Shown one piece after another: positions 1 to 64,000 of a stretch of 64,000 nucleotides of DNA. The notes beneath the pieces were generated by a model that made no database searches, was not told where the DNA came from, and saw only the letters and a list, made by a program, of their open reading frames with translations. The stretch comes from Salinicola avicenniae (GTDB taxonomy: Bacteria; Pseudomonadota; Gammaproteobacteria; Pseudomonadales; Halomonadaceae), in NCBI RefSeq assembly GCF_023736115.1, contig NZ_JAKQZC010000002.1:1-64000 (forward strand), read 5' to 3'. The first letter of the stretch is position 1. The number at the start of each line of letters is the position of its first letter. A program made the position numbers and the translations under genes.

Positions 1-115
1 GGCCGTCGACCAGCAGCGCCAGGTCGACCTTGTCGCCGGTGGTGCCGCTGGACTTCGAGGCCTGGGTGATGGCGGCAAGCTGATCTTCGTAGATCATCTT
101 GGAGTCGTGCAGCAG
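1..115 (-). repeat. Direct repeat copy A, inside cysN
   Basis: These 115 bases are identical base for base to 63885-63999 and lie in the same orientation. The first difference is at 116 (c) versus 64000 (g), a synonymous change in an arginine codon. The repeat is the GTPase region of two cysN-type genes. The left limit cannot be seen because the window starts here, so the real repeat may be much longer. Confidence 0.97.
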
Positions 116-244
116 CCGTCCGATCAGGGTCGACTTGCCGTCGTCGACGCTGCCGCAGGTGATGAAGCGCAGGAGATCCTTGCTCTCGTGCTCCTTGAGG
201 TACTGCTCGATATTGTCGGCGATCAATGAAGACTGATGGGACAT
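1..244 (-). CDS. cysN: Sulfate adenylyltransferase subunit 1 CysN, 5' end only (runs off the window)
   Basis: This is the GTPase subunit of ATP sulfurylase, which with CysD turns sulfate and ATP into APS. Only the first 81 residues are visible. They contain the P-loop GSVDDGKST at about residues 31-39, typical of CysN/NodQ translation-factor-like GTPases. The start ATG reads down from 244. It lies downstream of cysD on the same strand with an unusually long gap (about 186 bases); a small inverted repeat (ATTCGGC / GCCGAAT, 346-364) sits in that gap without a T-tract. Whether this copy also carries a C-terminal APS kinase (CysC) domain cannot be seen. Its first 115 visible bases are identical to the second cysN-type gene at the other end of the window. 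Confidence 0.93.
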
Positions 245-430
245 GATCGTATCTCCCGGGGTCATTGGGATGCACGAAGCCGCGACGGTCTCGCGAGAGG
301 CGTCGGCACGGGCATCCGGAAATCATGAAAGGTCAGGACAAGGGAATTCGGCATATCGCCGAATCGAAGGCCTGTTATCGGCGTGGCGCGGACCGGAACA
401 TTGGGGTTCTCGGCCCGCCGCAGCGCGGGT

Positions 431-1381
431 TCAGAAGTAGCCTTCGCGCTTCTTCTTCTCCATCGAGCCGGCCTGATCCTTGTCGATGGCACGACCGCTG
501 CGCTCCGAGGTGCGGGTCAGCAGCATCTCCTGGATGATCTCCGGCAGCGTCGCCGCTTCCGACTCCACCGCACCGGTCAGCGGATAGCAGCCCAGCGTAC
601 GGAAGCGCACCCACTTCTCTTCCGGCACTTCGCCCGGTTCCAGCGGCAGGCGCTCGTCGTCGACCATCACCAGCATGCCGTCGCGCTCGACCACCGGACG
701 CGGGGCGGAGTAGTAGAGCGGCACGATGGGGATCGATTCGAGGTAGATGTACTGCCAGATATCCAGCTCGGTCCAGTTGGAGAGCGGGAAGACACGGATC
801 GACTCGCCCTTGTTAACCTTGCCGTTGTAGAGATTCCACAGCTCCGGGCGCTGGTTCTTGGGGTCCCAGCGGTGGTGCTTGTCGCGGAAGGAGTAGACGC
901 GCTCCTTGGCGCGGGAGGCTTCCTCGTCGCGGCGCGCCCCGCCGAAGGCGGCATCGAAGCCGTACTTGTCCAGCGCCTGCTTGAGCGACTGGGTCTTCAT
1001 GATGTCGGTGTACTTGGCGCTGCCGTGATCGAACGGGTTGATGCCGGCGGCACGCCCTTCCTCGTTGATATGCTCGATCAGCTCCATGCCCACGTCCGCC
1101 GCCATGCGGTCGCGGAACTCGATCATCTCCTTGAACTTCCAGGTGGTGTTGACGTGCATCAGCGGGAACGGCGGCGACCCGGGATAGAAGGCCTTGCGCG
1201 CCAGATGCAGCATCACCGAGGAGTCCTTGCCGATCGAGTAGAGCATCACCGGGTTGCCGAACTCGGCCGCCACTTCGCGGATGATGTGAATCGACTCGGC
1301 TTCGAGCTGCTTCAAGTGGGTCTGGCGTTCGGGACTCAGCGCCACGTCAGGACTCGGTTGATTGGTGTTCGGTACGGTCAT
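431..1381 (-). CDS. cysD: Sulfate adenylyltransferase subunit 2 CysD
   Basis: This is the catalytic subunit of ATP sulfurylase (sulfate + ATP to APS + PPi), which works with CysN in the cytoplasm. The PP-loop motif SIGKDSS lies at about residues 49-55, and the C-terminal stretch with [15 protein letters not shown] is characteristic of CysD. It is 316 residues, close to the family size of about 300. I chose the ATG at 1381 because GGGGTG stands 9 bases before it; a longer reading from a GTG at 1393 has no ribosome site. It follows cysQ by 54 bases and precedes cysN. Its place behind capsule-export genes suggests that it feeds polysaccharide sulfation, although a role in cysteine synthesis is not excluded. 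Confidence 0.97.
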
Positions 1382-1435
1382 GGTCAATTGCACCCCATGT
1401 TGTATCTATCCAGATTGACGAAAAAACCGGTCTGA

Positions 1436-2266
<831 letters not shown>

Positions 2267-2300
2267 TGGGTCGTCCCTTTTGTGTGGATCACCTTGACCG

Positions 2301-3641
2301 TCATGCCCTCATGGGCAGCATGACGATCCCCATCTTCTTCCATACGAAAAACGCTGCCACCACGTTCTGCAGCACCAGCACCAGCATCAGCGACAACGCC
2401 GCCCCCGTGGCACCGAATACGGGGATCAGCACGAAGAAGGATGCCGTGCCCAGCGTGCTGCAAATCAGGGTGATATTGCGCATCAGCTTCTCGCGTCCGG
2501 TCATCGTCAGCAGGAAACCGACGGCTCCGGTCATCACGTTGATCAGCTGTCCCACCGCAATGATACGCAGCAGATCGGCTGCCTGGCGAAATTCGTCACC
2601 GAACCAGCCGAGTACCCACTCCGGGAAGACGAAGCAGACGGCCGCCGGCGGCAGCGCCAGCACCGTCGCCGCCAGGGAGCTGCGCTGGGCTAGCTGCTTG
2701 AGCTGCGGGTGCTTGCCCTGATGAAACAGACGCGCGAAGCGCGGCGGAAAGACCGCATTGATCACCAACAGGATGAAGCTGATGACCATGGCCACACGCT
2801 CGGCTGACTTGAAGAGTCCCAGGTCGCCATGTGTCAGCAACGCGCCGGCAATCAGCACCCCCAGTACCTGCTGCAGAAACTGAGAGAGATTGAGCACGAT
2901 GAAACTGTGGGCGGTCGCGAAGTATTCGCCGCGCGTCGGCAGCTCACCATCCGGTTTGCCGTTCATCACCTCAGGGTGCCGGCGCAACCACCACCCGCTC
3001 TGCAGCGCCCCCTGAAGGCCGACCAACCAGGCCGCCAGACAGAAACCCCAGCCGGCCAGCACCAGCGAACGCGAACCGGTCGCCAGCACCATCGCCAGAA
3101 TGCAGCCCGCAGCCAGCAGCGAAATGGCGCCGTTCTCCTGCAGGCTGGCTCGCGCCGGCATGCCAATTCCCTTGAGAAAGCCGGCGAGGACAAAAGAGAG
3201 TGTGAAAGCGGGCACGGCCACCGCAATACCGACCAGCACTGGCGCGAGATCCGGCGAATCGAAGAAGCGCGCCAGCGGCATCCGGCATAGCCCGATGAGC
3301 AAGGCCACGGCCAGGCTCAAGCCACCGGCGCGGTAGAGCGACCAGCGCAGATAGACCGGAATGTTGGGGCTGGCGGCATCCTGGCTGACATAGCGCATCA
3401 GCGTGCCGTTCAGCCCGAAGCGCGCAATGATGCCCGCGCCGAGGATAACGCTCTGCGCCAGGGCAAAGACGCCGACACCCGCCGCACCGTAGAGCCGACC
3501 GAGCACGATGCCCAGCATCAAGGTGCCCAGCGCGGCAATACCCCGCGCCACGAAGGTCCGGCAGAGAGAGAGAAACAACTCGCCGCGAAATCGGGCCAGC
3601 CACTGACGCGGCATGCCGCCGAGGCGCTGTGTCTGATTCAT
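2301..3641 (-). CDS. Wzx-type polysaccharide flippase (MOP superfamily)
   Basis: This is a 446-residue integral membrane protein with about 12-14 hydrophobic segments. The N-terminal pattern FVARGIAALGTLMLGIVLGR is typical of polysaccharide / O-antigen flippases of the MOP superfamily. Such proteins move undecaprenyl-linked repeat units across the inner membrane. The gene sits 15 bases after the SLC13 permease gene and 34 before cysQ, in the operon that begins with wza. It is the only flippase candidate in the window, so it is the likely partner of the Wzy-like polymerase at 42.7-44.0 kb. No substrate can be read from the sequence. Confidence 0.85.
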   Translation of the reverse strand: MNQTQRLGGMPRQWLARFRGELFLSLCRTFVARGIAALGTLMLGIVLGRLYGAAGVGVFALAQSVILGAGIIARFGLNGTLMRYVSQDAASPNIPVYLRWSLYRAGGLSLAVALLIGLCRMPLARFFDSPDLAPVLVGIAVAVPAFTLSFVLAGFLKGIGMPARASLQENGAISLLAAGCILAMVLATGSRSLVLAGWGFCLAAWLVGLQGALQSGWWLRRHPEVMNGKPDGELPTRGEYFATAHSFIVLNLSQFLQQVLGVLIAGALLTHGDLGLFKSAERVAMVISFILLVINAVFPPRFARLFHQGKHPQLKQLAQRSSLAATVLALPPAAVCFVFPEWVLGWFGDEFRQAADLLRIIAVGQLINVMTGAVGFLLTMTGREKLMRNITLICSTLGTASFFVLIPVFGATGAALSLMLVLVLQNVVAAFFVWKKMGIVMLPMRA

Positions 3642-3656
3642 GGCAGGATCCGCAGG

Positions 3657-5417
3657 TCAGAAAGGCCAGACAAAAGGAATACCGATGAGCGTTACCGCCG
3701 CGACCGTCAGGCTCAGCGGCAATCCCCATTGGAGGTAATCGGTAAAGCGGTAGCCGCCGGGGCCCTGCACCATCAGATTGGTCTGATACCCGAGCGGCGT
3801 CAGGAAGCTGGCGGATGCCGCGAACATCACCGCGATGGCGAACGGCATCAGTGACACGCCCAGCGATGTCGCCACCGCCTGAGCGATGGGGAACATCAGC
3901 ACCGCCGCCGCGTTGTTGGTAATCAGCTCGGTGAAGAGCGTGGTCAACAGATAGATCGCCAACAACATCACCCAGGGGCTATCGAGCCCCAGCGTCAACA
4001 AGGCCTGGGCGATCCCCTGGGCCGCACCGGTGACTTCCAGCGCCTTGCCCAGGGAGAACGACGAGGCGATCACGATCAGGACGCTGAAATCGACCGAGCG
4101 TCGTGCCTGCGTCGCCGTCAGGCAACGCGTGAGAATCATCAGACCGGCGACCAGAAAGCCCGCCTGCAGAATCGACAGCCAGCCGAGCGCCGAGCTTGCC
4201 ACCAGCAGCAGCAATAGCCCCATCGCCAGCGGCGCCTTGCGGTGATCGGGCGGATTGGAGTCGGTCAGCGCGCTGACCAGCAGGAAATCGCGGTTGTTAC
4301 GGTGCACGTTGGCAAAGCTGCGACCCCCTTCGACCAGCAGCGTATCGCCAGGCTGCAGCTTGACGTCGCCAAGCTTGCCCTGCATACGCTGGCCGTGACG
4401 CGAAATCGACAGGATGGCGGCGTGGTAACGGGTCCGGAACTGCACCGCCTTGACCGTCTGTCCGATGCCGGGAAACTCCGGTGACAGCACCACTTCGGTC
4501 AAGCTGCGGTGGATATGTGCCATGGGCAGCGAATCGACGTCACTATTGGCCGGCTTGAGGCCATTGCGCGCGCGCAGCTCCTGAGCACACTCCGGCGAGC
4601 CGACGAAGAACAGGCGATCGCCGGCCTTGAGCACGGTATCCGGACTGACCGCGCTGAACAGCTCGCCGTCACGCTCCAGTTCAGCCAGATAGCCGTGCGC
4701 CAGGCGACGCAGGCCCGCCTCGGCGATCGGCTTGCCGACCACCGGGCCGCGCGCCTCGACAACGCACTCGACGCCATACTCACGCATCTTGGCCAGTTGA
4801 CCGCGGGCACCCTGGCGATCCGGCATGCGCCCGCCCATCAGGAACAGCACCACGCCACCGGCAAGCGCCACCATCACCCCCAGCGGCGTGATATCGAAGA
4901 TCCCCAGGCCCTGCCCGCTCTGTTGCAGCAAGCCGTTGACGACCAGGTTGGTGCTGGTACCGATCAGCGTCATGGTACCGCCGAGAATCGCCACGTAGCT
5001 CAACGGCAACAGCAGACGCGAGGGCGACATCTGCAGACGCCGGCACCATTCCTGAACCGCCGGGATGAGCATCGCCACCACGGTGGTGTTGTTCATGAAC
5101 GCACTGAGCACCGCCGTCGGCACCATCATTCGCAGCTGCGCTACGCGCTCGCTGTCGGGCAGGCCAAGCACTCGTTGCACGATCCAGTGCACCGCGCCGG
5201 TCTCCTTGAGTCCGGCGGCCACCACGAACAGCACCGCGATGGTGATGACACCGCTGTTGCCGAAGCCGGCCAGTGCCGCCGCCGGCGACAGGATGCCGCT
5301 GATGATCAGCAGCGCCATTGCTCCCACCAGAATCGCGTCGGTGGGAAACCGGTTGGTGGCCAGCGCCAACAGCACACAGACCACCAACCCTAGGGAAAAA
5401 TAGGCTTCAAGAGACAT
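3657..5417 (-). CDS. SLC13 / DASS-family permease with two TrkA-C domains, probable sulfate transporter
   Basis: This 586-residue membrane protein has an ion-transporter (CitT/ArsB-like) fold. N-terminal helices carry the motif NNTTVVAMLIPAV near 110, and an STNLVVNG motif near 160 matches the Na+/substrate hairpin signature. Two soluble RCK_C (TrkA-C) domains sit at roughly 205-300 and 300-380, and the C-terminal helices include a second hairpin (TNNAAAVLMFPIA). SLC13 proteins with central TrkA-C domains are often sulfate transporters. Standing between wzc and cysQ-cysD-cysN, sulfate is the best guess for substrate. The start has no strong ribosome site. It follows wzc by 73 bases with no obvious terminator, so co-transcription is plausible. 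Confidence 0.85.
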   Translation of the reverse strand: MSLEAYFSLGLVVCVLLALATNRFPTDAILVGAMALLIISGILSPAAALAGFGNSGVITIAVLFVVAAGLKETGAVHWIVQRVLGLPDSERVAQLRMMVPTAVLSAFMNNTTVVAMLIPAVQEWCRRLQMSPSRLLLPLSYVAILGGTMTLIGTSTNLVVNGLLQQSGQGLGIFDITPLGVMVALAGGVVLFLMGGRMPDRQGARGQLAKMREYGVECVVEARGPVVGKPIAEAGLRRLAHGYLAELERDGELFSAVSPDTVLKAGDRLFFVGSPECAQELRARNGLKPANSDVDSLPMAHIHRSLTEVVLSPEFPGIGQTVKAVQFRTRYHAAILSISRHGQRMQGKLGDVKLQPGDTLLVEGGRSFANVHRNNRDFLLVSALTDSNPPDHRKAPLAMGLLLLLVASSALGWLSILQAGFLVAGLMILTRCLTATQARRSVDFSVLIVIASSFSLGKALEVTGAAQGIAQALLTLGLDSPWVMLLAIYLLTTLFTELITNNAAAVLMFPIAQAVATSLGVSLMPFAIAVMFAASASFLTPLGYQTNLMVQGPGGYRFTDYLQWGLPLSLTVAAVTLIGIPFVWPF

Positions 5418-5490
5418 GCATTCAGCGCCGAAAGAGTTCCAGATCGTGACCGCGTGACCTGCCGGTCGCTAGCTTGCGCCAATCATCCTG

Positions 5491-7695
5491 TCACTTGTAG
5501 CTGTAATGATAATAACCATACCCGTACTCGGTGGCCGCCTTGCGCTCCACCGCGTTCAGGATCGCACCGCGCGGCTCCACGCCCGCCGTGCGCAGTCGGC
5601 CGAGCGCCAGCTCGAGCTCCTTCGCCGGATTGAGCTGGAAGCGTGCCAGCATCAGCGTCGTACCGACCTGCTCCCCAACCACCGCAGCATCGGTCACCGC
5701 CAGAACGGGCGGAGAATCGATGATCACCAGGTCATAGCGCTCGCTGACCGCGCGCAAGAATTCACTGAAACGCGCCCCCATCAGCAACTCAGAGGGGTTC
5801 GGCGGTGCCATGCCGCGGGCGACATATTGCAGGTTCTCGACGTCGGCAACGTCGCGCACGACTTCCTCCAACGAGAGCTTGCCGCCAAGCAGATCGCTCA
5901 GCCCCTGACCGGACGCGGCACCGAAAACGCTGTGAACCTGCCCCTTGCGCATATCGGCATCGACCACCAGGACACGCTGACCAGCTTGGGCGCAGACCGC
6001 TGCCAGATTGACGCTGACGAAGCTCTTGCCGACGCCGGGGCTCGGACCGGTAATCATCAACCGGTTGTCATTCGCTTCGAGCATGGCGAAGTGCAGGCTG
6101 GTACGCAGACCACGCAACGCCTCGATCGACACATCGGCCGGATTCCGCATCGCCAGCAGCCCGGCAGGCACGCTGCGCTCCTGCTCACGGCGGGAACGCT
6201 TGATGCGCCGGTCAAGCTTGCCCTGCTCCTCGGAAAGCGGAATCGTCGCGTAGACCGGCAGGCCAAGCTCCTCGATCTGCTCCTGGGTCTCGATACCGCG
6301 ATTGAACAGCGCCCGCAGGAAGACTCCCGCCACCCCGACGATCAACCCGAGGATGATCGAAACTGCCAGAATCAGTACCTTGTTGGGCGCGACCGGCGCC
6401 GGCAACGCCGCCGCGCTATCGAGGATACGGACGTTGCCGACCGTACTCGCCTCGGCGATCTTGGTCTCCTGCACCTTGTTGAGCAGTTGCACGTAGATTT
6501 CGTTGTTGACCTCGACGTCGCGCTGCAGGCGCAGGATTTCCTGCTGCGTTTCCGGCAGATTCTTCACCTGCTGGTTGAGGTTGTCGCGTTCACGCTGCAG
6601 TTGGGCTTTCTTCTCCAGCAGCGCCTGATAGGTCGGGTGCGACTTGGTAAATCGCTGAGAGATCTCGGCCTCGCTCATCTCCAGCTCGTTGAGCTGAGAC
6701 TCCAGGTTGACCACGCGATCGAGCACCGACTGCGTCTCCATCGACAGGTCGACGCTATCGCGAGATTCACGGTACTGGTTGAGCTTGTCTTCGGCCTGGT
6801 TGAGCTGCTCGCGAATCTCCGGCACCTGGCTGTTGAGGAACTCCAGGCTCTTGCGCGCCTCCTCGGACTGGCGCTGCACGTTCTGCGAGTAGTAGATGTC
6901 GGCGATGGTATTCAGCGCCCTCTGCGTCTCATCCGGGTCGGTGCCGGTCAGGCTCCAGCTCAGGATACCGGTTTCGCTGCCGGCCTCGACGACCTCGAAG
7001 CGTCCCCGCAGACCATTGATCGCGGCCAGCTCCGGCGTGCGCTGCACCGTGAAGCGAGCGCCGGGTGCGGCATCGATCGCGGTCACTCGTAGCGACAGGT
7101 CACCGCCAAGGAAGGTACTCATCTGCCCCACCTTGCCGCTACCGACTTCAGTGCCATCGGCATCCAACAGCCGGTAGCTATAGCTGTCTTCCACCTCGAG
7201 GGTAAATGTCTTGCCGCGATAGGCATCCGCCATCGGCATGTCGCTGACGACCACGCTCTCTCCGCCGAAGGCGTAGCCCCATCCTTGGGCGAAGTCGGGC
7301 CGACCGATGCCGTGACTGCGCAGGAAGCCACCGATCACCGGCAACGTGACCGGCGTCACGTTGATATCGAGATTGAGCAGATCCACCGCCTGACCCAACA
7401 CCATCCGCGACCGAATGATCTCGATTTCCGACAGCGTCGGCGGCTTCTCTCCCAGTAACGAGGAGACCTCGCGCAGCGGGTTGTCAGGCGCATTCGACTC
7501 GATCTGAACGAGCGCGTCGGCCCGGTAGATGGGCGTCGCCAGACTCACGTAGACCAGCCCAATGAGGGCAAAGACCGCCACGCTGGCCAGGACCCACTTG
7601 CGATAGTCCAGCAGGATGCCGAGCAGTCGTCGAATGTCGATCTCTTCGTGATTACTGCGCGCCGTGGGCGTCATCGATGTATTGCTCGTGTTCAT
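5491..7695 (-). CDS. wzc: Wzc-type polysaccharide co-polymerase / BY-kinase
   Basis: This inner-membrane protein sets polysaccharide chain length and works with Wza in export; its cytoplasmic domain is a bacterial tyrosine kinase. At 734 residues it has a Wzz domain, a first membrane segment at about 35-57, a long periplasmic coiled-coil region, a second membrane segment near 440, and then the kinase. The kinase shows Walker A GPSPGVGKS (about 550-558), Walker A' VDADMRKG near 578, Walker B VIIDSPP near 657, and a C-terminal tyrosine cluster EYGYGYYHYSY for autophosphorylation. I chose the ATG at 7695; reading further upstream would run into wzb. It lies 19 bases after wzb. Confidence 0.96.
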   Translation of the reverse strand: MNTSNTSMTPTARSNHEEIDIRRLLGILLDYRKWVLASVAVFALIGLVYVSLATPIYRADALVQIESNAPDNPLREVSSLLGEKPPTLSEIEIIRSRMVLGQAVDLLNLDINVTPVTLPVIGGFLRSHGIGRPDFAQGWGYAFGGESVVVSDMPMADAYRGKTFTLEVEDSYSYRLLDADGTEVGSGKVGQMSTFLGGDLSLRVTAIDAAPGARFTVQRTPELAAINGLRGRFEVVEAGSETGILSWSLTGTDPDETQRALNTIADIYYSQNVQRQSEEARKSLEFLNSQVPEIREQLNQAEDKLNQYRESRDSVDLSMETQSVLDRVVNLESQLNELEMSEAEISQRFTKSHPTYQALLEKKAQLQRERDNLNQQVKNLPETQQEILRLQRDVEVNNEIYVQLLNKVQETKIAEASTVGNVRILDSAAALPAPVAPNKVLILAVSIILGLIVGVAGVFLRALFNRGIETQEQIEELGLPVYATIPLSEEQGKLDRRIKRSRREQERSVPAGLLAMRNPADVSIEALRGLRTSLHFAMLEANDNRLMITGPSPGVGKSFVSVNLAAVCAQAGQRVLVVDADMRKGQVHSVFGAASGQGLSDLLGGKLSLEEVVRDVADVENLQYVARGMAPPNPSELLMGARFSEFLRAVSERYDLVIIDSPPVLAVTDAAVVGEQVGTTLMLARFQLNPAKELELALGRLRTAGVEPRGAILNAVERKAATEYGYGYYHYSYK

Positions 7696-7714
7696 GGGGG
7701 ACTCTTGCATCCTT

Positions 7715-8152
7715 TCAGCGGTCCGGCATCTTGCCGATCCAGGCGTCCGCGGCCTGCACCAGCAACTGATGAACGTGTTCGAAGGCACTCTCGCTCTTGC
7801 GGTAGGGGTCCGGCACTTCTCGTGGCTCGATCCAGCGCGCAAACAGCATCGTCTTGCCGGAAGCCGCCGGGTGGCGCTCGGCCACGGCATGGCGCTGCCC
7901 CTCGCTCATGACCAGCACCAGGTCCGCCGCCTGCAACATGGAATCATCGACCTGCCGGGCGACATGGGCGGAGAGATCGAGGCCATGCGCCTCGGCCAGC
8001 GCGCGGGCCGTTGGCTCGACGCCTTCCCCGACCAGGGCGCCCAGGCCGGCGGAAGCGATCTGTCGTTCGGGAAAGCGAGCGCGCAACAGGGCCTCGGCCA
8101 CCGGGCTACGACAGATATTGCCGGTACACAGCACCAATATGCGGTCAAACAT
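7715..8152 (-). CDS. wzb: Wzb-type low-molecular-weight protein tyrosine phosphatase
   Basis: This phosphatase removes phosphate from the Wzc tyrosine tail and so cycles capsule assembly. It is 145 residues, with the catalytic loop CTGNICRS at residues 9-16 and the general-acid motif DPY at 115-117, both complete. The start ATG at 8152 comes one base after the wza stop, which indicates translational coupling; an upstream in-frame start would overlap wza. Its order between wza and wzc is the usual one. Confidence 0.95.
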   Translation of the reverse strand: MFDRILVLCTGNICRSPVAEALLRARFPERQIASAGLGALVGEGVEPTARALAEAHGLDLSAHVARQVDDSMLQAADLVLVMSEGQRHAVAERHPAASGKTMLFARWIEPREVPDPYRKSESAFEHVHQLLVQAADAWIGKMPDR

Positions 8153-8153
8153 C

Positions 8154-9317
8154 TCAGTTGCCGTCCCGCAGCTCATCGAAGTCACGCGTGGCTCGCGTCA
8201 CCTGGTAGATCGAGGTAATCGTCGGCGTCAGCTGGTTGACCACGCGATTCCAGCGGCTCAACGGCGCAGCGGTCACATAGACGATATCGGTGGGCTGCAG
8301 CATGAACTGGGTGCCCAGTACCAGTGCCGTGGCATTGCGCGCGTCCAGCTGGTAGACCGTCGCCAGCTTGCCGCTGTCGGGCGCTGCCTGCCGGATCACG
8401 AAGATGCCGTTGGCGTCGGCCTGCGCCTCGTCCATGCCACCCGCCTGCGAGAGGGCGTCGGTCAGCGACAGACGGGTGTTGCCCATCGGCAGCGTCGCCG
8501 GGTCGACGACCTCGCCCATCACGAACACCTTCTGGTTGCCCAGATCCGGCACATGCAGCACGTCGCCATCCTGCAGCAGTCGATTCTGCTCGAGATCACC
8601 GTTCTGCAGCATGTCATGGACGTCGATGTGCGTTTCTTCGTCGCCACGCGTCAGGACCACATCATGCCAGTTGGCCTCGCCATTCAGCCCCCCGGCCAGA
8701 TTGACGGCGTCCAATACGGTCATCGGCACATTGGTCACCGGCATCACACCGGGCTGCTCGACCTGCCCCGTCACGTAGACCTTCTGTGAGTTGTAGCCGG
8801 CCACCTTGACGTCAACCTGAGGTTCGGTGATGTAGGTCGCCAGACTGCGCTGCAGCTGATCTCGCACGTCCTCGACCGTACGCCCAGCCACCTGGATACG
8901 TCCGACATAGGGATAGAAGATGGAGCCGTCACTATAGACGGTATTGCCCGACTCCTCCGTTGGGCGCTCGCTGCCCGCCGGAATGGTCAGCTCAGGATGG
9001 TCATAGACAATGATCGAGAGCACATCCCCCACACCGATGCGGTACTGATAGCGCGCGTCGAGAGCGTCATGTTGCGGACCCGACAGCGCTCTGGCGAGCG
9101 CGGCATCGTCACCTGTGCCACCTGCCGCCTCCTCTGTCGGCGCCATCTGTTGACTGCGCACCAGCCCCAAGGTGATCGGCTCGACGTCCACGAGGTCGTC
9201 GATCGGCGCCGAATCCGTCTCATAGCCGATATTGCCGCCGGGCGCGAAGGCACAACCGGAGAGAACCACGCCAAGTGACATGCATAGCCAGATGGCACGC
9301 CATCTATCAAGAGTCAT
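8154..9317 (-). CDS. wza: Wza-type outer-membrane polysaccharide export lipoprotein
   Basis: Wza forms the outer-membrane channel for capsule or exopolysaccharide. The protein is 387 residues, with a lipoprotein signal ending LSGC (Cys22). The Poly_export domain starts around residue 90 (YRIGVGDVLSIIVYDH) and is followed by SLBB domains (KVYVTGQVEQPG and KVFVMGEVVDPA). I prefer the ATG at 9317, since AGGG stands 6 bases before it; the ATG at 9323 leaves almost no spacing. It heads a same-strand run wza-wzb-wzc-permease-flippase-cysQ-cysD-cysN. An ops / JUMPstart element lies about 100 bases upstream. Confidence 0.96.
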   Translation of the reverse strand: MTLDRWRAIWLCMSLGVVLSGCAFAPGGNIGYETDSAPIDDLVDVEPITLGLVRSQQMAPTEEAAGGTGDDAALARALSGPQHDALDARYQYRIGVGDVLSIIVYDHPELTIPAGSERPTEESGNTVYSDGSIFYPYVGRIQVAGRTVEDVRDQLQRSLATYITEPQVDVKVAGYNSQKVYVTGQVEQPGVMPVTNVPMTVLDAVNLAGGLNGEANWHDVVLTRGDEETHIDVHDMLQNGDLEQNRLLQDGDVLHVPDLGNQKVFVMGEVVDPATLPMGNTRLSLTDALSQAGGMDEAQADANGIFVIRQAAPDSGKLATVYQLDARNATALVLGTQFMLQPTDIVYVTAAPLSRWNRVVNQLTPTITSIYQVTRATRDFDELRDGN

Positions 9318-9419
9318 CTTCATCCCTGCCGTTCACCCTGTTTTTCGTCCATGAGGAGCCCCACTACTCAACCATTCTCGACCTTGATTATCGAGCCAGC
9401 TCAATAAATAAATTTTAAA

Positions 9420-9433
9420 CACGCTACCGCCCC
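9420..9433 (-). promoter_or_regulatory. ops / JUMPstart element in the wza leader (RfaH recruitment site)
   Basis: On the minus strand this reads GGGGCGGTAGCGTG, which includes the full ops consensus GGCGGTAGNNT and equals the last 14 bases of the enterobacterial JUMPstart sequence. A GTTAA stands a few bases upstream, as in JUMPstart. In enterobacteria this site pauses RNA polymerase and recruits the antiterminator RfaH to long capsule, LPS and toxin operons. It is about 103 bases before the wza start, in the right orientation, ahead of an operon of about 9 kb. Confidence 0.85.
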
Positions 9434-10164
9434 GGAATATTAACGGCATTCTCCGAGGCCATGAGCTTCCACCTTTAACAACCAAAAGGCTTTTCAGACT
9501 TGTCTTATAAGGGTGTTCAATCCTTGACCCCGTTGCGACGCAAATCAAGCAATGCGAAGGGCGTGCCAGGTTTGTAAAAAAACAACAAAACAATAACCAT
9601 CCCCTTACACAACCAGTGCAAACAGTGTGCAAAAACCTCTTATTGGCTTCTATCCGACGCTGACAACCAATAATTGATAGCGGCAAGGTGTGACGTTTCC
9701 GCGACAGGCAAGAACCATTTCCTACGCCACTTGACACACTAAAAAACATTAACTTTCTCATACCCGCAACAACTTACCTAACGACACAAACCCCGAGAGT
9801 TTTCAGAATATCTCTTTTTTATCATGAGCTTACGACATCGGCCGGCGAGACAGATGGCACTGGCTCCACACCCCGTACTGGCGCCATCGCCCTCCATAGC
9901 CTTGTTGGGTAACCGATATCGACCCTACCGACCCAATCCCTCTAATACTTAAGTTAAATTCGCGTCGCCATTTGCTGACAGATTATTTTTATCTAATACA
10001 GTACAGGAAAATAATGTTTCATAAAGATACAGTTTGCGCTGACCGCTCGCGCTCATCCACCACTGCACCAGCATGTCTCTTTAACCCCAAACCCGTTCAA
10101 TCACGGTGCAACCCATTTCGGTAGTTTCCGATTTCACGCTCGCGAACCGCTTTTATTGAGAGAA

Positions 10165-10195
10165 TTGACAACTTGTAATTGCTCGGACGCATAAT
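10165..10195 (+). promoter_or_regulatory. Possible sigma-70 promoter for gfcA
   Basis: A perfect -35 hexamer TTGACA (10165-10170) is followed after 19 bases by CATAAT (10190-10195). The spacing is longer than the ideal 17, so the promoter would be weak or need an activator. It stands about 70 bases before the gfcA start. Confidence 0.45.
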
Positions 10196-10211
10196 ATTGG
10201 TAAGAATAAAC

Positions 10212-10246
10212 GTGGTCTTCGGACCACAACCGTTGGTTTAACCAAC
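10212..10246 (+). other. Two stem-loops in the gfcA leader
   Basis: The first is GTGGTC-TTCG-GACCAC (10212-10227), a perfect 6-bp stem closed by a UUCG tetraloop. The second is GTTGG / CCAAC (10232-10246). Neither is followed by a T-run, so they are not terminators. They lie directly before the strong ribosome site AGGAGG (10251-10256) and may stabilise the mRNA or control translation. Confidence 0.6.
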
Positions 10247-10261
10247 AAGCAGGAGGTACCT

Positions 10262-10495
10262 ATGAAGAAACTAGCCATCTTGGCAGTCGCTCTAATGGCT
10301 GTCTCTTCACTTGCTACCGCGCAGGAAGTGGCGGCAGGCAGGGCAGCCGGTGCAGGCAGCGCCGCCAGTGCTACGGCAGCATCCGCTGTTGCCGCTAGCC
10401 CGGCAGCGTCGTCGATCGGTGCCCTGGCTGTCGCAGGTGGTAGCGATGGCACCACTGGTACGACCGGTACGACCGGTACGACCGGTACGCGGTAA
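10262..10495 (+). CDS. gfcA: Small secreted Ala/Gly/Thr-rich protein, GfcA/YjbE-like
   Basis: This 77-residue protein has a clear signal peptide (MKKLAILAVALMAVSSLATA, cleavage after residue 20). An Ala/Gly/Ser-rich middle follows, and a C-terminal GTT triplet repeat ends in GTR. Size, signal peptide, Thr-rich tail and position before gfcBCD match GfcA/YjbE, the first gene of the E. coli group-4-capsule gfc and yjbEFGH operons; its molecular role is not known. AGGAGG stands 5 bases before the ATG, so translation should be strong. A terminator-like hairpin directly follows the stop, which suggests that this gene is expressed more than the rest of the operon. Confidence 0.8.
   Translation: MKKLAILAVALMAVSSLATAQEVAAGRAAGAGSAASATAASAVAASPAASSIGALAVAGGSDGTTGTTGTTGTTGTR
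10457..10489 (+). repeat. 9-base tandem repeat in gfcA
   Basis: The unit GGTACGACC occurs three times exactly (10457-10483), followed by a partial GGTACG. It encodes Gly-Thr-Thr. Because the unit is a multiple of three, copy-number change by slippage would alter tail length without shifting the frame. Confidence 0.95.
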
Positions 10496-11178
10496 TGACA
10501 GCAGTCCGTCATTACGGCTTGGAAGGCCGCCTTCGGGCGGTCTTCTTTCGTCTCTCCGCCTTGGCGACCGGGTTGCTGGCGAGCGGCTGTGCACTCGACC
10601 GCGGCCCTTCCCTCGGCAGCCTGACCGGTGGTCCGGATACGGCGGCTATCGAGGAACAGGCTGCTGCGACCCCGTACGCCTCGCTGGACCTCGAGGTCGC
10701 GGGTGCGGGCGGGCTGGTCATCCTGGCCGAGTCCACCGGCGACATGACCTATTGGCAGTTCGCCGACAACGCCACCATTGCGCTCGAGCAGGGTTATCTC
10801 AGAAGCACCGCCGGCTTGACGTCCGACCTGATCGACACCCAGGTCGTCACGGACAGTGGACAGCCGACGATACCGTGGCGGCGCGGCCACGACAGTGCTG
10901 ACTATCGCGTCATTCGCGAATGGCGCTCGGCCGACGGGTTCGAGACGCGCGGTGAGGCACAAGCGTCGCTGCACTGCGATAGCGAGACCGTCGAGATGTC
11001 GCTGCCCCTGACCGACGCCGCATTGCAGCCCTGCCGAGAAACGCTCGAGTGGGAAAGCGGCGACACCACGGTCAGCACGCTCTGGCGCTCGCCGCGTGAT
11101 GGCCGACTGTGGGCCGTGGAGACCCAGCCATGGCCGGATGCCCCTACGTTTTCGTGGCGCATCGCGCGGCCCTGGTGA
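10495..11178 (+). CDS. gfcB: YjbF/GfcB-family lipoprotein
   Basis: This 227-residue protein has a lipoprotein signal ending LLASGC (Cys32). The mature region (ASLDLEVAGAGGLVILAEST and WRSPRDGRLWAVETQPWPDAP) resembles the YjbF / GfcB family of group-4-capsule outer-membrane lipoproteins. The ATG at 10495 overlaps the gfcA stop by one base. Codons 10-18 coincide with a terminator-like hairpin, so the start region doubles as an attenuator. An alternative TTG start at 10519 would also give a normal lipoprotein signal. Function: secretion or assembly of polysaccharide, with GfcC and GfcD. Confidence 0.8.
   Translation: MTAVRHYGLEGRLRAVFFRLSALATGLLASGCALDRGPSLGSLTGGPDTAAIEEQAAATPYASLDLEVAGAGGLVILAESTGDMTYWQFADNATIALEQGYLRSTAGLTSDLIDTQVVTDSGQPTIPWRRGHDSADYRVIREWRSADGFETRGEAQASLHCDSETVEMSLPLTDAALQPCRETLEWESGDTTVSTLWRSPRDGRLWAVETQPWPDAPTFSWRIARPW
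10523..10549 (+). terminator. Intrinsic terminator / attenuator between gfcA and gfcB
   Basis: A 9-bp stem AAGGCCGCC / GGCGGTCTT with one G-U pair is closed by a UUCG tetraloop (10532-10535) and ends in a short pyrimidine run CTTTC. It starts 28 bases after the gfcA stop but lies inside the gfcB reading frame. It would let gfcA be transcribed in excess of gfcBCD. Confidence 0.75.
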
Positions 11179-11313
11179 TCATCGCCCCGACAATGCCGAT
11201 AGCGTTGCGGGCAGTTGCCCGCGAGGGCTCGCGGCAACGCTCGTGGTAGCCGGTGACAGAACGGATGACGGGACAGGGATTTCCGTGAACTCAGGCAAGG
11301 ATGTGATCGACAC

Positions 11314-12138
11314 ATGGTGACCCCGATCGGAACACACCGCAGCACCGGACACGGCTGGCTGCCTGGCTTGCTGGCCGGCGTACTGACGCTGGTCGGCAGC
11401 GTCGCCCTGGCGCAGGACGACGTCGAACCCGCCACGACTTTCACGATTGATATCGAAGGGACGCCGGTACCGGAGTCACCGACACTGCTGGACGCCTGGT
11501 CTCGCATCGAGGCGCATACGACGGTCAACTGGATGCGCGCCTTTGTCGTGCGCCAGGACCTGCAAGCGGAGAACGAACAGGAAAAACGGCGTTTGCAGGC
11601 CGAGTTGGAAGGATTGTCTCTGCAGGCCCGCGTTCTCGACGCCCCGGGCGTTGCCGAGGGATTGAGTGCGTGGCGAGAGGCGCTCGATCGCCTCGACAAG
11701 GGGCGCGTGCCCGGTCGTGTCGACCCCACCTGGCTGATGGCCAACCTGCGCGATGTGCCCCAAGTCACCGACATCGATCGCATCGGCTGGTGTGCGACAC
11801 CCGACTGGGTCGAAGCATGGACGCCATTGGGCATCGAGCGCCTACCCTGGCTGCCGGAGATGACCACCGATGACCTGCTGGCAGCACTGCCGTCGGCGGC
11901 CACCGAGCGAGCCGACACGCTGCAGGTCATATCGCCCCAGGGCGAGGTACGCGAGATCGGTATCGCAGCCTGGAATCACGAACAGGCGCCATTGATCCCC
12001 GGCTCACGCCTGATCGTTGCCGTACCGCTCGACAGCGTCGGCGCCCGCTGGGTGGACGATGCACTCCCCCATTTTCTGGCCAGTCGGCTTCCCGGTGACG
12101 ATTGCACTCTCGTCGATACCGATTCTCTCTATCATTAA
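11314..12138 (+). CDS. gfcC: YjbG/GfcC-family periplasmic capsule protein
   Basis: This 274-residue protein has a signal peptide (cleavage near LVGSVALA, residue 33) and a mature part like GfcC/YjbG. Helical repeats occupy roughly 55-130 and a beta-grasp-like C-terminal half includes ISPQGEVREIGIAAWN and SRLIVAVPLD. GfcC is a periplasmic protein needed for group 4 capsule and structurally relates to Wza domains. It is separated from gfcB by 135 bases and from gfcD by 9. AAGGA stands about 10 bases before the ATG. Confidence 0.82.
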   Translation: MVTPIGTHRSTGHGWLPGLLAGVLTLVGSVALAQDDVEPATTFTIDIEGTPVPESPTLLDAWSRIEAHTTVNWMRAFVVRQDLQAENEQEKRRLQAELEGLSLQARVLDAPGVAEGLSAWREALDRLDKGRVPGRVDPTWLMANLRDVPQVTDIDRIGWCATPDWVEAWTPLGIERLPWLPEMTTDDLLAALPSAATERADTLQVISPQGEVREIGIAAWNHEQAPLIPGSRLIVAVPLDSVGARWVDDALPHFLASRLPGDDCTLVDTDSLYH

Positions 12139-12147
12139 GTCAAGCTC

Positions 12148-14283
12148 ATGACGAAATTTGCAGATCGCCGCTCGTCTACTCTGCGCCGCGTGACGCCGAT
12201 CATGGGCATCTCACTGCCCATGCTGCTTGCTCACGCGCCGCCCATTCACGCCGAGCTCGGCCAGGCACGCACCGACTTCGGCGGCGTCGGCCTGATGCAG
12301 ACGCCAAGCGCGCGCATGGCGCCCCTCGGCGATATCTCGCTGAACTACAGCCATGTTTCGCCCTACTCGCGCTACAACGTGAGTGTCCAGGCCACTGACT
12401 GGCTAGAGGCAGGCTTCCGCTATACCTCGGTGGCCAACCGCAACTTCAACGAAACGATCGCCGGCGACCGTGACTACCTCGATAAGGGGATCGACGTGAA
12501 GTTTCGCCTGCTCGAGGAAGATCGCAGCACCCCCGCCCTGGCACTCGGATTTCGGGATTTCGGCGGTACGGGCCTGTTCAGCAGCGAGTACTTCGTTGCC
12601 AGCAAACGCTGGTACGACTTCGACTTTTCGTTAGGCCTGGGCTGGGGCTATCTGGGCGCCGGCGGCGGTATCGGCAACCCGCTGTCGGCGATCTCGGACC
12701 GCTTCGACGAACGCCCCAGCGAGACCAGCGACGATACGGGCGACTTCAACCTCACCGACCTGTTCAGCGGCGATATCGGGCTGTTCGGTGGCGTCGAATA
12801 CCAGACACCCTGGGACCCGCTTAGCCTGCAGCTCGAGTACGACGGCAACGACTATCGCAGCGAGCCGCTGGACAATCCGCAAACCCAGGACTCCCCGATC
12901 AATCTCGGTGCGCGCTTCGATCTCAACGACAATATCGCGCTCAGCGCCGGCTGGGAGCGAGGCAACACCGCCATGGTCGGGATTACCCTGCGCGGCAATC
13001 TCGCCGGCCTGTCGCAGCCGAAGACGGCGGACCCTCGCCCCGAGCCGATCGAACCGGCACCGACGCGCGGCACCGACGACTGGCACGGCGTCAGCGAAGA
13101 TCTGGCCGCTAATGCCGGCATGCGCGTACGCCGCATCACCCGCGACAACGATGAGCTGGTCGTCGAGGCGGAAGCTACCAAGTACCGCTCGCTGCAGGAG
13201 AGCGAAAACCGCGCCAACCGTATCCTGCAGAATCGCGCGGACGATGATATCCAGACCTTCCGCTATCGCTGGCAGAGCGTCGGCATGGGCCTGCGTGACG
13301 ACGTTCACGATCGCCAGGCCTTCGTCAACGCCTCTCAGTCCACCCGCTACGACCAGCAGTACCGCTATGGTCTCTATGCCGCGGCGATCACGCGCCCCGA
13401 AGACACGGCACCGAGCGGCGAGCGCCTCTACGAGGACGATCTCGAGAGTTTCAGCTGGAATCTCTCGCCCGGCCTCAACCAGAACATGGGCGGCCCCGAC
13501 GGCTATCTCTACCAGCTTTATGCCAAGCTCGACGCGGAGTACCGCACCGATGCCAACGGCTGGTTCAGCGGCCAAGCGGCGCTCAACCTTGCCGATAACT
13601 TCGACAAGTACGACTACATCGCCAGCTCGGCGCTGCCTCGCGTGCGTACCAACATCGGCAACTATCTCGACGAGACCAGCCTGGGCATCTACAACCTGCA
13701 GTACACCCGCACGGCCCGGTTCGGTCAGAACTGGTACGGCATGGCCTACGGCGGCCTGCTCGAGATGATGTATGCCGGCGCCGGGGGCGAAATGCTCTAC
13801 CGCCCCTTCAACAGCGCCTTCGCCTTCGGCGTGGATCTCAACTGGGTCAAGCAGCGCGACTTCGATCAGCGCTTCGACATGCGCGACTACGATACCTGGA
13901 CCGGGCATGCCACGGCGTACGTCGATACCGGCATCGAAGACGTGCTCGCCCAGGTCAGCGTCGGCCGCTATTTGGCCGGCGATATCGGCACCACCGTGGA
14001 CCTGTCGCGCTCGTTCGACTCCGGCGTACGGGTCGGCGCCTGGGCCACGTTCACCGACGCGGGCGACGACTACGGCGAAGGCAGCTTCGACAAGGGACTC
14101 TACGTCTCGGTACCGTTCGATGCTTTCTTCACCTCGTCGAGCCGCGGCAGCACGACGATCGCCTGGCAGCCCCTGACCCGTGACGGCGGCGCGCGCCTGG
14201 CCCGCCGCTACACCCTCTACGGGCTGACACAGGACCGGGAGATGGGGCGTTACTGGCAAGATTACGATGACGTGATGCCCTAG
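12148..14283 (+). CDS. gfcD: YjbH/GfcD-family outer-membrane beta-barrel protein
   Basis: This 711-residue protein has a signal peptide (cleavage near PPIHA, residue 35). Alternating, aromatic-rich beta strands run through the whole chain, as expected for a large outer-membrane barrel. The start of the mature part (DFGGVGLMQTPSARMAPLGD) is the hallmark of YjbH/GfcD exopolysaccharide proteins. It probably forms the outer-membrane pore of the gfc system, parallel to Wza. The ribosome site is weak. It is the last gene of the gfcABCD set; no clear terminator follows. Confidence 0.88.
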   Translation: MTKFADRRSSTLRRVTPIMGISLPMLLAHAPPIHAELGQARTDFGGVGLMQTPSARMAPLGDISLNYSHVSPYSRYNVSVQATDWLEAGFRYTSVANRNFNETIAGDRDYLDKGIDVKFRLLEEDRSTPALALGFRDFGGTGLFSSEYFVASKRWYDFDFSLGLGWGYLGAGGGIGNPLSAISDRFDERPSETSDDTGDFNLTDLFSGDIGLFGGVEYQTPWDPLSLQLEYDGNDYRSEPLDNPQTQDSPINLGARFDLNDNIALSAGWERGNTAMVGITLRGNLAGLSQPKTADPRPEPIEPAPTRGTDDWHGVSEDLAANAGMRVRRITRDNDELVVEAEATKYRSLQESENRANRILQNRADDDIQTFRYRWQSVGMGLRDDVHDRQAFVNASQSTRYDQQYRYGLYAAAITRPEDTAPSGERLYEDDLESFSWNLSPGLNQNMGGPDGYLYQLYAKLDAEYRTDANGWFSGQAALNLADNFDKYDYIASSALPRVRTNIGNYLDETSLGIYNLQYTRTARFGQNWYGMAYGGLLEMMYAGAGGEMLYRPFNSAFAFGVDLNWVKQRDFDQRFDMRDYDTWTGHATAYVDTGIEDVLAQVSVGRYLAGDIGTTVDLSRSFDSGVRVGAWATFTDAGDDYGEGSFDKGLYVSVPFDAFFTSSSRGSTTIAWQPLTRDGGARLARRYTLYGLTQDREMGRYWQDYDDVMP

Positions 14284-14405
14284 GCACGCTCGGAGCGTCC
14301 TGCCGAGTCGCACCGCCGGCGCGCATGACATCACTGCCGAATCCGGCCAGCCAAGACGACGTGGGGCGCTACAATGGCGACATCGTCATGCACCAGGACC
14401 CCGTC

Positions 14406-15776
14406 ATGCTGGACCCGCAACAGTGTCGTCAAGCGCGCCTGAGCCGAGATGCGCGTTTCGATGGCCACTTCTTCATCGGCGTCGAAACCACCGGCATCTT
14501 CTGCCGGCCGATCTGCCCCGCGACCCTGCCGCAGGAGCGCAACGTGCGCTATTTCGACTCCGCCGTGGCGGCGGCCGGCGCCGGATTTCGCCCCTGCCTG
14601 CGCTGCCGCCCGGACAGTGCACCGGAGTCGCCGGCCTGGCAAGGGCCGGCGACCACGCTCCAGCGCGCGTTGCGGTTGATCGACGATGGCGCCTTGCAGC
14701 ACGACAGCCTGGGGGCACTCTGCGAGCGCCTGGGCATCGGCGAGCGCTATCTGCGCCAGCTCTTCCAGAATCGCTTCGGTGTTTCGCCGAAGACCTACGC
14801 GCTCTACCGCCAGTGCCTGTTCGCCAAGCAACTGTTGCACCAGACTACACTGCCCATCACCGATATCGCCCATGCCAGCGGCTTCGGCAGCGTCAGACGC
14901 TTCAACGACGCCTTCCAGCGCCAGATGTCACTGACGCCCTCGGCCATCCGTCGCCGGCGAACCACCGCCACCACGAGCACACTCACCCTGCAGCTTGCCT
15001 ACCGCCCACCGTACGCCTGGGAGCGCCTGCGTCATTTTCATTGGCTGCACCGCCTGCAGGGACTCGAATGGATAGACGACAAGACGTTCGGGCGCACCTT
15101 TCGGCTGGGCAAGACGACCGGCGCGTTCAGCGCGACCCATGAACCCGACGCCTACCGATTTCGGATCACCCTGACACTAAGCGATCTGCGCCAGCTCAAC
15201 CCGGTCGTGCGGCGTATCCGACGACTGCTCGACCTGGATGCCGATACCGCCACCATCGAGGCGCATCTGGCCCGCAGCGCACCGGCGCTGGCGCTGACAC
15301 CCGGCCTACGTCTGCCCGGCGTATGGAGCCTGTTCGAGGCCGGTGTTCGCGCCATTCTCGGCCAGCAGGTCTCTGTCGCCGCCGCCACTCGCCTACTGCA
15401 GCAGCTGGTGGATCAGTTGGGCGAGACCGACGACGAGGGTCGGCGTCGCTTTCCGACAGCGGCTGCCATCGCGGCCAGCCCCCTCGACTTTCTCGGCTTG
15501 CCGGATAGCCGCCGCCAGACACTGAGGCGACTGGCCATCGCCTACGACAATGCCACGGTCGGTGACGACGTACAGCAGTGGCTCGCACTCAAGGGCATCG
15601 GCCCCTGGACGGTCAGTACCGCCGCCCTGCGCGGGCTTGGCGAACCCGATGTCTGGCTGGCGGGCGATGTCGGTCTCAAGCGCGCGATCGCCTCGCTAGA
15701 CGCCCCACTCGACCCGGGCCAGGCCTCGCCCTGGCGCAGCTATCTCACGTTACATCTCTGGGACCAGATACTATGA
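14406..15776 (+). CDS. alkA: Ada-type regulator / DNA-3-methyladenine glycosylase II fusion (AlkA)
   Basis: This three-part alkylation-repair protein has an Ada zinc domain first ([10 protein letters not shown] and [10 protein letters not shown], four cysteines), which repairs methylphosphotriesters and senses damage. An AraC-type helix-turn-helix follows (about 90-180), and then AlkA: an AlkA_N domain and an HhH-GPD domain with LKGIGPWT and the catalytic Asp in [13 protein letters not shown] chose the ATG at 14406 ([15 protein letters not shown]) because AGGA stands 7 bases before it and the family starts this way; the same frame is open from ATGs at 14325 and 14388. A TACAAT at about 14370 could be the -10 box. 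The stop overlaps ogt (ATGA), so repair genes are co-expressed. Confidence 0.93.
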
Positions 15777-16306
15777 ACGCCCCGTTGACCATGAACGCAC
15801 CGCTGACACTCCCCGACCTGCCCCCGAGCGATGACGGCTATCGCACGATCTATCAGCCGCCGCGCCATGTCCTGCTCGGCGCCCTGACCATTCAGGCGAA
15901 CGCCACGGCTATCACCGGTATCGCCTTCCGCGATACGCTGCATGACAAGCAGAACTCGCCGACTAACGCCCTGATCCGGGAGTGCATCGCTCAACTCGAC
16001 GCCTATTTCAAGGGCAGGCTGCAGGTATTCGACCTGCCCTTAGAGACGAGCGGAACGCGATTCCAGCGGGCGGTCTGGCACGCACTAGAGGCAATTCCCT
16101 ACGGCGAAACCCGCAGCTACGGCGAACTGGCTAGCGATATCGGCCAGCCCCGCGCCGTGCGCGCGGTCGGCGCTGCCAATGGACGCAATCCCTTGGCCAT
16201 TGTCGTGCCCTGTCATCGCGTGATCGGCAGCAGCGGCAAGCTGACCGGCTATGCGGGCGGTTTGACGCGCAAGGTCTGGCTGCTGACGCATGAAAGGAGC
16301 GAATGA
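15773..16306 (+). CDS. ogt: Methylated-DNA--protein-cysteine methyltransferase Ogt
   Basis: This suicide enzyme removes O6-methyl groups from guanine in DNA. It is 177 residues, with the acceptor motif PCHRV and the helix-turn-helix region [24 protein letters not shown], both complete. The start overlaps the alkA stop by four bases; a second ATG at 15791 (the first residues MNAPLT are duplicated) is an equally good start. A hairpin terminator follows at 16443-16464. Confidence 0.96.
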
Positions 16307-16442
16307 AAGGGACGAATGAACGAACCGCCCACCTGCAAGCCCAGCTACATCGCCGGGCCGATATCTTCGCGGAATAACTTGTCGATATCGGCCAACGCTC
16401 GCCGAACTTCAGGGGCATAAGAAGGTTTTTCAACCAAAGTCG

Positions 16443-16464
16443 AGGGCGCTGAGACGCCCTTTGT
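16443..16464 (+). terminator. Terminator after ogt
   Basis: Stem AGGGCG / CGCCCT with a 6-base loop is followed by TTTGTT. It separates the alkA-ogt pair from the chemoreceptor gene. Confidence 0.65.
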
Positions 16465-16551
16465 TAACAAACGTAACAAACCGCTTCGCTGGCTCGACGC
16501 CGTCAATCTCCGGTCGTATTTTCCGCTTCAACACCCACGGAGATGACCATC

Positions 16552-18246
16552 ATGCTGAACCATTTTCGCCAGATCCGCGTAAAGTACGCGATCGCGTTTC
16601 TCACCATCCCTCTAGCGCTGATGGTCGTCGTCTTCGCGGACTACCGGCTGATCGAGTCGCTGAAGCAGCGCATGCAGGAATTCGGGGGCGTCTTCAATGT
16701 CGCCAGCAGCGAGGTGCTCAATGCCGATCGCGATCTCTACCAGGCACGCGTCGCCGAGCAGGCGTATCTGCTGGCCACCCCGAACTCCGCGCGCGCGCGC
16801 CAGGCCCAAGAGGACTTCCGCGACAACGCCGAACAGGCGCGTGATCGCCTGCTGCAGTTCCAAAGCCTGATGTCGGGACACCCCGAAGTCACGGCGGGAA
16901 CCGACAGCTTTTCGGCCCTCTACGACGCCTGGCATGAAGCGGCGGAGGCCACTTTCGCCTATCGGGACAGTGGCGATCTCGAGGCGGCCGTTGACCACCT
17001 CGAGGGCGAATCGCTGAGCACTTTCTCTGCCCTGCGCGACGTCTACGATATCGCCGGCCAGAACGTGACCGATCAAGTCGCACAGCTCGAGCAGCAGAGT
17101 CTGGCGCGCGCCAATACGCAGGAAACCTTGGTGCTCGGTTTCAGCCTGATCGTGCTGATCGCCTCCCTCTCTCTCGCGTTGGCCGGCCCGCTGCTGATGT
17201 CCCGCGCCCTGCGTGCCATCACCGCCCGTATCCGCGAGATCTCCGAAGGCGACGGCGACCTGCGGGCCCGCATCGCCAGCAAGCGACGCGACGAGATAGG
17301 CGAACTCGCCGACCAGTTCGACGCCTTTATCGCACGAATCGACGAATTGCTCCTGCAGGTGAGGGCCAGCTCCGGCGCGGTCGGCGTCGCCGCCACCGAA
17401 ATTGCCCAGAGCAGCGACGACCTGGCCAGTCGAACCGAACAGTCGGCCTCCAACCTGCAGGAGACCTCCGCCTCGATGGAAGAGATCTCGGCCACCGTCA
17501 CCAACACCGCCGAAGCCGCCCAGCAGGCAAGCCGTCTGACCCATGACGCCGTCGATACCGTGAAGACCGGGCAGAGCACCATGCAGCAGGTCGTCAGCAC
17601 GATGGCCGAAATCCGCGATGCCTCGACGCAGATCAGCGAGATCATCGGCATGATCGATAGCATTGCCTTCCAGACCAATATCCTCGCGCTCAACGCCTCG
17701 GTCGAGGCAGCGCGCGCCGGCGAACATGGCCGCGGGTTCGCCGTGGTCGCGCAGGAAGTCCGCACGCTGGCCAGCCGCTCCAGCGACGCCTCCCGCGAGA
17801 TTCGCACGCTGATCGACGCCTCGGTAACGAAAACCCGTAATGGCACCGAGCTGGTCGACAAGGCCGGAACTGTCATGCAGGAGATCGTCGGCGGCATCCA
17901 GCGCGTCAACGATGTGATCGCCGAAATCACCGCCGGTACCAAGGAGCAGAGCCTCGGCGTCAGCCAGGTCAATATCGCGGTCTCCGACCTGGACAGCATG
18001 ACCCAGCACAATGCGTCCATGGTCGAGCAGTCCCGTGCCGCCGCCGCCGAAATGCGCGACCAGGTCAAACAGCTCAACGGCCTGCTCAGCCTGTTCAAGC
18101 TCAGCGGTGAACCGACCTCTGCACCGGCCACCACCTCGCTCGCCGCCAGCGCCCGCGTAACGCCGCCTACGACCTCGACCCCGACGGCGCCACGCGCCCC
18201 GGCCGCTCGATCTCGCGAGGCGGAAGAGGAGTGGGAGGCCTTCTAA
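16552..18246 (+). CDS. Methyl-accepting chemotaxis protein with 4HB sensor
   Basis: This is a transmembrane chemoreceptor of about 564 residues. A first membrane segment (about 10-30) is followed by a helical periplasmic sensor of the four-helix-bundle type (about 31-185), a second membrane segment ([20 protein letters not shown]), a HAMP domain, and a long signalling coiled coil. The hairpin tip [20 protein letters not shown] is the conserved CheA/CheW-binding site. The C-terminus ends EWEAF, which fits the xWxxF pentapeptide that tethers CheR/CheB in high-abundance receptors. GGAG stands 9 bases before the ATG at 16552, so I prefer it to 16543. The ligand is unknown. Confidence 0.95.
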
Positions 18247-18671
18247 CCGCCGCCTGGGTGGTGGCCTCCTGAGCAGTGACAAGCTTCCCTACCGGCCATC
18301 GTTCCTCTCGTTGTCTCTGTTGTTGTTCCTCTCGCCATCCCTGGCACCGCCTCGCGCGGTGCCTTTTTCGTTCCGGTATTACCCAACATCCGAGCCAAGC
18401 CGAGCCTTGCCGTCAGCGGCGCGGATCGCTAGCGAGCGCACACGACAACCGCAGCAATACCGTAAATACCCGCTTTGCCTTCGCTATTTCGACGATTGCC
18501 TCGACGCCAAAACACGCTACATTGCCGAGGCGGCGAATTGTGAACCTTTGTGTCACCATGGCGTTCAGCCTCGCACCCTCTTGACACGTTGGACCACTCA
18601 GCAATCAGCCACTCGGCGGTGCCTTTTTCCGGACCCGCGCCCAGGCAAACCTTCAAGGCAGGGAGACAACC
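18247..18671. other. Intergenic region between chemoreceptor and response regulator
   Basis: These 425 bases contain the chemoreceptor terminator (18343-18368). The rest shows no convincing gene; a promoter for the response regulator is expected in the last 200 bases, but I cannot place it. Confidence 0.6.
18343..18368 (+). terminator. Terminator after the chemoreceptor gene
   Basis: Stem GGCACCGC / GCGGTGCC with a 5-base loop is followed directly by TTTTT. A strong rho-independent terminator. Confidence 0.85.
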
Positions 18672-19376
18672 ATGACGGCCCCCATGCACATCGGTGTGCT
18701 GGAAGACGATCCGGACCAACAGGCTTTCCTCGAAATCTGCCTTGATGATGCCGGCCACCGAATGACGGGATTCTCGCGCGCCAGCGAGTTCCGCCGCGGC
18801 CTGACCCAGCACCAGTTCGACCTGATCATTCTCGACTGGTACCTGCCCGATGCCAGCGGCATGGACGTGCTTTCTCACCTGCGTACCCATGACGGCTGGA
18901 AAGGGCCAATCCTGTTCATTACTGCCAGTCAGGAAGAGGAGAGCGTGGTGCAGGCGCTGGAACTGGGCGCCGACGACTTTCTCGGCAAGCCGCTGCGGCC
19001 ACGCGAACTGGTCGCGCGGGTCAACGCTCTCGCCCGCCGTACCGGCCATCGCCAGGAGCCGGTGCAACAGCAACTGGGCGACTACGAGCTCGACACCACT
19101 CGACGCCAGGTTTCGCTGGCGGGGACCCCCGTCGAACTCACCGAGCGCGAATATCGGCTGGTCAGCCTGTTTTTCGCACACACCGGCGAGCTCCTGTCAC
19201 GCGCCCATCTGCTGGAAGTGGTCTGGGGCCACAAGGGAGATCTCTCGACGCGGACGGTCGACACCCACGTCAGCCGCCTGCGACGCAAGCTTGAGCTCGA
19301 TGGCCGCCGAGGGATCCGGCTGCAGAGCATCTACCAGCACGGCTATCGTCTCGACGTGCAGGCGCAGGCAAGCTGA
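18672..19376 (+). CDS. OmpR/PhoB-family response regulator, no kinase alongside
   Basis: This 234-residue two-domain regulator has an N-terminal receiver with the acidic pair EDD (11-13), phospho-acceptor Asp55 (LIILDWYLPD), Thr in FITA near 82 and Lys in LGKPL near 105. A C-terminal winged helix carries the typical RTVDTHVSRLRRKLE recognition helix. GGGAG stands 7 bases before the ATG. No histidine kinase gene adjoins it: the downstream neighbour is a convergent DUF523 gene. Its targets are unknown. The phosphorylation residues are complete, so it should respond to a kinase encoded elsewhere. Confidence 0.94.
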   Translation: MTAPMHIGVLEDDPDQQAFLEICLDDAGHRMTGFSRASEFRRGLTQHQFDLIILDWYLPDASGMDVLSHLRTHDGWKGPILFITASQEEESVVQALELGADDFLGKPLRPRELVARVNALARRTGHRQEPVQQQLGDYELDTTRRQVSLAGTPVELTEREYRLVSLFFAHTGELLSRAHLLEVVWGHKGDLSTRTVDTHVSRLRRKLELDGRRGIRLQSIYQHGYRLDVQAQAS

Positions 19377-19385
19377 GACAGACCA

Positions 19386-19907
19386 TCACGGCACGTCGTT
19401 CGGTTCATCCGACAGTTGTGACAGCCGTGCCTGCAACGCCTCGATCTCGTACTGCGAATAGACGTCTACCCCTTCAGCCTCCAGCGCTGCCGTCACCACG
19501 CCTTGCCCCGCGACCCGCTCGCCTCGGAAGCGGCCGTCGTAGATCGCCCGGCTGCCGCAGGACGGGCTGAATTCGGTCAACAGGGCAACCTGACAGCCGT
19601 GACGACGCGCGGTTTCGACCGCCAGCCACGCCCCCTCGAGAAACGCCACCGAACAGTCTTTACCAGCCTCGTCGAAGACCGCCGCGTCACCGGCAATGAC
19701 CGCCGCCCCATCCCCATGGCGGATCTCCGCCGCCGCACGCGGCGTCGGTAGCCCCGCGGCAACTTCCGGGCAAAGTGGTACCAGTCGCCCCTCGTCCCGC
19801 CAGCGGCAAATAGCCGCATGCTCGACGCGCTTGTGGGAACCGTCGTAGCGCACTGCCTCGCCAAGCAGACAGGCGCTGATCAGTATCTTGCGAGGGTTCG
19901 ATGGCAT
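19386..19907 (-). CDS. DUF523 family protein
   Basis: This 173-residue cytoplasmic protein has the family hallmarks ISACLLGEAVRYDG at the N-terminus, LVPLCPEVAAGLPTPR near 42-57 and FSPSCGS near 112. The conserved cysteines suggest a metal or Fe-S site, but no function is established for this family. GAGG stands 9 bases before the ATG. It converges on the response regulator with 9 bases between the stops. Confidence 0.9.
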   Translation of the reverse strand: MPSNPRKILISACLLGEAVRYDGSHKRVEHAAICRWRDEGRLVPLCPEVAAGLPTPRAAAEIRHGDGAAVIAGDAAVFDEAGKDCSVAFLEGAWLAVETARRHGCQVALLTEFSPSCGSRAIYDGRFRGERVAGQGVVTAALEAEGVDVYSQYEIEALQARLSQLSDEPNDVP

Positions 19908-20022
19908 TGATGAAGCCTCTTTTCTATAGGAGCGGTTTTGGCCCGCGATCGACCGGGCATTGGTTTAGTACGGAACGAACGCTACAGTCAGCGTTTGGCA
20001 ACATGGTCAACGCATCACCGAC

Positions 20023-20072
20023 GCATGACTGAGGCATCGCGGCTACGACCTATCGATGACTGAATGCATCGC
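20023..20072 (+). repeat. Short imperfect direct repeat upstream of the DUF2946 gene
   Basis: GCATGACTGAGGCATCGC (20023-20040) and CGATGACTGAATGCATCGC (20054-20072) are near copies about 31 bases apart, some 90-135 bases before the gene at 20159. The spacing of about three helical turns would suit a regulator binding twice on one face. No regulator can be named. Confidence 0.45.
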
Positions 20073-20158
20073 AGTGCGTCGCTAATGCGGCCCACCGGGC
20101 GGCCAGCGCCATTTCCGATTCACCGTTTCTCGTACTTGGGCATTTTTCAGACTTTGTC

Positions 20159-20581
20159 ATGACCCTGTCACGTTTGCTGCATCGATGGTATCGCACGCTA
20201 ACCGCTGTCGCGCTTTTCGCGATGACGATGGCGTTCGTCGGGCCGTTGATCAGCCAGACGCAGCGCCTGCTCGAGGCGCCTACTCATGGCGGCGTGATGA
20301 CCGTTGGCACGTCTCATGGTATCGCCCACGACAGCGCCAAAGAGGCTGACGCAACCCACAGCGGCCTGAATGCAAGCCACCATTGGCACATGGCGGCTTG
20401 CAGCTACTGCGAGCTGTTCCTGCACGCACCAGGGCTGACGCCGCCTCGCGTCATCCCGCCTGTCGTGCCACCGCCGCGCCACGCTGCCACGCCGGCCGCG
20501 CCGAGCGCCGTGGTGACGGCACCCGCCTATCCCCGCTACGCAACCCGCGCCCCCCCTCCCCGACCGGTATCGCTCGCCTGA
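20159..20581 (+). CDS. DUF2946 family small exported protein
   Basis: This 140-residue protein has an N-terminal hydrophobic segment (about 12-32, signal or anchor). A His-rich stretch with HHWHMAACSYCELFLHAPG matches the DUF2946 pattern, in which conserved Cys/His residues are thought to bind metal. A long proline/alanine-rich tail follows. DUF2946 genes often stand next to copper or iron uptake genes; here the next gene is a PepSY membrane protein, which fits. No strong ribosome site is visible. Function is not established. Confidence 0.75.
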   Translation: MTLSRLLHRWYRTLTAVALFAMTMAFVGPLISQTQRLLEAPTHGGVMTVGTSHGIAHDSAKEADATHSGLNASHHWHMAACSYCELFLHAPGLTPPRVIPPVVPPPRHAATPAAPSAVVTAPAYPRYATRAPPPRPVSLA

Positions 20582-20710
20582 TTTCCGGCGCCGATCGCTG
20601 AGCACCTGCCGCGACGCTTTCCCCCGAAACGTCCGAGGCGATCGAGCGCCTTCCCGGTATCGCCCCGCCAACGCGGGCCGATATCCGACGTCGTGACACC
20701 GGAGCCTCAG

Positions 20711-22132
20711 ATGACAAACGACGCCGCTAACGCGCGCTGCCCCACCCGGCAATTGCTCGCCGACCTGATAACGCGCTTGCACTTCTATATCGGCCTGTTC
20801 GTTGGCCCTTTCCTGCTGGTCGCCGCGCTCTCGGGCATCGCCTACGCGCTGACACCGCAGCTCGAGAACTGGCTTTACCATGAGGCGCTGACCAGTGATA
20901 GCCAGGGCTCTCCTCAAGCCCTGTCCCGCCAGATCGCCGCCGCCCAGGCGGCATCGGGTCTGGACCAGCCCGCGGCCGCCGTCCGCCCGTCGCCGGGGCC
21001 AGGCCAGACCACTCGCGTGATGTTCGCCGGAGACGACTATGGGGCGTCCGAGCATCTCGCCCTCTTCGTCGACCCCGTCACCCTGGCGATCCGGGGTGAC
21101 ATGCCGGTCTACGGCACCAGCGGCGTGCTGCCGCTGCGCACCGCCATCGATCAGTTTCACCGCGGCCTACTGCTCGGTGATATCGGGCGACTCTACAGCG
21201 AACTGGCCGCCTCCTGGCTCTGGGTCGCCGCCCTCGGTGGTGGCTTCCTCTGGTGGCAGAGGCGCCGGGGACGACGCGCGAGCGGCCACCTCGATGCCGT
21301 ATCAGAGGCCAGGCCCGGTCTGCCTTCCGAGCCCAAGGCGCCACGTCTGCGTCGCCGCCACGCCACGCTGGGGCTCGTGGCTCTCGTCGGCCTGCTCTTC
21401 TTTTCGGCAACGGGGCTGACCTGGTCGCAGCACGCTGGCGGCAATATCGCCCAACTGCGCCATCTCTGGGGTTGGGGCACGCCAAGCGTATCTACCGATC
21501 TGTCCGCGCAGGCGGCGCAGTCGACCGATCCGCACGCAGGGCATCATGCCACCATGCCAATGGACCCGGCACAGACCGTTGCACTGACCGCCTACGACCA
21601 AGCCTACGCCGCGACGCGCGCCGCGGGACTGACGGCCGACAAGATCGAAATGACACCACCCACTGGACCCGGGCAGGCCTGGAAAATCCGCGAGATCGGC
21701 CGCGAATGGCCCACCGAGGTCGACCAGCTTGCGCTCGATCCGCGTGACTTCTCGGTCACCGACCGCACGGACTTCACCACGTTTCCAATGGCCGCCAAGC
21801 TGACCCGCTGGGGCATCGATCTGCACATGGGCGTGCTCTTCGGCCTGCCCAATCAGCTGGTATTGATCGCCTTCGCCGGTTCCCTCGCCACGCTGGTGTG
21901 CTGGGGCTACGCCATGTGGTGGCGACGACGACCGGCTGGCCCGACGGCCTCTCGGACCCTGTTCGAGATCTACCGGCAGCTCGGCTGGCGCCTGCGGCTC
22001 GGGATCGGCCTGGTGGCACTGGCTTTCGGGATCGCACTGCCAGTCATGGGGATCAGCCTGCTGGCTTTTCTCGCCATCGACGCGGTTCGCTGGCACCGCC
22101 GCCCGGCCAGTGCCGTCGTCGAACCGACCTGA
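20711..22132 (+). CDS. PepSY-associated transmembrane protein
   Basis: This 473-residue inner-membrane protein has about four hydrophobic segments: near 20-45, 170-190, 220-240 and two at 370-400 and 425-455. The N-terminal LHFYIGLFVGPFLLVAALSG is the hallmark of the PepSY_TM family, and PepSY-like periplasmic regions lie between the helices. A His/Met-rich loop (HAGHHATMPM, near 278) suggests metal contact. Family members are often linked to siderophore or copper handling, some acting as ferric reductases. The ATG at 20711 has GGAG 6 bases upstream; an in-frame GTG at 20693 lacks one. It probably works with the DUF2946 gene 130 bases upstream. Confidence 0.88.
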   Translation: MTNDAANARCPTRQLLADLITRLHFYIGLFVGPFLLVAALSGIAYALTPQLENWLYHEALTSDSQGSPQALSRQIAAAQAASGLDQPAAAVRPSPGPGQTTRVMFAGDDYGASEHLALFVDPVTLAIRGDMPVYGTSGVLPLRTAIDQFHRGLLLGDIGRLYSELAASWLWVAALGGGFLWWQRRRGRRASGHLDAVSEARPGLPSEPKAPRLRRRHATLGLVALVGLLFFSATGLTWSQHAGGNIAQLRHLWGWGTPSVSTDLSAQAAQSTDPHAGHHATMPMDPAQTVALTAYDQAYAATRAAGLTADKIEMTPPTGPGQAWKIREIGREWPTEVDQLALDPRDFSVTDRTDFTTFPMAAKLTRWGIDLHMGVLFGLPNQLVLIAFAGSLATLVCWGYAMWWRRRPAGPTASRTLFEIYRQLGWRLRLGIGLVALAFGIALPVMGISLLAFLAIDAVRWHRRPASAVVEPT

Positions 22133-22274
22133 GCTAGCCCCGCCGCGCCCCGTGTCGTCGCATCGACCCGGGGCACTGACCGGGCTAACGGACTACCGGG
22201 CAACGCAGGACCGTTCGACACGCCATCGCGCCGCTTCTCGTGTTACAACGGAGTCGATATCGACAGAGGCCGCC

Positions 22275-22739
22275 ATGACCCGCACTCACCACCCCAAGCC
22301 ACGCTTTCAGGTACGCCTGGTCGCCGACAGCGAAATCGTAATCGGCCCGGGCAAGATCGACCTGCTCGCGGCGATCGATCAGCATGGCTCTATCTCGGCC
22401 GCCTGCCGCGAAATGCGCCTGAGCTACAAGAAAGCGTGGCAACTGATCGACACCATGAACCGCCACTGCGCCACGCCGGTCGTCACCACGGCTATCGGCG
22501 GCACCCGGCGCGGCGGCGCCGAGCTGACCCCGTTGGGACACGAGTTGATCGCCCACTACCGCCAGTTGACCGCGACCCTCGCTCGCGATCCAGCAGGCGA
22601 GGCGCTGATGGCCGCCCTGACGCCTATCGAGCAGCCCGACGGCGACTCGAATCGTGGCACCTCGGCTGACAGCGTTCGGGACGCCGGCGCTTCAAAAACC
22701 AGCGCGGCAAAAGACGCGGCCTCAACCGATAACGACTGA
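22275..22739 (+). CDS. ModE-like molybdate regulator, DNA-binding domain only
   Basis: This 154-residue LysR-type winged-helix protein is of the ModE N-terminal class, with IDLLAAIDQHGSISAACREM and MRLSYKKAWQLIDTMN as the helix-turn-helix. The usual molybdate-binding TOBE (MopI) domains of E. coli ModE are absent; the C-terminus is a polar, low-complexity tail. It may therefore not sense molybdate directly. GAGG stands 5 bases before the ATG at 22275. It is followed by modABC, which is the normal context. I see no clear E. coli-type ModE box before modA. Confidence 0.88.
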   Translation: MTRTHHPKPRFQVRLVADSEIVIGPGKIDLLAAIDQHGSISAACREMRLSYKKAWQLIDTMNRHCATPVVTTAIGGTRRGGAELTPLGHELIAHYRQLTATLARDPAGEALMAALTPIEQPDGDSNRGTSADSVRDAGASKTSAAKDAASTDND

Positions 22740-22815
22740 TCCCCGGCTCGACCTCACTGTCCGGAGTGGCTATAGTGACTTCCCGTTATTTCCATTCAGA
22801 CATAGCGAGAAAGTC

Positions 22816-23610
22816 GTGCCCTCACCGTTTCCGTTACCGCACCGCCTGCTAACGCTGCTCGTTGCCCTACCGCTCTCCGCCACGGCACTCACTGCCCATG
22901 CCACCGATAGCGTGCAGGTGTTCGCCGCCGCCTCGATGACCGATGCCATGGACGCCGCCATCGCGGCCTACGAAACCGACCACGACGTCGATATCGTGCC
23001 GGTCTATGCCTCATCCTCCACCTTGGCCCGGCAGATCGCCGGCGGCGCGCCGGCGGATGTCTACATTTCCGCCAACGAGCAGTGGATGGACTGGCTGGAG
23101 GATCAGGACATGCCGGTCAGCCAGCGCACCGACCTGCTCAAGAATCGCCTGGTGCTGATCGCGCCCGCGGAGCGCGAAATCGCCGACTTCACCCCCGGTG
23201 GTGAGACCACGATCGCCTCGCAGCTCGGCGACGAAGGCCGCCTCTCGGTCGGCGAGACCAGCCACGTGCCCGCCGGCATCTATGCCAAGCAGGCGCTGCA
23301 GGCGATCGGCGAATGGGAGACGCTCGAGCCGAGATTGGCCAACGGCGACAACGTGCGCGCCGCCATGGCGCTGGTCGAACGCGACGAAGCCCCGCTCGGC
23401 ATCGTCTACGAGACCGATGCCAAGGCCAGCGATCAGGTACGCCAGGTCGGCGTGTTCCCCGCCGACAGCCACAATCCGATCACCTACCCATTGGCGGTGA
23501 TCTCGCCAACGCCGAGCGATGCCACCGAGGCTTTTCGCGACTGGCTAAGCGGTGACGACGCCCTGTCGATCTTCGCCGACTACGGCTTCACACCGGCCGA
23601 CGACGAATGA
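22816..23610 (+). CDS. modA: Molybdate ABC transporter, periplasmic binding protein ModA
   Basis: ModA captures molybdate in the periplasm. It has a signal peptide (cleavage near LTAHA, residue 29) and then VQVFAAASMTDAMDA, the ModA start, with oxyanion-site serines (AASM, ASSS) and later SHVPAGIYAKQAL. Its 264 residues are typical. The start is a GTG at 22816; the open frame upstream of it is not protein-like. A TATAGT about 45 bases before could be the -10 box. It is the first gene of modABC, 13 bases before modB. Confidence 0.95.
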   Translation: MPSPFPLPHRLLTLLVALPLSATALTAHATDSVQVFAAASMTDAMDAAIAAYETDHDVDIVPVYASSSTLARQIAGGAPADVYISANEQWMDWLEDQDMPVSQRTDLLKNRLVLIAPAEREIADFTPGGETTIASQLGDEGRLSVGETSHVPAGIYAKQALQAIGEWETLEPRLANGDNVRAAMALVERDEAPLGIVYETDAKASDQVRQVGVFPADSHNPITYPLAVISPTPSDATEAFRDWLSGDDALSIFADYGFTPADDE

Positions 23611-23623
23611 GACGTCGCTAGCC

Positions 23624-24319
23624 GTGCTTTCCGACGCCGAGTGGCAGGCCATTGCGCTGAGCCTGAAGATCGCCGGTAGCGCCGTCGGCTGGATTCTGAT
23701 CCCCGGCGTGGCCGTGGCTTGGCTGCTGGCGCGCCACGACTTTCGGGGCAAATCGCTGCTGGATGGCTTGCTGCATCTGCCGCTGGTCCTGCCCCCGGTG
23801 GTGGTCGGCTACTTGTTGCTGCTGTCCCTCGGCCGCAGCGGCTGGCTGGGCCAGTGGCTCTACCAGGCAACCGGTTTCTCGCTGCCGTTTACCTGGCAGG
23901 GCGCTGCCGTTGCCGGCGGTGTGATGGCCTTCCCGCTGCTGGTGCGTGCCGTGCGGCTGTCGCTGGAAGCGGTCGATCCGAAACTGGAAGCGGCCGCTGC
24001 CACCCTCGGTGCCAATCGGCTACGGGTGCTCTTCACCATTACCTTGCCGCTGGCCATACCCGGACTGCTGACCGGCGCCGTGCTCGCTTTCGCCCGCGCG
24101 TTGTCGGAGTTCGGCGCTACCATCACGTTCGCCTCCAATATCCCCGGACAGACGCGGACACTCCCCCTGGCGCTCTATACACTGATTCAGACGCCCGGCC
24201 GTGAAGCCGCCGCCGCCCGCCTCTGCGTGCTATCGATCGTGATCGCCATGCTCTCGCTGCTGGCCTCGGAATGGCTGGCGCGCCGCGCCCGGCGGCGCCT
24301 GCAGGAGCGCGACCAGTGA
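23624..24319 (+). CDS. modB: Molybdate ABC transporter permease ModB
   Basis: This 231-residue inner-membrane permease has five to six hydrophobic segments. The EAA-type loop (LEAAAATLGANRLRVLFTITLPLAIPGL) couples to the ATPase ModC. The only sensible start is GTG at 23624, 13 bases after the modA stop; earlier codons overlap modA. The stop overlaps the modC start (GTGA). Confidence 0.94.
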   Translation: MLSDAEWQAIALSLKIAGSAVGWILIPGVAVAWLLARHDFRGKSLLDGLLHLPLVLPPVVVGYLLLLSLGRSGWLGQWLYQATGFSLPFTWQGAAVAGGVMAFPLLVRAVRLSLEAVDPKLEAAAATLGANRLRVLFTITLPLAIPGLLTGAVLAFARALSEFGATITFASNIPGQTRTLPLALYTLIQTPGREAAAARLCVLSIVIAMLSLLASEWLARRARRRLQERDQ

Positions 24320-25488
24320 CGACGATGACACCGACGCCGCAGCAGCCGACACCCAACGATCAACAGACAGTGCCCGACGATCAACCGACAGCGCCCGAGG
24401 CCGACGCGCGTGCGCTTGACTGCAAGTTGCGCAAGCGTCTGGGCCACTTCACGCTCGATCTCTCCCTCCGTGTGCCGGGCAGCGGCGTCACCGCGCTGTT
24501 CGGCCAATCGGGCAGCGGCAAGACCAGTCTCTTGCGCCTGATCGCCGGCCTCGACCGCCCCGACGACGGTCGGGTCCAGCTCGGCGAGCGTAAGCTCACG
24601 GACGTCTCGCGCCGTCTCCATGTGCCGGCTCACCGCCGCGGGCTGGGCGTCGTCTTTCAAGAGGCGCGCCTGTTTCCGCACTATCGCGTGCGCGGCAATC
24701 TCACCTACGGTATGCCTGCTTCGGCCCGGGGGCGCTTCGACGGCCTCGTCAATCTGCTCGGCATCGAGCCTCTTCTGGACCGGCTACCCGGCACGCTCTC
24801 CGGCGGCGAGGCGAGACGCGTCGCCATCGGTCGGGCACTGCTGACCGCGCCGCGCCTGCTGCTGATGGACGAACCGCTGACCGGGCTGGATGGAGAGCGC
24901 AAGCAGGAGCTGTTGCGCTATATCGTGAGGCTGACCCGGGAGATCGATATTCCGGTGGTCTACGTCAGTCACGATCCCGCGGAGATCGTCGCGGTCGCCG
25001 ATCACCTCGCGCTGATCGACAGCGGCCGGCTCGTCGCCCACGGCGCGCTCGACGACCTGATGATGCGCCTGGACCTGACCGATCGACTGGGCGGCTTCGA
25101 TGCCGCCACCCGGCTACAGGCGAGCGTGGTCGATCATGACGATCATTACGCCCTGACCCGGGTCATGCTCGATGATGGCCAGCCATTGAAGATACCGCGT
25201 GTCGCGCAGCCACCGGGCAGCGCGGTCTCGCTGCGCATCGGCGTGCGCGATGTCGCCCTGGCGCGCGAGATGCCCCGGGGCACCAGCTATCGCAACGGCG
25301 TCAGCGCCCGGATCGAGGCCATCGCCCGCTCGACGCAGTCCCCAAGCATCAACGAAGTCAGGCTCAGCGTCGGTCGGCAGCGCCTGCGGGCCCGCCTCAC
25401 GCGAGAGGCGTGTGATGATTTGCAACTGGCCGAGGGCGATCGAGTTATCGCCCTGATTCGTAGCGTCGCATTCGATCCGCGAACCTGA
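24316..25488 (+). CDS. modC: Molybdate ABC transporter ATP-binding protein ModC
   Basis: This ATPase powers molybdate import. Over 390 residues it has Walker A GQSGSGKTS near 73-81, signature LSGGEARRVAIGRAL, Walker B LLLMDEPLTGLD and the H-loop VSHD, then a C-terminal Mop/TOBE regulatory domain that binds molybdate. The first 35 residues are a low-complexity Pro/Gln/Asp extension. The start is GTG at 24316, overlapping the modB stop, with GGAG 8 bases upstream; ATG at 24325 is an alternative. Confidence 0.95.
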   Translation: MTTMTPTPQQPTPNDQQTVPDDQPTAPEADARALDCKLRKRLGHFTLDLSLRVPGSGVTALFGQSGSGKTSLLRLIAGLDRPDDGRVQLGERKLTDVSRRLHVPAHRRGLGVVFQEARLFPHYRVRGNLTYGMPASARGRFDGLVNLLGIEPLLDRLPGTLSGGEARRVAIGRALLTAPRLLLMDEPLTGLDGERKQELLRYIVRLTREIDIPVVYVSHDPAEIVAVADHLALIDSGRLVAHGALDDLMMRLDLTDRLGGFDAATRLQASVVDHDDHYALTRVMLDDGQPLKIPRVAQPPGSAVSLRIGVRDVALAREMPRGTSYRNGVSARIEAIARSTQSPSINEVRLSVGRQRLRARLTREACDDLQLAEGDRVIALIRSVAFDPRT

Positions 25489-25942
25489 ATCGAATCAAGG
25501 TGTTGTGCGGGCGCTAACCAAGGCGCTAACGCGGGACACGTAGCGTTGCGTAAACGTGCAGGTTTTTGCACGAAATAGCATCGATATCTGACCCATCGGT
25601 CAGATATGATGAAGCAGGCAGGACGCCAACGAGCAGGAAAGCGACCTCAGGGATCGAGCGTCGAGCCAAGGATTGCACAGGGAATGGCCCAAGGATCGAC
25701 AGCAGAGCAACAGGACGTTGCCGGCCCTCATGGTAGAGACTCGACAGGAGGTCGAGCGCGAAAGGACTCGCTTCCGAATATCGGGTCCGCGATAGGCCAT
25801 CCGCCGGTCACGCAGCCCTCATCTCACCGACGCCAATCACGCCCTTCTCATTTTCTTCCTTCGGTATAGACATTCAGCGGCGTCTTCCGGTCGTCGAGAT
25901 CCTGACTGCGATGGTTGCCTTGCCCAAGCTCGCAGCGCCGAT
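25489..25942. other. Gene-free stretch between modC and the TetR regulator
   Basis: These 454 bases hold a perfect inverted repeat (25584-25607), described separately, and a small hairpin CGTGCA / TGCACG (about 25554-25572) just before it. A reading frame at 25606-25869 starts directly after the operator, but its Arg/Gln/Gly-rich product looks like no family. It could be a remnant of a gene once controlled by the operator, or the site of a small RNA. No terminator was recognised for modABC. Confidence 0.6.
25584..25607. promoter_or_regulatory. Perfect inverted repeat, TetR/RutR-type operator
   Basis: Arms ATATCTGACC and GGTCAGATAT are exact reverse complements around a 4-base spacer CATC. 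The core TGACC-N4-GGTCA is the same as in the operator at 26893-26906 and resembles the E. coli RutR site TTGACCAnnTGGTCAA. It lies 336 bases beyond the stop codon of the TetR-family gene and has no evident gene to control. Confidence 0.75.
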
Positions 25943-26596
25943 TCACGCCTCGGGCAGGCGCGACGGGACACGCGTCACGCCACAACCTTTCAGGATCACC
26001 TGACAGAGAAAATCCGTCGCCGAAGCAAAATCGCGGTCGTCCAGCTCGGCCCGGTTGGTGATGCCGACGATCTGCGCCTCGAAATCCGCGTAGTGCTGCG
26101 TCGCGGACCAGATCAGGAAGATGAGCCAGACGGGATCGATCGGGTCCATCAGCCCTCGCGCGGCCCACTGATCGAAGATCGCCGCGCGGGACAGCACCCA
26201 ATCGCGCATCTCGCCCTTGAGCGACGCTTGAAGAAACGGCGCACCCTGCAATATCTCGTTGGCAAATAGCCGTGAACTCTGCGGATGCGTGCGGCTCAAC
26301 GCCATCTTGCTGCGAATGAACGCTTCCAGCACCTCGGCCGGGTCGTCATCGACGCTGATGTCGCTAAGCACCGCGTTCCAACGCATCATCGTGCGTTCCA
26401 GCAGCTGAATATAGAGCTTGCGCTTGCTGCCGACGTAATAGAGAACATTGGATTTCGGCAGACCGGCCGCGGCGGCAATCGCCTGCAAGCTGGCACCGCG
26501 ATAGCCATGACAGGCAAACACGGACTCCGCCGCATCCAGAATACGCTGTTCGTTGCGCACTCTCACACTGCTCTCGGGCAGTTTCAGATCATTCAT
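25943..26596 (-). CDS. TetR-family regulator, RutR-like, of the purine operon
   Basis: This 217-residue repressor has an N-terminal helix-turn-helix (about 36-55: LQAIAAAAGLPKSNVLYYVG). The C-terminal domain closely resembles RutR: SSRLFANEILQGAPFL and DPVWLIFLIWSATQHYADF are RutR landmarks. E. coli RutR binds uracil or thymine and controls pyrimidine and purine breakdown; here, divergent from xdhABC-guaD, a purine effector such as xanthine or guanine is plausible but inferred. The ATG at 26596 has GGGAGA 5 bases upstream. Two palindromes of RutR type flank the gene. Confidence 0.9.
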   Translation of the reverse strand: MNDLKLPESSVRVRNEQRILDAAESVFACHGYRGASLQAIAAAAGLPKSNVLYYVGSKRKLYIQLLERTMMRWNAVLSDISVDDDPAEVLEAFIRSKMALSRTHPQSSRLFANEILQGAPFLQASLKGEMRDWVLSRAAIFDQWAARGLMDPIDPVWLIFLIWSATQHYADFEAQIVGITNRAELDDRDFASATDFLCQVILKGCGVTRVPSRLPEA

Positions 26597-27053
26597 CGTT
26601 TCTCCCTCGATGACTTCCAGACTCCCCCGCGTGCCCCCGGACAACGGTCCGATCAAGCCACGACAGTCGCCTGCTGTCACGACCCGCCCAACGCCGGGGT
26701 CTTCCGCCTCTACGGTAGCATTGCCAGGCCGGCGGCGAGCAGAATGTTTGCATCTGCACGAGGATATCGTACGTCCACCGACCTGAAGCACCCGGCTGCT
26801 ATGCTGAGAATCCAGGCGCAACATCTCAGCAGTGACATCGGTCCACCAGGGACTTGCCAACGACACCAACATCACAGACGCTATGCAGAAGTTGACCGAT
26901 CGGTCAGGATCTTGAGCGGACCTTTCGATGACCCGACGCTCGACGACCTGCCGTTCGGCTTCGGTGGCGATAAGCGATGTGCTGGGACCGGACTGCCGAG
27001 TCGAACCACAAAAAGACAATGACAAACCCGAAAAGCGACTGACGGATTTCGTG
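26597..27053. other. Divergent control region between the TetR gene and xdhA
   Basis: This 457-base region has the operator at 26893-26906 and a degenerate third copy near 26832-26846 (GTGACATCGGTCCAC). No real gene was seen; open frames here are uncoded upstream extensions. The xdhA promoter is probably near 26850-26890 (a CTATGC at 26881 could be a -10 box), which would put the operator over the transcription start. Confidence 0.55.
26893..26906. promoter_or_regulatory. RutR-type operator before xdhA
   Basis: TGACCGATCGGTCA is a perfect 14-base palindrome, preceded by T to give TTGACC. It matches the RutR consensus TTGACCAnnTGGTCAA except at the inner positions. It stands 147 bases before the xdhA start and about 300 from the TetR start. 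Confidence 0.75.
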
Positions 27054-28658
27054 ATGATCGAGTTCTATCTCAACGGCGAACCCCGGCGGGAAGCGGCGAC
27101 GCCGGACACCAGCGTGCTGGAGCTGCTGCGCAACCACCTGGGCCAGTGCGGCACCAAGGAAGGGTGTGCCTGCGGCGACTGCGGCGCCTGCACCGTAGCG
27201 ATCGCACAGCCCGAAGCGGCGACCGGCGACACCCTGGTTTACCGTACCGCCAATGCCTGCATGACACCCGCTCATCAGCTACAGGGCTGCCATCTCGTCA
27301 CCGTCGAAGGGCTGGCGCAGGGCGACGCACTCTACCCGGCCCAATCGGCCATGGTCGATTGCCACGCCAGTCAGTGTGGCTTCTGCACGCCAGGCATCGT
27401 GATGTCGCTGTTCGCGCTGCACGAAGCGCAACGCGCCCATCCGGATCGCGAACTCGACGACCACCGACTGGAAGCCGCGCTCGGCGGCAACCTCTGCCGC
27501 TGCACCGGCTATCGCCCGATTCGTGACGCGGCCCTGACCATGGCCTCGCAGCCGGATACGCGGCCGCCCTGGGCGGACGACGCCACGCTGGCGACGAGGC
27601 TGCGCGCGCTGGCGGCGACCACTCCGGCCGAGAGCGCCACGTCTGCTCCCTCGACGGAAGTGCAGACAACGGCCGACGCTCCGCACGACGCCCTGCGCGA
27701 TACCCCGAGCGATACCCCGAGCGAAGCGCCGCACGGCACGGCAACCGCCGGGCGCTACGCCATGCCGGCGGATCTCGCGACCTTGATACGCCTGTTGCGC
27801 GAACGCCCCGCGGCGCGACTCGTTGCCGGCGCCACCGATCTCTGGCTGGAGACCACGCAGCGCCTGCAGCCGCTCGAGGATCTGATCGACGTGACGCGGG
27901 TGGCGGAACTGCGCCAGCTCGATGCCGCCGACGATGGCTGGTGGATCGGCGCCGCCCTCACCTATCACGAGCTGGAGCCGCTGCTGGCAACGCACTATCC
28001 CGCCTTCGCCCATCTGCTGACACGACTCGGGTCGGCCCAGATTCGCCACCGCGGCACACTCGGCGGCAATATCGCCAATGCCTCACCGATCGGCGACACG
28101 CCACCGGTTCTGCTGGCCCTCGGCGCCAGACTGCGACTGGTCAGTACCGCGGGCGAGCGGGAGATGGCCCTGGAAGACTTCTTCCTCGACTACAAACGTA
28201 CCGCGCTGGCGCCCGGAGAGGTGATCGCGTCGATCTTTTTGCCACGCCCTGACGCCGATCTCAGATTGCGTGTCTGGAAGCTCTCCAAGCGTCGCGAGGA
28301 CGATATCTCCACTCTGTTGGGTGTGTTCCGCTGGCGGAAGGATGGCGATCGACTGCGTGACGTCCGCGTCGCCTTTGGCGGCATGGCGGCGATCCCCCTG
28401 CGCGTACCGGCCATCGAGGCGACGCTGGAGGGCCAATCGGCTACGCGGGACACCTTTACCCATGCCAAGCAGGCGCTACACACGTCGCTGACGCCGATGA
28501 CCGATGCGCGCGGTTCGGCCGACTATCGCCTAGCCGCCGCCGCCAACCTGCTCGAACGCTGGCGCCTGACGCTCGATGGCGATGCCGATATAGCGACGGA
28601 CGCCGGCCACGTCATCCAGAACGCGATGGAGGTGATGCTCGATGCGTACGCTCACTAA
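27054..28658 (+). CDS. xdhA: Xanthine dehydrogenase small subunit XdhA (2Fe-2S / FAD)
   Basis: This subunit carries electrons from the molybdenum centre to NAD+. It is 534 residues. A plant-ferredoxin-type [2Fe-2S] domain (GCACGDCGAC at 37-46) is followed by a second [2Fe-2S] domain (CGFCTPG and GGNLCRCTGYRP). A linker of about 70 Ala/Thr/Asp-rich residues leads to an FAD-binding domain (LVAGATDLWLE and RHRGTLGGNIANASPIGD). ATG at 27054 is the start; in-frame upstream codons lack a ribosome site and run towards the operator region. It overlaps xdhB by 17 bases. It is divergent from a RutR-like regulator and near modABC, which supplies its metal. Confidence 0.95.
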   Translation: MIEFYLNGEPRREAATPDTSVLELLRNHLGQCGTKEGCACGDCGACTVAIAQPEAATGDTLVYRTANACMTPAHQLQGCHLVTVEGLAQGDALYPAQSAMVDCHASQCGFCTPGIVMSLFALHEAQRAHPDRELDDHRLEAALGGNLCRCTGYRPIRDAALTMASQPDTRPPWADDATLATRLRALAATTPAESATSAPSTEVQTTADAPHDALRDTPSDTPSEAPHGTATAGRYAMPADLATLIRLLRERPAARLVAGATDLWLETTQRLQPLEDLIDVTRVAELRQLDAADDGWWIGAALTYHELEPLLATHYPAFAHLLTRLGSAQIRHRGTLGGNIANASPIGDTPPVLLALGARLRLVSTAGEREMALEDFFLDYKRTALAPGEVIASIFLPRPDADLRLRVWKLSKRREDDISTLLGVFRWRKDGDRLRDVRVAFGGMAAIPLRVPAIEATLEGQSATRDTFTHAKQALHTSLTPMTDARGSADYRLAAAANLLERWRLTLDGDADIATDAGHVIQNAMEVMLDAYAH

Positions 28659-31197
28659 GCGGCCCTTTTCCGCTGCGAGGCCCGAGACAGCCTCAAGCTC
28701 CGAGACCACCCCAAGTCACGAGACCGCCGCGGCCGGCGACCAGGACGTGCTGACCCGAGAGATCGAACACGGCGCGACCGTCGGCCGTCTCGAAGGCGAC
28801 GAGCCCGTCGCGCGCGAGCGTCTCGTACCCGGCAAGACGACGGCAACACCGTCACATAACGCCCCTGACCGGCACAGGCATCGACATGCCCACCGGCACG
28901 AAAGCGCGATCAAGCACGTCACGGGCCGCGCCCGCTACATCGACGACCTGCCGGCCCCGGGCGATGCCCTGCACGCCATCGCCGGCTTGAGCCCGGTCGC
29001 CCACGGTCGCCTTACACGTCTCGATCTTGAAGCCGTTCGTCGCGCGCCCGGCGTGATCGATGTGATCACCGCCGCCGAGATTCCCGGCCATCGCGATATC
29101 GGCCCGGTATTCCCCGGCGATCCGATGTTCGCCGAAGAGATCGTCAGCTACGTCGGCCAGCCGCTGTTCGCGGTCGCCGCGACCAGCTACCGTGCCGCTC
29201 GGCTTGCCGTACAGGCAGCCTCGGTCGAGATCGAACCCTTGCCCGCGCAGCTCGACCCCGTCGCCGCGACCGACGCCGGCGAGTTCGCCCGCCCCAGTCA
29301 CGAGCAGGTCAGCGGCGACTGGCATCAGGCGCTCGCCGAGGCGCCGAATACCCTGACGGCCGAACAGTTCGTCGGCGGGCAGGAACACTTCTATCTCGAG
29401 GGGCAGGCGTGTCTCGCCCTGCCCAGCGAAGATGAAGGCGTCGTGGTTCATACCTCGAACCAGCACCCGAGCGAGACCCAGAAGCTGGTGGCCGAGGTGC
29501 TCGACATCCCCTTTCATGCGGTCACCGTGGAAAATCGACGCATGGGCGGCGGCTTCGGCGGCAAGGAGACCCAGGCCGCGCCCTGGGCCTGCATGGCGGC
29601 GCTGTTCGCACGGCGGACCGGGCGTGCCGTGCGCCTGCGCCTGCCGCGCGCCGAGGACACCCGCGCCACCGGCAAACGCCACCCGTTCCAGAACCGCTAT
29701 CGCCTCGGCTTCGACGACGACGGCGTGCTGCTTGGCGGCGACATCACGCTCATTGGCGACTGCGGCCACTCGCCGGATCTCTCCGAGGCGGTTGTCGATC
29801 GCGCCATGTTTCACGCCGATAACGCCTATTCGCTGGGCGCGGCCCGTGTGACCGGCCATCGCGCCCGCACGCACACCGCCTCCAATACCGCCTTTCGCGG
29901 CTTCGGCGGCCCACAGGGCATGATGATCATCGAGCGGGCGATGGACGATATCGCGCGTCATCGTCGGCTGGATCCGCTCACCGTACGCAAGCGCAATCTC
30001 TACCGCGCCGGGCGCGAGACCACCCACTACGGGCAGGCGGTCGACCAGCACCCGTTGATGGCGGAGATCATCGAACGCCTGGAAGCGAGCAGCGACTACT
30101 GGACACGACGCGAGGCGATCACCGCGTTCAACCGTCACAGCCCGGTCATCAAGCGCGGGCTGGCACTGACCCCGGTCAAGTTCGGCATCTCCTTTACCGC
30201 CCAGCACCTCAACCAGGCAGGCGCACTGCTGCACGTTTATACCGACGGCAGCGTGATGATCAACCACGGCGGTACCGAGATGGGCCAGGGGCTGCACACC
30301 AAGGTATGTCAGGTCGTGGCACGGGAGCTGGGGCTCGATCTCGATACGGTACGCATCAGTGCCACGCGCACCGACAAGGTGCCCAACACCTCACCGACCG
30401 CGGCCTCGAGCGGCGCCGACCTCAACGGCATGGCCGCTCGCGATGCCGCCAGCCAACTCCGCGAGCGTCTGTTCGACTTCGCCGCCGAGCACTATGCGCT
30501 CGACCGGGAAGGATTGAGGCTGCTCAATGGCGAACTGGTCGCCGGGGTCGGCGAGGTCACCCGTTCACTGCCGTGGGGCGAGCTGGTCCAGGCCGCCTAC
30601 CTCAACCGGGTCTCGCTCTCGGCAACCGGCTTCTACTCCACGCCGTTGATTCACTACGACCGCGACAGCGGCCAGGGCCGACCGTTCTACTACTTCGCCT
30701 ACGGCGCCTCGGTCAGCGAAGTGCGCGTCGACACGCTGAGCGGCGAATACCGCGTCGAGCGAGTCGACATCCTTCACGACGTCGGCGACTCGCTCAATCC
30801 GGCAATCGACCGTGGCCAGGTGGAAGGCGGCTTCATCCAGGGCATGGGCTGGATGACCAGCGAGGAACTGCGTTGGAACGACGCCGGCCGCCTGATGACG
30901 GACGGTCCGGCGACCTACAAGATCCCGACCTACGGCGACCTGCCGCAGGTCTTCAACGTCGAACTGCTCGAGGGACATCCCAACTCGCAGGCGAGCATCT
31001 ACCGCTCCAAGGCCGTGGGCGAGCCGCCCTTCATGCTCTGCATGTCAGTCTGGTCGGCCTTGCGCGATGCCCTTTCCAGTCTTGTCGACTATCGCGTCAG
31101 CCCCGCGCTGGATACCCCGGCGACGCCCGAGCGCGTGCTGATGGCCGCGGAGGCGCTGCGCCAGATGCCAGCTGGCCCGGGAGCCTCGTCGTCATGA
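28642..31197 (+). CDS. xdhB: Xanthine dehydrogenase large (molybdopterin) subunit XdhB
   Basis: This subunit oxidises hypoxanthine and xanthine to urate at a molybdenum cofactor. It is 851 residues. The family part starts near 90 (HVTGRARYIDDLPAPGDALH), with MGGGFGGKETQ, FRGFGGPQGM and the catalytic Glu in KAVGEPPFML near the C-terminus. The first about 88 residues are an unusual polar extension that includes a His/Arg run DRHRHRHAHRHE. The start is well supported: GGAGGT stands 8 bases before the ATG at 28642, so the extension is probably translated. The stop overlaps xdhC (ATGA). Confidence 0.95.
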   Translation: MRTLTKRPFSAARPETASSSETTPSHETAAAGDQDVLTREIEHGATVGRLEGDEPVARERLVPGKTTATPSHNAPDRHRHRHAHRHESAIKHVTGRARYIDDLPAPGDALHAIAGLSPVAHGRLTRLDLEAVRRAPGVIDVITAAEIPGHRDIGPVFPGDPMFAEEIVSYVGQPLFAVAATSYRAARLAVQAASVEIEPLPAQLDPVAATDAGEFARPSHEQVSGDWHQALAEAPNTLTAEQFVGGQEHFYLEGQACLALPSEDEGVVVHTSNQHPSETQKLVAEVLDIPFHAVTVENRRMGGGFGGKETQAAPWACMAALFARRTGRAVRLRLPRAEDTRATGKRHPFQNRYRLGFDDDGVLLGGDITLIGDCGHSPDLSEAVVDRAMFHADNAYSLGAARVTGHRARTHTASNTAFRGFGGPQGMMIIERAMDDIARHRRLDPLTVRKRNLYRAGRETTHYGQAVDQHPLMAEIIERLEASSDYWTRREAITAFNRHSPVIKRGLALTPVKFGISFTAQHLNQAGALLHVYTDGSVMINHGGTEMGQGLHTKVCQVVARELGLDLDTVRISATRTDKVPNTSPTAASSGADLNGMAARDAASQLRERLFDFAAEHYALDREGLRLLNGELVAGVGEVTRSLPWGELVQAAYLNRVSLSATGFYSTPLIHYDRDSGQGRPFYYFAYGASVSEVRVDTLSGEYRVERVDILHDVGDSLNPAIDRGQVEGGFIQGMGWMTSEELRWNDAGRLMTDGPATYKIPTYGDLPQVFNVELLEGHPNSQASIYRSKAVGEPPFMLCMSVWSALRDALSSLVDYRVSPALDTPATPERVLMAAEALRQMPAGPGASSS

Positions 31198-32168
31198 GCG
31201 CCAACGCTACCGGCGAAACCTGGCACGCCGCGCTGCATCGGCTGCAACAGGCGGGCGAGCCTCACGCGCTGGCCACCGTGGTGGGAGCCGCAGGTTCCAC
31301 CCCACGCGAACCGGGGGCGCGCCTGGTGATCACGCGAACGACTGTCGCCGACACCCTGGGCGGCGGCCACTTCGAGCAGCAGATCATCGACCTGGCGCGC
31401 GAGCGACTGACGGGCGAGCCGATCGCTGCCGGGGTTCAGCTGGAAGCCTTCCCCCTCGGCGGGCGCTCAGGGCAGTGCTGCGGCGGTTTCGTCCACGTGC
31501 TGCTGGAAGTGTTCCCCGGTGCGGAACAGCGCCTGGCGCTGTTTGGTGCCGGCCATGTCGGCCAGGCGCTGGTCGCCCTGCTGCGGCCGCTGCCCTGGCG
31601 CATAGACTGGTTCGATACCCGCGACGAAGCCTTTGCCTCGGCCGAGGCGCTGCCCGAGCGCATTCGCCCCCGGCGCTGGCGGCACGACGCCGACTCGCTG
31701 GCCGACACCATCGCGGCCGTCGCGCCCGGCAGCCATGTCTGTGTCATGACCCACGACCATGCGCAGGATCGAGACCTGATCGCGGCGCTGATCGCGCGCG
31801 ATGACCTCGCCTCGCTCGGGCTGATCGGCTCCGACAGCAAATGGGCCAGTTTCCGCCGCCGCCTCAGGGAAACCGGCGCCAGCGAGCCCGCGCTGGCGCG
31901 AGTCCGCTGCCCGATTGGCATCGCCGGCGCCCACGGCAAGCGCCCGCAGGAGATTGCCATCAGCGTCGCCGCGGAGCTGTTTACGCTGTGTCGCGAGACA
32001 CCGCGTGCTCCGCGGGGGGACGACGCCGCATTGGCCGACCGGCGCGGCGTGCCGCCAGCGCGTCTGCGCGATGCCTTTGTCCCGCTGCCCCCCACGAGCC
32101 CGGCGGCCGCGTCCGATACGACCGACGTCGATAGATGCCACCACCCACGCCACCGAGATCTGCCATGA
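31194..32168 (+). CDS. xdhC: XdhC, molybdenum cofactor sulfuration / insertion factor for XDH
   Basis: XdhC binds molybdopterin cofactor, promotes its sulfuration and hands it to XdhB; it is not a subunit of the final enzyme. It is 324 residues, with an N-terminal XdhC/CoxI domain (ATVVGAAGSTPREPGARLVI, GGRSGQCCGGFVHVLLEVF) and a C-terminal Rossmann domain (LALFGAGHVGQALV and LGLIGSDSKWASFRRRL). The start overlaps xdhB and its stop overlaps guaD, so the four genes are tightly coupled. Confidence 0.95.
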   Translation: MSANATGETWHAALHRLQQAGEPHALATVVGAAGSTPREPGARLVITRTTVADTLGGGHFEQQIIDLARERLTGEPIAAGVQLEAFPLGGRSGQCCGGFVHVLLEVFPGAEQRLALFGAGHVGQALVALLRPLPWRIDWFDTRDEAFASAEALPERIRPRRWRHDADSLADTIAAVAPGSHVCVMTHDHAQDRDLIAALIARDDLASLGLIGSDSKWASFRRRLRETGASEPALARVRCPIGIAGAHGKRPQEIAISVAAELFTLCRETPRAPRGDDAALADRRGVPPARLRDAFVPLPPTSPAAASDTTDVDRCHHPRHRDLP

Positions 32169-33478
32169 CCGCCACTCACCGACTGCTGCGCGGCCCGCTC
32201 TTCAGTTGTCTGGACGACCCCGGCGAAGAGAATACGCCGCTGGCCGACACCACCCTGTACCGGGAGGACGGCGCGATCTGGATCGTCGACGGTCATATCC
32301 ACGCCGTCGACGACCATGCTGCCCTCGCCGCGCGCGTGCCGGCCGACACCGAGCACGTCGACTATCGGGGCAAGCTGATGATGCCAGGCTTCATCGATAG
32401 CCACGTGCACTACGTGCAGCTCGATATCATGGCATCTTACGGCCGCGAACTGCTCGACTGGCTCAACGATTACACCTTCCCCGCCGAATGCCGGTTCGCC
32501 GAGCGCGCCCACGCGGAGACCGCCGCCGAGCGCTTTCTCGACGAGATGCTGCGCGCCGGTACGACCACGGCCCAGGTCTTCTGCTCGTCGCATCCCGTCT
32601 CGGTGGACAGCTTCTTCACTGCCGCTCGTCGCCGTCAGCTGCGCATGATCGCCGGCAAGGTGCTGATGGATCGCCACGCGCCCGCCGAGTTGACCGACGA
32701 CACGCTCGGCGGCGTGCGCGACAGCGAACGCCTGATCGCCGACTGGCACGGCCGTGACCGGCTCGCCTACACGCTGACACCCCGCTTCGCGCCGACGTCC
32801 ACGTCCACGCAGCTCGACGCCGTCGGCGGCGTGCTGCGTAACGCCCCTGACCTGTATCTGCAAACTCACCTCTCCGAGAACCGAGGCGAGATTGCCTGGG
32901 TATCGGAGCTCTTTCCGCAGAGCCGAGACTACCTGGGCGTCTACGAGGACCACGATCTCGTCGGCCCGCGCAGCACTTTCGCTCACGGCATCCATCTCGA
33001 CGATGGTCAGCGCCGACGGCTGGCGCAGCAGGGTGCGAACATCGCCTTCTGCCCGACCTCGAACCTGTTTCTCGGCAGTGGCCTGATGGACCGCCTGGCC
33101 TGCCGCGAGGCCGGTGTCGCGACATCGCTGGCCAGCGACGTCGGCGGCGGCACCTCGCTCTCCGGTTTTGGCACGCTGCAGGGCGCCTATCAGGTCGGCG
33201 CGCTACTTGGCCAACCGCTGACCGGCTGGCAGGGTTTCTATCGGCTCACGCTCGGCAACGCCCGCGCGCTGCATCTGGCCGACAAGATCGGCTCGCTGCA
33301 GCCAGGTTACGAGGCAGACATCGTGGTCCTCGACCCGGACGCCACGCCGCTTCTGTCACGCCGCCTTTCCCAGACTTCCACTCTAGCCGAGCGACTCTTC
33401 GCGCTGATGATGCTCGGCGATGACCGCACGGTGGCCGCCACCTGGACCAACGGGCAACGCGTGCACAACCGGGACTGA
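32165..33478 (+). CDS. guaD: Guanine deaminase GuaD
   Basis: This enzyme deaminates guanine to xanthine, the substrate of XdhAB. It is a 437-residue amidohydrolase, with metal ligands in PGFIDSHVHYVQ (about 78-89), the His of LQTHLSENRGE, the His of FAHGIHL and the Asp of ASDVGGGTSLS. The GuaD-specific SNLFLGSG is also present. ATG at 32165 overlaps the xdhC stop. It is the last gene of the purine operon and converges on the HMG-CoA-lyase-like gene 34 bases away. Confidence 0.95.
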   Translation: MTATHRLLRGPLFSCLDDPGEENTPLADTTLYREDGAIWIVDGHIHAVDDHAALAARVPADTEHVDYRGKLMMPGFIDSHVHYVQLDIMASYGRELLDWLNDYTFPAECRFAERAHAETAAERFLDEMLRAGTTTAQVFCSSHPVSVDSFFTAARRRQLRMIAGKVLMDRHAPAELTDDTLGGVRDSERLIADWHGRDRLAYTLTPRFAPTSTSTQLDAVGGVLRNAPDLYLQTHLSENRGEIAWVSELFPQSRDYLGVYEDHDLVGPRSTFAHGIHLDDGQRRRLAQQGANIAFCPTSNLFLGSGLMDRLACREAGVATSLASDVGGGTSLSGFGTLQGAYQVGALLGQPLTGWQGFYRLTLGNARALHLADKIGSLQPGYEADIVVLDPDATPLLSRRLSQTSTLAERLFALMMLGDDRTVAATWTNGQRVHNRD

Positions 33479-33512
33479 CAACCGGCCGCCGTCGCGGCAA
33501 ACGGCATCCGGC

Positions 33513-34460
33513 TCAGGTTGCCTCCGACAGGGACGACGGCAGCGGATAGCGCCGTGTCGCCAGCCCCGCCTTGACCACCTGGCCGGGTACGTCGTGCCCG
33601 ACCAGCGCTGGCAGGCGTTCGGCCACCGCGACCAGGCGCTCGAGATCGACGCCGGTCTCGACCTCCATCTGCGCGAACATGTGAACCAGATCCTCGGTGC
33701 AGACATTACCCGTGGCGCCGGGGGCGTAGGGGCAACCGCCCAGCCCACCGAGCGCGGCATCGAAGCGCGTGATGCCGTTCTGCCAGGCGATCAGTGCATT
33801 CGCCAGCCCCATGCCGCGCGTGTTGTGCACGTGCAGTGTGACCGGCAGCCACGGCCAGCGGCTGCGGACTTCGCGACACAGATCCGCCACCTGACGCGGA
33901 TTCGCCATACCCGTGGTATCGCACAGCGAGATGCCCTCGACACCCAGCGCCAGCAGCTTTTCGGTGATCGCCAGCACGCGCTTGAACGGCACTTCGCCTT
34001 CGAAGGGGCAGCCGAACGCCGTGGAGATCGAAGCGTTGATGAAGACCCCGCTGCCGCGAACCCGCTCGACAATACCCGCGAAGCGGACCAGCGATGCGTC
34101 GGCGGTCATGCGCAGATTGGCGAGCCCATGGCTGTCGCTGGCCGACAGCACCAGGTTGATCTCGTCGACACCGCAGGCCAGGGCGCGCTCGGCGCCTTTT
34201 TCATTGGGGACCAGCGCGACATAGCCGACCCCTGGCACCCGCCCGATGCCCTGCATGACTGCCTCGGCATCACGCAGGTTGGGGATCGCCTTGGGCGAAG
34301 TGAAGGAGGTCGCTTCGATCTTCGCCAGTCCTGTCTGCGACAGCGCATCGATCAGCTGAATCTTCTCCTCGGTGGGGACGAACCGCGATTCGATCTGCAG
34401 GCCATCGCGCGGGGCGACCTCGTTGATGAATACGCGGGACCGATCGTGGGAAGGCGTCAT
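33513..34460 (-). CDS. HMG-CoA lyase family enzyme
   Basis: This 315-residue TIM-barrel acyl-CoA lyase has an N-terminal NEVAPRDGLQIE, metal ligands HVHNTRGMGLAN, and the active-site cysteine loop GGLGGCPYAPGATGNV, which fits the HMG-CoA lyase signature. Family members cleave 3-hydroxy-3-methylglutaryl-CoA to acetoacetate and acetyl-CoA, or act on similar branched hydroxyacyl-CoAs. Its start overlaps the stop of the CoA-transferase gene by one base, so the two proteins are made together. The pair suggests activation of a free hydroxy-diacid to its CoA ester, followed by cleavage; the exact substrate is not known. Confidence 0.9.
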   Translation of the reverse strand: MTPSHDRSRVFINEVAPRDGLQIESRFVPTEEKIQLIDALSQTGLAKIEATSFTSPKAIPNLRDAEAVMQGIGRVPGVGYVALVPNEKGAERALACGVDEINLVLSASDSHGLANLRMTADASLVRFAGIVERVRGSGVFINASISTAFGCPFEGEVPFKRVLAITEKLLALGVEGISLCDTTGMANPRQVADLCREVRSRWPWLPVTLHVHNTRGMGLANALIAWQNGITRFDAALGGLGGCPYAPGATGNVCTEDLVHMFAQMEVETGVDLERLVAVAERLPALVGHDVPGQVVKAGLATRRYPLPSSLSEAT

Positions 34461-35734
34461 CAGATCACTCCTCTCTCTCGCAGGCGAGCCTGGGTCTCAC
34501 GGTCGATACCGAGCTCATCGAGCACGTCCTGGGTGTGCTGACCCAGCGCCGGGCCACCACCCTCGATGCGCCCGGGCGTTCGGCTCAACTTGGGCAGGAC
34601 CCCCGGCACCTTGAGCGAATCGCCCTCGGCGGTACGAATGGTCTCGATCATGTCGCGCGCCAGGTAGTGCGGGTCGGCGACGATATCCTTCGCCGTGTAG
34701 GGATAGCCCACCGGCACATGCACACTCTCGAGCACGTCAAGCACATAGTCGCGCGGGTGTTGCCGGGTCCACTCGGCGATGGCGTCGTCGATGAGCCCGG
34801 CGTGGTGGCTGCGGCCGTCGTTGTGCGCAAAGCGTGAATCCTCGGCCAGATCCTCGCGGCCGATGGCGCCCATCAGACGCTTAAAGATGCTGTCGCCGTT
34901 GCCGGCGATCAGCACGTAGTCGCCGCCGGCGCAGGGATAGGCGTTGGAAGGCGTGATGCCCGGCAGCGCACTGCCGCTGGGCTCGCGGATTACCGCCGCC
35001 GCGTCGTACTCGGGGATCAGGCTCTCCATCATAGCGAACACGGATTCGTAGAGCGCCACGTCGATGTATTGCCCCTGGCCGCTGCGCTGGCGCTCCTGCA
35101 GGGCCAGCAGCGCGCCGATCACGCCGTAGAGCGCGGAGAGCGAATCGCCAAGGCTGACACCCACGCGAACCGATGGCTGCTCGGGATGTCCGGAGAGGTA
35201 GCGCAGACCGCCCATCGCCTCGCCAATGACGCCAAAGCCGGGGCGATCCCGATACGGCCCGGTCTGTCCGTAGCCGGAGATGCGGACCATGATCAGCCGC
35301 GGGTTGCGGGCGCTGAGCGCCTCCCAGCCCAGCCCCCACTTCTCCAGCGTGCCGGGGCGGAAGTTCTCGATCACGATATCCGCCTCGTCGACCAGCCGAC
35401 GCACGACCTCCTGCCCGTCTTCGCTGCGCAGGTCGAGCGCCAGCGAGCGCTTGTTGCGGGTCTGCACGTGCCACCACAGCGACGTGCCCTCCTTCAACAC
35501 GCGCCACTTGCGCAGCGGATCGCCGGTACCGGGCGGCTCGATCTTGATGACGTCGGCCCCGAACTCCCCCAGCAGCTTGCTGGCGAACGGACCAGCGATC
35601 AGTTGCCCCAGCTCCACGACCTTGAGCCCGGAGAGCGCCTGCGCGTTCGCGGATGACGCCCCTTGTGATGACGGCTCTTGAGATGACGACCGTTGAGACG
35701 ACGACCCTTGAGATGAAGATGCCTCGGCGGCCAT
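34460..35734 (-). CDS. CaiB/BaiF (type III) CoA transferase
   Basis: This 424-residue family III CoA-transferase starts with VVELGQLIAGPFASKLLGEF. The catalytic Asp is in the region SLALDLRSEDGQEVVRRLV / VIENFRPGTLEKWGLG, and SGYGQTGPYRDRPGFG follows. It moves CoA between carboxylic acids, probably succinyl-CoA to a hydroxy-diacid. The ATG at 35734 has GGAG 8 bases before it; an ATG at 35752 has none. The first about 30 residues are a Ser/Gln repeat (SSSQGSSSQRSSSQEPSSQG) encoded by a 15-base repeat, absent from normal family members. A LysR gene diverges from it. Confidence 0.92.
   Translation of the reverse strand: MAAEASSSQGSSSQRSSSQEPSSQGASSANAQALSGLKVVELGQLIAGPFASKLLGEFGADVIKIEPPGTGDPLRKWRVLKEGTSLWWHVQTRNKRSLALDLRSEDGQEVVRRLVDEADIVIENFRPGTLEKWGLGWEALSARNPRLIMVRISGYGQTGPYRDRPGFGVIGEAMGGLRYLSGHPEQPSVRVGVSLGDSLSALYGVIGALLALQERQRSGQGQYIDVALYESVFAMMESLIPEYDAAAVIREPSGSALPGITPSNAYPCAGGDYVLIAGNGDSIFKRLMGAIGREDLAEDSRFAHNDGRSHHAGLIDDAIAEWTRQHPRDYVLDVLESVHVPVGYPYTAKDIVADPHYLARDMIETIRTAEGDSLKVPGVLPKLSRTPGRIEGGGPALGQHTQDVLDELGIDRETQARLRERGVI
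35659..35720 (-). repeat. Imperfect 15-base tandem repeat in the CoA-transferase gene
   Basis: About four units of the type CTTGAGATGACGACC (plus-strand reading) encode repeated Ser-Ser-Gln-x-Ser. It lies between the start codon and the conserved domain; the unit keeps the reading frame. Confidence 0.75.
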
Positions 35735-35918
35735 ACGCTGTCTCCTGTTCATGAACTCGGTGGGACGCGGTCAATGCGGTGACTCGCGACAAAGCCTGGT
35801 GCGCCGAGCTTGCCTTCAGGCCCCCCCGGCCCACAATTGGACAATCGCCAAGCGAGGCTTCGCTGTTCGCGAAAGCTGGGATAGGCTGGACCGACGCTCA
35901 CCAGGAACCCGCCGCGGC

Positions 35919-36884
35919 ATGAAACGACTCGACTTCGTCACCCTGAAACTGTTCGTCGCGATCGCCGATCTCAAGAGCCTGACCCGAGCCGCCGAGCGCG
36001 AACACCTGGCACTGGCGGCAGTCAGCAAGCGCGTCAGCGACCTGGAGAGCCAGCTATCGACCACGCTGCTCTATCGCCGGCCGCGCGGGGTCGAGCTCAC
36101 GCCGGCGGGCCACGCCCTGCTACACCACGCTCGCCATATGCTCGACAGCCTGGATCATCTCAACGCCGATCTCAGCGAGTACAGCATTGGCATTCGCGGC
36201 CATGTCCGCCTGCATGCCAATACCTCGGCGGTGATCGAGTTCCTGCCCGACGACCTGAGCGACTTTACCTGGCGCTATCCGCAGATCCGCATCGATATGC
36301 AGGAACGCTTGAGCCACGAGATCATCGCCGCCGTGCGCGACGGCCTGACCGATATCGGCATCTTTTCCGCACATATCCCCGCGCCCGGGCTGATCACGCG
36401 CCACTATCGACACGACCGTCTGGTACTGGTGACGTCGCGCTCGCACCCGCTGGCCCAGCACGCCCGGCTCGCCTTCGCCGACACGCTGGATTACGACTTC
36501 ATCGGGCTCGAGCAGGACTCCTCGCTACACGCGCTGCTGCAGACCGATTCCCAGCGCCTGGAACGGCCGTTGCGCATGCGCATACAGGTTCGCAGCTTCG
36601 AAGGTATCTGCCGCATGATCGATCGCGGCATGGGGATCGGCATTCTTCCGGCACGCGCCGTGGCCACGTATCGCGCCAGCCTGGACCTGGCGACGGTGGC
36701 GCTCTCCGATGCCTGGGCCGAGCGCGAACTGGTCATCGGCATGCGAGAGTTTGACGCGCTGCCGCTGATCGCCCGGCAGCTGGTCGAGCATCTCGAAAGC
36801 GCGGCCGAGCGCGATACCGGCGAAACCCACGCCGATAGACGGGATCGCGGCGCCCGCGCGACCCAACCTACGACCAAGGGTTGA
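35919..36884 (+). CDS. LysR-family transcriptional regulator
   Basis: This 321-residue regulator has an N-terminal winged helix (LKLFVAIADLKSLTRAAERE and LAAVSKRVSDLESQLSTTLL), then a periplasmic-binding-like effector domain (VRLHANTSAVIEFLPDDLSDF onward). It is divergent from the CoA-transferase / lyase pair and next to a TctC-type gene, so it probably controls both. The ATG at 35919 fits the family N-terminus (MKRLDFVTLKLF); the open frame upstream is not protein-like. Confidence 0.93.
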   Translation: MKRLDFVTLKLFVAIADLKSLTRAAEREHLALAAVSKRVSDLESQLSTTLLYRRPRGVELTPAGHALLHHARHMLDSLDHLNADLSEYSIGIRGHVRLHANTSAVIEFLPDDLSDFTWRYPQIRIDMQERLSHEIIAAVRDGLTDIGIFSAHIPAPGLITRHYRHDRLVLVTSRSHPLAQHARLAFADTLDYDFIGLEQDSSLHALLQTDSQRLERPLRMRIQVRSFEGICRMIDRGMGIGILPARAVATYRASLDLATVALSDAWAERELVIGMREFDALPLIARQLVEHLESAAERDTGETHADRRDRGARATQPTTKG

Positions 36885-37026
36885 AGCGTTCGGCATGCGC
36901 GAAGGCTCGGTTGCCGAATCACCAATTTTGCCCGGCACGCGCGCTGGCTAGAGTCCCCTTCGTGGCTTCGACGCCCAGACTGTCGAGCCACCGACATTCG
37001 ACAATAACCGAAAGGGACGCCACGCC

Positions 37027-38010
37027 ATGCGCCACATTCCCCGTACGCTCGTCGCCGGAGCGCTGATAGTCGGCAGTTTCAGCACGGCCCAGGCCTTCGA
37101 ACCGAGCGGCAAGGTCGACTGCATCGCCCCTGCCAACCCGGGCGGCGGTTGGGACTTCACCTGTCGCTCCGTCGGTCGCGTGCTCTCCGATCTCGACCTG
37201 GTGGAAGGCAACGTGCAGACCACCAACATGCCGGGCGCCAGCGGCGGTGTCGGCTTTTCCCATGTGGTCCAGAAGCGCGCGGGGCAGGAATCGCTCATCG
37301 TCGCCGCCAGCACGGTCACCACCACCGGCCTGGCACGCGGCCAGTTTCCGGGCATGGATGCCAGCATGGTCAACTGGATCGGGACGCTGGGCGCGGATTA
37401 CGGCGTAATCGCCGTCGCAGCGGACTCGGCATACCAATCCCTGCCAGAGGTAATGGAAGCGCTCAAGGCAAACCCGCGGGCGGTCACCTTCACTGGCGGC
37501 ACAGCCACCGGCGGCTGGGACCACCTCAAGCTGCTGATGACCGCCAACAGCGCTGGCGTCGACGAACTCGCGCGCATTCCCTATCTCGGCTACAACGGCG
37601 GCGGCGAAGCGGTGACGCAGACGCTAGGCGGACATGTCGACGTCTTTGTCGGTGATATCTCCGAGGTCGTGAGCTTCGTCGAGTCCGGCGACCTGCGCCC
37701 GCTGGCGATTCTTTCCGACGAGCGCCTGCCCGGTGAGCTCGAACGGTGGCCCACGGCGCAGGAACAGGGTATCGACACGATCGCCCCCAACTGGCGCGGA
37801 TTCTATATGCCGGCAGACGTTTCCGACGACGCCTACCGCTGGTGGGTCGACACGATCGACACGCTGTACGACAGCGACGAATGGAAAGGCGTAATGCAGC
37901 AGAACGGGCTGATGCCCTTCGAGATGCAGGGCGAAGCGTTCACGACCTTCGTCAACGACCAGATTGGCGAGATCGCCGATATTTCACGCCAGATCGGGCT
38001 CTCGCCGTAA
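37027..38010 (+). CDS. TctC/Bug-type tripartite tricarboxylate transporter binding protein
   Basis: This 327-residue periplasmic solute-binding protein has a signal peptide cleaved near STAQA (residue 23). The start of the mature part (VDCIAPANPGGGWDFTCRSV) is the ligand loop hallmark of the TctC family, and TGGTATGGWDH and LGYNGGGEAV are further family motifs. These proteins bind carboxylates such as citrate. No TctA or TctB membrane partner is in the window, so it is an orphan receptor or uses a distant partner. Lying after LysR and the CoA-transferase / lyase pair, it probably brings in the acid they degrade. GGGA stands about 10 bases before the ATG. Confidence 0.92.
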   Translation: MRHIPRTLVAGALIVGSFSTAQAFEPSGKVDCIAPANPGGGWDFTCRSVGRVLSDLDLVEGNVQTTNMPGASGGVGFSHVVQKRAGQESLIVAASTVTTTGLARGQFPGMDASMVNWIGTLGADYGVIAVAADSAYQSLPEVMEALKANPRAVTFTGGTATGGWDHLKLLMTANSAGVDELARIPYLGYNGGGEAVTQTLGGHVDVFVGDISEVVSFVESGDLRPLAILSDERLPGELERWPTAQEQGIDTIAPNWRGFYMPADVSDDAYRWWVDTIDTLYDSDEWKGVMQQNGLMPFEMQGEAFTTFVNDQIGEIADISRQIGLSP

Positions 38011-38035
38011 AAAACGCCCACCACCTTCTTGTCTA

Positions 38036-38062
38036 TCGCGCCCGCCACCATCGCGGGCGCGA
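38036..38062. terminator. Strong GC hairpin after the TctC gene, possible terminator
   Basis: Arms TCGCGCCCGC and GCGGGCGCGA are a perfect 10-bp stem with a 7-base loop. No T-run follows, so termination would need Rho, or the hairpin protects the 3' end of the mRNA. Confidence 0.45.
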
Positions 38063-38170
38063 GCGATTGACGCCCGGTCTTTTCCCGCCAATGACAGGAA
38101 CACGACGAAAGTTGCAGCCAAAGCGCCTACGCTGAGAGAGGGATACAACAGCAACAAGACCCAATTGCCC

Positions 38171-39628
38171 ATGAATGCCACCCGTATCAACGCCCTGATC
38201 AGCGGCGGTATCGACGCGCTGCCGTTCTGGATGATGGCCGCCGTGATCATCGGCGCCACCGCGCTCGCTCACGCGGCACTGAAATATCTGCACTATCGTC
38301 TCCGCCGGCTCAACGACAGCCGGCTGCATCTGCTTAGCGCCACCGCCAAGGCCGTGCATCCACCGCTGGTCGGTGCGCTCTGGGTCTATGGCCTGTTCGG
38401 TGCCGCTCACTATCTGATACCGACCGATGTTCAGGGGCATGCCCTGATTCTGACAGCCGCCCACTTCTTCGCCGCCCTGCTCGGCGTCTGGTTGCTGATT
38501 CGTGTCTGTCGGCGTCTGGTCGAAGTGATGGACCGCTGGGGCGATGGCCGCACGACGATGCTAGAGCGTTTTCTGGTGCCTTTCATGGCGCGTTGTCTAG
38601 CGGCGCTGATCCCGATTTTCGTGTTGTTTTCGATCTTCCCTGTCTTCGTCACCTCCGCCAGCCTGGATACGGCACTGCACAACCTGACCAGTCTGATCCT
38701 GATCGGGAGTATCGCCGGGGTATTGATTCACGGGGTCAATATCAGCGAGCGCGCGCTCAGCGAACGCTACCGTTTCGACGTTGAGGAAAACGAGGACGCG
38801 GTAGCGCGCAAGGTGCACACGCAGATCACCGTGCTGCGCAAGCTGATCAACTTCGTGATCGTGATTCTGGCCCTGGCCTCGATGCTGATGGTGTTCGAGA
38901 AGGTGCGTCAGCTCGGGGCCAGCATCCTGGCCTCGGCGGGGATCCTCGGCGTGGTGCTCGGCTTCGCCGCGCAGAAGGTACTGGGGAACCTGATCGCCGG
39001 CATCCAGATCGCGCTGACACAGCCGATCCAGCTGAACGATTCGGTCATCGTGGAGGGAGAATGGGGATGGGTCGAGGAACTGACGCTGACCTACGCCGTG
39101 GTGCGCACCTGGGACTGGCGCCGCGTCGTGCTGCCGATCACCTACTTCGTGGATCACCCGTTCGAGAACTGGACACGCCGCGACAAGGACCTGATCGGCG
39201 TGGTGATCCTCTACGTCGACTATCAGCTGCCCATGGCCCCCCTGCGCGCGGAGTGCCAGCGTATCGCCGAGGCATCCCCGTTCTGGACCGGCCGCGTATG
39301 CAAGGTGCAGATGCTGGAAATGACCGATCGCAACAAGCAGCTGCGCGTGCTGATCAGCAGCAGCGGCGGGCCGAACACCTTCGACCTGCGCTGCGAGATT
39401 CGTGAAGGATTGATCGACTTCATCTGCCAGCACTACCCGCAGCATCTACCCACGGTCCGGCTGGATCTGCCGCAGCGGGATGGTGGCAACCTGCCGCAGC
39501 CGCCACTGGCCGAATCACTGACCGATGATGCCGAATCGCAGGCTGACGACGCCACGTCACCGACCGAGGATGACAGGCAAATGGCCAACGGCGTGACGGC
39601 CGGCGAGGCACGGGTAAAGCACGGATGA
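38171..39628 (+). CDS. MscS-family mechanosensitive ion channel
   Basis: This 485-residue membrane channel releases solutes upon osmotic downshock. Five hydrophobic segments (about 18-35, 65-80, 90-110, 138-160, 170-185) precede the MscS core: a pore helix AGILGVVLGFAAQKVLGNLI, then the beta domain (PIQLNDSVIVEGEWGWVEEL). A polar Asp/Thr-rich tail ends the protein. ATG at 38171 is the start of the first membrane helix region; the frame upstream is not protein-like. A salt-adapted host would have clear use for it. It is a single gene, convergent with manC. Confidence 0.92.
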   Translation: MNATRINALISGGIDALPFWMMAAVIIGATALAHAALKYLHYRLRRLNDSRLHLLSATAKAVHPPLVGALWVYGLFGAAHYLIPTDVQGHALILTAAHFFAALLGVWLLIRVCRRLVEVMDRWGDGRTTMLERFLVPFMARCLAALIPIFVLFSIFPVFVTSASLDTALHNLTSLILIGSIAGVLIHGVNISERALSERYRFDVEENEDAVARKVHTQITVLRKLINFVIVILALASMLMVFEKVRQLGASILASAGILGVVLGFAAQKVLGNLIAGIQIALTQPIQLNDSVIVEGEWGWVEELTLTYAVVRTWDWRRVVLPITYFVDHPFENWTRRDKDLIGVVILYVDYQLPMAPLRAECQRIAEASPFWTGRVCKVQMLEMTDRNKQLRVLISSSGGPNTFDLRCEIREGLIDFICQHYPQHLPTVRLDLPQRDGGNLPQPPLAESLTDDAESQADDATSPTEDDRQMANGVTAGEARVKHG

Positions 39629-39666
39629 GACGGACTACCTGATCGGCGTTTCGAACAGCGTCACGG

Positions 39667-41082
39667 CTACTCGGCGTCCTCGCGGCGATAGACATCATCC
39701 AGACGCTCGATATCGTCCTCGCCGAGGTAGCTGCCGCTCTGCACCTCGATCAGCGCCAGCTCGATCCGGCCCGGATTCTCGAGCCGATGGACAACGCCGA
39801 GCGGAATATAGGTCGACTGATTCTCTTCCAGCAGGAAGGTCTCTTCGCCTCGCGTGACCCGAGCGGTCCCGCGCACCACGATCCAGTGCTCGGCGCGATG
39901 GAAATGGCGCTGCAGCGACAACCGCCCGCCCGGCGCCACGCTGATCTGCTTGACCTGATAGCGCTCGGCGGCGTGGACACTGTCGTAGCTACCCCAGGGC
40001 CGATGCACCCGGCGATGCTGGTCCCACTCCGGGCGCTCGCGCTGCTTCAATGTCTCCACGATCTGCTTGACCGCCTGGGCGGAATCGCGATGCGCGACCA
40101 TCACGGCATCCGGGGTTTCGACGATCATCAGATCGCGCACGCCCACCGCCGCGACGAGGCGGCTCTCGCTACGAACCAGGGTGTTCTGCACCGCCTGTGC
40201 CAGGACATCGCCTTGCAACGCATTGCCCTCGGCGTCCCGCTCGGCGACCTCCCAGGCGGCCTGCCAGGAGCCGACATCCGACCAGCCGGCCGCGAGCGGC
40301 ACCACGCTGGCGGCCCGCGTCCGCTCCATGACCGCGTAATCGATCGAGAGCGACTCGCAGCGGGCGAACGGCGCTGCCGCCACCCGCAGGAAATCCAGAT
40401 CGGCGCGGCGCCCCTCCCAGGCTTCGCGGGCCGCCGCCAGCATGGTCGGCTTCGCGGTTTCCAGCTCCTCGAGATAGCGGTCCGCGCGCATCACGAACAT
40501 GCCGCTGTTCCAGAGATAGCGACCACTGGCCACGTAAGCCGCCGCCGTCTCGGCCTCGGGTTTTTCGACAAAACGCGCCACCGGCACGGTTCCCGCAGTC
40601 CGGGGCATTTCAGCGGCTTCGATATAGCCGTAGCCGGTTTCGGCATGGGTCGGCGTCACGCCGAACGTCACCAGCTCGCCGTCGAGCGCCCCTTGTAGCG
40701 CCGGTTCCAGCGCGGCCCGCCACGCGGCCGGTTCGGCAACCGCGTGATCCGCCGGCATGACCAGCATCACGGCCTCCGGATCGCGATGCATCGCCTGTAG
40801 CGCTGCCAGGGCAATCGCCGGCGCCGTGTTGCGCATCTCAGGCTCCAGTAGAATCTCTGCCTGCCACCCCGCCTCGCGAAGCTGCTCGGCCGCCAGAAAG
40901 CGATGCGCTTCCTGACACACCACGATCGGCGCGTCGTGGGGCGTTTCCCCCAGCCGTGCCAGCGTCTCCACCAGCATGCTGCGCTCGCCGCCCATCGACA
41001 GGAACTGCTTGGGGTAACTCGCGCGGGAAACCGGCCACAGGCGCGTTCCGGCACCGCCGGCCAGTACCACGGGGATCAGCAT
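39667..41082 (-). CDS. manC: Mannose-1-phosphate guanylyltransferase / mannose-6-phosphate isomerase ManC
   Basis: This bifunctional enzyme makes GDP-mannose (and isomerises fructose-6-P to mannose-6-P) for polysaccharide. The nucleotidyltransferase part has LAGGAGTRLWPVSR at its N-terminus and FVEKPE near 175. The C-terminal type II PMI cupin carries PWGSYDSV and LSLQRHFHRAEHWIVVRG. About 471 residues is typical. The second ATG (41082) has AAGGA 7 bases upstream and is preferred to that at 41088. It follows ugd but a terminator lies between, so it likely has its own promoter. Confidence 0.95.
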   Translation of the reverse strand: MLIPVVLAGGAGTRLWPVSRASYPKQFLSMGGERSMLVETLARLGETPHDAPIVVCQEAHRFLAAEQLREAGWQAEILLEPEMRNTAPAIALAALQAMHRDPEAVMLVMPADHAVAEPAAWRAALEPALQGALDGELVTFGVTPTHAETGYGYIEAAEMPRTAGTVPVARFVEKPEAETAAAYVASGRYLWNSGMFVMRADRYLEELETAKPTMLAAAREAWEGRRADLDFLRVAAAPFARCESLSIDYAVMERTRAASVVPLAAGWSDVGSWQAAWEVAERDAEGNALQGDVLAQAVQNTLVRSESRLVAAVGVRDLMIVETPDAVMVAHRDSAQAVKQIVETLKQRERPEWDQHRRVHRPWGSYDSVHAAERYQVKQISVAPGGRLSLQRHFHRAEHWIVVRGTARVTRGEETFLLEENQSTYIPLGVVHRLENPGRIELALIEVQSGSYLGEDDIERLDDVYRREDAE

Positions 41083-41156
41083 GGGCATGTCCTTCTGCAG
41101 AGTCGATCGATCCTCGATAGCCTAGCCCAATCCACGATATCGCGCGGGTCGCCGCC

Positions 41157-41196
41157 CCAAAACCAAAAGGCCCGATACCTGTCGGTACCGAGCCTT
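41157..41196 (-). terminator. Terminator after ugd
   Basis: On the minus strand AAGGCTCGGTACC pairs fully (three G-U pairs) with GGTATCGGGCCTT around a GACA loop, followed by TTGGTTTT. This ends the leftward polysaccharide transcript before manC. Confidence 0.8.
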
Positions 41197-41247
41197 GAGC
41201 GAGTCAATCGGGCATTTCGAGCGCAACGGTGTCGCTAACGTTGCACC

Positions 41248-42603
41248 TCAGTGCGATTGCCGGCGGTTCACCTGGAGCGAATCCCCCCGCCCCACGGCGA
41301 AGTAGAGCAGCCCGGCCGTGCGCACCTGCGCGGGGTCGAACAGGTTGCGACCGTCGACGATCACCGGCGTCGTCAACGCCTTGGCCAGCGCGGAGAAGTC
41401 CACGGTGCGGAAGGATTTCCACTCGGTGCAGATCACCAGCGCGTCCGCCCCGTCGACGGCGTCGTCACGAGTTTCCATTAGCGCGAGATCGTCTCGCTCG
41501 CCGTAGAGACGACGGCACTCTTCCATCGCCTCCGGATCATACGCCCGAACGCGCGCACCGGCCTGCCACAGGGCCTCCATCAGCGCCCGGCTCGGCGCCT
41601 CGCGCATGTCATCGGTGTTCGGTTTGAACGCCAGCCCCCAGACGGCAATCGTCTTGCCCTGCAGCGCGCCATCGAAGGCCTGGTTGAGCTTGGCGAACAG
41701 GGTCGTCTTCTGGCGATCGTTGACCGCTTCAACCGCATTCAACAGACGCGGCTCATAGCCGATCTGGTGGGCCGTGCGGGCCAGCGCCTGCACATCCTTG
41801 GGGAAGCAGGAGCCACCGTAGCCGCAGCCGGGGTAGATGAAGCTGTAGCCGATACGCGGATCGCTGCCGATGCCACGGCGCACCTGCTCCACGTCCGCGC
41901 CCAGCCGTTCGGCCAGATTGGCGATCTCGTTCATGAAGCTGATCTTGGTCGCCAGCATGGCGTTGGCGGCGTATTTGGTCAGCTCCGCGCTGCGGATATC
42001 CATGAACATCAGCTTTTCGGCGCGGCGGTTGTACGGGGCGTAGCACTCCCGCATCAACGACTCGACCTGCCTGGAATCCGTACCGACGACGATGCGCGCG
42101 CCGTGGGTGAAATCCTCGATGGCCGCGCCTTCCTTGAGAAACTCCGGATTGGAGCAGACATCGAACGGCACCTGTGCACCACGCTGCGCGAGCGCATCGG
42201 CAATCGCCTCGCGCACGCGATCCGCCGTCCCGACCGGCACCGTGGACTTGTCGATGACGACCTTGTACTCGTCCATATGCGTGCCGATGGTATTGGCGAC
42301 CGCCAGTACGTACTGCAGATCCGCGCTGCCGTCTTCATCCGGCGGAGTGCCCACGGCAATGAACTGCAGCGTACCGAAGGCCACGGCCTCGGCCGCGTCG
42401 GTAGTGAACAGCAGCCGCTCCTGGGCCACGTTCTCGGTCACCAGGGTCTCGAGCCCCGGCTCGTAGATCGGAATCTCGCCCTGCTTCAGCCGGGCGACTT
42501 TCTGCGCATCGATATCCATGCACATGACTTCATGACCGGCGTCCGCCAGGCAGGCGCCCGTCACCAGCCCTACATACCCCGTACCGAAAACCGTGATTCG
42601 CAT
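41248..42603 (-). CDS. ugd: UDP-glucose 6-dehydrogenase
   Basis: This enzyme oxidises UDP-glucose to UDP-glucuronate, a precursor of acidic polysaccharide. It is 451 residues: an N-terminal Rossmann fold [34 protein letters not shown], then the catalytic Cys in [13 protein letters not shown] (near 265) and the C-terminal domain. The gene is GC-rich, unlike its upstream neighbours, so it may be older at this locus. It is 81 bases after the polymerase gene and is followed by a strong terminator. Confidence 0.96.
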
Positions 42604-42684
42604 GTCAGTGTTCCAGACTCATTGACTCATTACAGATGCGCAAACGATACCACTCAACCTGCAGGGATGCGCGGCTGATCAATC

Positions 42685-44034
42685 TCAAGACTCACCCTGC
42701 CCGTGGTCGACCAACTCTGCGTCGGGTGACGCTATCTCGGTGCCTTTGACATGCGGGCGAAATAGATAAAATGACAACGCGCAGCCACCCACAATAGTCA
42801 CGAAATAGATTCCCGTTCGGAAGATAAAATAGGATTCCGTCAGATTGGCGATGGCAAAAAAGACAAACGAACACGCCAATCCGGTTGCCAGATATCGATG
42901 GCCCCGCTTATAGGCCTGACGGACACCTTCCCACATGGCTCCGCATAAGATGCCCAATATGGTCAGGCCGATCAGTCCATAGGCCAAGGTGATTTCGATA
43001 TAGGAGTTGTGGAAATGCCCGAAACGATCACGAATGGCTTGCGGGAACGGGCCTTCGTCGATGAGATATTTTCGACTATCGGCTCCCCAACCGGTCAAAG
43101 GGCGTTCGGCAATTTTTTCGAGCGCATAGCGCCAAGTATGGAGACGGATACCAATGCTAGAATAAGGGATACTATCCCAATCCAGCTCAGCCGCCGTTTG
43201 CATTACGCTAGCCTCCTTGTCCAATCGCTTCTCGATCAAACGATCAAACTGCGTTGCGCCAAATGCCAGAAACGCCATGACAATAGCGACCATTACAAAC
43301 AGTGTTCGAGGCTTTGTGGCTTTCCCATGATGAACACGAAATAACCGATAACAGAGATAAGGAGCGATCAGCACAAAGACAACGGCAAGCGCCAACCACA
43401 CGCCCCGCGTTTGAGTTACAATAACGCCAACCAAGGCGACTAGAGACAGAAGCACGCTCAAGCTCAGTTGCCACGCCCGCCCATGGGATGACACTAAATG
43501 CCCTAGCCAGGTCAGCGCGGCGATCAAAGCCCAGCCAAAATAGACCGAGGTATGTTGGGCATTGTGGTAATCAAAATCGACACGCTTCCCCTGAACACCC
43601 GCCCACCAACTTTGCCAATCTCCTTGCCAGATAAGCGACACCCAAAACCCCGCCAGTGTCGCTATCAAAATCGTTAACGCTCGTGAAGAACTCCCTTTGA
43701 CCCACCAGGCAATCATCAAGCATAGAAAAAGCTTCGTATAATGACGCTCGCTTGTAATGGAGTCATCAGCCGGAAAGCGCGCGACTGAAAACTGATGCAC
43801 AGATATCTGCAGAACGACAAAGGCGACTAACAGCAGGAAAATCCAACTATATTTCGTCGCCCTATCACTCTCCCCTACCCAAGAAAATAGAAAGGACAAC
43901 AGTAGGAGAATTTCTGCAGACCTTGAAATTTCCAGATTTACCAGCCAGAAAAAAGCGTAAGCTACAGCCAGCACACCCATCAATATATCAACACGCCGCA
44001 TCCGGGCTAGAGAAAAACCGATCGATTTTTTCAC
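42685..44034 (-). CDS. O-antigen ligase / Wzy-type polysaccharide polymerase
   Basis: This 449-residue inner-membrane protein has about 11 hydrophobic segments and a large periplasmic loop (about 265-335). The loop carries IGIRLHTWRYALEKIAERPLTGWG and FGHFHNSYIEITLAYG, which match the Wzy_C (O-antigen ligase) domain. It would join flipped repeat units into chains. I chose GTG at 44034, which overlaps the stop of the sugar-transferase gene (GTGA); a GTG at 44097 would overlap much more and has no ribosome site, and ATG at 44001 is possible. Low GC content. Confidence 0.83.
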   Translation of the reverse strand: MKKSIGFSLARMRRVDILMGVLAVAYAFFWLVNLEISRSAEILLLLSFLFSWVGESDRATKYSWIFLLLVAFVVLQISVHQFSVARFPADDSITSERHYTKLFLCLMIAWWVKGSSSRALTILIATLAGFWVSLIWQGDWQSWWAGVQGKRVDFDYHNAQHTSVYFGWALIAALTWLGHLVSSHGRAWQLSLSVLLSLVALVGVIVTQTRGVWLALAVVFVLIAPYLCYRLFRVHHGKATKPRTLFVMVAIVMAFLAFGATQFDRLIEKRLDKEASVMQTAAELDWDSIPYSSIGIRLHTWRYALEKIAERPLTGWGADSRKYLIDEGPFPQAIRDRFGHFHNSYIEITLAYGLIGLTILGILCGAMWEGVRQAYKRGHRYLATGLACSFVFFAIANLTESYFIFRTGIYFVTIVGGCALSFYLFRPHVKGTEIASPDAELVDHGQGES

Positions 44035-45302
44035 CGTGAACCAAACCCTGTCAGCATTGTCTTGAATGTTTTTAAAAAAATCAAAAGATCTAGCCACAAT
44101 GAAAAATGCTTGATGTAATAAAAATCGTACTGTAGCTTCGCGCGCATTCCATCGACCTCAGCAGCATAGCCTTGATTAACTTGCGCCCAGCCTGAAATTC
44201 CCGGCCTCACTACATGGCGATAACTGAAGAAAGGCACATCCCGTTCGTACCAAATCGACAACCGTGTTGTCTCTGGCCTAGGGCCTATGAAACTCATCTC
44301 CCCCTTTAAAACATTAATAATTTGCGGCAACTCATCGAAACGATACTTTCTTAGCCACTTACCAATACGCGTAATACGGGGATCATTCCCATGCGTAAAT
44401 TCGGCACCTTTTTCGCCACATCTCATTGTTCGAAACTTGTACATTCTAAAAGGCCGCGCACGATACCCCATTCGTTGTTGAACAAAAAAAACGGGGCCCA
44501 TATCTTCTTTTTTAATAAAGAAAGCCACACCCACTAACAGCGGAAGAAGAAGGGGAAGAAACAACACTGCCCCAACAATATCGAGAGATCTTTTAACAGC
44601 AGCATAGAAAGACGAGGGAAGCAATGTGCCAAATTCATTTTCTGCCAGATGTTCTATCTGCACCCTACCCGTTATCGACTCTTCAATTTGCTTAACATTA
44701 TAGACTGGGATATGAAACAACGTGCATTTTGCAATGAACTTCTCCCACTCTGGCGTCATATCCTTTGCGTAGAAATCAGCCACCACGCCATCAAATCTCA
44801 CGCTTTCTAAATTAGGCTCTGTCAAGAATCGCAGTTCCACTTGCCGCCCCCCTCTCATCATGAGAGCTTGCCCCAAAGGCACGACAGCCAGCTTTTGTGA
44901 ACGGTACCTTCTCCCCACAAGATACCCAAGGAAAAACCATCCCAGGCATAGCACATAGCCGTAAAAAAGGACTTGTCGTGTATAACCTTCTCGAGTAAAG
45001 AAAAGTGCCGCCACAACTATTAGATAAGCGATGGACACCGCCGGCAAAATGAATGACACGACTTGGACACCAGGGTAGCGCATAATGCGCCTAAGCGTAA
45101 AAACGATGGCCGTGAAGGAAAGGATAATAGCCAAAAGCGTATTACCGCGCACATCTGGCATGTACTCCCAGAACTGCCACCCCCATCGTAGGACTGCAGG
45201 AGTCAGCGCTACAATCGGCAAGCCCACCAGAAACTGTAGGGGGAGACCAAATAACAAGCGCTCATACCATCTGGAATGGCGACGTTCGTATTTAGCTTCC
45301 AT
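44031..45302 (-). CDS. Initiating polyprenyl phosphoglycosyltransferase (WcaJ/WbaP class)
   Basis: This membrane enzyme transfers the first sugar-phosphate to undecaprenyl phosphate. It is 423 residues: four membrane helices in the first 140, a soluble middle domain, then the catalytic bacterial sugar transferase domain from about 225. That domain has KRSLDIVGAVLFLPLLLPLL, YKFRTMRC, KYRFDELPQIINVLKGEMSF and IGPRPE. Its start overlaps the upstream glycosyltransferase by 11 bases; AAGG stands 9 bases before the ATG. It is the only such enzyme in the window, so it most likely starts the repeat unit. Donor unknown. Confidence 0.93.
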   Translation of the reverse strand: MEAKYERRHSRWYERLLFGLPLQFLVGLPIVALTPAVLRWGWQFWEYMPDVRGNTLLAIILSFTAIVFTLRRIMRYPGVQVVSFILPAVSIAYLIVVAALFFTREGYTRQVLFYGYVLCLGWFFLGYLVGRRYRSQKLAVVPLGQALMMRGGRQVELRFLTEPNLESVRFDGVVADFYAKDMTPEWEKFIAKCTLFHIPVYNVKQIEESITGRVQIEHLAENEFGTLLPSSFYAAVKRSLDIVGAVLFLPLLLPLLVGVAFFIKKEDMGPVFFVQQRMGYRARPFRMYKFRTMRCGEKGAEFTHGNDPRITRIGKWLRKYRFDELPQIINVLKGEMSFIGPRPETTRLSIWYERDVPFFSYRHVVRPGISGWAQVNQGYAAEVDGMRAKLQYDFYYIKHFSLWLDLLIFLKTFKTMLTGFGSR

Positions 45303-46503
45303 GCTTCAATACCTTCAAGATATCCGATGCCATTCTTTCCATGATTTTGTCACGCCGCCATTTTTCGACAAACTCTTCCCTGGGAGTATGGACGAGTTTC
45401 AAGCGATAAAGTGCATCCACTGCATCCTTCGCATCGCCAGCATTAAACAGTGCAAGATTTTCAATCTTTTCATTAGCGAATGTAGCAGAATATCCATGCA
45501 ATCCGGCAAGTATTGGCTTCCCGGTAGCCGCGTACTCAAACAGTTTTGAGGGTAACACCGTATCGAGGGAAGGCAACGTATTGAGATGTAAAAACAAGAC
45601 ATCTGCCTGTTGGTATGCAACCAAAAGCTCTTCGCGAGGGACTGGGTAACGTAGCTCCACATTAGTAATACCTTTATCCCTAATAGCATGCGCAAGGTTT
45701 TCTCGACCTGCCCCATCACCTAGGACCAGAAATGTCGCACGCTCCCTCAAGAGAATGGCTAATTGAGGCAATATATGCTCTATCCCCTGTCCGGCCCCGA
45801 GATTGCCTGCATACACCACCTTTAAGGAAGTACCGCATCGCCGCCGACCTTCTTTAGCAAAAACACCGGTTTCGAATGCCTCGATGAAAGGTGCGTCGAT
45901 TCCATTGGTATACCAGGAGAAGGATTGCTCGGGATAGCGCGAGCGGAAGTAGGGTTCGAAGCCACCAGAAACCAAATTTATTCGATCTGCTTTTGCCAGG
46001 GACCATCTCTCCATAATGGAAAATAACGCAGCAAGTGGATATCCAACTCCGAATGGCATTATCGAGGGTAGGTTATCGACAAAGTTGTCTCGAATATCCA
46101 GATAAAGCCGCGCTCCACTACGCATCGCCACCCAACGAGCCAAAACGGCAGTCATCAAGCGCGAGGAAGTGGCAATTACTAAGTCGTAGTGTCGATCGCG
46201 CGTCAACCGACGGACCTGAGCAGCATAAGACGCGAAAGCTCTTGCCTGGGAAACCATGCCCCGTCCATCGCTAGACACGTCGAACCTGTGAATCCGTACT
46301 TTCTTATCACCCGACACATCATCATTCACAGCACCTTCCATGCGGTTACCGAAACGATTGGGCGCCGTCGTGAGCACCTCGAGCTCGCTGTCAGTGGAAA
46401 GTTGATTCGATAACGCCTTCACTAGTGCTTCGCAACGAAAGGCGCCGGCGCTGATATCGGGAGGATAGTAGAAGCCGAGCACCAAGATCCGGACCACCAT
46501 CAT
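45292..46503 (-). CDS. GT4-type glycosyltransferase
   Basis: This 403-residue GT-B-fold enzyme has an N-terminal VLGFYYPPDISAGAFRCEAL that resembles WbuB-like fucosyl/aminosugar transferases. The C-terminal half has VVYAGNLGAGQGIEHILPQL, a GDGAGRENL nucleotide loop, and PSKLFEYAATGKPILAGL with the retaining-type Glu. It adds one sugar of the repeat unit at the cytoplasmic side of the membrane. It overlaps the neighbouring genes on both sides. Confidence 0.9.
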   Translation of the reverse strand: MMVVRILVLGFYYPPDISAGAFRCEALVKALSNQLSTDSELEVLTTAPNRFGNRMEGAVNDDVSGDKKVRIHRFDVSSDGRGMVSQARAFASYAAQVRRLTRDRHYDLVIATSSRLMTAVLARWVAMRSGARLYLDIRDNFVDNLPSIMPFGVGYPLAALFSIMERWSLAKADRINLVSGGFEPYFRSRYPEQSFSWYTNGIDAPFIEAFETGVFAKEGRRRCGTSLKVVYAGNLGAGQGIEHILPQLAILLRERATFLVLGDGAGRENLAHAIRDKGITNVELRYPVPREELLVAYQQADVLFLHLNTLPSLDTVLPSKLFEYAATGKPILAGLHGYSATFANEKIENLALFNAGDAKDAVDALYRLKLVHTPREEFVEKWRRDKIMERMASDILKVLKHGS

Positions 46504-47750
46504 CGCGTCGCCATACCCGCGCCAGACTCTGGCAAGATGCGGGCATAGAGCTCGGTCAACTCCTGCTCCTGAGCTTCCCAGTTGAGTGACCTAGCAGCTT
46601 TTGTCGCCTGTTCACGATAGTAACCGCGCTGCTCAGGATCCTCGACCAGGCTCTGGATGGCGCCGGCCAATGCCTGTGTATCCCCCGGAGCTACCAGCAC
46701 GCCGAGATCATTCTCTCGAACGACCTTGCTGATCTCCGGCAACCGGCTCGCCACCACCGGAAGACCCGCAATCACATACTCGAACAACTTATTGGAGTCG
46801 GTCGTGAAATGGTTAAGGCAGGTGTTCTCGATAGGCTGGACGCCGATATCGGCCGATGCCGTGTAGGACAGCAGCTCGCTCAGCGCCACCGTAGGGATGA
46901 AGCGAACCCGTTCGCCCAGATCCAACTTCTCGACGAGTTCGTGTAGCTCTGCTGCTTGGCGCCCTCCTCCTAGGAAAACGAAATAGGCATGCTGTACGCT
47001 TGCGGCAGCTTCCACCAACCTTGGCAACCCCCTGCCCGGCTGCAACCCACCCTGGTACAGCACGATAGGCCAAGACTCGGCTAACCCAAGTTCCTCACGA
47101 ATACGGTTCGAGCCTTGGGTCTCGACGAGACGCGGACGATTCTGCAGTACCACCGGGCGTGGAATGCGATAAGCCCGTGAAAAAAACTTCGCACGAGCAT
47201 CGGTGGTGGTGATGGTGCCCGCGGCCCTAGGCATGAGTTTCTTTTCAATCCAGCCCACTAGCCCGCGAAAGGCCTGGTAGCCTTCTCGATCCGTGCTGAT
47301 TTCGTGGGCATCATAGACGAGTGGCACTCGGGACAGTCTGGCAGCCAGCCACGCCGTCGGAAGTACATTCACGTCATGAGCGTGAATCACCGCAGGACGA
47401 GAACGGACCAGTTGGTAAGTCAGCTCAATATGCGCCCAGGTTCGCGCAAAGATGCTAAGCAATTGCCCAACTAGGCGTCTCCTCGAGCCAGCCCCATTGG
47501 CCACCGCTAGTTCTGCTGTCTCAGCCGCATCCGGGTAGGCCCGCCACTTGCGAAATCTCCAGAGCGGACTGCGCGCCACACGCACAACCTTGACGCCTGA
47601 CTCTAGCGTTTCTCTCTGTAACGTCTTTCCCGGAGCATGCAGCGCATGAACGACAACCTGATGACCTGCTGTCTGGAGAGTCTGAGCTTCCTTCAGGACA
47701 CGAGCGTCGTTAAGAAAGTCGTTCCATACAATCATGGAAATAGTAGACAA
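46500..47750 (-). CDS. GT4-type glycosyltransferase
   Basis: This 416-residue GT-B enzyme has VWNDFLNDARVLKEAQTLQT at the N-terminus. HAHDVNVLPTAWLAARLSRV and DAHEI follow, then VLYQGGLQPGRGLPRLVEA and NKLFEYVIAGLPVVASRLPE, the donor-binding region with the conserved Glu. The DNA is more GC-rich than the genes upstream. It overlaps the next glycosyltransferase by four bases. Sugar specificity cannot be read. Confidence 0.9.
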   Translation of the reverse strand: MSTISMIVWNDFLNDARVLKEAQTLQTAGHQVVVHALHAPGKTLQRETLESGVKVVRVARSPLWRFRKWRAYPDAAETAELAVANGAGSRRRLVGQLLSIFARTWAHIELTYQLVRSRPAVIHAHDVNVLPTAWLAARLSRVPLVYDAHEISTDREGYQAFRGLVGWIEKKLMPRAAGTITTTDARAKFFSRAYRIPRPVVLQNRPRLVETQGSNRIREELGLAESWPIVLYQGGLQPGRGLPRLVEAAASVQHAYFVFLGGGRQAAELHELVEKLDLGERVRFIPTVALSELLSYTASADIGVQPIENTCLNHFTTDSNKLFEYVIAGLPVVASRLPEISKVVRENDLGVLVAPGDTQALAGAIQSLVEDPEQRGYYREQATKAARSLNWEAQEQELTELYARILPESGAGMATR

Positions 47751-47770
47751 ATCGAAATTCCTGAACGTAG

Positions 47771-49525
47771 TTAAGCCTTGGACTCGGCCAGTGGACCATC
47801 TTCAGACTCCCTGTCCCAACAACCGAGAATTTCCGGTATCAACGTAAGTGCCTGAATAAACTGTTGCCTTCTACACAATCTTTCGACCTCAAACAAGAAC
47901 GCAGCGAGCTTTGCATCGTTTATGTTGACATCCTTTAAGATTGCTCTACTCGCCTGCGCTTCCTGTATCGCATTGTGAAGTTGATCAAGCTGTTCAGACT
48001 CAATAGACCAACCGGCGCCAACAGGCTCTAGGCTCCATCTTACCCAATGGATTAACAGAAGTTCATCTTCTCCGTCTTTATAGATCAAGTCTTGGGAAAT
48101 CTCGGGATTTACGATAACTAAAGGCAGTTTCTGCACGCGTTCCATTATCTCAATATACTTATTAGAGAATTCGTAGACATAGGAATCAGAACTTCCTTCT
48201 GTCATTCTTGAAATAGTCATCAACCGCTCAACTAGCTTTTCATCTACACGCTGCCAAAGCAGTGGCCGTGATCGGCTATACTTTGAAGACAAGTCTTGAC
48301 TTGGCTCAATTATCATCAGACGTTTTAAGATATTATTTTTGATAGCTTTTATTTGTTTAGGTAGAAACTGTTCGATTGGACACCACTTAAAAACATGGCA
48401 ATTTAAACCATGTATTTCGTCAACCCCCAAAAGAGAAAGCGCAGGAAGCTCTCGATTCCCAAGGAGTAAAGTCGCCTCATGCCGAGCTTGAGCTTTTTTA
48501 TTTGAACCAAAAAGCTTTATTATGTATCTTCCTTTCTTTTCATCAGCTTTTCCAAATGCTTCAATTTTGAACGCGGCAACATCCGGAATCCCCAATTGAT
48601 CCCACTCAACTTTGACTTTCTCAATCAATTCATCAACAGTATTTCTTAGTACAGCGACGATCCACCCGTTACAGTCCGCAGTTTGAAGAAGGCTCCAAAA
48701 TGCAGTTTCATGTCTTTTTATCTCTTTTACCAGAACATGCCCATGAAAGAACAATGCATTTATCTTTGTTCTCTGATCATACAGTCCTTTTAAATCATTA
48801 ACCAGCCCAGTTATCCGAGAAAAACCTTGTCGCATCAATATTAGAGCAACTACAGCAACCAATAAGCCAGGTGGGTCTCCCCATAAAAAATGTCCCACCA
48901 TGAAAAAAAATGCTATCAGAAAACCTATATTTGTTGCTGTGCCTAAAACTTTTCCGGGAGAATTTTCTAAATCTTCTTTAACCTGCCCCTCTTTAGAATA
49001 CAAAAAAAGAAGCACGAGAAAAACAACGAATGCATAGCCCATCAAAACCAAGGCAAGATACGGATAAATAAGAGAAATACTTAACGAAATAAAAAAAAGA
49101 AGAATACTAGTCGCTAGACTTCTCGAGTAGCGTTGATAGCCTTGGTTGGCTATCACATCTTGATTCTCAAACAAAGCCATCTTCTGGCTTTTTTCTAGAA
49201 GAAGATTAGCACCTTTCATAGCCCCATAAGAGACTATCTTCTCTGACAGAAAATGAAGAATATAAAAACCAACAGCCAACAAACTAAGAAAAACAATCAA
49301 AATATCTCGATCTATTCCCCAAAAAAAAGACGGAAAATATTGGGGAATTTTTTCTGACCCTAACAGCATAACAACTTTCAGAGGAAGTAAAGAAGCCACC
49401 ACGACTGAAAACTGCGATACCAAGGTTGCTAAAACAACAATAAGAGTGAACTTAGGAACCACTCTAAAAAATTTGTTACCCACAGATATCGACCATCGCA
49501 AAGATGACTTAACCTTTATAAGCAA
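47771..49525 (-). CDS. Membrane protein with ABC-exporter-like helices and a degenerate kinase-like C-terminus
   Basis: I do not recognise this 584-residue protein as a named family. The first about 235 residues form six hydrophobic segments (22-55, 72-95, 135-155, 158-177, 196-216, 219-232), spaced like one ABC-exporter membrane domain, but no nucleotide-binding domain follows. From about 330 the chain resembles a small-molecule (APH/choline-type) kinase. YIIKLFG has a beta-3 Lys337, RHE a Glu350, and CHVFKWC at 376-382 looks like a hinge. The catalytic loop position reads VIVNPEISQDLI (470-481) instead of HGDxHxxNI, and LLIHW (490-494) replaces LIDW, so the key Asp residues are missing. The TTG start has GAGGAG 5 bases upstream. 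Function unknown; lies beside the sulfotransferase. Confidence 0.7.
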   Translation of the reverse strand: MLIKVKSSLRWSISVGNKFFRVVPKFTLIVVLATLVSQFSVVVASLLPLKVVMLLGSEKIPQYFPSFFWGIDRDILIVFLSLLAVGFYILHFLSEKIVSYGAMKGANLLLEKSQKMALFENQDVIANQGYQRYSRSLATSILLFFISLSISLIYPYLALVLMGYAFVVFLVLLFLYSKEGQVKEDLENSPGKVLGTATNIGFLIAFFFMVGHFLWGDPPGLLVAVVALILMRQGFSRITGLVNDLKGLYDQRTKINALFFHGHVLVKEIKRHETAFWSLLQTADCNGWIVAVLRNTVDELIEKVKVEWDQLGIPDVAAFKIEAFGKADEKKGRYIIKLFGSNKKAQARHEATLLLGNRELPALSLLGVDEIHGLNCHVFKWCPIEQFLPKQIKAIKNNILKRLMIIEPSQDLSSKYSRSRPLLWQRVDEKLVERLMTISRMTEGSSDSYVYEFSNKYIEIMERVQKLPLVIVNPEISQDLIYKDGEDELLLIHWVRWSLEPVGAGWSIESEQLDQLHNAIQEAQASRAILKDVNINDAKLAAFLFEVERLCRRQQFIQALTLIPEILGCWDRESEDGPLAESKA

Positions 49526-49669
49526 GAAGACTCCTCCCCAACCAAAGAAGAAGGTTTAAAGAACGACGACATGATATCAAAAAGTACCATGCCCCCTCCT
49601 TCCAAGCCATATGAGCACCTCTCACGTTGAAATATCAACACACTTTCTCTCGCTCAAAGATAGAAAGCA

Positions 49670-50572
49670 TTAGCAATATTTTCTTCCTGTTTTTTCACTA
49701 ATCTTCTCAAAAAGATCGGAAAAGCTCTCTCGTGCAAACTCATAAAGTTCATCTGGAATTTCCTTAGCCGCTCCATGATACTTATTTGTCGCGTGCCCGT
49801 CAGAGATGGCAGTTTCCACATTGCATGATAAAACACTACGACTCACCCCCCCACCAAGCAAATTAAAAATAGCATCAGACAAAGAGTGCGGGTTAGAAAA
49901 AAGGTCCTCAAAAATCAAATACTCGTCATATTCGTACGAAAAGGCGGCATTATAAAATTTAGTTGTTTTTTTGATATTTTCTTGCAAATAATCTCGATCA
50001 CTAATATCTTTCTTTCCCAAATACTCTCTATATTCGTCCTTCCTAAACGTTCTTGACATCACCAAATCAACAGGATTCCTAACAATGAATGCAGACGAAA
50101 AATTTTCAGTGCAATCAGAAAAAGTCTGAAGCTTGGCCTTGTGTGCCGTATTAATTATTATTGCTTTAGAAAAAATATTTTCAGGTGATGTCGAATTGAT
50201 CAAATGATACATTTCCATAAATTTATTTTTTTGCTTAGGAGACAGCTTCCCTAACGCTCTTTCTGTTTCAGGTGCAATATATACTTCACCAAGAGCAATA
50301 GAGGGCGACGTTAAACTAATAATGTGTTGAATCAAATGTGAGCCTGACGCTCCAAAGCTGGACAAAAAGACTGTTTTCCGAGCACATTTAATCCTTTCTT
50401 CGGCTATTTTAGATAGGATAGATAGTAATGCCTCGTTTTCCCATCCATATCGATCTTTTATTGCCTTTAGTCGATTAATGCTTTTCTTTTCTTGTCTAGA
50501 ATTTCCCTCCCAATGTCGGCCCATATTACTAACGTAATCAAGAATCAGATCGACAGACTCTTCTTTGTCCAT
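49670..50572 (-). CDS. PAPS-dependent sulfotransferase
   Basis: This 300-residue P-loop protein has the two PAPS-binding elements of sulfotransferases: a 5'-phosphosulfate loop VFLSSFGASGSHLIQHII (68-85) and the 3'-phosphate motif FIVRNPVDLVMSR with Arg165 and Ser173 in RxxxxxxxS spacing. No signal peptide is present, so it acts in the cytoplasm, probably on lipid-linked repeat units. PAPS would come from the CysD-CysNC enzymes and PAP would go to CysQ. AGGAG stands 5 bases before the ATG. The gene is very AT-rich. The lysine often found in the 5' loop of eukaryotic enzymes is not evident. Confidence 0.82.
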   Translation of the reverse strand: MDKEESVDLILDYVSNMGRHWEGNSRQEKKSINRLKAIKDRYGWENEALLSILSKIAEERIKCARKTVFLSSFGASGSHLIQHIISLTSPSIALGEVYIAPETERALGKLSPKQKNKFMEMYHLINSTSPENIFSKAIIINTAHKAKLQTFSDCTENFSSAFIVRNPVDLVMSRTFRKDEYREYLGKKDISDRDYLQENIKKTTKFYNAAFSYEYDEYLIFEDLFSNPHSLSDAIFNLLGGGVSRSVLSCNVETAISDGHATNKYHGAAKEIPDELYEFARESFSDLFEKISEKTGRKYC

Positions 50573-50634
50573 AACAACTCCTGTTACTCAAACCTAAAAC
50601 ATATAATAAAAAACAGCGGAAAGATTAAAACTTT

Positions 50635-52272
50635 CTAAGCGAAGGCATTGACTTTTAAATATGTTTTATGCTTTCCTGGACCTTCCCAATACGAAGTCAT
50701 ACGAGATGATTTTTTGTATACTCCAAATTCACTTGAAGAGATAGCAGAATTACACATATCCCCTGACCACCCACTGTACGTGACAACCGAAGACCTAGTA
50801 GAACCTGGCCTAATCGCCACAGCCCCCCCTTTTTCAGAACTGTACTTCACCCCCTCTTTTTCTGATTGGATACAATGATTGTAACCAGGTCCTAAAAACC
50901 AATTTGTTGCTAAGAAACCAGAGTAGAAATCAGAGTGCGCCTGATCTTCAATCAAAACCTCTCCTTTTGTTATTTTTTCTATGTTTATAACACGCCGAAG
51001 CCTCCATCCCTTATAACAAAAAGTTTCGGCGACAACTCTAAGTGGATCACTTTTTAAACCAAGGCGAGCTTTACGAGGCGTTCTACTGACCTTCCTCTCA
51101 GCTTCTACCCCAGGAACATACAGCGTATTATGAGCCATAGGAGACCTGACAAAAATACGCTTCAAATCCTTCTCATTGTGAGAATAAAGGCCACCGTCAC
51201 CAAGAATCAACTTATCCCCAATCTGCCAATAAATTGACAAATCATCATCATGACGATGGTAATGTGAAAACTGACCCGCGCGGACAATGAGCTTCGACCA
51301 GTTATTGGTCAGTTCATCTTCATAACCAACAATTATGTATCCTGATTCGGAGTAATCCCAAATACACACTCCTGAAAGTTGAAGCGGAGATGAATTAACA
51401 TCTTCGATCTCAGAAAATTTTACTTTCATCCCCCCTCTCGTATCCCCTAACAAAGGTAGGGTTCCATCAGGAAGCGTTAGAGCACTTAGGAACGACCTCG
51501 CATTATCTAAATACTCTTCACCAACCTTAGATAATTGATTATCACCTAACCTCTCGTAGTCAGAAAGAGCAACTAACTTACCTATCATGAATTGATGGTA
51601 GCCAGGGCTATTTTCTTTATGCACACCCTGTTTAGTAAAAGCAAAACCCACTTCATCAAGTAGTCTTTCTCTGGATATTTCCCTTGCGGTTATTAGGTCC
51701 TCACACTCTGGAAATATAAGTGAAGCTCTCAACAGGATATCCGCTTGCTCGAAGCCGTGATTGGTTCTCTTGCTATAATTTTTATCTTTGGCAAGCCAAT
51801 GAGCATGGCAAACAATCTCTTGGTCTAAAAATTTCTTTAATGCGTGGTGCGAGCTTTTCCTCCCGAACAGTACCACATATAAATCTGTCAAATGTCTTAG
51901 CCTTAGTGCTGTAGCATGATCATGCCACATCAGGGGAGACTCTTCAGGATATTTTTCAGCGCATGCTTTCCACTGCTTTAATCCATTCCACAAAAAATCG
52001 ATCAGCACATCATCGTTCGCAGTTCCATCCTCTAGACAGCGTCCAGCTTGCGTATACCACTTGACAAATGGAAACTGTTGCAACTGCCACCACCAATTTC
52101 TATTAACAGGCCCACTCTTCCAGTCAAATGTTTCAAGGTCGAGAGAGGCATCTTCAAAGTCATTGAATACTATTTTCCCATTTACCGCGTCATTAAGGTT
52201 GCTGTAAGCGTGCGCTGAATCTCGCTCAAGCACCTCTGTCAAATAGGAGCTTAATGGATTTCCCAGACTCAT
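50635..52272 (-). CDS. Heparinase II/III-like protein, without signal peptide
   Basis: This 545-residue protein has an alpha-toroid N-terminal half with TNHGFEQADILLRASLIFPE and KENSPGYHQFMIGKL, and a beta-sandwich C-terminal half with FSHYHRHDDDLSIYW and RSPMAHNTLYVPG. Both are landmarks of the heparinase II/III family, including likely catalytic Asn/Tyr/His residues. Known relatives are polysaccharide lyases that cut uronate-containing chains. Here no signal peptide is seen, which is unusual for a degrader and suggests a cytoplasmic or modifying role. It lies 63 bases upstream of the sulfotransferase, which fits a glycosaminoglycan-like product containing uronic acids. Confidence 0.88.
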   Translation of the reverse strand: MSLGNPLSSYLTEVLERDSAHAYSNLNDAVNGKIVFNDFEDASLDLETFDWKSGPVNRNWWWQLQQFPFVKWYTQAGRCLEDGTANDDVLIDFLWNGLKQWKACAEKYPEESPLMWHDHATALRLRHLTDLYVVLFGRKSSHHALKKFLDQEIVCHAHWLAKDKNYSKRTNHGFEQADILLRASLIFPECEDLITAREISRERLLDEVGFAFTKQGVHKENSPGYHQFMIGKLVALSDYERLGDNQLSKVGEEYLDNARSFLSALTLPDGTLPLLGDTRGGMKVKFSEIEDVNSSPLQLSGVCIWDYSESGYIIVGYEDELTNNWSKLIVRAGQFSHYHRHDDDLSIYWQIGDKLILGDGGLYSHNEKDLKRIFVRSPMAHNTLYVPGVEAERKVSRTPRKARLGLKSDPLRVVAETFCYKGWRLRRVINIEKITKGEVLIEDQAHSDFYSGFLATNWFLGPGYNHCIQSEKEGVKYSSEKGGAVAIRPGSTRSSVVTYSGWSGDMCNSAISSSEFGVYKKSSRMTSYWEGPGKHKTYLKVNAFA

Positions 52273-52292
52273 GAATAACTATGCCTTTAGTA

Positions 52293-54446
52293 TCACTTAG
52301 AGGGTGCCAGAAGTTGCTCGTCCCATGATGAAACTACCTTTTTTGGACGCATTTTATCAGGAAGCTCAAAAATTTCAGATGAAGATTCAATAACATATTT
52401 ACGTGCCGCGTCTAAGTCATCCACAACACATTCTTCTCCCCAAATGTCTGCAGCTCCGTCCCAATTCCAGATAACCGGCATGGTACCGGTCAATATCCCT
52501 TCTCCTATCGCCATATGAAAAGACTCATAATCCGAGGGGGATAGTATAAAACCAACCATGGAGAACCAATCATTAACATCATCTCCAGGGGGGTCAAAAA
52601 TAACCTTGTATCGCAATTTCGGATTATTATTAATGCGATCAAAAACCTCTCGATAGTATGCTAACTCATCCTTCCGATTGAGCAACCAACCATAATCCAA
52701 AGGATGCTTCCCCTTGACACGAAGGCAGTACCGATCATCTTCTTCAAGTAGACTTTCCAGTAGATCGAGCGCACGATCCAGGCGCTTGCGAGATGGGGCA
52801 ACCCCTATAATACCCAGAGTATAGCGAGCATCTCCGGCTTTCTTCTTGGGTGTGAATTTTTTCTCATCCAAAAAGTTGGGAATTACTGAAGTTTTTTCAT
52901 GCGGAAAATCGAAGGCTTCCTGACCCTCACGACGAACGAATTCACTAACATAAGCAATATGATCGACCCGATTCCAATCCGACTCTGAGACATACGGGAG
53001 CTCTCGTTCCTGGAGATGAAACCGTGCAACCAGCCGCTGATGTGGCAGGCGATGATGTGAATACCACTTGAGGTTGCCCAGGCACCACTCACAAAAAATC
53101 ACGTCAGCTTGAGGTAATAGTTCTAGACTTTTCTTTTCATCATGAGAATTGTGACCAGCCCACTGATCGACAAGGAATTCAAACTTTCCTGTTTCCTCGA
53201 GCCGTTTTTGCAGAGGAGTAAAGAACTTAAGGTCATGCCCGGCCACTAGAACACGAATTTTCCGAGTTTCTTCTGTCCGAGTAATATTTCCTCTATCAGG
53301 AAGCAGGTTCAGCCACTCACTCACTTCACCCACACGAGTACCGAATGTATGTGACTTGGCAACTGCCATAAGCTGATCGGCGGCAATCTGTGCGAGTTCA
53401 TCATCAGTCAGAGCCGCATCAAGGGCGTTGATGTACTGCTCCTGAGTATTTGCAAAGAGGGGGTAGTCTTCGCCCAGAAGCTCTTCATGCAGCGGGTTAC
53501 GGTTGAGGATGGCACCACACCCCGCTCCACCGTACTCGAGAATCTTGGTGGAGTACTCCAGCGTATCGTTCATCACCTCGTCTCGCCAGGAAAGTCCCAC
53601 ACGGGCCTGGTGAAGCTCCGCCTGAACGCCCTCCCGGGACATTGCTCCCAACCACTTCAGCCCGGGCGTATGCTCCAGCGCAATTTTCATGCGTTGCTGG
53701 AAGCCTTCAGAGTCAAAGTGAATCTTGTCACCGATCATGCGGAGTTCAGCATCTGGATGATTACTGTAGAGCTCCGGCCATGTTTCAGCCATCTCCAACG
53801 TCATCCAGTCGGGCTTGAACTTGCCCGCGTAAACAACCTGCTTCTGTCGCGAAGCCACTGGACGAGGCTCGCCTGCAATGTCAGGAATAACAGGTGGGTA
53901 CAGCTTGCACTTTTCATCGGGCAAGCTCGGTACAAGCGCCTTCCACAGGTCCCGGAAGCCCGAGGTCTGACAGAGGAGCTGGGCGCATCCTTGGCCAATC
54001 TCGGAGATTTCCTCACGCTCGGCTTCGCTATAGGCTTCGACGGATTGAGGAATGTCCGTGAGATAGATCCAACATTTCCGGAAAATATCAGGGCTATCAA
54101 GCAATTCTTTTGCAATAGCGTAGCCACGTACAATGATTACATCATAATCATTCTTCTGTTCGAGCTTGACTGCGACTTCGGCCATTTCACTGTGCGTAAG
54201 CCGCTTGGCAAGCATGCTACTGGCACTACCGATCTCGCGAATGCCATTGACAACATTGATATTCCGGTGCTTGCAAAGAGGCTGATACAGCTCGTCCCTA
54301 TGCGGAGTACTTTTCGCCAGAAAGTCGACTGTCGCCAGTCCTGTCTCGGCAAATACTAGAGCAATGGTTTGCGCCCAAATAGATGAGCCATCAATGTAAT
54401 TGAGGTCTGGATTGGCACAGACAAGAACACGTTTCAACTCAGACAT
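52293..54446 (-). CDS. Double glycosyltransferase (two GT-B domains)
   Basis: This 717-residue cytoplasmic protein has two glycosyltransferase-like modules. The N-terminal one (about 1-390) has QVVYAGKFKPDWMTLEMAE and STKILEYGGAGCGAILNRNP. The C-terminal one (about 405-710) has FHLQERELPY, TLGIIGVAPSRKRLDRALDL and LSPSDYESFHMAIGEGILTG. One chain may therefore add two sugars. The ATG at 54446 overlaps the upstream gene by 8 bases, with GGGGGA about 8 bases before; ORF extension to 54494 is within the neighbour. Confidence 0.85.
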   Translation of the reverse strand: MSELKRVLVCANPDLNYIDGSSIWAQTIALVFAETGLATVDFLAKSTPHRDELYQPLCKHRNINVVNGIREIGSASSMLAKRLTHSEMAEVAVKLEQKNDYDVIIVRGYAIAKELLDSPDIFRKCWIYLTDIPQSVEAYSEAEREEISEIGQGCAQLLCQTSGFRDLWKALVPSLPDEKCKLYPPVIPDIAGEPRPVASRQKQVVYAGKFKPDWMTLEMAETWPELYSNHPDAELRMIGDKIHFDSEGFQQRMKIALEHTPGLKWLGAMSREGVQAELHQARVGLSWRDEVMNDTLEYSTKILEYGGAGCGAILNRNPLHEELLGEDYPLFANTQEQYINALDAALTDDELAQIAADQLMAVAKSHTFGTRVGEVSEWLNLLPDRGNITRTEETRKIRVLVAGHDLKFFTPLQKRLEETGKFEFLVDQWAGHNSHDEKKSLELLPQADVIFCEWCLGNLKWYSHHRLPHQRLVARFHLQERELPYVSESDWNRVDHIAYVSEFVRREGQEAFDFPHEKTSVIPNFLDEKKFTPKKKAGDARYTLGIIGVAPSRKRLDRALDLLESLLEEDDRYCLRVKGKHPLDYGWLLNRKDELAYYREVFDRINNNPKLRYKVIFDPPGDDVNDWFSMVGFILSPSDYESFHMAIGEGILTGTMPVIWNWDGAADIWGEECVVDDLDAARKYVIESSSEIFELPDKMRPKKVVSSWDEQLLAPSK

Positions 54447-57400
54447 CTTGCAGTATCCCCCGGTTTCCTCGTGGATACTCGGCGGAGAACTCATCTGTAT
54501 CCGTACAGAACAGGCTATTTGACGATAGTGAACGATCGTCCGAACTCAGCCATTCCCGCTGAAATGCGTTTGGCCGCCAGATCGCTGCGGATAGCCTAGT
54601 CTCGACGTCAAAGGCAAATGCATCCTCATGGCAGGCTTTCGCCCATCCATCAGCCTCAGGCTGATAGCTCATGGCGTTAACCAGATCCTGAAGGAAGTAA
54701 GTACCATAGCTATGGCTGACGGAAATCCTGCCTACTGCCTGATAACCATTCTCCTCACTGTGCTGAACGATCTTCGCCAGCTGGTCGGCTGTCACTAGCT
54801 CCACCTTTTCCGGAGTAGAACCCATGTCACTGGAACTGGCAGCTGGAGACTCGATCAATAACCGGAAGTTTCTGTAGCACTGGCCTTCTGCAAAGCTCAA
54901 CAACTGGTCGACCTCCGCACGATGATCGGCGCGAGCTATCAGTAAAAGCTGGGGCGTCGTCTCGATACGCTCATCTGAACCAATGGTCTCGAACACGCTA
55001 TTGAGGCGGTGAGCATAGGTATGGCCGGAGAACACTTCACGAATACCAGCAAGGCTTCTGCGCCGCCATTCAGCATCATCGTTGAGCAGGGTATGAATAG
55101 CCTCTTCCGCTTCCTTCTCGCTATTCACCAACCATACAGCGTCGGATTCGAACAGCTCGGCAATGCCACGAGCATAGGTGCTCACCACTGGCGTACCACA
55201 AGCCATCAGCTCGAACACTCGACGTGAGAACATGGTCGGCGAATCGGTGACCGAGTTGACGTTAAGGAATACTCGGTAACGGGGGTATTCCTTGCAGAGC
55301 TCGAGATAAGGAAGGCTTCCACGGATGCCATCCTGGTACTCCTCGGGGAATGGGAAAATACCAGTGCCATGGTTACGATCAAAGATATCGAGGCCATGCT
55401 GATTTGCGCTGGCAAGAAGCCACTTCATGGCCTCGCCACGCTCGGCATGTCGATTTCCGTACCAACTTCCGGCGAAGCAGGACCTGGCCAAGCGGCCACT
55501 CAAGGGAGCGGGTTTGTGCAGTGCCGGTTGAGCAGCAAACGGTAAGGCATGGACTGATTGATTGCCTGTCCGTTTGCGGTAGGAGTCGACCATGTTCTGG
55601 TCGGTGGTGAAAATGTGGTCCACAAGGCCTGCGGCTTCCATGAACTTGTCATGATGCACCGGATCTTCCTTGTTCCAGAAAACCGTTGGAACCTTCTCCT
55701 GTCGCGCCCAACCTGCCATTTGTTGAAGTTCCTGGCCGGGCTTGGAGCTGTAGGTACCGACTCGGTACTGCCAACTTCCACCATTCCCCTTCCAGGCGCT
55801 CTCGATGAATACCATGGACGGGGCGTATTTTTTTGCCAGCCCATACCAGTTATCGGGACGAGGCTGAAGCAACCGCAGATCACTGCTGAAACAACCTTCC
55901 GTAAACTCATCCATCACCGCCAGAACGAATGGTTTGCCGTTGTCGGGAGGGACAGGCCAACCCAGTATGCTGATCTCCTGTGCGGCCGGAGATGGTGGAG
56001 TGAACAGCACTTCAGGGGCGCTGGCCGACCCCGGGCTGGCCTTGACGCCGTGGCTCTGTCGCGCAGATCCCGACGCAGCCCGATCAAGACGACGCTGAGC
56101 GGCTTGCGGTAGCGTCAGATGTGCAACTCGATGATACGGAACTCCTAGCCGTGTCGCGGCAGGAACCACGATGTTCCACTTGATGTAGCGTAGCCCGTGG
56201 CGCACATTAATCCGCCAATTCGAGGCGATTGTGCTCGGCCTTTTGAGGCGCCACAACCGTACAGGTAATTTCACTGCATCGACCGCAGATCCAGATGCGG
56301 CTTTTACGTATAGGCCCGCCTTATAAGCGTGACTAGATCTCAGGGCATGAAGCTGTCGGCAAACAGCACGATATTTTGAGTTGGCAGCACGATACCTTGC
56401 GGTAATGTCATCATGACGTGCACTCAACTCTTGGTACTGTTCCCACAACTTATTATGCTCAGCCTCAACAGCTTTCAGTGTAGCTTCCAGTTCTGAAGCC
56501 TGTTGTTGGTTACTGCTATACTGTGCTTCCAGTTCGTTAAACCTTACACTTTTAGTGCCAAGCTCTTCCTGGAGCACCAAGATCTTCTGGTTCGCCTCGT
56601 TCAGGCTCTCCTGTAGCTTGTGAGCGTCATCCAGCTTGCGAATTTCTTTCGTCAGCGCAGCAATTTTTCTGTTGACTGATGTTACGTCGTCGGCAAGACT
56701 CTTGGCATTTTCATCAAACACCATCAATGTATTGATAATCTTATTGGAGCTGAATCGATCAAAATCGGCCGTCTTGTTTTTAGCCTGCTTCTCAAAAACA
56801 AAGAAATCTGCAAAAGACGTATTATTTGGATTTACCGCTGAAAATGGATAGCTATTGGGCACAGCTTCAACTAAAAACCAGTCCGGATACCATCTCTTAA
56901 TATCGTCTAGCACATTCCGAAAACGGACGTATGCAGCAGACTCATTTATTCCTTTACGGCTCCCTTCTTCACTGAAAGCGTTACTGTAAACAATAACAAA
57001 TCTTTTAGAGGTAGAGAAAAGATGCTTCAAATAGTATTCGTATACTTCATCATTGGAAAGATGATAAACCACGTCCAAAGAGAGCGACAGATCCGACTGC
57101 ATTGAAATAGGATCAAAACTCTCAGGCTTGTAGACATAAAAACTCTTTGAAGGGTCGTTATCAAACGTTTGACAGCACTGTTCAATGACCGTTGGGCTAA
57201 TATCCAATCCAGTATACTGTGGGTACTCAGCCAGGGAGAGCTGAGCCCCATCACCGCAGCCAATTTCCAGCACCGAGTGAACATCATTTTTTTTGACAAA
57301 ATGATTCAGAAAATGAGCTTTAAAACGAGCCAGACGCCCGTATGAGCCAGCTCCACTGTTCCTTCCCGATGCGTATCGACTCTCCCAGTACCCTGCGACA

Positions 57401-57804
57401 TCGAAATATTTTTTGTGGCCTAGCTCAATGTGTTCGACAACATAAAACGGACGTTGCTTCGGCTGCCTTGGTGGTAATTTATAACCAATAGCATATAGAC
57501 TATCCTGTATTGACTCAGGCAGTGCCCCGTCTTCCAAGATGAGGATTGGGCGCACACCAGCATTAGCCAGCCTGTCTATAACTTTCTCACTTACTTCGCT
57601 CCAGCCGGAACACAAAATAAGTACACTACACTGGCCTAGATTATTATTCGTATCAGATACACCTGTGTGAAGAGCATCAGGCGGGACTTTCTTAGACAAC
57701 AACTGTAGTAAAAATTCATTGTCGCCAACAAACCAATAGTGCCCACCCAGCCCTAGCTCATCAAGAAATTCACACAGTTCATTTTCTAGACTCAAATTCT
57801 CCAT
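54439..57804 (-). CDS. Methyltransferase - coiled coil - glycosyltransferase multidomain protein
   Basis: This 1121-residue protein starts with a region that looks Rossmann-like (about 1-115). A class I SAM methyltransferase follows (VLEIGCGDGAQLSLAEYP near 178-195, then TGLDIS). After that come a long coiled coil (about 380-480, rich in Gln/Glu/Leu) and a CgeB-like glycosyltransferase with VFLNVNSVTDSPTMFSRRVF and ELMACGTPVVSTYARGI (about 600-960). A short end domain closes it. Such fused enzymes make and cap or methylate surface glycans, with the coiled coil acting as a ruler in some systems (as in WbdD). ATG at 57804 has AGGG 7 bases before; the upstream TTG at 57819 lacks one. Confidence 0.82.
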   Translation of the reverse strand: MENLSLENELCEFLDELGLGGHYWFVGDNEFLLQLLSKKVPPDALHTGVSDTNNNLGQCSVLILCSGWSEVSEKVIDRLANAGVRPILILEDGALPESIQDSLYAIGYKLPPRQPKQRPFYVVEHIELGHKKYFDVAGYWESRYASGRNSGAGSYGRLARFKAHFLNHFVKKNDVHSVLEIGCGDGAQLSLAEYPQYTGLDISPTVIEQCCQTFDNDPSKSFYVYKPESFDPISMQSDLSLSLDVVYHLSNDEVYEYYLKHLFSTSKRFVIVYSNAFSEEGSRKGINESAAYVRFRNVLDDIKRWYPDWFLVEAVPNSYPFSAVNPNNTSFADFFVFEKQAKNKTADFDRFSSNKIINTLMVFDENAKSLADDVTSVNRKIAALTKEIRKLDDAHKLQESLNEANQKILVLQEELGTKSVRFNELEAQYSSNQQQASELEATLKAVEAEHNKLWEQYQELSARHDDITARYRAANSKYRAVCRQLHALRSSHAYKAGLYVKAASGSAVDAVKLPVRLWRLKRPSTIASNWRINVRHGLRYIKWNIVVPAATRLGVPYHRVAHLTLPQAAQRRLDRAASGSARQSHGVKASPGSASAPEVLFTPPSPAAQEISILGWPVPPDNGKPFVLAVMDEFTEGCFSSDLRLLQPRPDNWYGLAKKYAPSMVFIESAWKGNGGSWQYRVGTYSSKPGQELQQMAGWARQEKVPTVFWNKEDPVHHDKFMEAAGLVDHIFTTDQNMVDSYRKRTGNQSVHALPFAAQPALHKPAPLSGRLARSCFAGSWYGNRHAERGEAMKWLLASANQHGLDIFDRNHGTGIFPFPEEYQDGIRGSLPYLELCKEYPRYRVFLNVNSVTDSPTMFSRRVFELMACGTPVVSTYARGIAELFESDAVWLVNSEKEAEEAIHTLLNDDAEWRRRSLAGIREVFSGHTYAHRLNSVFETIGSDERIETTPQLLLIARADHRAEVDQLLSFAEGQCYRNFRLLIESPAASSSDMGSTPEKVELVTADQLAKIVQHSEENGYQAVGRISVSHSYGTYFLQDLVNAMSYQPEADGWAKACHEDAFAFDVETRLSAAIWRPNAFQREWLSSDDRSLSSNSLFCTDTDEFSAEYPRGNRGILQDV

Positions 57805-57833
57805 TACAACCCTGCCCAATTATGATTTATATG

Positions 57834-59117
57834 TCAGACGGACCAAATACCACGGCTGTCGATAAGGTAGCCCTCATCAAGCGATTGCGGTTCGATGTTC
57901 TTGAACTGCTTGTGATCTACTAGCAGAACGATGACATCAGCACTTTCAATCGCATACGCGGTGGTAACCAGTCTGCATCCATTTAGTTTATCAGCAGGCA
58001 GCGCGTCTATATTAGGTTCAACAATCAGCGTCTGGCCCGGGTTGGAAGCCGCGATTTTCTGCGTAATGGCAAGTGCCGGACTTTCACGCAGGTCGTCGAT
58101 ATCCGGCTTGAAAGCCAGACCGAAACAGGCGATGGAAACTTCTTTTGCGGTTTTATCGGAGTTGGCCGACAAGAACTTGCCTACTGCCTCGCTTACCTTG
58201 TCGACCACCCACTGTGGCTTGCCATCGTTCACTTCGCGCGCCGTACGAATCAGCCGAGCCTCGTCTGGCGTCTCGCTGACGATGAACCACGGGTCGACGG
58301 CGATGCAGTGGCCGCCAACCCCGGGGCCAGGCTGCAGAATATTGACACGAGGGTGGCGATTCGCGAGGCGGATCAGCTCCCAGACGTTGATATCCAGCTT
58401 ATCGCAGATAATAGAAAGCTCATTGGCGAAGGCGATGTTCACGTCACGAAAGCTGTTTTCGGTGAGCTTGGCCATCTCTGCAGTGCGCGCCGTGGTGGTG
58501 ATGCACTCACCTTCCACGAATATCTTGTAGAGATCTGTTGCCGCTAGGGAACACTTGGCGGTCATGCCCCCTATTACACGGTCGTTTTCCACCAGCTCAC
58601 GAATCACGTGGCCCGGCAATACACGCTCGGGGCAATGGGCAACGCGAATGTCCGAATCCTCGCCGTGTGTCTGCGGGAAAGTCAGGTCTGGCCGCGCCTC
58701 GGCCAGCCAACCAGCCATGCTTTCTGTCGCGCCCACCGGCGAGGTCGATTCCAGAATGACCAAGTCACCTTTTTTGAGTACGGGCGCGATAGATTGACTG
58801 GCGGCCCGAATATAGGTCAGGTCCGGTTCGTGACTGCTATGTTCGGGGTTGGTCTTGAATGGGGTCGGCACAGCAATCAGAAAAGCATCTGCCGGTTCGG
58901 GTGTCGTCGTTGCCTTGAGATAATCTTGCTTAACGGCAGCATGAACGATCATGTCGAGTTCGGGCTCGACGATGTGAATCTCGCCTTTGTTGATTGTATT
59001 AACGGCCTGTTCGTTCACATCGACGCCAATGACTTTTTTCCGGCGAGAAGCGATAACAGCTGCCGTGGGCAAGCCGATGTAGCCGAGACCAACAACTGAA
59101 ATAGTATCAAATTCCAC
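57834..59117 (-). CDS. wecC: UDP-N-acetyl-D-mannosamine dehydrogenase WecC
   Basis: This enzyme oxidises UDP-ManNAc to UDP-ManNAcA, a uronic amino sugar donor. It is 427 residues: an NAD-binding VVGLGYIGLPTAAVIASRRK, ESTSPVGATE, and the catalytic Cys in QPGPGVGGHCIAVDPWF (near 262). I chose the GTG at 59117, which has AGGAG 8 bases before; a TTG at 59135 is less likely. It follows wecB by 36 bases. Confidence 0.95.
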   Translation of the reverse strand: MEFDTISVVGLGYIGLPTAAVIASRRKKVIGVDVNEQAVNTINKGEIHIVEPELDMIVHAAVKQDYLKATTTPEPADAFLIAVPTPFKTNPEHSSHEPDLTYIRAASQSIAPVLKKGDLVILESTSPVGATESMAGWLAEARPDLTFPQTHGEDSDIRVAHCPERVLPGHVIRELVENDRVIGGMTAKCSLAATDLYKIFVEGECITTTARTAEMAKLTENSFRDVNIAFANELSIICDKLDINVWELIRLANRHPRVNILQPGPGVGGHCIAVDPWFIVSETPDEARLIRTAREVNDGKPQWVVDKVSEAVGKFLSANSDKTAKEVSIACFGLAFKPDIDDLRESPALAITQKIAASNPGQTLIVEPNIDALPADKLNGCRLVTTAYAIESADVIVLLVDHKQFKNIEPQSLDEGYLIDSRGIWSV

Positions 59118-59153
59118 TGGAACAACTCCTAGCAATAATTTAAAGATAGATAC

Positions 59154-60278
59154 TCAACGCTGGGCAAGAATGTCACGAATTCGCTGGCAGGATTTGCCAT
59201 CACCATACGGGTTATGGGCATAGCTCATCGCTTCATACGCATCCTGATCGGTCAGCAGGCTCTGAAGTTCGCCGACGATGGTATCTACATCGGTACCCAC
59301 GAGCTTGACCGTGCCAGCCTGTACCGCTTCGGGACGTTCAGTGGTCTCGCGCATCACCAGCACTGGTTTGCCAAGAGAAGGGGCTTCTTCTTGAATACCG
59401 CCAGAATCCGTCAGGATGATATCGGCCTGGTTCATCAGATACACAAAAGGCAGATAATCCAATGGCTCGATCAGATGTACGTTATCGACGTCGCTTAAGA
59501 ACTTTTTCACCGGTGTTCTGACATTTGGATTCAGATGGACTGGATAAACGATCTGCGTATCAGGATTACTGACCGCCGTATCATGCAGCGCCTTGCAAAT
59601 CCGTTCGAACCCACCACCAAAACTTTCGCGTCGGTGCCCAGTTACCAGTATCAGCTTCTTGTCCCGCTGCAAGAAATCGAACTGTTGTGAGAAACGTTGT
59701 TGATACGCCGGTTCCGTCTCGAGTTTGCGCACGACATCCAGCAAGGCGTCGATGACGGTATTGCCGGTAACATGCACCTTAGCTGTCGGCACTCCCTCTT
59801 CGAGCAAGTTCTGCCGCGAACGCTCGGTCGGCGCAAAGTGAAGCTCGGCCAGGGCGCCAGTCAACTTGCGGTTGGCCTCTTCCGGCCAGGGTGAATAAAT
59901 GTTGCCGGTTCTAAGCCCTGCTTCCACATGCGCCACGGGAATCTGCTGGTAATAGGCAGCCAACGTTGTCGCCAAGGTCGTCGCCGTATCCCCGTGGACC
60001 AGTACGATGTCCGGCTTAACCTCGGCCAAAACGGTTTTCATACCTTGCAGGATTGCCGTTGTGACATCAGTAAGGTCCTGACCGGGTTTCATGATGTTGA
60101 GGTCGTGGTCGGGAACGAGAGAAAACAGATCCAGTACCTGGTCAAGCATTTCGCGGTGCTGTCCGGTAACGCAAACCTTGGCGTCAAAACGTTGATCACA
60201 GGCCAGCGAGAGCGCGAGTGGCGCCATTTTGATGGCCTCCGGGCGAGTACCAAATACGCATAGTGTCTTAATGGTCAT
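59154..60278 (-). CDS. wecB: UDP-N-acetylglucosamine 2-epimerase WecB
   Basis: This non-hydrolysing epimerase turns UDP-GlcNAc into UDP-ManNAc for WecC. It is 374 residues: [17 protein letters not shown] at the N-terminus, [34 protein letters not shown], and [20 protein letters not shown] in the C-terminal domain, all complete. AAGGG stands just before the ATG. It is the first of the wecB-wecC pair. Confidence 0.97.
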
Positions 60279-60335
60279 AATCCCTTGAGCATTATTTATG
60301 TAGAGAAAACTTCTTTAGTTAAATTATCGCAAAAG

Positions 60336-62192
60336 CTATTCGACGGTCACGGATTTGGCAAGGTTCCGAGGTTTGTCGACATCGGTGCCCTTCACTAAGG
60401 CAACATGATAAGCCAGTAACTGCAGGGGTACGCTGTAGACGATGGGTGCGATCCAATCGTCCACCTTGGGTAGGCAGACATTCGTCACGTTGTCATTATC
60501 TTTAAAGTGGGCTTCTTCACAGACGAAATTAATCAGTTGCCCGCCTCGCGCTTGTACTTCCTGCAGGTTGCTTTTCAGCTTTTCCAGTAGCTCGTTGCTC
60601 GGTGCCACTGTGACGACGGGCATTTCTTCATCGACGAGCGCCAGCGGGCCGTGTTTAAGCTCCCCCGCCGCATAGGCTTCGGCGTGAATGTAGGAAATTT
60701 CCTTGAGCTTGAGCGCCCCTTCCATTGCCACGGGGTAATGGGTGCCCCGGCCCAAGAACAGTGTGTGGTGCTTATTGGCGAAATACGCGGCCAGGCGTTC
60801 AATGGCCGGCTCGAGCGCTAGCACGCTGGCCACGTGATCCGGTAATGATCTCAAGGCATTGATGAGCTCGACTCGGCTCGCGGCTGGCATTTGTGCTTGG
60901 CCGATAACAGCGGTAAGCCATAGCAATACAGCCAGTTGAGTCGTAAAGGCCTTAGTCGAGGCAACGCCGATCTCCGGGCCGGCGTTCGTCAATAACCGGT
61001 AGTCAGACTCTCTGACCAGTGAACTGCCAGGAACGTTGCAAATCGCCAGTGAAGCCAGATAGCCCTTCGTCTTGGCAAAGCGTAGGGCCGCCAAAGTATC
61101 CGCCGTCTCGCCCGATTGCGAAATGGTCACAAATAGGGTGTTTTCGGGTACCACCACTTGGCGATACCGAAACTCACTGGCGACTTCGACTGAGCATGGC
61201 ACGCCTGCTAACGCTTCCAGCCAATAACGGGCGACGAGCCCCGCATGATAGCTCGTCCCGCACGAAACGATCTGAACCTGCTTGACGCACCTCAGTATAT
61301 TTTCGGCATTCGGCCCAAGACTGGAGGCAAGCAGCTCGCCGGCCTGTCCGAATTTACCGGCTAGAGAGTCGCGCAGTGCCCGGGGCTGTTCGTGGATTTC
61401 CTTGAGCATGAAATGCCGGAATTCCCCCCTGTCAGCAGCGTGATCACCATGCTCGTAACGAACGATAGGACGTTCGACTTCTACCATGCCGGACTCAGAG
61501 AGCGAGTAAATACGCTTTTCGTCCCGCGTGACTAGCGCGTAGTCCCCCTCTTCCAAGTAGATAAAGCGATCGGTCACTTGGAGCAACGCGAGAGGATCGG
61601 AACCAATAAAGTGCTCTTCACTCCCTTCACCAATCACCAGTGGGCTTCCCACTTTGGCACACAAGAGAGCTCCAGGATGTTCTGTATGTAAAATCGACAG
61701 TGCATAGGCTCCCTGTAGTGCTTCAAGTGTCTCGCGGAAAGCCCGTATTAAACGCTCGTCATTCGGTTCCGTATTGACTAGTTGGTAATGATAATGAAAG
61801 AGATGGGCGACTACCTCAGTATCGGTATCTGACGCGAATACATAACCATGCGCCGCCAATTGGTCGCGGAGCCGTTCGTGGTTCTCGATGATACCATTAT
61901 GAACGACAGCGACATCCGTACCGGACATTTGAGGGTGAGCATTGTCCACGCTCGGTTTACCATGGGTTGCCCATCGAGTGTGAGCAATACCGATCTGACC
62001 ACTGAGCTCACTGGATTGGAGCTTGGCTTCAAGCCCGGCCACCTTGCCAATCTCACGTTCTCGTTGTAGTCGGTTCTGATGAATTACCGCGACGCCCGCA
62101 GAGTCATAGCCACGATATTCCAGCCGTTTCAAGCCCTCCAGCAGGATAGGAGTTACGTTGCGAGGGCTAATGGCGCCAACAATTCCGCACAT
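60336..62192 (-). CDS. glmS: Glucosamine-fructose-6-phosphate aminotransferase GlmS
   Basis: GlmS makes glucosamine-6-phosphate from fructose-6-phosphate and glutamine, the first step to UDP-GlcNAc. It is 618 residues: N-terminal glutaminase with nucleophile Cys2 (MCGIVGAISPRN) and CTG-type motifs HTRWATHG, then two SIS sugar-isomerase domains (SCGTSYHAGLVARYW, TISQSGETADTLAALR). The end KSVTVE is the normal C-terminus. Its position between cysNC and wecB suggests a pathway copy that lifts amino-sugar supply; a housekeeping copy elsewhere is likely but not visible. Confidence 0.97.
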   Translation of the reverse strand: MCGIVGAISPRNVTPILLEGLKRLEYRGYDSAGVAVIHQNRLQREREIGKVAGLEAKLQSSELSGQIGIAHTRWATHGKPSVDNAHPQMSGTDVAVVHNGIIENHERLRDQLAAHGYVFASDTDTEVVAHLFHYHYQLVNTEPNDERLIRAFRETLEALQGAYALSILHTEHPGALLCAKVGSPLVIGEGSEEHFIGSDPLALLQVTDRFIYLEEGDYALVTRDEKRIYSLSESGMVEVERPIVRYEHGDHAADRGEFRHFMLKEIHEQPRALRDSLAGKFGQAGELLASSLGPNAENILRCVKQVQIVSCGTSYHAGLVARYWLEALAGVPCSVEVASEFRYRQVVVPENTLFVTISQSGETADTLAALRFAKTKGYLASLAICNVPGSSLVRESDYRLLTNAGPEIGVASTKAFTTQLAVLLWLTAVIGQAQMPAASRVELINALRSLPDHVASVLALEPAIERLAAYFANKHHTLFLGRGTHYPVAMEGALKLKEISYIHAEAYAAGELKHGPLALVDEEMPVVTVAPSNELLEKLKSNLQEVQARGGQLINFVCEEAHFKDNDNVTNVCLPKVDDWIAPIVYSVPLQLLAYHVALVKGTDVDKPRNLAKSVTVE

Positions 62193-62214
62193 AAAGATTA
62201 TGTTTCCTGAAGAC

Positions 62215-64000
62215 TTAGATTTTTTTCAATAAACCGGCAATTAACTCGGCTTGACTGGCTTCGGTCGTTTTCAGGGTCGCCTCGGCGCCTGTCGGCACTT
62301 CGTAGGGACTGCTGATACCGGTAAAGTCCTGGATCTTGCCTTCCCGCGCCTTCTGGTAGAGGCCCTTGGGATCGCGTTGCTCGCAGATATCCAGCGGAGT
62401 ATCGACGTGAACCTCGATGAAGTCGCCCTCGTCGAACAGCGCCCTCACCTCCTCGCGATCCTTGCGGAACGGTGAGATAAACGCGGTGATGACGATGATA
62501 CCGGCCTCGGCGAATAGCCTGGCGATTTCCCCGACACGACGAATGTTTTCGGCGCGATCGGTATCGTTCATGCCGAGATCCTTGCACAGCCCATGGCGGA
62601 TATTGTCGCCATCCAGCAGCATGGTGTGATAACCGCGCCGGTTGAGTTCGACGTCCAGTGCGTTGGCCAAGGTCGATTTGCCGGAGCCGGAGTAACCGGT
62701 GAACCAGATACACTTGCCCGTGTGGCCCTTGATCTGCGCGCGCATGGCGGGCGTCACGCTGGAACGATTCCAGACCACATCCGCCTTGCTGTCGTGCGTG
62801 CGGTACTCGTAGGGCAGCTCGCTCTCATCGCTACGATGAATCATGCCCGCCCCGACGGTCACGTTGGTCAGGCGGTCGATCACGATAAAGGCGCCGGTAC
62901 CCGGGCTGGTGCGGTAGTCGTCGATCGGTACGGGCGCGGTCAGTTCGACCCGGCAGCGGCCGATGGCATTCAGGTCCAGCTGGTCGGCATGACGCTGTTC
63001 CAGCGTGTTGACGTCGACCTGATAGTCGATGGCGGCGACCTTGCCGGCCAGCTCCCGCGTGGCAAGCTTGAGATCGTAGAGCTTGCCGGGCTCCAGCGGG
63101 CTCTCGTGCATCCAGACGATATCCGCTTCGAAGGCGGAGGCCATGGGCACGGCTTCGTCTTCCCCCACCAGCCAGTCGCCGCGAGAGATGTCGATCTCAT
63201 CACGCAACGTTACGGTGATCGCCTGACCGGGATACGCCGCCTCCAGATTGCCATCATAGGTCACTATACTGGCAATTTCGCTCGTCTTGCCGGAAGGCAA
63301 TGCACGCACCCGGAGACCGGGCTTCAGGATGCCCGCTTCCAGCGTGCCGCAGTAGCCGCGGAAGTCGAGGTTCGGGCGGTTGACGTACTGCACCGGCAGG
63401 CGCAGGTCGGAAAGGTTCGAATCATGGGCGATCTCGACCGTTTCCAGCAGCTCGAGCAGCGCAGGTCCGGCATACCAGCCCATGTGCTCACTCTTGTTGA
63501 CGACGTTGTCGCCCTCCAGCGCCGACATCGGCACATAACGAATGTCGCGCGCCTTGAGCCGCTCGGCGACTTCACCGTATTCGGCGACGATCTCGTCGAA
63601 GCGCTGCTGCGAGTAGTCGACCAGATCCATCTTGTTGACCGCGATCACCAGGTGCTGGATGCCCAGCAGATCGGCAATGAAGCTGTGGCGACGGGTCTGC
63701 GTCTGCACGCCGTAGCGGGCATCGATCAGAATCACCGCCAGGCTCGCGGTCGAGGCGCCGGTCGCCATGTTGCGGGTGTACTGCTCGTGGCCCGGGGTGT
63801 CGGCGATGATGAACTTGCGCTTGTCGGTCGAGAAGAATCGATAGGCGACATCGATGGTGATGCCCTGCTCGCGCTCCGACTGCAGGCCGTCGACCAGCAG
63901 CGCCAGGTCGACCTTGTCGCCGGTGGTGCCGCTGGACTTCGAGGCCTGGGTGATGGCGGCAAGCTGATCTTCGTAGATCATCTTGGAGTCGTGCAGCAGG
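62215..64000 (-). CDS. cysN: Bifunctional CysN/CysC (ATP sulfurylase GTPase + APS kinase), 5' end cut off
   Basis: The visible 594 residues hold most of a CysN GTPase ([14 protein letters not shown], then NKMDL) with its beta-barrel domains. A complete C-terminal APS kinase domain follows (Walker [10 protein letters not shown], then [17 protein letters not shown] and [12 protein letters not shown]). The two parts make APS and then PAPS, the sulfate donor of sulfotransferases, which is the key supply for the enzyme at 49.7-50.6 kb. The start and P-loop lie beyond the right edge. The gene is 22 bases before glmS, so it heads or nearly heads the leftward polysaccharide operon. Confidence 0.96.
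63885..63999 (-). repeat. Direct repeat copy B, inside cysNC
   Basis: These 115 bases are identical to bases 1-115, in the same orientation, and end at a single synonymous difference at 64000. The two copies lie 63.9 kb apart. Identity of this length at both codon and third-base level implies recent duplication or gene conversion. Confidence 0.97.

What the first reader, a model, noticed from the sequence alone, without database searches (positions are those of the whole stretch)
1..9433. One operon joins capsule export with sulfate uptake and sulfate activation
Reading leftward, wza, wzb, wzc, an SLC13 sulfate-type permease, a Wzx flippase, cysQ, cysD and cysN follow in one orientation with mostly short gaps. 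Sulfate import, APS synthesis, PAP removal, repeat-unit flipping and export would be switched on together. This points to a dedicated pathway for a sulfated surface polysaccharide. Such pathways are hardly described in bacteria outside Nod factors, some cyanobacteria and a few others. The gene order is seen; the sulfation role is inferred.
Basis: partly seen in the sequence, partly recalled or inferred. Interest (0 to 1): 0.9.

Follow-up and report, generated by a model that had tools for sequence, protein, structure and literature searches.

The report
Sulfated exopolysaccharide operon of Salinicola
A salt-loving bacterium carries one long gene set that appears to build, sulfate and export a surface sugar polymer, and sister species carry the same set with the whole sulfation kit missing, which would let the role of bacterial polysaccharide sulfation be tested directly.

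Summary
The gene order is real. Window base 1 is a contig end that cuts cysN; relatives place the genome in Salinicola. The rest of cysN most likely lies at the start of contig C7, followed by a PF03567 sulfotransferase, a second probable one, a Wzy-like protein, two glycosyltransferases, kdsA/C/D-like genes, cysC and an initiating sugar transferase. Three relatives carry wza to this transferase on one contig; the rival partner ends are joined as housekeeping cysDN in two relatives. So PAPS synthesis, PAP removal and sulfotransferase share one Wzx/Wzy-type operon. An ops element precedes wza in 9 of 9 leaders held. Of 13 genus genomes with this backbone, 8 carry the sulfation set, at two separated sites, and 5 carry none of it; phylogeny leaves two independent contrasts. 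The in-operon SLC13 permease is optional (2 of 18). The window's other end holds a second sulfation-type cluster with a fold-supported sulfotransferase. PAPS genes plus sulfotransferase in capsule loci are already published (Cobetia, Vibrio): a new variant of a known kind. A sulfated product is inferred; no chemistry was done.

The parts
9421..9431 (-). JUMPstart/ops-like element GGCGGTAGCGT in the leader of wza (motif recalled)
   Evidence: Only exact GGCGGTAGNNT in the window, 0.37 expected; GGCGGTAG upstream of wza in 9 of 9 leaders held
8154..9323 (-). wza, outer-membrane polysaccharide export lipoprotein
   Evidence: PF02563, PF18412, PRK15078 over cut-off
7715..8185 (-). wzb, low-molecular-weight tyrosine phosphatase
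   Evidence: PF01451 115 bits
5491..7710 (-). wzc, co-polymerase / tyrosine autokinase (listed ORF runs to 7890; start 7710 is my choice from the relatives' match)
   Evidence: PF02706, PF13807, TIGR01007
3657..5417 (-). SLC13/CitMHS permease with two TrkA_C stretches, probable sulfate importer, lineage-specific
   Evidence: PF03600, PF02080; at over 60% identity in 2 of 18 genus genomes; 26 of the 30 best-matching SLC13 loci have a cys gene within 1.5 kb
2301..3641 (-). wzx, MOP-family flippase
   Evidence: PF01943, PF13440, PF01554
1436..2266 (-). [quoted passage not shown]
   Evidence: TIGR01331 over cut-off
431..1393 (-). cysD, ATP sulfurylase small subunit
   Evidence: TIGR02039 over cut-off
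1..265 (-). cysN, 5' end; cut by the contig end. Likely continuation at C7:3-923, then ST1, ST2, wzy-like, GTs, kdsA-, kdsC-, kdsD-like, cysC, sugar transferase (C7:954-11129)
   Evidence: join inferred from synteny
62215..64000 (-). second cluster: cysNC with APS kinase domain (gene runs to 64176; a second SLC13 permease at C4:64226-65992 and an ops-like element at C4:66020-66030 lie upstream)
   Evidence: PF01583 225 bits
60336..62192 (-). second cluster: glmS-type aminotransferase (named from its sequence by eye)
   Evidence: translation; not scanned against a library
57834..60278 (-). second cluster: UDP-GlcNAc 2-epimerase (wecB) and UDP-sugar dehydrogenase (wecC-like)
   Evidence: PF02350, PF03721
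52293..57819 (-). second cluster: two large glycosyltransferase-type proteins (one with methyltransferase and coiled-coil parts)
   Evidence: PF13524, PF13692, PF13649
50635..52272 (-). second cluster: heparinase II/III-like protein
   Evidence: PF16889, PF07940
49670..50572 (-). second cluster: sulfotransferase without a Pfam or NCBIfam match
42685..47750 (-). second cluster: two glycosyltransferases, initiating sugar transferase, Wzy-type protein
   Evidence: PF13692, PF00534, PF02397, PF04932
39667..42603 (-). second cluster edge: ugd-like UDP-sugar dehydrogenase and mannose-1-P guanylyltransferase/isomerase
   Evidence: PF03721, PF00483, PF01050

Best explanation
This is the first half of one long (about 21 kb, 18-gene) ops-type operon for a sulfated, probably Kdo-containing, Wzx/Wzy-dependent exopolysaccharide or capsule of Salinicola. 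Proposed steps: SLC13 imports sulfate; CysD/CysN make APS; CysC (encoded near the operon's far end) makes PAPS; one or two sulfotransferases move sulfate onto the lipid-linked repeat unit or growing glycan; CysQ clears PAP; Wzx flips the unit, the Wzy-like protein polymerises it, Wzc/Wzb set chain length and Wza exports it. Shown here: gene identities, order, synteny, ops motif, all-or-none presence of the sulfation genes in the genomes held. Inferred: the contig join, transcription as one unit, sulfate specificity of the permease, the sugars, the acceptor, and sulfate in the product.
For: Gene identities. The cysN 3' piece on C7 is followed by a PF03567 sulfotransferase (69.8 bits, cut-off 22) and, further on, cysC. 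G116 (S. rhizosphaerae), G134 (S. tamaricis) and G095 carry wza to the sugar transferase on one contig, with cysQ-cysD-cysN-ST between wzx and wzy and cysC between kdsD and wbaP. The competing ends (C5-right, C4-right) are contiguous as nudF-cpdA-cysD-cysN-cysE-pgi in G095 and G077. Of 13 backbone genomes, 8 have ST homologues and in-operon cysC, 5 have neither. GGCGGTAG in 9 of 9 wza leaders held. A separate housekeeping cysDN exists, so this set is not needed for assimilation alone.
Against: No chemistry or RNA data. The join between contigs is inferred. Only 3 of the 8 sulfation-form operons are on one contig; G000 itself and G112, G003, G043 and G131 are cut in or near cysN/cysD. S. tamaricis has wzc, wzx and wbaP matches in broken pieces. 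In S. rhizosphaerae about 550 nt separate cysD from cysN, long for a tight operon. The all-or-none pattern rests on two independent contrasts on the parC tree (sign test p 0.5). The Wzy-like protein is under the Pfam cut-off (20.1 of 31.7 bits). RfaH itself was not searched for.
Confidence: 0.85

Rival explanations
1. The cys genes serve ordinary sulfate assimilation and sit beside the export genes by accident.
For: CysD/CysN are also assimilatory enzymes; the operon cysD copy is 97% identical in DNA to the housekeeping copy.
Against: A cysN next to cysE and a cysD next to cpdA, joined in relatives as housekeeping cysDN, exist apart from the operon. The operon set adds CysC, CysQ and sulfotransferases, and the set is absent as a whole from 5 sister operons.
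Confidence: 0.06
2. The sulfate goes to another acceptor (a glycolipid, LPS or small molecule) and the polysaccharide is unsulfated.
For: Bacterial sulfotransferases act on many acceptors (general knowledge); the acceptor of ST1 cannot be read from sequence (one search found no solved relative by sequence).
Against: The genes sit inside the wzx-wzy interval. Published capsule loci with PAPS and sulfotransferase genes yielded sulfated polymers (PMC11766843, PMC11641403).
Confidence: 0.07
3. The contig ends join the other way, so the wza-cysN block and the sulfotransferase block are two separate loci.
For: Both 5' pieces of cysN end alike and both 3' pieces begin alike, so sequence at the ends cannot decide.
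Against: Synteny in three relatives for one join and in two for the other.
Confidence: 0.04
4. The SLC13 permease moves another anion (a dicarboxylate, for example) and has no part in sulfation.
For: The general DASS model is under its cut-off (107 of 198.6 bits); two complete sulfation-form operons (G095, S. tamaricis) lack the gene, and only 2 of 18 genus genomes have a copy over 60% identical.
Against: 26 of the 30 best-matching SLC13 loci have cysQ, cysD or cysN within 1.5 kb (no other permease was counted as a control); the Cobetia capsule locus also has a sulfate permease gene in the operon with cysQ (PMC11766843).
Confidence: 0.25

Closest known systems
Cobetia marina KMM 1449 sulfated capsule locus (PMC11766843)
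   Same: A related genus (Halomonadaceae, recalled); cysNC, cysD, cysQ, sulfate permease and sulfotransferase within a capsule locus; sulfate shown in the polymer by chemistry and NMR
   Different: ABC-transporter (kpsDMTE) export, rhamnose/mannose polymer, PAPS genes in their own operon; here a Wzx/Wzy-type row with kds-like genes and split cysN and cysC
Vibrio sp. KMM 8419 sulfated capsule locus (PMC11641403)
   Same: Second copies of cysC, cysN, cysD plus sulfotransferases in a capsule locus, with JUMPstart elements; sulfated polymer shown
   Different: ABC-transporter export; the word permease does not occur in the main text; cysQ was not looked up in this paper on its own
Synechan xss cluster of Synechocystis 6803 (PMC8205485)
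   Same: Wzx/Wzy-type cluster with two sulfotransferases and sulfated product
   Different: Cyanobacterial; the words PAPS and phosphoadenosine do not occur in the main text, and the gene list read names no PAPS genes
Mauran eps genes of Halomonas maura (Arco et al. 2005, seen only as cited in PMC8588121)
   Same: epsA, epsB, epsC and the wzx homologue epsJ, needed for an exopolysaccharide reported as sulfated
   Different: No sulfation genes named in the passage read; sequences not compared here

Membership tests
Wzx/Wzy-dependent polysaccharide operon | Wza, Wzc and Wzb export/regulation set | tested here: met
Wzx/Wzy-dependent polysaccharide operon | Wzx flippase | tested here: met
   PF01943, PF13440 over cut-off
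Wzx/Wzy-dependent polysaccharide operon | Wzy polymerase | tested here: inconclusive
   C7 ORF matches PF04932 at 20.1 bits, cut-off 31.7; no NCBIfam match
Wzx/Wzy-dependent polysaccharide operon | Polyprenyl-phosphate sugar transferase | tested here: met
   PF02397 227 bits on C7
Sulfated-polysaccharide gene cluster (hallmark named in PMC11641403) | PAPS synthesis genes in the cluster | tested here: met
   cysD, cysN in window; cysC on C7 in the inferred operon
Sulfated-polysaccharide gene cluster (hallmark named in PMC11641403) | Sulfotransferase gene in the cluster | tested here: met
   PF03567 on C7; contiguous in three relatives
Sulfated-polysaccharide gene cluster (hallmark named in PMC11641403) | Sulfate ester in the polymer | not testable with these tools
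   needs chemistry
Cobetia-type ABC capsule locus | kpsM/kpsT ABC exporter with the sulfation genes | tested here: not met
   The genes scanned in this operon include Wzx and no ABC genes; a separate ABC locus with cysD-cysNC lies at C7:424-432 kb
SLC13/DASS sulfate transporter | CitMHS/SLC13-type membrane family | tested here: met
   PF03600 254 bits; the DASS subfamily model TIGR00785 is under its cut-off
SLC13/DASS sulfate transporter | Sulfate as substrate | not testable with these tools
   neighbourhood only
RfaH/ops-controlled operon | ops element in the leader | tested here: met
   9 of 9 leaders held
RfaH/ops-controlled operon | RfaH protein in the genome and its action | not tested

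The most novel reading that the evidence does not exclude
Sulfation in Salinicola is a plug-in kit: cysQ-cysD-cysN-sulfotransferase at one site and cysC at a second site of an otherwise conserved Kdo-type exopolysaccharide operon, gained or lost as a whole, so that sister species make the sulfated and the plain version of one polymer.
Probability: 0.6. Interest if true: 0.65.

Novelty: new variant of a known kind. Interest (0 to 1): 0.5.

Why it matters
Why bacteria sulfate surface polymers is open, partly because sulfated and unsulfated versions of one backbone are rarely at hand. Five genomes with the plain operon (four from named species, one from a metagenome bin) and eight with the sulfation set (five from named species) offer that comparison. 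A complete PAPS cycle with sulfotransferases and polymer genes in one row is also a useful template for making sulfated polymers.

Tried and rejected

I dropped the idea that sulfate uptake inside the operon is core: the in-operon permease type is present in 2 of 18 genomes.
Full report
WHAT IS THERE. Gaps are short: -32, about 4 (if wzc starts at 7710), 73, 15, 34, 42 and 165 nt. The window is G000:C4:1-64000, so its first base is the end of an assembly contig. The contig stops inside cysN, most likely because the gene occurs several times: the genome has 5' pieces at C4-left and C5-right, 3' pieces at C7-left and C4-right, and two full cysNC genes (C4:62218-64176, C7:428490-430370). The two 5' pieces end with the same letters and the two 3' pieces begin with the same letters.

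WHERE IT CONTINUES. C7-left carries the end of cysN without an APS kinase domain, a Sulfotransfer_2 protein (PF03567, 69.8 bits, cut-off 22), a second probable sulfotransferase, a Wzy-like protein (under its cut-off), a GT4 glycosyltransferase, a Capsule_synth (PF05159) protein, proteins that I name KdsA, KdsC and KdsD from PF00793, HAD, and SIS plus CBS matches, CysC (PF01583) and a PF02397 sugar transferase. In G116, G134 and G095 the genes from wza to this sugar transferase lie on one contig in one direction, with cysD-cysN-ST in the expected place. Two blemishes: G134 has wzc, wzx and wbaP in broken pieces, and G116 has about 550 nt between cysD and cysN. The other two ends, C5-right (nudF, cpdA, cysD) and C4-right (cysE, pgi, parE, parC), are contiguous in G095 and G077 as housekeeping cysDN. 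So C4-left most likely joins C7-left.

TWO FORMS OF ONE OPERON. Of 18 genomes of the genus, 13 hold the backbone protein (PF05159 type) at E <= 1e-60. Eight (G000, G116, G003, G043, G112, G131, G095, G134) have ST1 homologues at E <= 1e-10, the other ten none, and the same eight have a cysC inside the operon. In G003 and G043 two sulfotransferases of 33-40% identity stand in place of ST1. Five (G027, G107, G055, G128, G077; by position S. acroporae, S. lusitanus, S. socius, MAG EAC73, S. halimionae) run wza-wzb-wzc-wzx-wzy-GT-GT-kdsA-kdsC-kdsD-wbaP with no cys or ST match at E <= 1e-6 in about 21 kb. In the three uncut sulfation-form operons 4.2-4.9 kb separate the wzx and wzy matches and 0.7-0.8 kb the kdsD and wbaP matches; in the plain form these spaces are at most 112 and 174 nt. 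The other five of the eight, G000 included, are cut by contig ends in or near cysN/cysD. On a parC tree the sulfation label needs 3 changes among 18 genomes (2 among the 13), and only two independent pairs exist (sign test p 0.5), so the pattern is suggestive, not statistically independent of descent. All 18 genomes have an APS kinase somewhere.

REGULATION. GGCGGTAGCGT, the core of the JUMPstart/ops element as I recall it from enterobacterial polysaccharide operons, lies at 9421-9431 in the wza leader. It is the only exact GGCGGTAGNNT in the window (0.37 expected; 31 of 100 shuffles have one or more), and an exact GGCGGTAG lies 102-305 nt upstream of the wza match in 9 of 9 genomes whose leader I held, 4 with and 5 without the sulfation set. 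RfaH, which acts at ops, prevents early termination in long operons (established knowledge); this would carry transcription into the sulfation genes. I did not look for RfaH itself. No terminator-like site lies in the gaps, but that scan is at chance level.

THE PERMEASE. Apart from G000, the in-operon SLC13 gene is found at 88% identity in G116 only; all other genus matches are at most 60% identical, and G095, G134 and the five plain operons lack it between wzc and wzx. Its subfamily is tied to PAPS genes: 26 of the 30 best-matching loci have a cys gene within 1.5 kb. Of the four misses, one is the G116 operon, whose cysQ lies at the edge of the flank, one is cut by a contig end, and two are plain misses. 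No other permease was counted as a control. It is a likely sulfate importer and an optional extra.

KNOWN OR NEW. The Cobetia marina KMM 1449 paper (abstract, section 2.4 and passages read) reports cysNC, cysD, cysQ and a sulfate permease in an ABC-type capsule locus with a chemically sulfated polymer. [quoted passage not shown] Synechan (passages read) is a Wzx/Wzy-type sulfated polymer with two sulfotransferases in the cluster. Sulfated mauran and a Kdo-containing Cobetia EPS are known (PMC5852497, passages). The epsABCJ work is known to me here only through PMC8588121 (passages). In the held library no paper has both Salinicola and sulfotransferase, and only the Cobetia paper holds wzx, wzy, sulfotransferase and cysQ together; the library lacks most subscription journals. 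The Salinicola operon is therefore a new variant of a known kind: Wzx/Wzy-type export, kds-like genes, split cysN and cysC, and a kit that is present or absent as a whole.

VERDICT. Product chemistry and transcription remain untested.

Noticed in passing
window 39667-64000 and C4:64000-66030: A second, lower-GC polysaccharide cluster (GC 0.39-0.61 at 42-64 kb) headed by SLC13 and cysNC, with a heparinase-like protein and a Pfam-less sulfotransferase; related clusters in G039 and G092.
   Followed up: partly
L011 (C7:424323-431590): A third PAPS gene set, cysD and cysNC (cysNC 52% identical to the C4 copy), beside an ABC-type polysaccharide exporter, resembling the published Cobetia arrangement.
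   Followed up: partly
window 431-1393 and C5:615552-616458: The operon and housekeeping cysD copies are 97% identical in DNA although their surroundings differ, which may reflect gene conversion and would explain the broken assembly.
   Followed up: no
window 10495-14283: Divergent from wza: a small protein without an NCBIfam match, a GfcC-like protein (PF06251, 25.8 bits) and a YjbH protein (PF06082, 773 bits), reminiscent of group 4 capsule-type accessory operons (recalled).
   Followed up: no
L080, L093: In G116 (S. rhizosphaerae) and G101 a separate locus keeps a full SLC13-cysQ-cysD-cysNC cassette; beside the window's second SLC13 only cysNC is found.
   Followed up: partly
window 54439-57819: A 1126-residue chimera of methyltransferase, long coiled coil and glycosyltransferase matches.
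   Followed up: no
L012:9140-10363 (C3:639140-640363): A lone PF13469 sulfotransferase next to a protein that looks OpgG-like to me (not scanned).
   Followed up: no
SLC13 loci L023-L052: 8 of 30 carry GGCGGTAG within 400 nt upstream of the permease (0.16 expected by a rough shuffle), so the permease sometimes heads ops-type operons.
   Followed up: partly
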